From a virus: DNA of 31,410 nt. Position numbers and translations under genes: made by a program. This document shows positions 1 through 31,410 of this stretch, piece by piece. Position 1 is the first letter of the stretch. Every line of letters starts with the position of its first letter. The stretch is from positions 1-31,410 of IMG/VR virus record IMGVR_UViG_3300000116_000113. One strand, 5' to 3'. A model generated the notes under the pieces. It did not search any database and was not told where the DNA came from. It worked only from the letters and a program-made list of their open reading frames with translations.

Positions 1-233
1 CATAAGGACAGTTATTTTCCAGAAGTTACTTAAGAAGAAAGATCCTGAGTTTCTAGCTAAGGTCAACGAAAAGATGTCTAGCATTGGTACTCCTGAGACT
101 TGGGGTGCTAGATCTGACGGAAACATACTCAAGGGTATGCTAGATGATCTTAACCTAAAGAGAGCTGATACAAGAGGTATTCCTGTAAGTAAATTGCCTG
201 AACGTAGAACACTGCGTTTTGAAAAGGCCATGA
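1..233 (+). repeat. Direct repeat copy 1 (417-base tandem unit in tape measure gene)
   Basis: Bases 1-233 match 418-650 with only two differences that I can find (T116 versus C533, T148 versus G565). The offset is 417 bases, or 139 codons, so the frame is kept. The copy is cut by the window edge; its true left boundary and any further copies lie upstream. Confidence 0.95.
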
Positions 234-3200
234 GTAAAGGTTTGATACCTAACTATATGCCTAGGATTTATGCGCCAAGCAGTCCAATGAATATCGCTAG
301 GGCTCTTAAGTTTGGTGGCAGAACGGCGCTTAACTTGGATGTTGGTGGCGGTAGGAAGCTCAAAGAATTTTGGCATTCGTCAACTCCAGCATTAGCAACT
401 TCTACAGAGTTAGATTCCATAAGGACAGTTATTTTCCAGAAGTTACTTAAGAAGAAAGATCCTGAGTTTCTAGCTAAGGTCAACGAAAAGATGTCTAGCA
501 TTGGTACTCCTGAGACTTGGGGCGCTAGATCTGACGGAAACATACTCAAGGGTATGCTAGATGAGCTTAACCTAAAGAGAGCTGATACAAGAGGTATTCC
601 TGTAAGTAAATTGCCTGAACGTAGAACACTGCGTTTTGAAAAGGCCATGAATCAAGGATTAGTGCCAAACTATATGTTTGGAAAAATGAGAACTGTCGCT
701 CAAGCTGTAAAGCTATTTAAGAATGACACTTCGATGTTTTCCGCAGGGGCAGGAAAAAGATTTTGGAGTACGAGAGAAAATTCTATAAAATTAAAGCAAA
801 GCAATTATGAAGAGGTTAGACAGTTTATAAATAGCAAAAGTTTTAGATTATTAGACCCCAGAGAGCAAGATAGAGTAAGAAAAGATCTTCAAAGACAGTC
901 TGAAGATCTGAATATGAATGATGTCACTAGAGGCTATGCTCAATATGGAAAACCTGATTACAAAGGAAGGATACATGTAAGCAAAGGTTTAATACCAAAT
1001 TATAATCTAGCAAACAGAAAGATTTTTTATTTAAAAGATGTTGAAGTTATAAGAAATCCTAATATTAAAGATTTAAGATCTTTAAGAAAAGATTTTGAAA
1101 AAGAGTATCCATTATCATCTTGGAGTGGTGGAGACCCCAAGACAAGATTTACAGTTGATACTGACGGAAATAGATATATTTGGCCCTCTCATGCGGGAAT
1201 GCATTCATATGTAGAACCACTTTTACAAAGAAACATAAAAAAAGATGTTAGTCAAACTTTCTCAAGTTCTCATAAATATAATGCAGGATTAATACCCAAC
1301 TATGCAAAACTAATGTCTGGGCAGGCTAAAAATATTCTACAAAAAAGCCCAGAATATTCTGGTGCAGTATTAGATGCTGTAAAGCGAGAGGCTTCATTTG
1401 GTGTTACTCCTAAAGTTGTAGCGGCCCCTTCCCTTAAAAGCTCCACGAACCCAGGACTTGCAGTTGTAAATCAAGAACAAGAAGGGGGCTCCTTGGCTAA
1501 AGCGCGAGTTCTTCATGGGGGTTTAAACCCAAAACAAAGTTCGTCAGTTCCTAATTATGCATTGACTGGATCTGAAGTTTTAAATATTCAATATGGAGCA
1601 CAACAGGGCAAATCTCAATTAGGTTTGACTGCCATGGAACAGTCTTTTTACAAAGCTAAAGATGCTATTGACCTTCTTAGTGTTAGTGCGGGAAAAGGCA
1701 GAGATGCTTTGGAAAAAATTGCAAATAAATATGCAAGAAGCAGTCAAATTGCAACCGAATCAAATTTAAGATATGCAGCACAATTAGGGAAGCTCGAAAA
1801 AGAAAGTCCAAACCGACAAGCATTCGCAAGGCAAATGTATAGGAGAGAAGCTCTTCAAGATATGGCTAGCGGGGGAGGAAGAGATGCATTGTTAGCCCAA
1901 AAACTCTCTAAATCAAGCGATTTCGAAGAATCTATTCTTGAACAAAAACAAATAGCAAAAAGAGCTGGAAATAAAGAGTTAACTAATTCTTTAAATAGAA
2001 TAGATAGAAATCTCGATAAGAGTGCTACTCAACTAATGAATCAACCCAAAACTATAGCAAGAAGTTTGGAGACAAATCTAAAAAAAGATGCTATATCAAT
2101 GGCAAGATTGAATCAATTCACGACAAAAGCAGAAGGGTTTGATAAAAATAAATCTAGGCAATTTTTTGCAAGGCAGTTCTTGCAAGAAAGAGGGGTAGAT
2201 GTTCAGGATAAACAACAGGCTAATTCTATCATTGCATCCATGGGAAAACAAGGACAAAAAGAATTGTCTAAATTCATGGAGAAGCAAGGTGTAACATCAT
2301 CTAATGCTGTGTTAGCTAGGGCTGGATTTGCTTCAGGAGAATTAAGAAGTTTAGCTCCAACTCAAAGTAGTACTTTCGTCAATGGATTTAAAAGATTAGA
2401 AACAGCACTTAAATCAACATCATTTAAAGACAGATCGATTGGATCTAGACAAATAATTCGGGAGATGAGAAGTGAGGCATTGAGAATAGGGAAAGATAAT
2501 GCTGCTGTAACCGCTTTAAATCAAAAAATCTCTGATTTTGCAAAAAGTGTAAAATTGAGCAGATCCCAAACCAACACAGTTAGTGCGCAAAATTCTGCCC
2601 AGCAAAGAATTAGTAGAGCAGGCGGAGGATTTGGAGGAGCCATGGAAAGACTCAAAGGTTCATTTCAGATGGGGGCAGCTGGTGGTAGAAATTATACCCC
2701 AGGATTAGCAGGAAAAATAGCTGGCAGTGCTGGTAGATTTGGCAGTTTTGCTGGGGATTTAGGTAAAAATTTTATGTCTAGGGGTGTCGGAGGTTTCGGG
2801 GGTCAAGTAGGATTAGGCATGTCTTTTATAGCTCCAATGGCTGCTGGGATGATTCAAGACCCAAAAAGTAGAATAGATAGAGCCACAATGCAAGATGGTA
2901 GTCTAACAGTTGCTGGAACTTCAAGCATAGGCGATAGGGATGTAATGTCTTCAGTATTAATGGGGACGGGCATGGGGGCCATGTTTGGGCCAGGAGGGGC
3001 ATTGATAGGTGCAGCAACTGGTTTTGTTGCCGCAATGAGAAAAACGACACTGAGTCTAGAAGAGCAAGTTCAATTAAGAGAAAAAGAAATAGCCTTAATA
3101 GGTCAAAATTTACAGGCAGTAGGAAGTGTTCAAAACATGTCAACTGCTAGAGTTCAAGCATTTCAGTCAGGCAATCAAGATGAAGTTAATAGAATTGATG

Positions 3201-6200
3201 CGGCCATAAATCAAACATTAGCCACAATCAATGACAAGGAAATTTTAGAACAGGTATCTAATGCTGCTGGCGACGAAAATGCATTATCTAAAGTAGAAAA
3301 AATATTACAAGACAGAATGTCTGTAGCTACTAGTGGTCAAAATTTTGCAATGGCCATGAAAAATAATAATGTACAAAATGCTGGCGTAGCAGTTGGATCA
3401 ATAATCGCACAAAATATAAGAAGTGGTCTTGTCGATTCCAATGCAGCAAAAGACGCCTTAAGAAATATAACCAGTAATGTTGCGCAAAGAAGAAAGTCTG
3501 GAGAATTATTATCTGTAGAAAAAATGTCAAGCCTAAGAGCAACCGCTCAAGGTCAAGGAAATTTAATTTTTGGAGATAATACTACATGGAAAAAGGTCGG
3601 AACTGGAATTGGAGTTGCAGCTGGTCTTGCTGTAGCAGGTTTGTTGGCTCCAATTACAGGAGGAGCAAGTTTGGTTGCAGGCGCTGGCTTGCTTACTGCA
3701 GTGGGAGGAGGGGCAGCTTTAGGGTATACAGGTGGATCTATGATGGATCAAGATGCAGCTCAAACTAAATTAAACGAAATGGAAGAGCTTGGTGTTAACG
3801 AGTTAAAAGAATTCGAAAAGTTAGTTGATGCTGGAGCCATGACTGAAAGAACTTTGGATTTCATGATAGCGGCTTTTAATAAAGGCACCATGGGTATTGA
3901 TGAAATAGCAAAAGAAGCCTTAAAGTCAGTAGAGAATTTCGAAAAGATACAAAAAAATTCTTCAAAAACGGCAACCCAGTTATTTAATTTAGATAAAAAA
4001 TTTAAAACTGCAATCAGAAGTTTGGTTAAAAACATGGAGATTGATAAAATTGAAACTACAAGCGAGATAAATAGACAGAGATCTACAGCGAGCTTCGTTT
4101 CTCAATTTATGGACAGAAGATCCTCTACGGATTTTATGTCAAAACAACAGTCCAGTATAATGTCAGAGGAGATAGCATTAAGCTTAAGACAGTTTACTCA
4201 AGAAAGCTCAGCGCAAATGATGCGCGATATAAAAGCAAAGGGAAAATCTTTAAATTTAATGCCCAGTCAAACAGAGGGTTTGATTGATTTGATTCAGTCT
4301 CAAGGAAATGTAGGCTTGCAGAAAATGATTAACAAAAGACAGGTAGAAGGTCAATACAATTTAACTTTAAACAGAGAAGATATATCAAAAATCTTTCAAG
4401 AGTCAGGTTTGAGTGACGGTGGACAGGGTATAGCCCAAATAAATGACACCAATAAACTTTCAGGTTTACTAGGGACTAACGACAAGAACCAACAACTTAA
4501 TATAATTTCTGATTTACAAACTAATTTAGGTCAAGTCATGGAAAAAGGCTCAATGAAAGTTACTTTCCAGAAAGATTTAACTCAACAAAATGCTGATGTG
4601 CTTCAAGAACTGATTGATGACAGAAACACTCAGAAAGAAATACTTCAAGCACAAATAGAGGCTCAGAAAAAGGCATTAGAACTACAAGTTGCTCAGAATA
4701 AAATTCAATCAGAGATAGAAACTAATCTCAATTCAATAATGCGTAAGGCTGCAAATAGGGCCGAACAAAGAGACATAGACTTATTGGAGGAACAAGCTTC
4801 AACAGGAAGAAACATATCAAGATTGGAGTTTCAAAAATCTGACATATTTAAAGGTTTTAATACAAAAGAAGAAGAAGACGACAGACAAGCAGGAATAAGA
4901 CAAAAGATTTTTGATGAAGAATTAAAAATCAAGAAACAAGAAGATTTAAATAGCCTCAAGATGGAAGGTATCAGACTTCTTTCAGAAAAAAACCTTGTTG
5001 ACGCTTTAAATAATTTATCTTCAACGATAGAAAAAGATTTAAATTTAGACGGCAAAGAAACAGATTCTTCCGTGGTAACTGTAGATTCGTCCTCAACAGC
5101 AAAGCCAGAAAGGGGCAGTGCCGCAAGACAGTTCCTTCAACAGCATGCTCCTCATTTAATAAAAGATAAAGTTATGGAGGGTGCAACTAAAGCTCCAAAT
5201 TTTGTTCCACAGAATGAACAGAATAAAAAAATACAAGAAAGAATAAAAGAGAGATCTTTAAAAATTACAGATCTTACACAAACTGCAAATCAAACAACCG
5301 TCAACATAGAAAAAGCTGCGAGTTCAAAAGACGCAATGAATTCTCAAATAAGTGCATTAAAAGAAGCTAGATTGCTTTTAAGCGAGGGCGACAGAACGGG
5401 AGCAGAAAAAATACTAAATAAAGCGGGCAGAAAAGATTTAACTACCTTAAGAGAAGTTGATACGGTAAGTAAGTATACTGGAACTAATGCGTGGGAAGGT
5501 ATATATGGTGCACCTAAATTTTCAAATAGAAAAAAGCCTGTAGATAAAACTTTGATGCAAAAATTGAATGCAGATATTTCAAATAAAGAAGCTATATTCA
5601 ATCAAAGAAATCAAGCATTGAATGACTTTTTATTTCAAAGACAAAAATTAGAAGAATTAATAAGAGAGGAAACAACAGAGATAGAATCTTTGGAAGAGCA
5701 AAAAATTCAAAAATCTACTTTACCACAGGAAATACAAAAGAAAACTATATCTTTAGAAAAATATAATTTAGCAAATACAGAAGCAGCAATGCAATTATTA
5801 GAAGAGAGTTCAAGTATAGATGCCGCTGAACAATCTTTTCAAGCAATGCTTGCGGAAGCAAAACAAAATAACGAATCAGATGAAATCATAGATACCATTG
5901 AGTCTATGATACTATTGGTCAAAAAAACAAGAGCAGGTCAAAAAGCTTTTGCAGACTCTTTTCAACTACAAGAAGTCCAACAAAAAGTTGACAATTTTGT
6001 GGGAGGACTAAAATTTAATCAATATGCTGGAGGAACTATAAGCGAGTTCAATAATCTGGAGCAGCTAGATGTGCCTAAACAAGCAGCGGCCAATGCCTTG
6101 CAAAGTGCTTTAGCTCAAGACCAGAGAGAGAAATCATACGAAGTATTAATGGCAGATCCAAGTGCAACTAATTTAGAAAGAGCGGAAGCTAGGCTCGCTA

Positions 6201-7813
6201 AAAATGCAGCATCATTTGGTACTCAAGGCCAAAGAGAACAGTTCAAGGGTTTGGTGAACGAAAGAAGTCAGAAAATTTCTGCACTAGAACAAGCTCGATC
6301 CACTGGAGCTTCTCCCGAAGCAATAGCAAATTTAGAAAATTCTTTATTGCAATTAGATGATACCATGAGAGATGTAGCCTTAGAGATGTCTCGCAGCACT
6401 AGCAGGGGAAGTGAACCTGCATTTTCCGCGTTTAAGTCCGACATGACCGACGGACTTCAAGCAGGCTTTGCTGATGTTCAATCTAGGGCGGAAGGGATAT
6501 ACTCCAGACTTGGGAGGGATTTACCAAATGCTTTTCATCAAGGTATGGTACAAGCCATGGAAGCGGCAATTATGGGTGCAGATGACATGGGGGATGTATT
6601 AAATAATATAGGTCTTAGTTTTCTCCAGATCATACAAAGAGCTTTTCTTGAAAGTGCTGCTGCAAGAATGATGGGAGTATTCGGATTTAATAGTGGGGGA
6701 TATGTAACTGGAGGCAGTGGGACAAGAGATGATGTGCCTGCAATGCTAACAGGAGGAGAGTTTGTTATGAGGAGGAGTGCTGTAGAAAAATACGGCACTC
6801 ATTTCATGCATAATTTAAATGCTGGCACTGTGCCTGGTTTCTCGGAAGGGGGCATGGTTAACTTAAACATCAAAGGGCCTAGGGCTGCAGTAAGAGAAGA
6901 ATATGAAGATAAAAATGATTACGGGAGTGTAACTCGATACAAAACTATAAACAAGGGAAGAGGCATTGATCGCAGACTTTCTGGATATGCAATTGCAAAC
7001 GATAGGCAGGTACAACAATATTTCAGAGATCAAGAAACTCAGTTTAATGAAGATCTTGGAACTGGAAGACAAGAAAGATACAGAACTGCATACGAAAAAG
7101 CCGCCAAAGAGAGGGAGGCTAAAATGAAAGCACAGCAGGAAAAACAACAAAAAGATATGTGGAAAAACATGCTTATAGGTATAGCGGCAGCTGCAACAAT
7201 ATCTTGGGGGATGGGGAAAATACAAAATTGGTACAAGGGTACTGAATTTGCACAAAATAGGGCAGCTAAAAAACACCAAAAACAGTATAAAGACAAAGGT
7301 TTTGTAAATGTAAAAGGAAATAAAGGGTTTAGTTCAAAAATTAGCCCAGACGACGAAATGCAAACTAAACATTTCTTCGACAGAATGAACTTTCATGAAG
7401 GTCCAGTCACAACAGCCAATGAAATAAACAAAGCTAACCTTAATGCTAAAGTTGGAAAAAGTGCTATTACATGGGAGGGTTACGAAGGAGGTCAAGTTCC
7501 TAAATCAAAAAGCTCGCAAAGGGGAGTTGGAAGCATGCTGAGTGCTGGAGAATATGTAGTAAGTCCTTCTGCGGTGCAGGCATATGGAACCACAATGATG
7601 AACCAAATTAATAATGGAGCTATGGCTGTTCCTTCAAGTTCAGGAGGAACAAATGTAACCCATGGAGATGTTAATATAAACATTAATGTAAGCTCTAATG
7701 GTCAATCATCTGGGGAAGGAAAGAATGCTCCAGACAATTTCGCTAATAAAGTAAAATCTGCGGTAATGGGAATAATTAAAGAAGAGAAACGACAAGGAGG
7801 CTCTTTAAGGTAA
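2..7813 (+). CDS. Tail tape measure protein (lambda H-like), 5' end outside window
   Basis: This protein should span the tail lumen, set tail length during assembly and leave with the DNA at infection. The frame is open from base 2; the Met codon at 74 lies inside a repeat, so the true start is upstream. At least 2603 residues are present. Numbering from Met74: about 1-500 is a string of units closed by GLIPNY-like motifs at 56, 195, 305, 405 and 490. The middle is helical and rich in Gln, Lys and Glu, with coiled-coil-like sequence near 1520-1580. Glycine-rich hydrophobic segments lie near 900-985, 1178-1225 and 2365-2382. Two copies of a module typical of tape measure C-termini (Gly-Gly, then a GEFV or GEYV box and an A-V-x-x-Y-G stretch) lie near 2208-2262 and 2470-2516. 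Size, composition, these modules and the M-L-K-I-J genes downstream make the call firm. The role of the N-terminal units is unknown. Confidence 0.93.
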   Translation: MRTVIFQKLLKKKDPEFLAKVNEKMSSIGTPETWGARSDGNILKGMLDDLNLKRADTRGIPVSKLPERRTLRFEKAMSKGLIPNYMPRIYAPSSPMNIARALKFGGRTALNLDVGGGRKLKEFWHSSTPALATSTELDSIRTVIFQKLLKKKDPEFLAKVNEKMSSIGTPETWGARSDGNILKGMLDELNLKRADTRGIPVSKLPERRTLRFEKAMNQGLVPNYMFGKMRTVAQAVKLFKNDTSMFSAGAGKRFWSTRENSIKLKQSNYEEVRQFINSKSFRLLDPREQDRVRKDLQRQSEDLNMNDVTRGYAQYGKPDYKGRIHVSKGLIPNYNLANRKIFYLKDVEVIRNPNIKDLRSLRKDFEKEYPLSSWSGGDPKTRFTVDTDGNRYIWPSHAGMHSYVEPLLQRNIKKDVSQTFSSSHKYNAGLIPNYAKLMSGQAKNILQKSPEYSGAVLDAVKREASFGVTPKVVAAPSLKSSTNPGLAVVNQEQEGGSLAKARVLHGGLNPKQSSSVPNYALTGSEVLNIQYGAQQGKSQLGLTAMEQSFYKAKDAIDLLSVSAGKGRDALEKIANKYARSSQIATESNLRYAAQLGKLEKESPNRQAFARQMYRREALQDMASGGGRDALLAQKLSKSSDFEESILEQKQIAKRAGNKELTNSLNRIDRNLDKSATQLMNQPKTIARSLETNLKKDAISMARLNQFTTKAEGFDKNKSRQFFARQFLQERGVDVQDKQQANSIIASMGKQGQKELSKFMEKQGVTSSNAVLARAGFASGELRSLAPTQSSTFVNGFKRLETALKSTSFKDRSIGSRQIIREMRSEALRIGKDNAAVTALNQKISDFAKSVKLSRSQTNTVSAQNSAQQRISRAGGGFGGAMERLKGSFQMGAAGGRNYTPGLAGKIAGSAGRFGSFAGDLGKNFMSRGVGGFGGQVGLGMSFIAPMAAGMIQDPKSRIDRATMQDGSLTVAGTSSIGDRDVMSSVLMGTGMGAMFGPGGALIGAATGFVAAMRKTTLSLEEQVQLREKEIALIGQNLQAVGSVQNMSTARVQAFQSGNQDEVNRIDAAINQTLATINDKEILEQVSNAAGDENALSKVEKILQDRMSVATSGQNFAMAMKNNNVQNAGVAVGSIIAQNIRSGLVDSNAAKDALRNITSNVAQRRKSGELLSVEKMSSLRATAQGQGNLIFGDNTTWKKVGTGIGVAAGLAVAGLLAPITGGASLVAGAGLLTAVGGGAALGYTGGSMMDQDAAQTKLNEMEELGVNELKEFEKLVDAGAMTERTLDFMIAAFNKGTMGIDEIAKEALKSVENFEKIQKNSSKTATQLFNLDKKFKTAIRSLVKNMEIDKIETTSEINRQRSTASFVSQFMDRRSSTDFMSKQQSSIMSEEIALSLRQFTQESSAQMMRDIKAKGKSLNLMPSQTEGLIDLIQSQGNVGLQKMINKRQVEGQYNLTLNREDISKIFQESGLSDGGQGIAQINDTNKLSGLLGTNDKNQQLNIISDLQTNLGQVMEKGSMKVTFQKDLTQQNADVLQELIDDRNTQKEILQAQIEAQKKALELQVAQNKIQSEIETNLNSIMRKAANRAEQRDIDLLEEQASTGRNISRLEFQKSDIFKGFNTKEEEDDRQAGIRQKIFDEELKIKKQEDLNSLKMEGIRLLSEKNLVDALNNLSSTIEKDLNLDGKETDSSVVTVDSSSTAKPERGSAARQFLQQHAPHLIKDKVMEGATKAPNFVPQNEQNKKIQERIKERSLKITDLTQTANQTTVNIEKAASSKDAMNSQISALKEARLLLSEGDRTGAEKILNKAGRKDLTTLREVDTVSKYTGTNAWEGIYGAPKFSNRKKPVDKTLMQKLNADISNKEAIFNQRNQALNDFLFQRQKLEELIREETTEIESLEEQKIQKSTLPQEIQKKTISLEKYNLANTEAAMQLLEESSSIDAAEQSFQAMLAEAKQNNESDEIIDTIESMILLVKKTRAGQKAFADSFQLQEVQQKVDNFVGGLKFNQYAGGTISEFNNLEQLDVPKQAAANALQSALAQDQREKSYEVLMADPSATNLERAEARLAKNAASFGTQGQREQFKGLVNERSQKISALEQARSTGASPEAIANLENSLLQLDDTMRDVALEMSRSTSRGSEPAFSAFKSDMTDGLQAGFADVQSRAEGIYSRLGRDLPNAFHQGMVQAMEAAIMGADDMGDVLNNIGLSFLQIIQRAFLESAAARMMGVFGFNSGGYVTGGSGTRDDVPAMLTGGEFVMRRSAVEKYGTHFMHNLNAGTVPGFSEGGMVNLNIKGPRAAVREEYEDKNDYGSVTRYKTINKGRGIDRRLSGYAIANDRQVQQYFRDQETQFNEDLGTGRQERYRTAYEKAAKEREAKMKAQQEKQQKDMWKNMLIGIAAAATISWGMGKIQNWYKGTEFAQNRAAKKHQKQYKDKGFVNVKGNKGFSSKISPDDEMQTKHFFDRMNFHEGPVTTANEINKANLNAKVGKSAITWEGYEGGQVPKSKSSQRGVGSMLSAGEYVVSPSAVQAYGTTMMNQINNGAMAVPSSSGGTNVTHGDVNININVSSNGQSSGEGKNAPDNFANKVKSAVMGIIKEEKRQGGSLR
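239..1561 (+). repeat. Five GLIPNY-type protein motifs closing successive tape measure units
   Basis: The motif G-[LS]-[IV]-P-N-Y, or the looser S-S-V-P-N-Y-A, is encoded at 239-256, 656-673, 986-1003, 1286-1303 and 1541-1561. The intervals are 139, 110, 100 and about 85 codons. The sequence before each motif differs, except for the duplicated first unit. This suggests different small domains joined by one conserved linker or recognition motif. I recall similar PNF/PNY motifs in large proteins of uncultured phages, but cannot name a described family. Confidence 0.75.
418..650 (+). repeat. Direct repeat copy 2 (417-base tandem unit in tape measure gene)
   Basis: Second copy of the segment at 1-233. 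Identity stops at 651, just before the GLVPNY motif, so the two copies lead into different downstream units. One of the two differences is silent and the other changes Asp to Glu, which indicates recent duplication or ongoing gene conversion. Confidence 0.95.
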
Positions 7814-7828
7814 TGAAGGTTTTTATAA

Positions 7829-8674
7829 ATGAAAGATTTTGTACATAACGAAGATCAAGCATTCTATTTAAATGGATATCAATTATCTGGAATATCTTCA
7901 CTAAATGCTAATTATACCGTTCCCACGGAAGATAATAATTTTTTGGGTTATGTAGGTCCAGCAGATCTATTACAAAATGCTCCTGGCACTACATCATTCT
8001 CTTTTAAAAGATATATGATTTCATCTGATAGAGAAATAACTGATTTGATAGGTGATACAGGAGGCTTTGATGGAGGTATATCTTATAACAATAGATCATT
8101 TAATTTTCAATCAGGTTTTATAAATTCTTATTCATGTGCTTTTGCTGTAGATAGAATTCCAGAAACTTCAGTATCTCTTGTTGCATATGGAGAAGTTGGT
8201 AATAATGTACCAATAAGAGGTCAGAGAGATTTATTAGAAAAAAGATTATTTACTCCTACGTCAAGTGGAATATCATTAAAGTGTGACGGAAGATCAACAA
8301 ATAGAGTGTCTTCTTTTTCTTTTAACATGTCTGTAGACATAGAACCTATTTATAAAATTGGTAATTTATTTCCTTGCGAAGTGATGACTAAATATCCAAT
8401 AAGGCAAGATTTATCAATAAAATTTGATGTTGATGATTACGAAACAAGAAACCTGTATGACTACATGAGGACAGGAATACATTTCGAAGACATAAAAATT
8501 ACATTAAAAGAACATTGTGCAGAAATTCAAGGAAGAAAAATTGAATATATATTTAAAGATGCTCACATAACATCAATGGATATATCAACCGACACAAGTA
8601 ATAATACAACTATAGATGTTCAATATAAAACTGTATCAAGATATAAGCCTACAATAAATTATGAAATATATTAG
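7829..8674 (+). CDS. Tail-tube-fold protein, paralogue 1
   Basis: A 281-residue protein directly after the tape measure gene. It has no recognisable enzyme motif. It is mostly predicted beta strand, with a pattern of short hydrophobic strands and a segment reading as Ser-Tyr-Ser, then Ile-Pro, then a strand ending in Tyr-Gly-Glu, as in phage tail tube and related virion proteins. It can be aligned by eye with the next gene and with the protein at 29100-30314. From position it could be a distal tail or tip-ring component, or a tube variant. The start at 7829 has GAAGG at 7815-7819 upstream, and the gap after the tape measure stop is 15 bases. The fold is inferred from pattern only. Confidence 0.6.
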   Translation: MKDFVHNEDQAFYLNGYQLSGISSLNANYTVPTEDNNFLGYVGPADLLQNAPGTTSFSFKRYMISSDREITDLIGDTGGFDGGISYNNRSFNFQSGFINSYSCAFAVDRIPETSVSLVAYGEVGNNVPIRGQRDLLEKRLFTPTSSGISLKCDGRSTNRVSSFSFNMSVDIEPIYKIGNLFPCEVMTKYPIRQDLSIKFDVDDYETRNLYDYMRTGIHFEDIKITLKEHCAEIQGRKIEYIFKDAHITSMDISTDTSNNTTIDVQYKTVSRYKPTINYEIY

Positions 8675-9422
8675 ACATCAGGAGTGTGTTTTCGAGGTTG
8701 ATGGAAACAAGTTTTTGGCTACAAGTGCAAACTTAACTGCACAATCTTCTGCACAAGATAACAGGACATATAGGGGAGGGCTTTTATCATATGAAGCGAC
8801 AGAGCCTCTAAATGCAACAATTGATGTAGAGTATTATATAACTGGCAAAGAAGATTTAATAGGGTCCTTAACTGGCGAAGCATCTTGTAATGGTAAATTT
8901 TGCGGAATACATTTTTCTGGAGCATGCTTGACAAGCTATTCTGTAAATATAGAACCTTACAAGCCAGTGAGTTTTTCGGCATCATTTTCTATATATAGCG
9001 GTTACCATCAGGAGACTCAAACAGGTTCATTTGTTGGTTCTACATCTGGTTTGGCTAATGGCGCATTTACCGAGTTGAAAAATTTTAACAAAAATAATAT
9101 AGGTATAGACTATCCTCAAAAAATATCATATAATGTTGAATCCGAAAGATTGCCTAATTATATAATAGGACATGAATACCCTCAATATGTAACGCTTGGA
9201 AAGGTAAATAGAGGTATCTCTATACAAGGGGAAAACATAGGGCCGCTGATCGACTTCTCTGGAAGAGATTTTGCAACTATAAAAATTTCTCCAAAAAATA
9301 GGGGGAAAATAGCTAGAGGTCAAACTGTAGAATGTGCTGGCAGAATAGTTTCTCAAAATTTAACTATATCAAAAGATTCTCTGATGAAAGGGTCTGTGAA
9401 TATAATAGAAAGTTTAAGATGA
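8661..9422 (+). CDS. Tail-tube-fold protein, paralogue 2
   Basis: A 253-residue protein whose start overlaps the end of the previous gene by 14 bases, which implies translational coupling. I see no ribosome binding site of its own. Its first half can be lined up with paralogue 1: an N-terminal strand pair, an Asp-Leu-Ile-Gly stretch, then a segment around residues 80-115 with Leu-Thr-Ser-Tyr-Ser-Val matching Ile-Asn-Ser-Tyr-Ser-Cys, and an Ile-Tyr-Ser-Gly strand end. The C-terminal half is again beta-rich, with few charged helices. The likely role is a structural ring between tail tube and tip, made in step with paralogue 1. A lambda tail has no such pair between H and M, so the exact position in the virion is open. 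Confidence 0.55.
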   Translation: MKYIRHQECVFEVDGNKFLATSANLTAQSSAQDNRTYRGGLLSYEATEPLNATIDVEYYITGKEDLIGSLTGEASCNGKFCGIHFSGACLTSYSVNIEPYKPVSFSASFSIYSGYHQETQTGSFVGSTSGLANGAFTELKNFNKNNIGIDYPQKISYNVESERLPNYIIGHEYPQYVTLGKVNRGISIQGENIGPLIDFSGRDFATIKISPKNRGKIARGQTVECAGRIVSQNLTISKDSLMKGSVNIIESLR

Positions 9423-10390
9423 GCATTCGGTCACTATGGCAATTAGATTCTAATCCATTTTTTGATAATTCAAAAAATTCTGGAGGAGACTATTATAATA
9501 CTTATCAAGATTTTATAAAAAGATCTAAGCTTGACTTGTCTTTAAAAAATTTTGTTTTAGATGATGCATTTAGTTTTATACCTTCGTACAGCTCTACTGT
9601 TGAAATAATGTTTCCTTCACATATTTTTAACTACGAAAATTTATACACATCTGTGATTCATAAAAAATTAAACTCAATAGATATAACATTTAATTTATCT
9701 TTTGATGTTAGAAACGATTTAGATGCAGAAAATATTAAGAGTTACATAGAAGACAAGGCTGGAGAAGAGCCTTTCCCTCTTCAGTTTGCTGACAGGTTAA
9801 GTTTAGATCAGCAGAATGCATATAAATCTTTATTTTCTTTACCTCCTTATATGGTTCAATGGTTTACATGTATTAGTGTTAATCACGACGAATCATACAA
9901 TAATCAGAACAATCTTTCGATGACATTTAAAAATCAAGATTTTTCGATATTAAATTCAAAGTATATATTATATGCAAATTGTTTGCCTCAGAGAACAAAA
10001 GATATAATAAATCAATACACATTAAAAGAAGAACTAGATATTGAACCATCTTATCCTTTTAGTGTGATTGAAAATAATGCTGTGGTACAAACTGAATTAT
10101 TTGCCCCAGATGCAAGACTTCATTATTCCAGGGACGGAAATAAAAATACAAAGTTAAAAGTTTTAGAGCTAAATTTTGATAAAATTAGCACAGAAACATT
10201 GGTGAAATTATTAACTTTTTTTATAAAGAGGCAGGGAGTAGAAACATTCAAGTTTAAAACAAAGCAGGGTAAAGTTTTGAATTTGGTCGCAGGAAAAATA
10301 AGACACTCATACCTATATAGTGGTGTACATAGAGTAACCGTATCTTGTGTTGAAGAGGTTTTATCAAGGAAATTTCACTGGAAATATTAA
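9419..10390 (+). CDS. Minor tail protein, M-like
   Basis: A 323-residue protein starting in an ATGA overlap with the preceding stop. The frame is open further upstream, but the start at 9419 is preferred because the earlier ATG at 9332 lies deep inside the previous gene. The C-terminal 80 or so residues follow the lambda M / Phage_min_tail pattern: a strand with Val-Glu-Thr-Phe-Lys-Phe, a turn, a strand ending in a basic patch, and a final Val-x-Val-Ser-Cys-Val-Glu-Glu-Val strand. The N-terminal region has a similar but weaker layout, with an Ile-Glu-Asp-Lys-Ala-Gly and Pro-Phe stretch, so the protein may hold two such domains. Lambda M is about 109 residues. The place between tape measure and L-like gene is the canonical one. 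The likely role is in the tail tip, joining the tube to L and J. Confidence 0.65.
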   Translation: MSIRSLWQLDSNPFFDNSKNSGGDYYNTYQDFIKRSKLDLSLKNFVLDDAFSFIPSYSSTVEIMFPSHIFNYENLYTSVIHKKLNSIDITFNLSFDVRNDLDAENIKSYIEDKAGEEPFPLQFADRLSLDQQNAYKSLFSLPPYMVQWFTCISVNHDESYNNQNNLSMTFKNQDFSILNSKYILYANCLPQRTKDIINQYTLKEELDIEPSYPFSVIENNAVVQTELFAPDARLHYSRDGNKNTKLKVLELNFDKISTETLVKLLTFFIKRQGVETFKFKTKQGKVLNLVAGKIRHSYLYSGVHRVTVSCVEEVLSRKFHWKY

Positions 10391-10412
10391 AAAAATTTAT
10401 TAAAATAATTTA

Positions 10413-11321
10413 ATGGCATATAGTAAACCACAGAAAATTAACGAAGAACTTTTTCAATATAGCAAAAATCAAGTTATAGAACTATTTGAAATATCAGATA
10501 TAAGAGGGGATAGTTCGTCTATTTATTTTTATGGAGGAATCAATAATTTCAATGAAGGTATAATTTTTGATGGAAAAACTTATATATATCTTCCGTTTTC
10601 TGGTGAGGATTTTGCTACTAGGGGTGATGGAAAAATGAATAGGCCGAAAATAAAAATCATAAACCACTTAGGACTTTTCTCGAAATATATAAAAAATAAA
10701 GACGACCTTTTAAGGGCAAGGGTTCACAGGACAAGGACATTTGTTAAATTTTTAGACAAAGAAAACTTTTTGAACTTTGATGAAGATTATGAGTATTGGT
10801 ATAATTTAGGTATAGATCCAGATCCTAGTGCTATAATTAAAAAAGAAACATGGTTAATAGCGCAAAAAATAAACGAAAATAAAAATTACATTGAATACGA
10901 ATTAGCCAATGCTCTTGATTTAGATAATATAACATTACCTAGAAGAAAAATAATCAATAATTATTGTTCCTGGAAATATAGAGGTTCCCAATGTGGTTTT
11001 ACTGGTCCGCCCATAGCTGACAGTAATAATGTTAAATTTGAAAACTCCATGGTAGACAGAGGTGAGTGGGTGGCTGGAACAAGTTACACTCAAGGAGATT
11101 TTGTATATTTAATAGTTGAGGATGGCGTAAGTTTTAGGCCTTTAGTTTTTGTTGCAGCAAAAGATCATACATCATCTCAGTCTAATAGGCCCACTCTGGA
11201 TAATAGAACATGGTTAAAGGATGAATGTTCTAAAAATTTAAATGGATGCAAAATGAGGTTTAAGGGGGCTCCTAACGAACCTTTGCCGTTTGGAGGCTTT
11301 CCTTCTAGTAGGTTATTTTAA
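10413..11321 (+). CDS. Minor tail protein L-like with four-cysteine Fe-S motif
   Basis: A 302-residue member of the lambda L family, a tail tip protein. Four cysteines, Cys185, Cys194, Cys272 and Cys279, sit in the family context: Asn-Tyr-Cys before a Tyr-Arg-Gly-x-x-Cys-Gly-Phe stretch, then Cys-x-x-x-Leu-x-Gly-Cys-x-x-Arg-Phe, and a final Leu-Pro-Phe-Gly-Gly-Phe-Pro. In lambda L these cysteines bind an iron-sulfur cluster. Between the two pairs, about residues 216-268, lies an insert with the Trp-x-x-Gly-Thr-x-Tyr-x-x-Gly-Asp-x-Val and late Trp pattern of CBM5/12-type carbohydrate-binding modules. The upstream gap is 22 AT-rich bases with no Shine-Dalgarno sequence. The next gene starts one base after the stop. 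The family call is firm; the sugar-binding role of the insert is inference. Confidence 0.9.
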   Translation: MAYSKPQKINEELFQYSKNQVIELFEISDIRGDSSSIYFYGGINNFNEGIIFDGKTYIYLPFSGEDFATRGDGKMNRPKIKIINHLGLFSKYIKNKDDLLRARVHRTRTFVKFLDKENFLNFDEDYEYWYNLGIDPDPSAIIKKETWLIAQKINENKNYIEYELANALDLDNITLPRRKIINNYCSWKYRGSQCGFTGPPIADSNNVKFENSMVDRGEWVAGTSYTQGDFVYLIVEDGVSFRPLVFVAAKDHTSSQSNRPTLDNRTWLKDECSKNLNGCKMRFKGAPNEPLPFGGFPSSRLF

Positions 11322-11322
11322 A

Positions 11323-11745
11323 GTGGAAAAGTATAAAAAATGTATAAAAGATATTATATCAATATCGGAATCTAAGCCTCAAGAAGAATCTTGCGGATTT
11401 ATTGTTTTGACTAAATCAGGCCCATTTAGCATTGAGACTCGAAATCGAGCACCCAGTAAAGAAAAAAAGTTTTCTATTTCGCCTCTAGACTTTGTTAAAG
11501 CTAAGAAAAAATGCCATTCAATAATTTCAATTTTTCATTCTCATAGTCTAGGCGATGAAAATCCATCTGAATTGGATTTAAGAATGACAGAGGAATTGAG
11601 AATACCTTTTGTTATTTATAGTTTGATAACAAAAAAAACTAGGTTAATTTCGCCAAAAGGTATGCAAAGTAAAAATTTGCACCTAAGGAGACTGCATCAG
11701 GCCATTAAAAAGTGTAATAATAACTTTAAGGAACATGTGGAATGA
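11323..11745 (+). CDS. JAMM/MPN metallopeptidase, K-like, without NlpC/P60 domain
   Basis: A 140-residue protein if it starts at GTG 11323, one base after the L-like stop with AGTAGG at 11307-11312 upstream; a TTG at 11290 is possible but would overlap. The zinc peptidase signature is intact: Glu22 in a Glu-Glu-Ser-Cys-Gly-Phe stretch, His72-Ser-His74, then Ser82 and Asp85 with the classic seven- and two-residue spacing. In lambda, K carries this domain plus a C-terminal NlpC/P60 cell wall hydrolase domain; here the protein ends after the JAMM fold, so any wall hydrolase must be elsewhere. Gene order between L-like and I-like supports the K assignment. The likely role is a processing or wall-related step in tail tip function. 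The last four bases overlap the next gene. Confidence 0.85.
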   Translation: MEKYKKCIKDIISISESKPQEESCGFIVLTKSGPFSIETRNRAPSKEKKFSISPLDFVKAKKKCHSIISIFHSHSLGDENPSELDLRMTEELRIPFVIYSLITKKTRLISPKGMQSKNLHLRRLHQAIKKCNNNFKEHVE

Positions 11746-12674
11746 AAATTTTTTTACACGGAAATTTGGGTCATAAATTTGGTCGAGAATGGGATTTAAA
11801 AATCAATACGGCTGCTGAAGCATTTAAAGCTATTGATGCAAACTCAGATGGCTTTTACAAGCATATACTAGATGGTCAAAAACATAACATTCGTTATGCA
11901 GCCATCCAGGGAGATAAACAACTTAGATTAGAAGATCAATTACACTTTAACTTAAAAGAAGAAAAGGATTTGCATATCCTTGCAGTCCCAGAGGGGGCAT
12001 TAGACGAAGATGATTTAATGTGGTGGGGCTTCGGAGGCGCGCTCCTGGGGGCAGGACTAAGTACTTGGGCCGAAAACTGGGATGATGGTTGGTTAAAAAC
12101 TGGAGCAATAGCTATTGGGTCAGTAGCATTTGATTTAGGAATGGCTTTAGGGACTACAGGTTTAATGATGAAATTAATGGATGCCCCCTCAGTTACAGCG
12201 CCAGATATTGAAATGACTGCGCCACCTGAAGAAAAGGCTCCAGAGAAAAAAAATACAACATCATTTACATTTTCAAGGCCAGTCAATAACACATCTCAAG
12301 GAGTGCCAGTTCCTATTGGTTATGGAAGACTGCGGGTAGGAAGCAGCGTAATATCTTCTGCTTTATTAAATTGCAGGATTACTCCTTTCCCTAGCATTGT
12401 GGAGAGTAACGAAGCAGACGATGGTAATTTGCAAGTCGCTGCTACGGTAGATCAATTTAGTAGTACTGCGAGTGCGGGAGCTTTGGCTCCATTAAATCAA
12501 TTCGAAATGGAAAGAATTGTAAATTCTGAAACTGCAGATGGAGATTCTATTGTGGAACTGCAGGATTCTGAAGGTGATTGGCACGAAACATCCATGGCTC
12601 TAATTAAGGAACAACTAGGCGGCGCTGGTGCCTGGAATGATTTTGTATTTACACGAGGATTAGGAGTCTTTTAA
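11742..12674 (+). CDS. Tail assembly protein, I-like
   Basis: A 310-residue protein of the lambda I type, starting in an ATGA overlap, with AAGGA at 11728-11732. Residues 1-82 form a ubiquitin-like beta-grasp domain typical of I proteins, opening with Lys-Ile-Phe-Leu-His-Gly and the Phe-Gly-Arg-Glu turn. Residues about 95-150 are glycine-rich and hydrophobic. Residues about 184-213 carry the family signature: Phe-x-x-Pro-Val-Asn, Gln-Gly-Val-Pro-Val-Pro, then Tyr-Gly-x-Leu-Arg-Val-Gly-Ser. A tail of some 95 residues follows, longer than in lambda I (223 residues in total), and I do not recognise it. In lambda, I is needed for tail tip assembly but is not found in the finished tail. Its place just before J is canonical. 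Confidence 0.85.
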   Translation: MKIFLHGNLGHKFGREWDLKINTAAEAFKAIDANSDGFYKHILDGQKHNIRYAAIQGDKQLRLEDQLHFNLKEEKDLHILAVPEGALDEDDLMWWGFGGALLGAGLSTWAENWDDGWLKTGAIAIGSVAFDLGMALGTTGLMMKLMDAPSVTAPDIEMTAPPEEKAPEKKNTTSFTFSRPVNNTSQGVPVPIGYGRLRVGSSVISSALLNCRITPFPSIVESNEADDGNLQVAATVDQFSSTASAGALAPLNQFEMERIVNSETADGDSIVELQDSEGDWHETSMALIKEQLGGAGAWNDFVFTRGLGVF

Positions 12675-12685
12675 ATTTATTTAAA
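12670..12685. repeat. AT palindrome over I-like stop and J-like start
   Basis: Bases 12670-12676 and 12679-12685 are exact inverted copies (TTTAAAT and ATTTAAA) around two T bases. The palindrome contains the stop of the I-like gene and the first base of the J start codon. It may open the start region or act as a weak site; in such AT-rich DNA it may also be chance. Confidence 0.4.
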
Positions 12686-15600
12686 TGGGTTACAATATAT
12701 ACGCTTTTTCTAATAACACTGAACCTAGGTTGTTTTTCAGGAACCTAGAGGAAGGCGGGCATTCTGATGAAGACTTAGAAAAGCTACAATCTACTACATT
12801 TCTAAAAACACTAGACCTTTTATCAGAAGGTCCGATAGAAGGCTTTTGCGATCAAACAGGCAAATTAGTAACAGGCATAGATATATTAAAAGGAGTTTAT
12901 CTAAATGAGATCCCAATTAAGAATACTCAAATTAATACAGTAAACGATATAGGGGCTTACAATTTTAGGAATGTCAGACTCGCGTTTAAAAAAGGACAAC
13001 CAGATCAAAAAGGATTCCATCAAGATGATAGTGTCACTAATGTAACCTCTCCTTATTATTGGTTAAGGGACTTTTCTTATTCGTCTCAAACTATAAATAA
13101 ATCTATAAATTTAAGTAATCAAGTTAACTTAGATTCAAAAGATGGAACATTGCAAGCTAAAAAAATCAACAGTCAATGCACTCACTCAGTTATAGATCAA
13201 GATGTAGATTGGCTTGGAGTTACATTAAATGTAGGAAGTTGTTATACAATTGCAGACGATGGTGAGCAATTACCTAATGTAGGCGCATTCCATATATGGG
13301 GAGATTTTACTGGCATAACCCATAGAACTATTCCAGAAAATACAGCAGTTAAAGTTTTGGCTGATGGACCAGGTGAATTTAATGCATATGTGTATATAAG
13401 CGGACTTGCTTTATCTTCCTATAAAGAAGATATATTTTTTAAATTAATTGACTCTAAAGAGTTAGCTTCAAATAGACCTAGAAAAATATTTATAAGAAAT
13501 GTCACAGAACAATCTTTTAATTTTAAATCGAACTTTACGGCGAGTCTTGACTCTGTTACTGAAATTGTAAATTCAAATTTATCGTATCCTTCTTCAGCTT
13601 TAGTTGCCAGCTTAATTAATGCAGAGAATTTTTCTAATATACCACAGAGATCATATCATTTAAAACTCAAAAAAATCAGAGTTCCTAGTAATTATGTAGA
13701 TAAAGTGGAAGGACCAGATGGACCTACAAAAGAGAGAAAATATGCTTATAAGGGATTTAAAAAAGGGTCCAAACACACTAGCGAGGATCGGCATGAAGGT
13801 GTATGGGATGGAACATTTAAAGAAGAACTGGAGTGGACTGATAATCCTGCTTGGATATTATGGGATTTACTTACAAATGATGTCTATGGAATAGGTGAAT
13901 ATTTAAAAGATATAAATATAGACAGATGGGCATTTTACAAAGTAGCTAAATACTGCGATCAATTAGTTCCCACTTCTTTGCCAGCTTCAGATGCGAATGA
14001 ATTTGTTAAAGAAAGAAGGTTTTCCTGTAATATATTAATTCAAAATGCTGCAGAAGCATATCAAACAATAAATGAAATAGCTTCTGTTTTTAGGTCTTTA
14101 GTCTATTTTGATAACTTAGATGTATTAATATCCACAAATAATTTAAAGGATTCAGTTTATACTTTCACTAATGACTCCGTGACTTCAGATGGGTTTTCCT
14201 ATATAGGATCTTCTTATAGAACGAGATTCACTGCTGTAAAAGTTGGATACAAGGATAAGGATGATTCATTTTTACCAAAATACGAATACATAGAAGATCC
14301 TGAAGGAATATTAAGATTTGGATTATTGCAGAAGGAAGTGACTGCCGTAGGGTGTACCTCTCGAGATCAAGCATTAAGGTTAGGAAGATGGATACTTTTA
14401 ACGGCGAATCTAGAAGAGGAAAGTATTACATTTAGGACAGACAGAAAAGCTGAATTTTTATATCCAGGGCAAGTTTTTACTGTATACGATAAATTGAGGT
14501 CAGATGAAGTCGTAGGAGGTAGAGTAAGATATTTACAAAACAATAAAAATAATGTTCAAGACAACTTTATATTACTTGATGAAACACTAGATATAGAAAA
14601 CAGAAAATACAAATCTATATCTTTTGTAATACCAAGTTCTGATGGATCAAAAAACACTATATATAAAGAATTTGTACATAGAAATGGAAAAGCTATTGGC
14701 GGACAAGACGATGGTGACAGAGGTACATTCTCTATAGTTCCAATAAATTCAGACAGCAGCGACAATAGGCAGATAAATAATTATCTTCAAAATACTCCTT
14801 CTGGCACCAAAATAATAACTAATTCAAATGAAGATTTAATACTGCTTGACCCAGGACAAGAATCATACACTAGCAGCACGGCTCAATATAAAACACTAAA
14901 TGATTATTTTCTACAAAGCGGAGTGCTTGAAAACTTAAGGCAAGGTGGAGAGCGTGCTAAGAATACTTCGAAGATTAGTGAAGGTGCATATTATATCCTT
15001 CATGTGGAAGATGATGTTGGAAATGATTTAAGAGAGCCAAAGGAATATACTTTAATTTCAAAAACGGAAAATGATGATGGAAGCTTTACAATAGCTGGAT
15101 TAGAGTACAATAGAGATAAATTTGATAAAACGGATGTTTCTTCTGATATTTACGACGAGTCAACATTTGTATACGACAATAAATTATTTAATAGAAACCT
15201 TAATGATGGCGATGGAGCTTTACCTCCTGGCAACCAACCAGAGGAAGAAGAAGAAGTTGTTCAGGTAATAAATTACGGATACCCGAAAGCTAATACCGTG
15301 GATCTTATAGTGGATCCAGAGGGATTTATAAATGCTGACGGAACTAAAGTTTCACTGGTCAACTACTATCTGCATAATATAAGCGAAAATCAAAAATATT
15401 ATGATGCAAGTAAATCTAATTCACCGAGATATGAACTTAGAGTACAAGAAATAGACGAAGAGTATTATGGGAAATTATTAAGTTCAACCGTAAACGACAC
15501 AGCAATACTACAAAATGGACAGTATATTATACCTGGTCAATCCTGTGGAGCTAACAAAGTTTTGTATGATAATGCATACGGAGAGTTTGTACGAATTGTA

Positions 15601-18600
15601 GATGCAGATGGAAAATTAAGATTCATCAATACTGTTTTTACTCCTACAGGAAAAGCTTTAATTGGTGGAACTGATGTAAAAAGAGTAACTATACCAAACT
15701 ATAAAGATTCAAAATTTACGGATATATTAAAAGTCGAGAGGCCTCGTGTATTAGAAGAAACTGGGAAACTTAATGTAGAGGGATGTACTGTATTTCGTAA
15801 AACTTATTCAGATAAACAAATTACAGATGTTTTGTCTGGACAATTCGAACTTCCCAATCCAGAGGGCTTTTATGAGATACGATGGTCGGAAGCAAATAGC
15901 CATGGAAGAAGTGCGGAAAAAGTTTTATTCTTCAGGGGGTCTGTAGATACAAATCCACCAATACCTCCAGAATCATTCACTGCATCGTTAAATAATCTGT
16001 TTCCTAATTTAATAAGTTTTAAATGGAGAACTTCTCCAGAAAGAGATAGTGACATATATGGATTTAGAATATATACGGGGCATGTTGGTGGCGGAGATCC
16101 AGATTTAGAAAATACAGATGTTATAGCTCCTTCAGATGATTTTCCAAATACCGAATCAGTGCCAAAAGAAAATGCTAGATATTTGCTAGAAGTTCCTGGG
16201 AGGAATAGTGTATATGCAAACTACACTGCGAATACTAATGATGGCAGAATAAGAGACGATCAAGGCAATCCTATAAGCGTGGGAGACGTTGCGGCTTTTC
16301 ACATACGAGCTATTGATTTTGCACAAAACCCAAGTGACCCAATAAACAGTAATCTGCTATCATTATTTGACCTAAATTTGCCACCCTCTTTTTTGCTTTC
16401 TGGAGAAATTAGAGAGGAAGGAAAGGGTACTGACAGGTATGGGCATTATCCAATACTTCATGCATTTTATTCAGGAGCTTTTCATGAACTACCTTCTTTC
16501 AGTAAATATCATATTGAAATTTTTGATGAAACAAATGGTGTTGGTATTGGAAAAGATTATAATATATTTAAAAGTGATGTAAGAACTGACGAAGCAGATA
16601 TATACGGAATAGATGGCTCTGGACATTTCGAAATAAGAAATGTTTTACCAAATACAACTTATTTTGGCAGAATGGCAGCATGGACTGTCGATGGAAGATC
16701 TTCTCCATATGCAGAATCTACTGCATCAATAGGAGCTGACAATTTTGCTCCAGCAAGGCTACAGAACTTCAGGGTATATAAAGAGTTTAGTAATTTTAGA
16801 TTCATATGGGATGTACCCAGGGAGAAAGATTGCAGCAGAATATTATTGTTTACTGGGGAAGGGGATCAGAATTTTAATATTACGAACGAGGCATCTAATA
16901 GCATAAATAGAATAGAGGAGGTTCCAGACCAAAGACCTTTTGCATCTGTTAATCCCGATGATAGCCCAGCATTCCCAATTGACAAATTTAGACATCCAGA
17001 TGGAACTCCTTGGCAGAAAAGGCAATTTCCCTTTCATGCAGTTCCAGTAGACACATCAAATAATACTGGTGTATGGGCAGATGGAGAATATGTGTATGTT
17101 GACTTAAGTCCACCTCAAATTCATACCAGCGGAAGTCTTTCTGATGATGGTAATACATATATACATGTTTTTTATTCAGGGGTTTCTCAGAACGATCAAT
17201 CATTTAAATACTATCACACTGAATATCAAAATGTTAATGAGTTTGAATTTAAGTCTTACCAAGATAGGACAAAAGCTCATCATATCGCTCCAGAAGATAG
17301 AGCGCATGAAATACAAAAAATAGGAAAAGGCTCTGGGCATTTTTCTTTCCTTGCTGCTGGAAATAGATTTTACGAAGTAAGTACGAAGGTTGTTTTAGAT
17401 GTATTAGAAACAGATTTTGGCGATGATGTTCCATTAACAAATCATTTGTATGGAAAAAGCTCTGTTTATATTTGGGCTCCGCCCGATCAAAATCCTCCTC
17501 CCCCACCAAGTTGGGTAACTTCATCAAAAAACGGTAATAACATATTTTTATCATGGAACAATCCTAGTGTTCATGATTTAGATTCAATACTTTTATATAC
17601 AGGATATCAGAATAAAACTGGAAAAAAAGACGGCACAAGAATTCATGATGATTCAAGAAAAACTTCTGATATCATTGCGCTTAGAGATTTTCACGCAAAC
17701 ACAAATAAAAATTTATATTTTTGGCTAAGAGCTAAAGATACATCAAACAATCTTAGTGATTTTAGTGTTGGCAACACTAGTTCAGATCCTCTTGGTAATA
17801 GCGGGCAATTGGTTTCTGTTGGAAGAACTAAACAGCTTGATAGAGACGAAATAGTAATAACTACTGGAATAAATTTAGACAATAAAGGGGATGGAGCATC
17901 TCAACCATTTATAGAGTATACTATACTAGATAATCCAGTAAACTACCAGCATGCATTTTACAATATAGAGCTTGCTAGAGATCCAAAGTACACGACACTT
18001 GTGGGCACTCAAGCCTCAGAAATAACCTATGGCCCCGATTTCGCCCCAACTGAAAATGTAGGCAGTGGAGTATTTAGTAATTTATTAGCTAATGAATATT
18101 ATTATCTTAGGGCAAGAATTCAGGAGCATGATGGAAAATATAGTTACTGGACTGAAGCCGCAGATAATCCCATACTAACTCCTAAAGACGATATACCGCC
18201 AATTGATCCAGTCAATTTCTTTATAACTTCTGGACCTAAGCAAGTGTACCTAGAATGGGAATGGGGTAACGGAATATCAAGAGACACCGCTCATGTTTTA
18301 ATTTATAAAACTGGAATACCAACAGGAAGAATTGAAAATCAATCTCACCAGGAAAACAATTGTTGGTCTCAGTTTGATATTAGTGGTTATTTTCAAGACA
18401 ACCCTGAAGAGTATACTTACAAGCAGCCCGCATCTACATCATATATAGACAATGACATAGAAACAGGGATTGTTGATCCTATTCATGGCGGAAAGAAACA
18501 AACAGTATTATATCATTATTTTCTTAAAACAGTAGACAGATCTAATAATACTGGAGAACATTTCGTTTCTGGAATAGCCAGAGATGAGCACTCTGGATAT

Positions 18601-21204
18601 TGGGTAAATAAAGCTAAAACTGTTTCTCGTAGTTATGTAAATGATAGATACGGAACAACCCCTCATACATTAGGGTATATAACTGGAGGAGCAGTTAGCG
18701 CCAATTACATATCAAATGTTTATGCAGGAAGAATATTAACTGATAAAATTACTGCTGCAGATTTCATATTAAGTCATCCAAGCGGAAGAGTATTAAGTGA
18801 CAATGTATATTCAATGGGTTCAAATAATCAGACTTTTGCATATAGCAAAGGCAAGGGTTTATACATGGACCACAAAATGTTCAGGATAGGAGATCCCGAG
18901 CCAGGAGGGCACGGGCTATTTTGGACTGGGCATAAATCTGACATATACGGAGATTTCACAAAGCCAAGTTTCTCTAAAGATAGAGACGGGTTTCATTCAA
19001 TGGACATAGATCCAAACACTCTTGAAATCAGAGGAAATATGACGGCTGGACAAATCCTAATAGGGGCCAGCAATAATTCTGCGCTACATGTAGATAACGA
19101 AGGAAACCTAAGCATAGGAAAGCAATCAAGAACACTGTCTGGATTCTTTACAGGAGTGCAGGGTGTTTCTGGAATAATGGGAGAGATTCCAAACTATCAA
19201 ACCTTAGAAGATCCTGATGCAGTATATGTTCAGTTAAGTGTAGATCAATTTGATGCGATACAGAATGCTCAATTTAGAGCATTGCAATTTGGCGGTGCAT
19301 TTTTAGAAACAAACTGGATAAGAGGGTATTATCGTGGATGGGAAATAAGACAAATAGAGAGTCTTAAGATTAATGGAAATTACGCGAATGGATATGCCAC
19401 AGCGAAACTAGGCATACCTTTTGCGGCATATGAAGGCTTTGATTTTTCATCAATAGAGGGCAATCAATATGGTTTAGCTGGTGTAGTAACCACTGGAAGT
19501 CAAGCCGTTCAAAGTGATGGCGTACCAACATATAGAGACTGGTGGAGAGTTCACGAGTCTAAATTTAAAGTAACCAAGGAGGGTGTTCTTTTTGCTGCAG
19601 ACGCAAGAATATTGGGAACAGCCAGAGCGGACGCTCTTGAGGTTAATAAAACTATAGTGCTTGGTGATGTATACAATCAGTTCACAAGTGTCATACAGAG
19701 TTATGGATACGTAGATGGTGATATATGTGAAGATGGAGTGCATCCATCTGGATGGAAAATTGTAGGAGATGGCCACGCAGTATTTAAAAGTATAGATATT
19801 AGATCTGGAATTATAAGCGGATCTATGGGACTAAGTATAGGTAAAACTTGCGGAGGTGATGATAACTTTTTTAGAGTAAATCAAAAAGGGGAGTTTGCTG
19901 TAGGAGACAAATTAGTATTAAAACATAATAAATTTTTTGTTTCAAGACAGGGAGATATGAGAGCCAGAAATGCTGTCATATCTGGAGATTTAGAGGTTAC
20001 GGGAACTATAGATGTTGGTGGAGGAATTAGGCTTTGTGCGGACGTCTATAGAAATGAAGCTGGAAATTTTGTAGATAGAGGTGATAAACGAGGTATTTAC
20101 ATTACGAGGCATGATATAAGGTCTAGTAATTTTTCAGACTCATATGATAATGGTCCAGGATTTAAAATAGACAATAAAGGAAGAACAGTTTTTCATGACA
20201 TCAAAGTCACTGGAGGATTTATTAGTGGAGTTAGTATAATAGCAGGAAAAGGCACACAACTTAAGCCTTACTTTAAAGTTTTTAATAATGGGGAGATGAG
20301 TATAGGTTCATACGACAGCCCTTCAAGTGCCCCAAAAAATACACACCCATTTTATGTTAATAGATTCGGCGATATGTATGCAGAAAATGCATATGTAAGG
20401 GGAACGATAACTGGAAGGAAAGGAAAGATTGGATCCTTATATATAGATGAAGAATTTTTAAGTACATGGAGCTGGAACACTTTGAAAAACGCTCCAGAAC
20501 TAAGTAAGATTAGACAAAGCAACGATTTAGAAACTCAATTAGGCGGTCCATTTCAAAAAGACACAAATCCGTATAGAAAAGGAATTTACTTAGATATAAA
20601 TGGAAATTTTTCAATTGTAAATGATTACGGCAGATTGCTTGGATATGATTTTCCGAACGATTATCTAACAATAACTGGTCTTGCATCAAGCAATAATAAA
20701 AGCGCACTATTAAATAGGACTATAGACGAAAATGGCTTAGGCGATGGATTTTATTTAAGTGCGAAAAAAGATACTCAAAGTTGGATAGCTAATTTTAGCA
20801 CAGATCCTCACAGTGCAACTGGAGTTGCTAACCTAGTAGAAACTCAAATTAATGGCGATATACAATTTCCAATAGCAGATAATGAGTATTTTATTATGAA
20901 TAATACTCCTATTAATTACAAAGTTTTAAGAATATATGCTGAAACAAATGACGGAACTTGCTCGCTGAGTTTCTATAATAATAAAAAAATCGGAAACACA
21001 CAATCTATATTTGCTCAAGATATGAACAGTGTAGGTACAGCAGGTAGAACACAGCATACAGCGGCTTTAGGTTACAACCACATTGATCAATCAAATGGAT
21101 TTATAATAATAAAAGTTAAAAGTGTTGCAGCTGCATGCACAAGTATTAGATTCAGAATTGATTTACAAAGAACTGGCGGTGGTAGATATACTGCATGGTC
21201 TTAG
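12685..21204 (+). CDS. Tail tip / host specificity protein, J-like, giant
   Basis: A 2839-residue central tip protein; lambda J has 1132 residues. Residues about 25-110 show the family opening: Leu-Asp-Leu-Leu-Ser-Glu-Gly-Pro-Ile-Glu-Gly, then Val-Tyr-Leu-Asn-Glu. Residues about 300-605 match the conserved hub part: Tyr-Pro-x-Ser-Ala-Leu, Ile-Pro-x-Arg-Ser-Tyr, Val-Pro-Ser-Asn-Tyr, Trp-Asp-Gly-Thr-Phe, Asp-Asn-Pro-Ala-Trp-Ile, Tyr-Gly-Ile-Gly and Tyr-Pro-Gly-Gln-Val. From about 1090 to 1880 there are at least four fibronectin-III-like domains (starts near 1091, 1354, 1605 and 1838) with related ones between. Two copies of a strand unit with Gly-Asp-Met, Asn-Ala and Ile-x-Gly sit near 2382-2442 and 2536-2578. 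The last 140 residues look like a separate beta domain, a good candidate for receptor contact. The family call is firm; receptor and domain roles are inference. Confidence 0.93.
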   Translation: MGYNIYAFSNNTEPRLFFRNLEEGGHSDEDLEKLQSTTFLKTLDLLSEGPIEGFCDQTGKLVTGIDILKGVYLNEIPIKNTQINTVNDIGAYNFRNVRLAFKKGQPDQKGFHQDDSVTNVTSPYYWLRDFSYSSQTINKSINLSNQVNLDSKDGTLQAKKINSQCTHSVIDQDVDWLGVTLNVGSCYTIADDGEQLPNVGAFHIWGDFTGITHRTIPENTAVKVLADGPGEFNAYVYISGLALSSYKEDIFFKLIDSKELASNRPRKIFIRNVTEQSFNFKSNFTASLDSVTEIVNSNLSYPSSALVASLINAENFSNIPQRSYHLKLKKIRVPSNYVDKVEGPDGPTKERKYAYKGFKKGSKHTSEDRHEGVWDGTFKEELEWTDNPAWILWDLLTNDVYGIGEYLKDINIDRWAFYKVAKYCDQLVPTSLPASDANEFVKERRFSCNILIQNAAEAYQTINEIASVFRSLVYFDNLDVLISTNNLKDSVYTFTNDSVTSDGFSYIGSSYRTRFTAVKVGYKDKDDSFLPKYEYIEDPEGILRFGLLQKEVTAVGCTSRDQALRLGRWILLTANLEEESITFRTDRKAEFLYPGQVFTVYDKLRSDEVVGGRVRYLQNNKNNVQDNFILLDETLDIENRKYKSISFVIPSSDGSKNTIYKEFVHRNGKAIGGQDDGDRGTFSIVPINSDSSDNRQINNYLQNTPSGTKIITNSNEDLILLDPGQESYTSSTAQYKTLNDYFLQSGVLENLRQGGERAKNTSKISEGAYYILHVEDDVGNDLREPKEYTLISKTENDDGSFTIAGLEYNRDKFDKTDVSSDIYDESTFVYDNKLFNRNLNDGDGALPPGNQPEEEEEVVQVINYGYPKANTVDLIVDPEGFINADGTKVSLVNYYLHNISENQKYYDASKSNSPRYELRVQEIDEEYYGKLLSSTVNDTAILQNGQYIIPGQSCGANKVLYDNAYGEFVRIVDADGKLRFINTVFTPTGKALIGGTDVKRVTIPNYKDSKFTDILKVERPRVLEETGKLNVEGCTVFRKTYSDKQITDVLSGQFELPNPEGFYEIRWSEANSHGRSAEKVLFFRGSVDTNPPIPPESFTASLNNLFPNLISFKWRTSPERDSDIYGFRIYTGHVGGGDPDLENTDVIAPSDDFPNTESVPKENARYLLEVPGRNSVYANYTANTNDGRIRDDQGNPISVGDVAAFHIRAIDFAQNPSDPINSNLLSLFDLNLPPSFLLSGEIREEGKGTDRYGHYPILHAFYSGAFHELPSFSKYHIEIFDETNGVGIGKDYNIFKSDVRTDEADIYGIDGSGHFEIRNVLPNTTYFGRMAAWTVDGRSSPYAESTASIGADNFAPARLQNFRVYKEFSNFRFIWDVPREKDCSRILLFTGEGDQNFNITNEASNSINRIEEVPDQRPFASVNPDDSPAFPIDKFRHPDGTPWQKRQFPFHAVPVDTSNNTGVWADGEYVYVDLSPPQIHTSGSLSDDGNTYIHVFYSGVSQNDQSFKYYHTEYQNVNEFEFKSYQDRTKAHHIAPEDRAHEIQKIGKGSGHFSFLAAGNRFYEVSTKVVLDVLETDFGDDVPLTNHLYGKSSVYIWAPPDQNPPPPPSWVTSSKNGNNIFLSWNNPSVHDLDSILLYTGYQNKTGKKDGTRIHDDSRKTSDIIALRDFHANTNKNLYFWLRAKDTSNNLSDFSVGNTSSDPLGNSGQLVSVGRTKQLDRDEIVITTGINLDNKGDGASQPFIEYTILDNPVNYQHAFYNIELARDPKYTTLVGTQASEITYGPDFAPTENVGSGVFSNLLANEYYYLRARIQEHDGKYSYWTEAADNPILTPKDDIPPIDPVNFFITSGPKQVYLEWEWGNGISRDTAHVLIYKTGIPTGRIENQSHQENNCWSQFDISGYFQDNPEEYTYKQPASTSYIDNDIETGIVDPIHGGKKQTVLYHYFLKTVDRSNNTGEHFVSGIARDEHSGYWVNKAKTVSRSYVNDRYGTTPHTLGYITGGAVSANYISNVYAGRILTDKITAADFILSHPSGRVLSDNVYSMGSNNQTFAYSKGKGLYMDHKMFRIGDPEPGGHGLFWTGHKSDIYGDFTKPSFSKDRDGFHSMDIDPNTLEIRGNMTAGQILIGASNNSALHVDNEGNLSIGKQSRTLSGFFTGVQGVSGIMGEIPNYQTLEDPDAVYVQLSVDQFDAIQNAQFRALQFGGAFLETNWIRGYYRGWEIRQIESLKINGNYANGYATAKLGIPFAAYEGFDFSSIEGNQYGLAGVVTTGSQAVQSDGVPTYRDWWRVHESKFKVTKEGVLFAADARILGTARADALEVNKTIVLGDVYNQFTSVIQSYGYVDGDICEDGVHPSGWKIVGDGHAVFKSIDIRSGIISGSMGLSIGKTCGGDDNFFRVNQKGEFAVGDKLVLKHNKFFVSRQGDMRARNAVISGDLEVTGTIDVGGGIRLCADVYRNEAGNFVDRGDKRGIYITRHDIRSSNFSDSYDNGPGFKIDNKGRTVFHDIKVTGGFISGVSIIAGKGTQLKPYFKVFNNGEMSIGSYDSPSSAPKNTHPFYVNRFGDMYAENAYVRGTITGRKGKIGSLYIDEEFLSTWSWNTLKNAPELSKIRQSNDLETQLGGPFQKDTNPYRKGIYLDINGNFSIVNDYGRLLGYDFPNDYLTITGLASSNNKSALLNRTIDENGLGDGFYLSAKKDTQSWIANFSTDPHSATGVANLVETQINGDIQFPIADNEYFIMNNTPINYKVLRIYAETNDGTCSLSFYNNKKIGNTQSIFAQDMNSVGTAGRTQHTAALGYNHIDQSNGFIIIKVKSVAAACTSIRFRIDLQRTGGGRYTAWS

Positions 21205-21210
21205 CAATAT

Positions 21211-21248
21211 AAAATTTAAAAAAAATTTTTTTTTAATATAATATATAT
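21211..21248 (+). promoter_or_regulatory. AT-only leader with A8T9 tract and TATAAT box
   Basis: All bases from 21211 to 21248 are A or T. Eight A (21218-21225) run directly into nine T (21226-21234), and a perfect TATAAT lies at 21237-21242, six bases before the ATG at 21249. There is no Shine-Dalgarno sequence and no good -35 box. This could be a bent, easily opened promoter that gives a leaderless message, or only a spacer between two genes. Confidence 0.35.
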
Positions 21249-21431
21249 ATGAATATAAAAGAATTACCTGATCAGCAAATTAAAGCATTATTGTATGATT
21301 TATTCATGGAGAAAAAATTATTAAAAAATAATATTAAAATTCTACAAAGAGAAATCACACAAAGAGAAGAATCAAAAGTAAGTCAAAAAAAATCTATAGA
21401 AACAAAGAAACAGGAGAAGGATGCCTCTTGA
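21249..21431 (+). CDS. Small helical protein of unknown function
   Basis: A 60-residue, Lys- and Gln-rich protein predicted to be almost all helix, with a heptad-like spacing of Leu and Ile over about residues 10-38 and no Cys, Trp or signal peptide. It lies in the only gap of the J region and its last 11 bases overlap the start of the next gene, so the two are probably translated together. The gene's own start has no Shine-Dalgarno sequence. Small helical proteins before a large fibre-like gene are sometimes assembly chaperones or trimer adaptors, but nothing in the sequence proves this. It may also serve mainly to couple translation. I do not recognise a family. Confidence 0.6.
   Translation: MNIKELPDQQIKALLYDLFMEKKLLKNNIKILQREITQREESKVSQKKSIETKKQEKDAS
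21412..21416 (+). promoter_or_regulatory. Strong ribosome binding site, AGGAG
   Basis: AGGAG at 21412-21416 lies four bases before the ATG at 21421, followed by AAGG, and is inside the preceding small gene. It fixes the start of the 1421-residue protein and is one of the few clear Shine-Dalgarno sites in the window. Confidence 0.7.
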
Positions 21432-24400
21432 TGGACAAATATACTGGAACGGATTTTCTCCTTCGGTTTTTGCAAAACCAGGAGAGGGGGAATTTACAGC
21501 TTTTCAGGATGTAAGATTTGGCCAGACAGAAACTGAAGATAGTCATAGCTCTTTTCGTTTCAGTGGAAAAAGGCGAGAGCGAATAGCAGATTTCTCTCAA
21601 TTAATGCATAGAGACAATAGAGGTCTATTTGATGTAATTGATAATGAAAACTCTTTGATAAATACTTGGTATGGAACTAATTACACTGCGGCATGTACAT
21701 ATTCTTGGCCAGGATTTGATGGTTATGGAGATCAATTAAATGATGAAATAACACATAGCGATATTAGTAATGTATTTAAAGACGGTGGTACTGAAGCAGA
21801 CTTGGAGGCGTCCAAAAATAGAGAGAGTTGCCACTGGCTTTCGAATGTTGCTTTAATGCAAACAATAGATCATCCATTTATAGGAATACATGAAGAAAAA
21901 CCATTGACACTTAATATAACAAAAAATTATGCTGGTTTTTATTTAGTATTAGAAAGAATAAGACATCAATATAATGAACTATATATTCGCCCTGTACACG
22001 CTCAAATATTTAATAATTATTTAGACGGAGAAGCTCAGGCCGTAAAGGATTTTTACAGCGGAACATTTCCTGAAAAGTTTGATTGGTTGAATTATTATTC
22101 ATGGGGAGAATTAGGTGGAAGTGTCATGCTGGGCTACAATTTCTTACCTTGCGATCACGAACTTTTCACTGGAAAAAAAGAAGTTTTTAAAGGGGCTGAT
22201 GGAGTAGTAGGAACAGCAGACGATAATAATAATTTTAATTTTAATACTTCCAGAATATTAAGAATTAATGATTTTGATAGTGGAGGTAATTTTAAAGGAT
22301 TTTCTATACAATCTGTTTTTAAAGATAAAATACCAGCATTGTTTTTAAGGGACGAATATGATAAAGGCACAATGGATTGGACTGTAGGGCAGCAGTCTGT
22401 TTTTATCAATCCAAATGGAGAAGATTATGTTAGATATTCAGAACCAACAGAAACTATATATTACTATTGGGTAAGAATGGCTCCACCGTTTTGGGTATAC
22501 GCAACATATGGGTCAGAATATCATATATATGCAAATCTAGAAATGGATACAAATTTCAATCCTGCTGAACCAAGAGAGTCTCAAATAACTAAAAACAGAT
22601 ACGAAGCACTTGGCAATAAATTTGAATTAGAATATGCGGAAGATCTTTATAACAACGGAAGCACAATGGACGAAATCAAGGAATTAGTGCAGGGAGAAAA
22701 TGATACAGTTCTGTTTACCCAAGAGGAGGCGAAAAACTATGGTCGAGCAGCAATGCTCATAGCATATAAGGGACATAACGGATACAATAATGCGGCACAA
22801 CTGGATGCAGGTGACCCTGGATTGTTCGGAGATGCAAAAGCTTACGGTAGGGCCCCATTCAATGGAATAGTAAGACAAGTAACCAATAAAAGGTTTTTGC
22901 ATGAGTATAAGACTCCTACGATGAACGATTGGGAGGTGACTCCAAGAAGTGGAAGAATCGTTTTTGAAAATCCTTTTTATTATACAGACTTTCATTACAG
23001 ACAAGATTTTGGTGATGACGATACAACCAATGGAATCGAAAATACTATTGGGGTTGTTAGGTTTTATAATAGTAGACAAGCAGGAGCTGCAGATGGATCC
23101 AAAGATAAAGTATCAACTTATCCAGTCAAAGATGCAGTTATACATCCTAGATATAATAGAAAATTAAGAACATACACAGGTTCAATTTTGCTAAAAAATA
23201 TGACAATTAAAATTGGCGGTGATGTGATTAAGGCCGAGAATGATGCCAGAGGAAAATTTAATGAGATGTCAAACATCCAAATTTTCAATGGTGAAAATAA
23301 AAAAGATAAACCAATAGTAGCTAATGGCGCTAAAAATCAAAAAAATGTTACATTTTCAAACCTTTATTCTTATGCGAATTCAATTGATCATTATATAGAC
23401 AGCAGTTTTGAAATAGAATTTGAAGGAGATGATAATAGATATACAATAGATTCTGTATCTACATCACAGATAACTTTAAACGAAAATTTATCAAAAGCTT
23501 TATCTTCAAGTAATTTTACATTATTTATACCAAGAGGGTCGAGGGATCCAAATTACACATGGGGCAATTATAAATTAGAAAAATTTTATGATTCTTGGAA
23601 GCAGGAAGTTTGGCCTAAACAAAGTATAAGGAGGTATGATTTTATTGATGGAAATTGGACTAGAGATCAAATTATAGAGAGTTCTAACCCATATGATGAT
23701 TCATGGGAAGGAGAGAGAGCATATAGATGTGCGCAATCATTTACATCATACAGAAATGATTATTTCTTTAACACAAACGAGTCTTTAAGGCAAAATTACC
23801 AATATAACGAGGTGAGCAAAACCAGTTACTGGATGGATAGTGCCGACGACTCATTTCGGCATGAGCTATTTGATACAACAGCAAATGATTCTAGATGCTT
23901 AACAGATATATATGATGATCTTGCAGGCGGACAAAAAGATGGAATTAGAAAAATGCCCAAGAGACATCCTTTCTTTGCGAATGAATTCACAGAATCATTA
24001 ATGATAGATTACAACTATCACGGAATAGCTTACTGGGAAAGAATGGTTCCTCAGGCCGTAAACGGGGCATGGGGAGGAGTTTCTTCAAAAATACCCAAGA
24101 GAGATGAGATTGTTTTTGATGGTAGTGAACGTCCAATGGATGTCAGCTGGGATGCATGCAGTTGGGTTAGATATTTTGAAAAGATAAAGACTAAATGGCG
24201 CACTGGCCCTGCTGATTTAAATTTAGTAGCTTACTTGAAAGAAAATGCTCCAGAGATATGTCCATGGGAATGGTTTATATGGTTCGCTGAACCGATTTCA
24301 TTTACAGACATATCAACAGAGAGAAATAATTCTAACTTCGAAAACATGTACGAAAATCAACTAGCATCAATATGGGGTGATAAAAATAATAGAGGAGAGG

Positions 24401-25686
24401 TTGTTGATCTTAGAGTAAATGAATTTGTATGGGGAGGATTAGATGCGGCTTCATCAGCGATTTGGCCAAACTACAAAAATAATGTAGCTTTTATAAGTCC
24501 TAGATGGTTTAATTATGGAATATCAACTTACTACAGCGGTTTTTCCAGTGAAATTCAGGAAGCTTATCCCAATAATACACCATTAGGTAATGAACTAGAT
24601 AAAGCATGGTTTTCTTTTTGTGCGGCAGAAAAAGACCCCACAATGTTCAGAATATATACTATGCCTGAAGCCTATCTTCTATACCCAATGGCATGGATGT
24701 ATGCAGGGGCTGATAATCCTATGAATTTTAGCGGTACATTAGGAGATGTTCATAAAATTGATGACAGGTTAGTAGAAGAATGGGCTAGTGATTGCTGGAC
24801 AAGTGCGACAAACAAAGTTGATTATACGAGTGTTAGCATAGGCTCTGTTAAAGCTAGCGGCACATCAGGAACTAAAACGGTAACATTAAGTAATAATATA
24901 TCCTCAATACAAGATAAAAGTAAAACAAAATATTTTACATTTGTTTATAGTGGTGTGGAGTATGATATAATAACAAAGTCAGGAAACAAACTGACACTTA
25001 ACAAAAACTTGAATTCGACATTTAACAATACATCCAGTTTTGGTATTCGAAACAAAAAAATGCCCACACAGCAAAATTTAGACCAGCGAGATGTTGTAAA
25101 ATCAAGAAAAGATTATTGGGAAAGAGTTTTATATACAAAAAGCAAAAAAAATTTATTGCACCCCTGGTGTTTGGCTCAATATGGATACGACGCAGACCTG
25201 CTTGGAATTTTGAGTCTTTATGCATCTAGCGAAGATACTGGGGCAAATGCTTGGTATGGAAACGAAAGAGAAGCTAGAAAATATGGAGTTCCTCATTTCC
25301 TTACAATATATGAATCTGATGAAATATTAAGTAGGGGATCAAAAATAGAGGTAATGCTTCATCAAGCTGGATGCCCATTCAATCAAGAACTATTAGATGA
25401 TAAAGGGGATGCTATAGAAGAAGAAATTTTAATAGGACATGGTAGGAGTACTTTACCATGTGATACTTATAGGTTATATATTGTTGCAAAATATCAAGTA
25501 GATTCTAAAGAATTCGCTGAAGTTAGTCGAGAAGAAGATAACAGGAGTGATCAATCTACTGAAAATGCTGCAGACTATAAAACTGATGTAAATGAGTTCT
25601 CTGTGGATCGTGATGGATCGGTCGACACACTGGACGAACAAAAACAAATTCCAAATGATTATGATGAAGATACTGACTATACCTAA
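21421..25686 (+). CDS. Large unrecognised protein, probably virion structural
   Basis: A 1421-residue protein rich in Trp, Tyr, Asn and Asp, with no signal peptide, membrane segment or catalytic motif that I recognise. Two stretches of about 60 residues, near 632-708 and 1148-1213, look like copies of one beta domain: Val-x-Ala-x-Gly, Lys-x-Val-Thr-x-Ser-Asn, a Tyr-x-Ile strand, then Leu-Asn-x-Asn-Leu. A Trp-rich patch lies near 940-965 (Cys-Pro-Trp-Glu-Trp-Phe-Ile-Trp-Phe). The last 40 residues are strongly acidic. It lies between the J-like gene and a fibre-bearing region on the same strand, so a tail fibre, tip accessory or receptor-binding role is the best guess. A polysaccharide-active enzyme cannot be excluded. 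Its stop is 12 bases from the stop of the opposite-strand gene. Confidence 0.6.
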   Translation: MPLDGQIYWNGFSPSVFAKPGEGEFTAFQDVRFGQTETEDSHSSFRFSGKRRERIADFSQLMHRDNRGLFDVIDNENSLINTWYGTNYTAACTYSWPGFDGYGDQLNDEITHSDISNVFKDGGTEADLEASKNRESCHWLSNVALMQTIDHPFIGIHEEKPLTLNITKNYAGFYLVLERIRHQYNELYIRPVHAQIFNNYLDGEAQAVKDFYSGTFPEKFDWLNYYSWGELGGSVMLGYNFLPCDHELFTGKKEVFKGADGVVGTADDNNNFNFNTSRILRINDFDSGGNFKGFSIQSVFKDKIPALFLRDEYDKGTMDWTVGQQSVFINPNGEDYVRYSEPTETIYYYWVRMAPPFWVYATYGSEYHIYANLEMDTNFNPAEPRESQITKNRYEALGNKFELEYAEDLYNNGSTMDEIKELVQGENDTVLFTQEEAKNYGRAAMLIAYKGHNGYNNAAQLDAGDPGLFGDAKAYGRAPFNGIVRQVTNKRFLHEYKTPTMNDWEVTPRSGRIVFENPFYYTDFHYRQDFGDDDTTNGIENTIGVVRFYNSRQAGAADGSKDKVSTYPVKDAVIHPRYNRKLRTYTGSILLKNMTIKIGGDVIKAENDARGKFNEMSNIQIFNGENKKDKPIVANGAKNQKNVTFSNLYSYANSIDHYIDSSFEIEFEGDDNRYTIDSVSTSQITLNENLSKALSSSNFTLFIPRGSRDPNYTWGNYKLEKFYDSWKQEVWPKQSIRRYDFIDGNWTRDQIIESSNPYDDSWEGERAYRCAQSFTSYRNDYFFNTNESLRQNYQYNEVSKTSYWMDSADDSFRHELFDTTANDSRCLTDIYDDLAGGQKDGIRKMPKRHPFFANEFTESLMIDYNYHGIAYWERMVPQAVNGAWGGVSSKIPKRDEIVFDGSERPMDVSWDACSWVRYFEKIKTKWRTGPADLNLVAYLKENAPEICPWEWFIWFAEPISFTDISTERNNSNFENMYENQLASIWGDKNNRGEVVDLRVNEFVWGGLDAASSAIWPNYKNNVAFISPRWFNYGISTYYSGFSSEIQEAYPNNTPLGNELDKAWFSFCAAEKDPTMFRIYTMPEAYLLYPMAWMYAGADNPMNFSGTLGDVHKIDDRLVEEWASDCWTSATNKVDYTSVSIGSVKASGTSGTKTVTLSNNISSIQDKSKTKYFTFVYSGVEYDIITKSGNKLTLNKNLNSTFNNTSSFGIRNKKMPTQQNLDQRDVVKSRKDYWERVLYTKSKKNLLHPWCLAQYGYDADLLGILSLYASSEDTGANAWYGNEREARKYGVPHFLTIYESDEILSRGSKIEVMLHQAGCPFNQELLDDKGDAIEEEILIGHGRSTLPCDTYRLYIVAKYQVDSKEFAEVSREEDNRSDQSTENAADYKTDVNEFSVDRDGSVDTLDEQKQIPNDYDEDTDYT

Positions 25687-25698
25687 GATTAATTATCC

Positions 25699-26850
25699 TT
25701 AGCAGCCGTTATCTTCATCATAACAATCTGATTGAGTCTCTTCATTTGGATTTTCTTCAGCCTCGTCATCGTACATATCATTGTTGTTATTCGTATCATC
25801 CGCACAAGGAGCATCACAGGTTGCAGTTTGTTCTCCAGATGCTCCATGGGCACTTCTCCCAGGATAATACATAACTCTTTCTTTAAGGGTGCCTGGATTT
25901 AATAAAGGAAAATCAAAAGCCGTGTAACCTTGAGGTTGGTCATATTGTATATTTCTCATTGCATCAGCAATATCTTTAGGATTAGGCTCGTAAGACAGCC
26001 CCTTTTTAAGATTATTTCTAGGATTTTGATCAAATAAACTTTGTATAGAGATCATGTCAATTGTATTTCCGCAAGCATAAAAATCTTTTTCGTCTGTGAC
26101 ATGTCTAAACCCATAAGTGGTTCTAGTGAAATCTTTAAGCCCTTCAGGGGTCTTATGTCTAATTATTCCTTGAGGTTTTTTGCCTGGTTGATCTTTCTTT
26201 CTATGAAAATTTTTCATATAATTTTTAAGATAAACCTTTCTTCCATTATCAGTATTTTTCCAGTCAAGATCTAGGGCAGCTCCTCTTAATGCAGTACTAA
26301 TAGAAGATTGAATTGCATTATCATAAACATCCTCTTGAATAGTTCTTCCATTTTTGATTTTATATATCCTAAACTTTGTATTAATTGGGTTGCCTCTACA
26401 TGCAATTTGATTGCCAAAGCCTTTGTAAGTATCAGATCCTGACCTTATTGTCAAGCAAATTCTAAAGAAAAAAACCTCTCCTTCTTGCAACCCAGAAACT
26501 TTAAATTTAATATTCTTGTCGTTCCAATCTGTCAAGGGAGAAACTTCGGCAATACTATGGTATTCTAAAGCATTTTTAAAATTCGAACCTGTATAAGTTA
26601 TATTCCAGTGCAATGAAAAATCACCCTGATCGTAACTTGTTCCAGGTCCTAATATATTTCCTAAATAACCCCCTGAGCTCCTTGAGCCAAATCCGCTTGA
26701 ACTAGAATCACTGTTAAATGTTTGATATCCATCCATGTTTATGCCCGCTCCTATTTCTGTAGTAGGCACTATGGCAACACTGTCATGATCTTTAAGTGTT
26801 TTATAAAGAGATGAGTCTACGACTATATATTTTGTTGGATGTCTTGCCAT
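25699..26850 (-). CDS. Unrecognised protein with fibronectin-like domain and Cys-rich acidic tail
   Basis: A 383-residue minus-strand protein, the second gene of a two-gene unit; its ATG is two bases after the upstream gene's stop. Residues about 48-62 are Ser- and Gly-rich. Residues about 78-145 look like a fibronectin-III-type sandwich, with His-Trp-Asn-Ile-Thr-Tyr and then Val-Ser-Gly-Leu-Gln-Glu-Gly-Glu-Val-Phe-Phe-Phe-Arg. The middle is basic and mixed, and I see no catalytic motif. The last 45 residues are packed with Asp, Glu and Asn and hold four Cys, ending in Asp-Asn-Gly-Cys. A metal- or disulfide-stabilised tail is possible. The setting suggests a virion surface or accessory tip protein, but its function is unknown. 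Confidence 0.6.
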   Translation of the reverse strand: MARHPTKYIVVDSSLYKTLKDHDSVAIVPTTEIGAGINMDGYQTFNSDSSSSGFGSRSSGGYLGNILGPGTSYDQGDFSLHWNITYTGSNFKNALEYHSIAEVSPLTDWNDKNIKFKVSGLQEGEVFFFRICLTIRSGSDTYKGFGNQIACRGNPINTKFRIYKIKNGRTIQEDVYDNAIQSSISTALRGAALDLDWKNTDNGRKVYLKNYMKNFHRKKDQPGKKPQGIIRHKTPEGLKDFTRTTYGFRHVTDEKDFYACGNTIDMISIQSLFDQNPRNNLKKGLSYEPNPKDIADAMRNIQYDQPQGYTAFDFPLLNPGTLKERVMYYPGRSAHGASGEQTATCDAPCADDTNNNNDMYDDEAEENPNEETQSDCYDEDNGC

Positions 26851-26852
26851 GA

Positions 26853-29024
26853 TTATGTCTCCTGATCAAATTCAACAGTCCATCCTCTTTCCTCTAATCT
26901 TGCAAAACCACTCAAGCAATTATCATTTACATCAGGTAATACATAAGTACCTTCGGGTACTTGACCTCCATTAGAAGCTTTTATCGCATTAAGATACAAG
27001 TTTCCTCTAAATCCATTTGAAAATACTGGATTTCTTGGACCAGATCTCGTTCGTTGATTTTTACATTTAAAGATGCCGTTTGGTTGTTTGCTATAAAGTG
27101 CAGTTTTAATAAAACTGTAGATTCCTGTTTGGTCTAAAAAATTCCTACATATATTAATATATCTTACATTTGGACCATGAAATGGCATAAAATCATATCT
27201 AGTTAGCATCTGATGGTCTGTATCAAGCTTTAAGTCATCAGGGTCATAAGATCTTAGATAGCTTGGTATAGTAGTCCTCAAACAGTCTTGAGCTCTTATT
27301 ATGTTCAATTGCCTTCTTGGGTGATTGTATATTCCAGAAAAAAAGATTTCTGGAGGTCCATCTGGATATTTTGAAGTTGGATATTGATATGGCCTCCATT
27401 TTGGAATACTTGTTCCATTTGACAAGGGTATATATTGTAAATCCATTTCTCCCGTTGGAGCTCCACAAATATGGTATTGATTAGGGTGCTCCAAGCTGGT
27501 GCCAGAGATGGTTATTTCATACAGGCGGTCTAAATCTGGAGCGAGAAACAATTTTTCAAAATTAGGGCACTGTGCTATTCTTATTGCCTGTAAGTCGAAC
27601 TTAGATTTCCTGTATGCATAAGGAGGTATCCTGAATCCTGAAAGTGATGGATTGTTAAATATTCTAACCGAATTAACACTGTGCCTTCTTGGGTGAATAT
27701 ATGCATTAGGAGCACCGCACCAAAAATAGTTTTCTTCATTATACCCGTCCAAATCTGGAAAATGCTGCCGTAATGGTGAGGGGTTTGATATTCCAACGAG
27801 AGCATCCTCACCAGTCCAGTATGTATAAATCGCTTTAGGGCATGGATCTGGAGATATAGGATCTATCGTATGCCATTTAGGAAAAGACGTTAAGGGGAAA
27901 ACTTCTTTCGCTCCAGTTATATGAAATTCAGTTAAATGATCGAAATGAGCTGGATTATTATCAAATAAATACTGTAATTGACAATATTGTCCAAATAACT
28001 GGTAATTATAGAGTAATTGAAATGTATTTGCTGTAGTGCCGTACGAAAATTGTCCATCAAGTTGAGGAGCTCTGTTTGTTACTGGGTCTCTCAAAGCTGC
28101 TTTGTTATCAAGTATGCGAATTGATGGATATTTAACTCTACCATCAGTTAAATCATAAACATATTTATTTACATTACCATGATAAATGCCTGGGGTAAGA
28201 AGATTAAATCCCCTGTAAGTGGCCTTAACTCTTCCAGTTCCAGTAACAGTATACTTCAAGACATGTTGTGAAGGCAAATCTCTAGCACCAGTAAAACCGC
28301 TTAGAGTTCCGCTAATTAATCCAGTGTGAGATTGGTGTTTTATGTACAATGGGTTTTCATTGCCTCCAACTTGATTTGCTTGTATAGTAAATGGTCCAAA
28401 ACTATCTCTAATTATGTCTCCTACTGGAGAAACAGAATATCCACTTACACCTGAAATTAAATCATTATCTATTATGGTTTGAATCTCTTTGCAGCCATAC
28501 CAGTATCTTATAGGCCTTGAGACTTTCTCTCCTTCTTCTGGGTGATTGTATCCAAGGCTGTATACGGATCCAGTAAAAGGAAATAGATGTTTACTTTGAT
28601 TTGTATTAGCTTTTGTTAATGAGGCATAACCACCAGTAAATACAACATGACTTTCTCTGTAAGCTTGAGTTGTTGGACTAAAAAAATCTCTTCTAGGTTG
28701 GTAAATTTTAGTCCTAAGCATGTCGTATGGATCATTCTCATGAACAGTTTCCTTTGACGGCAGTTCTGCGTTGGGGTTATCAATCAACCTTGCACCCCTA
28801 GAATATTCAGTCCAATCCTGGCGCTCAACAAACCTGGCATCATATTGTAGTCCAAATTTTTCAGCAACGGCTCTGGCATATAAATTTGGAGTTTGCTGAA
28901 GCATCTTTAAGGTTACAGCATCGCCAGTTGAAGTCCACGTATTTGTATTAGTCGTGACTGAACCTTCGCCTGGTGTTAGCGAACCTCCTCCTATAAGGAT
29001 ATTACTGGTATCATTATCCGACAT
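26853..29024 (-). CDS. Leucine-rich-repeat-like protein, probably virion or surface binding
   Basis: A 723-residue protein. The ATG at 29024 is chosen; a TTG at 29060 would add 12 residues but lies in the regulatory region. The N-terminus (about 1-40) is Thr-, Ser- and Gly-rich. The C-terminal half has irregular leucine-rich-repeat-like segments: near 445-511 with Val-Arg-Ile-x-x-Asn-Pro-x-Leu, Ile-Arg-Ile-x-x-Cys-Pro-Asn-Phe and Ile-Thr-Ile-Ser-Gly-Thr-Ser-Leu, and near 673-719, ending in Leu-Glu-Glu-Arg-Gly-Trp-Thr-Val, a cap style seen in BspA-like repeats. Two segments share a Tyr-x-His-Pro-Arg-Arg motif followed by Asn and Arg-Ile or Arg-Ala. There is no signal peptide or membrane anchor, so export by a host pathway is unlikely and a virion part is more plausible. 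The repeat call is moderate; the function is inferred. Confidence 0.6.
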   Translation of the reverse strand: MSDNDTSNILIGGGSLTPGEGSVTTNTNTWTSTGDAVTLKMLQQTPNLYARAVAEKFGLQYDARFVERQDWTEYSRGARLIDNPNAELPSKETVHENDPYDMLRTKIYQPRRDFFSPTTQAYRESHVVFTGGYASLTKANTNQSKHLFPFTGSVYSLGYNHPEEGEKVSRPIRYWYGCKEIQTIIDNDLISGVSGYSVSPVGDIIRDSFGPFTIQANQVGGNENPLYIKHQSHTGLISGTLSGFTGARDLPSQHVLKYTVTGTGRVKATYRGFNLLTPGIYHGNVNKYVYDLTDGRVKYPSIRILDNKAALRDPVTNRAPQLDGQFSYGTTANTFQLLYNYQLFGQYCQLQYLFDNNPAHFDHLTEFHITGAKEVFPLTSFPKWHTIDPISPDPCPKAIYTYWTGEDALVGISNPSPLRQHFPDLDGYNEENYFWCGAPNAYIHPRRHSVNSVRIFNNPSLSGFRIPPYAYRKSKFDLQAIRIAQCPNFEKLFLAPDLDRLYEITISGTSLEHPNQYHICGAPTGEMDLQYIPLSNGTSIPKWRPYQYPTSKYPDGPPEIFFSGIYNHPRRQLNIIRAQDCLRTTIPSYLRSYDPDDLKLDTDHQMLTRYDFMPFHGPNVRYINICRNFLDQTGIYSFIKTALYSKQPNGIFKCKNQRTRSGPRNPVFSNGFRGNLYLNAIKASNGGQVPEGTYVLPDVNDNCLSGFARLEERGWTVEFDQET
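26858..26863 (-). promoter_or_regulatory. Ribosome binding site, AGGAGA (minus strand)
   Basis: AGGAGA, read on the minus strand, lies seven bases before the ATG ending at 26850 and inside the last codons of the upstream gene. It supports that start and shows the two minus-strand genes are translated from one message. Confidence 0.7.
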
Positions 29025-29049
29025 TATACAATAAAAAGCTTTGTATAAT
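29023..29049. promoter_or_regulatory. Inverted repeat ATTATACAA / TTGTATAAT at divergent start
   Basis: Bases 29023-29031 and 29041-29049 are exact inverted copies, nine bases each, around a nine-base loop. Each arm contains a TATAAT in its outward orientation, and the left arm covers the start codon of the leucine-rich-repeat-like gene. It could be an operator or an RNA hairpin that hides that start. Confidence 0.5.
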
Positions 29050-29099
29050 ATTACACTCAATGTTAATTAATTTCTAATTAAGTGTAAAGATTATATGTA
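29025..29099. promoter_or_regulatory. Divergent regulatory region
   Basis: This is the only place in the window where two genes start back to back, so both promoters should lie in these 75 bases or in the adjoining gene ends. Besides the inverted repeat at its left end it holds a second perfect one, TTAATTA at 29063-29069 and TAATTAA at 29075-29081, with a five-base loop. On the minus strand TTTACA and TAACAT are spaced by 17 bases, a fair match to a sigma-70 promoter. On the plus strand TTGTAT and TAATTA are also spaced by 17, a weaker match. Neither downstream gene has a Shine-Dalgarno sequence. Confidence 0.5.
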
Positions 29100-30314
29100 A
29101 TGGAATCTGCTATTATAAGGTATAATTCGGCAAGGCTTTTCGCTGAGTCTAGGACTCAACCTGGTCAACTTACGGCAGTTTCTTTAGTAACAGATTTTAA
29201 CTTTGGTTTTAATGTGGAAGCTCAAGAAGTAAAATCCTTGGGTTACGGAGAGGTTTTAAGGCCTATTATATCAAATCAGAGGCCCGTTTTTAGTTTTTCT
29301 TATTTTTTGTCAGATGTAGATAACGAAAAATTATTTAGAATGCCTGTTACATCTGAGCAGGCACTTCTTGATAAAATTCCTCTTTTTACTGGAATAGAAC
29401 CTTTTGATATGTTTTTTTTAACAGAAGAAAGCGGAGGAGATTTAGATAGTAGTGGAATAGATAAAATATCAACATGTGCTTTTGTAAATTCTATTTTAAA
29501 AAATTATTCTTTTAGAATTTTAAGCACAGGATATATAAAAGTTAGCGTAACTTTTGAGGCGGACAATGTTATTTTTAAAAAATTTAAAGATATTTATCAA
29601 CCTGATATCCTAGGACACGGAGATCCATTAGAAAATATGATATTAGATTATGATGTTGAAGACATTAAGGCTACAAATCAACCTAGAATATTAATAAATG
29701 ATGGATCTCACGAAGTAAGTTTAGATACTGGAGGTTATGGAATATCAGACAGATTAACAAATTTTGAATTTTCAGCAAACTTAGAGCATAAAATTCTTCA
29801 TGATTTTGGACAATTTCATCATAAAAGACTTATAAAATTTCCAGTAAAAGCTAAAATAAATTTATCTGCATTTATAGGAAAAATGCTCCATGGAGAGCTT
29901 GATAATATAATTTGCGGAAGAAGAACTACAGATTTTTTAATAGCAAACTCCGTAGTGGATTGCGATAAATATTTTGATGATAAGTCTGGAATGTTATTTA
30001 AGGGAGCTAAATTAAACAATCAGCAATATCAAGTTTCTGTATCTAAAGGTGGTTATTTAACTACAGACATGGGCTTCGATTTGGACATAAGCAAAACTTA
30101 TGGAGCATGGATAAGTCAACATGTTAGTACAGAAAATTCAATTTTTGTTGGTGAAGATACAGAATATGACCCTAAAACCAGACGAAGAAGGGTTAAAAGT
30201 GAGAATTCCTTGCTAAACATTGTGCTTGAAGATGGGTCGGGCGGTAAAATACTATCTGAGGTTGCACTAGAAATGTTTTCTTCTTTAAGAAATTTCTCCG
30301 ATTCTCTTGGATGA
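29100..30314 (+). CDS. Tail-tube-like protein, paralogue 3
   Basis: A 404-residue beta-rich protein. Its first 170 residues can be aligned by eye with the two proteins after the tape measure: a Leu-Gly-Tyr-Gly turn, a Phe-Ser-Phe-Ser-Tyr strand, an Asp-x-x-x-x-x-Leu-Phe helix start, then an Ile-Leu-Lys-Asn-Tyr-Ser-Phe strand and a Val-Ser-Val-Thr-Phe-Glu-Ala strand. From about 215 a second unit with the same order follows, ending in a basic Arg-Arg-Arg-Arg-Arg-Val segment near 360. So it may be a fused double tube domain. It lies between a divergent promoter region and a fibre gene, far from the usual tube gene position. It may be a ring or collar that carries the fibre. I see no enzyme motif. 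Confidence 0.5.
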   Translation: MESAIIRYNSARLFAESRTQPGQLTAVSLVTDFNFGFNVEAQEVKSLGYGEVLRPIISNQRPVFSFSYFLSDVDNEKLFRMPVTSEQALLDKIPLFTGIEPFDMFFLTEESGGDLDSSGIDKISTCAFVNSILKNYSFRILSTGYIKVSVTFEADNVIFKKFKDIYQPDILGHGDPLENMILDYDVEDIKATNQPRILINDGSHEVSLDTGGYGISDRLTNFEFSANLEHKILHDFGQFHHKRLIKFPVKAKINLSAFIGKMLHGELDNIICGRRTTDFLIANSVVDCDKYFDDKSGMLFKGAKLNNQQYQVSVSKGGYLTTDMGFDLDISKTYGAWISQHVSTENSIFVGEDTEYDPKTRRRRVKSENSLLNIVLEDGSGGKILSEVALEMFSSLRNFSDSLG

Positions 30315-30332
30315 TAAGTGTAATTAAATTAA

Positions 30333-31410
30333 ATGGCTGTAGATAGAAAAATATCAGATCTAGATAATGCGATCCCGCCAAGAGAGGGAGATTATTATCT
30401 GCTTGCTAGAGAAGACTTTAACAATTACAAAGTAAGTCACGGAGATCTTTATAATCTTTTCAGGGCAAGTGTTGTTTTCACAACTGGAGATAATGTTATA
30501 GGCCAAAAGGTTTATGGCGTTAAAAAATTTCAAGAATTTGTATTAGGAAATGTAAGTGGAAATTTATCTGGATATGCAAGGTATGTAATTGATGGAGTTT
30601 ATACCACAGGCAATCAAACAATAAAAGGAGAAAAAACATTTTCTGAATTCATACAAGGAAATGTAAGTGGCAACCTTTCTGGAACAGCAAGATATGTAGT
30701 CGATGGAGTTTACCTTACGGGATCTCAAACAATATATGGAGAAAAAACTTTTGAAAGTTTTATAAAAGGGAATGTAAGCGGAAACTTATCTGGAACGGCA
30801 AGGTATGTAAAAAGCGGAGTTTACACATCAGGTGATCAGAGCATAGAAGGAGATAAAGATTTTGTTGGAAGACTTCTAATATCTGGCAAGCCTTTTGAAA
30901 ATTATTTGCCAGACACAGATGGATTTGTACGTGTTACTGGCGAACAGACAATAGAGGGAAGAAAAACCTTCTTAAAACCCATAACTGGAGATCTTACTGG
31001 TACTGCTAGGTATGTACAACATGGAGTATACATTACTGGAGACCAACAAATTACGGGAAGAAAAGATTTCGTTGGTGATCTTTATATCAGCGGTAAACAT
31101 TTTACTGAGTATGACAGATATTTAAAGGATGTAGTTCATACCACTGGCGAGCAAAATATAGACGGAAGAAAAAATTTTTTGATGCCCATAACTGGGGATC
31201 TTACTGGTACTGCTAGGTATGTACAACATGGAGTATATATTACTGGGGACCAACAAATTACGGGAAGAAAAGATTTTGTTGGTGATCTCTATATCAGCGG
31301 GAAGCCTTTCGCTTCATATGCTCCAAAAGAACTTGCAGTAGAAAGTCTTACGGGTGTAAGATCTATTTCTGGAGCAGGTTTAGTATTAAGTGACGGAACC
31401 TTAAAGACAG
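30333..31410 (+). CDS. Repeat-built tail fibre protein, 3' end outside window
   Basis: At least 359 residues from ATG 30333, open at the right edge. The first 50 residues form a non-repeated head (Ile-Ser-Asp-Leu-Asp near the start, then Gly-Asp-Tyr-Tyr-Leu-Leu) that may attach the fibre to the virion. From residue 72 comes a chain of units with GNVSGNLSG, Ala-Arg-Tyr-Val, Gly-Val-Tyr, Thr-Gly-x-Gln-x-Ile and Gly-x-Lys-x-Phe. Three are exactly 37 residues long; the later ones are stretched to about 70. This Gly-rich, regularly spaced beta pattern is typical of trimeric tail fibre shafts. The receptor-binding end should lie beyond the window. The gene starts 18 bases after the previous stop with no Shine-Dalgarno sequence. 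The fibre call is well supported; its place on the virion is not. Confidence 0.75.
   Translation, partial: MAVDRKISDLDNAIPPREGDYYLLAREDFNNYKVSHGDLYNLFRASVVFTTGDNVIGQKVYGVKKFQEFVLGNVSGNLSGYARYVIDGVYTTGNQTIKGEKTFSEFIQGNVSGNLSGTARYVVDGVYLTGSQTIYGEKTFESFIKGNVSGNLSGTARYVKSGVYTSGDQSIEGDKDFVGRLLISGKPFENYLPDTDGFVRVTGEQTIEGRKTFLKPITGDLTGTARYVQHGVYITGDQQITGRKDFVGDLYISGKHFTEYDRYLKDVVHTTGEQNIDGRKNFLMPITGDLTGTARYVQHGVYITGDQQITGRKDFVGDLYISGKPFASYAPKELAVESLTGVRSISGAGLVLSDGTLKT
30546..30878 (+). repeat. Three 111-base repeats in fibre gene
   Basis: The codons for GNVSGNLSG begin at 30546, 30657 and 30768, an exact period of 111 bases (37 codons). The copies have diverged in DNA but keep the Tyr-Val, Gly-Val-Tyr and Gln-x-Ile positions, which points to selection for a regular shaft. 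Confidence 0.85.
30978..31093 (+). repeat. Near-identical fibre repeat, copy 1
   Basis: Bases 30978-31093 are almost the same as 31185-31300, with only a few changes, all in third codon positions as far as I can see. The offset is 207 bases (69 codons). Confidence 0.88.
31185..31300 (+). repeat. Near-identical fibre repeat, copy 2
   Basis: Second copy of the 116-base segment at 30978-31093. The stretch between the copies is unlike the 37-residue units nearby, so a larger unit was duplicated. More copies may follow beyond the window. Confidence 0.88.

Follow-up and report, generated by a model that had tools for sequence, protein, structure and literature searches.

What function a string of dissimilar units, each closed by the same short peptide, performs in a tape measure protein (TMP) is the question raised by a 31.4-kb fragment of an uncultured virus (31,410 nucleotides, hereafter the window). 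The ORF at positions 2-7813 codes for 2603 residues of a TMP and is open at its 5' end, the contig starting inside the TMP gene. The preliminary description of this sequence had placed the string at the N-terminus of the protein and had considered it either as cargo domains sent into the cell with the DNA or as domains released by a protease at the motif.

The assignment of this ORF as a TMP gene is based on its great length, its position 5' of the tail tip genes L-K-I-J, with lambda-like L, K and I genes downstream, and its similarity to annotated TMPs, the C-terminal region resembling the TMPs of cultured phages. The closing motifs and unit lengths listed in Table 1 are those given in the preliminary description, although only the first four motifs conform to the form G-[LS]-[IV]-P-N-Y claimed there, the fifth lacking the Gly. 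The units had also been said to differ in the rest of their sequence; this is correct except for units 1 and 2, since nucleotides 1-233 and 418-650 differ at two bases, with 7 further differences in the final 26 nt, which span the motif. Unit 1 thus represents the final part of a tandem copy of unit 2 and not a separate kind. As the contig starts within the repeat, an assembly effect could account for the duplication; tandem or repeated units are also found in relatives (L043, L054 and L040).

Table 1. Features of the TMP gene and of the tail module in the window
Feature	Position	Strand	Remarks
Unit 1, partial, 85 aa	2..256	+	C-terminal part of a cargo unit cut by the contig end; closes with GLIPNY (239-256)
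Unit 2, cargo unit, 139 aa	257..673	+	Closes with GLVPNY (656-673)
Unit 3, cargo unit, 110 aa, predicted compact alpha-helical domain	674..1003	+	Closes with GLIPNY (986-1003)
Unit 4, cargo unit, 100 aa	1004..1303	+	Closes with GLIPNY (1286-1303)
Unit 5, constant closing unit of the array, 85 aa	1304..1558	+	Closes with SSVPNY (1541-1558)
TMP body (rod), 2084 aa	1559..7813	+	ORF residues ~2210-2290 similar to TMPs of cultured phages
Tandem duplication (1-259 versus 418-676) at the contig edge	1..676	+	Sequence repeat
Lambda K-like tail protein, JAB domain only, without the NlpC part	11290..11745	+	PF14464, E 3e-6; phrog_30, E 7e-20

Homologues of unit 2 were identified in L007 (aa 642-790) and L005 (aa 635-783), with 51-52% identity to end-to-end units of other TMPs, and the unit 3 kind has nine members in diverse TMPs. 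The Asp-x-x-Gly-Asn-x-Tyr-x-Trp stretch noticed earlier in unit 4 (DTDGNRYIW...H) is conserved and forms part of the signature R-x-T-x-D-x-x-G-N-x-[YW]-I-W...M-H..V-E. The path NPGL...GGLNPK...PNYA of unit 5 is likewise conserved, the pattern of this unit being ..V.REASFG.TPKVV.APSLKS..NPGLAVVNQEQEGGSL..AR.LHGGLNP... It is located directly before the body in nearly every complete array, with 60-89% identity within the clade.

When viral contigs were scanned with the string, with the closing unit and the GNAT-like unit described below, and with two forms of the fixed unit that follows the TMP head, one of them divergent, 107 non-redundant TMPs from uncultured phages were obtained, of up to 5192 residues. 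Their plan is constant: a head, a fixed unit of ~85 residues (80-90 aa) ending in the motif, a variable array, a fixed closing unit of 63-88 residues, corresponding to unit 5 of the window, and a rod-like body. The head comprises ~545-550 residues in complete relatives, and the first motif is located at residue 545 (median over the TMPs). In L004 the head matches PF10145 (E 1.6e-26); the corresponding part of the window protein lies beyond the contig end. The string is therefore not the N-terminus of the TMP, as had been supposed: the contig is truncated, and complete relatives extend ~640 residues further upstream, with a head of ~550 residues and an 87-residue unit. It is an internal array, present here without its head-side part.

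No cultured phage was found by tblastn with several units and arrays, and a search of bacterial genomes by the same type of method produced no match for the fixed unit or unit 4. The phage SynMITS9220M01, reached through the C-terminus of its TMP, was considered as an array carrier and rejected, as it lacks the motif.

The units of an array end in the motif [SAN]-x-G-[FLHY]-[IV]-P-N-[FY], and the consensus over the cargo units extends by a following Ala. The window ORF contains four copies of G-x-[IV]-P-N-[YF] against 0.001 in shuffled sequences, and the TMP set contains 560 against 0.23. None of the related TMPs found lacks the motif. In TMPs whose closing unit could be located, the array accounts for 416 motif sites and the body for 7, and the head has none; the sites are irregularly spaced, at the unit ends. 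Six whole records of 60-180 kb each have all their matches in one stretch, the TMP array, which speaks against a general processing signal. Within the motif, the codons chosen for G, P, N, Y and F deviate little from those used in the rest of the genes; selection therefore acts on the peptide, and conservation as a DNA recombination site was rejected. A degenerate form, GFIPS[FY]A, occurs inside the long units of L079 (aa 1019-1530) and L171 (aa 1143-1691), which suggests fused or decaying unit borders. The long unit of L079 also holds a P-loop, GPSGVGKST.

The cargo units fall into 99 sequence kinds, 61 of which are singletons, while the common kinds occur in varying order beside many different neighbours. 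Local alignments between arrays stop at the motifs: 52% of their right ends lie within 5 residues of a motif, against 6% of random points. Arrays may carry different cargo even where the heads are 97-99% identical (e.g. L026/L028 and L076/L091). At the DNA level, pairs whose left flanks share at least 85% identity diverge between -8 and +1 nt relative to the end of the motif that closes the fixed unit; on the right side, identity in the best pairs sets in 6-17 nt ahead of the closing unit. The coincidence of breakpoints and alignment ends with the motifs indicates that exchange replaces whole units between motifs. A systematic study of mosaicism could confirm no genuine recent exchange of TMP domains (PMC10684548).

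Structure models were obtained for units 3-4-5 of the window and for L105 (mean pLDDT 55, both partly confident). Unit 3 is predicted with confidence as a compact helical domain (pLDDT 79-92 over model residues 31-90), unit 5 is of moderate confidence, and confidence is low across the motif stretches and unit 4. The latter was modelled from a single sequence because multi-unit alignments misplaced short units. In the L105 model both fixed units are small folds predicted with confidence, and the motif lying between the first of them and the cargo is of low confidence. Neither model matched a PDB fold in a fold search. The content of W, H, P and Y also differs along the protein, being 9.7% in the cargo, 4.8% in the body and 1.7% in the head. 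The predicted architecture fits beads on a rod and no single continuous helical rod, low confidence being no proof of flexibility. The bead-like, modular character proposed earlier is thus upheld by the shuffling of whole units with borders at the motifs and by the compactness of the confidently predicted parts.

The relation of the array to the measuring function can be judged from lengths. In the clade of the window the body comprises 2103±46 residues (12 TMPs), whereas the cargo between the fixed units ranges from 505 to 1353 residues, a 2.7-fold variation (nine TMPs with both fixed units), so that cargo length does not trade against body length; the constant body is compatible with the role of the TMP in setting tail length. 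When all clades are taken together, cargo length rises with body length (r 0.75), and the statement that the cargo does not measure thus holds for the clade of the window alone.

Most cargo units match no known family, and the units of the window gave no significant match to Pfam or PHROGs; a few Pfam matches were obtained from the arrays scanned. All seven members of one kind (C8, absent from the window) match PF00583 (Acetyltransf_1) at E<=0.1, the best at 5.4e-5, and the R-G-x-G-Y-G acetyl-CoA binding loop is conserved. The GNAT profile is thus matched by the kind as a whole and weakly in any single sequence, the match falling below the Pfam cut-off in the one sequence for which the cut-off is shown. 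Its PDB matches, at weak E-values, are all acetyltransferases, except for one uncharacterized chain. A cargo unit of L108 (11453-13453) contains the nucleotidyltransferase-associated PF16581 above the cut-off (E 6e-8), and DUF7178 is significant in L028. Upstream of the PF16581 domain of L108:11453-13453 lies a P-loop-like sequence, GTAGIGKT. The frequent kind C4 resembles PD-(D/E)XK nucleases in its invariant residues E180, D200/D202 and D224-x-K226; a profile search of the PDB with this kind found no nuclease. Kind C11 has, by eye, the LYRG, conserved S and E-x-E of ADP-ribosyltransferases (ARTs), and profile tests of it were negative. Profile searches thus did not confirm the ART, kinase and PD-(D/E)XK assignments, the ART-like and kinase-like ones having been made by eye only. 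No hydrolase or lysin family was detected in the arrays scanned, nor any LPD-type polyvalent-associated Pfam domain in these or the window TMP, and of the HExxH of zincin-like metallopeptidases a single isolated instance was seen in the 107 TMPs. Judged by such sequence features, the cargo appears to include GNAT-like, nucleotidyltransferase-like and PD-(D/E)XK-like domains, some of them resembling enzymes.

Unit 4 of the window has relatives outside TMPs. It matches a domain in three giant non-TMP proteins, encoded in L124, L125 and L126, with 43-47% identity (E 1e-22 to 4e-15), and all three carry HExxH motifs. The protein of L126 is a polyvalent protein with LPD38, ART-PolyVal, LPD5 and LPD1 domains, whose relatives in Escherichia coli phages include some annotated as LPD5 proteins. 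The giants of L124 (4115-8908) and L125 (1648-6633), which combine a HELWH metallopeptidase motif with the unit-4-like domain and have no Pfam match, are probably unclassified polyvalent proteins.

An independent property of the cargo is its composition. The cargo units contain 2 Cys in 63,605 residues, where about 405 would be expected at the rate of neighbouring ORFs, and the 107 TMPs contain 10 in 287,048 residues, compared with 0.64% in other ORFs of the same loci. Cys is likewise absent from lambda gpH, N4 vRNAP (3500 aa), N4 gp51 and gp52, and T7 gp15 and gp16, and T7 gp14 has one; the proteins used as the yardstick of this comparison are ejected. The TMPs of Ares1, Nitrincola 1M3-16, WRP3 and Staley have no Cys and that of MiniMac has one, while neighbouring proteins that are not ejected mostly have several (6-11 in lambda J, L and K, N4 gp65 and primase, and T7 exonuclease). 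The three giant proteins related to unit 4 contain none in 6074 residues. Nearly Cys-free domains of 99 kinds thus follow the rule of tail-exiting proteins, which supports their packaging with the TMP. The absence of Cys indicates that the units share the constraint of their host TMP and is no proof that they reach or act in the cytoplasm.

These observations are probably best explained by a swappable cargo array that is built into the TMP, is packaged in the tail and is ejected together with the DNA, where we infer packaging, ejection and activity in the host. Between the constant unit after the head and the constant unit before the body, the TMP carries one to about ten independently folding, nearly Cys-free domains, which are gained, lost and swapped whole at the closing peptide, and the array would contribute nothing visible to the measuring body. 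TMPs fill the tail with the C-terminus anchored at the tip and are expelled before the DNA (PMC11445458, PMC8718954). The array-bearing TMP would likewise be packaged in the tail, and the cargo would leave through it with the TMP, before or with the DNA. In the host the cargo may act by acetylation, nucleotide transfer, nucleic-acid cleavage or otherwise. The earlier suggestion of cargo sent into the cell thus gains indirect support from the enzyme-like units, the kinship of unit 4 to polyvalent proteins and the near-absence of Cys. The array group is so far known from sequences of uncultured phages, and folded domains in multiple copies would be hard to fit into a narrow tail tube.

The role of the motif within such an array may be understood in several ways. 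Our guess is that it is a flexible joint recognised by a protein, as a site of cutting or docking; its position at unit borders and its selection as a peptide fit a cleavage site, a docking peptide and a structural joint equally well. In one reading the motif serves for docking or as a structural cap, contacting a tail chaperone, the tube protein or the adjoining domain, and the foreign domains are threaded through the tail uncut. The irregular spacing at unit ends, the constant flanking units and conservation at the peptide level agree with this; no partner was identified, and in the models the motif region is of low confidence and makes no visible capping contact. We regard this reading as possible rather than probable.

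We regard as somewhat unlikely the other reading of the motif, raised in part by the preliminary description, according to which the TMP is a true polyprotein cut by a protease between P-N-[FY] and A, in the particle or after entry, so that the units are freed as effectors. A near-invariant short peptide at every unit border, restricted to the TMP array and selected as a peptide, is what a cleavage site would look like, and its location in low-confidence, presumably flexible stretches would suit access. TMP cleavage during infection has been proposed for JBD30 (PMC11445458), and processing by metallopeptidases is envisaged for polyvalent proteins (PMC5512222). However, a candidate protease is hard to name: the prohead protease S78 was not found, a search for S77 was empty with the S77 control failing too, and HExxH occurs just once in the TMP set. 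The tail module of the window was seen to hold a single protease-like gene, that of the JAB protein, with one Prok-JAB match per record in five of five related records, but the family is also found in phages without the motif; as the motif protease it is conceivable but unspecific. Moreover, cutting before assembly would split the TMP head from the body. The fullest form of this idea, a programmable delivery polyprotein whose Cys-free cassettes are swapped at a nine-residue peptide without change of tail length, injected ahead of the genome and cut in the host at P-N-[FY], seems to us rather unlikely.

Other genes of the tail region deserve mention. The protein encoded at 30333-31409 of the window, cut by the contig end, contains tandem repeats of ~111 bp (...GNVSGNLSGTARYV..GVYTTGNQTI.GEKTF..) and BppL_N repeats. 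Two minus-strand ORFs of 383 and 735 residues with no family (25699-29060) interrupt an otherwise plus-strand tail cluster, and a tail-region protein of 1421 residues (21421-25686) has no Pfam match.

Instead of being host-directed effectors, the units could act in the envelope or the tail, in wall digestion, pore formation or as a plug. Known TMPs carry lysin domains (surveyed in PMC10194240), and a Cys-free composition also suits passage through the periplasm. The absence of hydrolase and lysin families from the scanned arrays speaks against this, and the signatures of GNAT, nucleotidyltransferase and nuclease-like type suggest substrates inside the cell, making such a role unlikely. That the array is a neutral mosaic, with the motif as a recombination hot spot and the units as drifting inserts devoid of function, would agree with the coincidence of breakpoints and motifs and with the many singleton kinds, but is very improbable given the near-background codons of the motif, which indicate no DNA site, and the retention of frame, conserved residues and near-absence of Cys in the units.

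The reading as an ejected cargo array has its closest parallel in the polyvalent proteins of phages and conjugative elements (Iyer et al. 2017, PMC5512222), which combine several unrelated enzyme-like domains in one giant protein, with a stock that includes ARTs, kinases, GNATs and nucleotidyltransferases, and are proposed to enter with the DNA. A relative of unit 4 stands beside the LPD domains of the L126 protein. Unlike these systems, the carrier here is a TMP and the cargo lies between fixed units with a uniform closing peptide. The array would work like a polyvalent-protein cargo system placed in the TMP, but the polyvalent features looked for, LPD and metallopeptidase domains, were not found in it. 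The term 'tape measure' is absent from the main text of PMC5512222.

Exchangeable functional domains are also known from the Sle1-type effectors of actinobacterial contractile injection systems, in which a TMP-related protein is packaged in a tail-like particle and a domain swap reprograms the effect (PMC13277306). These have one variable domain at the C-terminus, a partner, Sle2, and a bacterial origin, whereas the present array consists of multiple units, belongs to a phage with lambda-like tail gene order and is internal, being followed by a body of ~2100 residues. With the TP901-family TMPs (PF10145), which include TMPs with lysin domains, it has in common the PF10145 head of L004 and the lambda order TMP-L-K-I-J; it differs in its variable multi-domain array, in which no lysin was found. 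N4 vRNAP and T7 gp15 and gp16 are likewise large virion proteins that exit through the tail and have no Cys; they are separate internal proteins and not the ruler, and they lack a repeated closing peptide. No earlier description of the arrangement or of the motif was found in the literature searched. The arrangement itself is real and is often met in uncultured phages, and by this search it has not been described before.

TMPs are usually treated as rulers that also help to make the pore; here the ruler bears, at one fixed place, fast-evolving foreign domains punctuated by a motif. The motif and the constant flanking units provide a simple way to find such arrays. Near-absence of Cys could be used more generally to recognise virion proteins that are ejected, and where the function of a protein is unknown the Cys test offers an independent means of checking for ejection. 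If the domains are delivered, each virion of this group would inject a tailored protein set at the very onset of infection, and the arrays would represent a reservoir of enzymes for host takeover and counter-defence, as well as a natural guide to loading cargo into phage tails.
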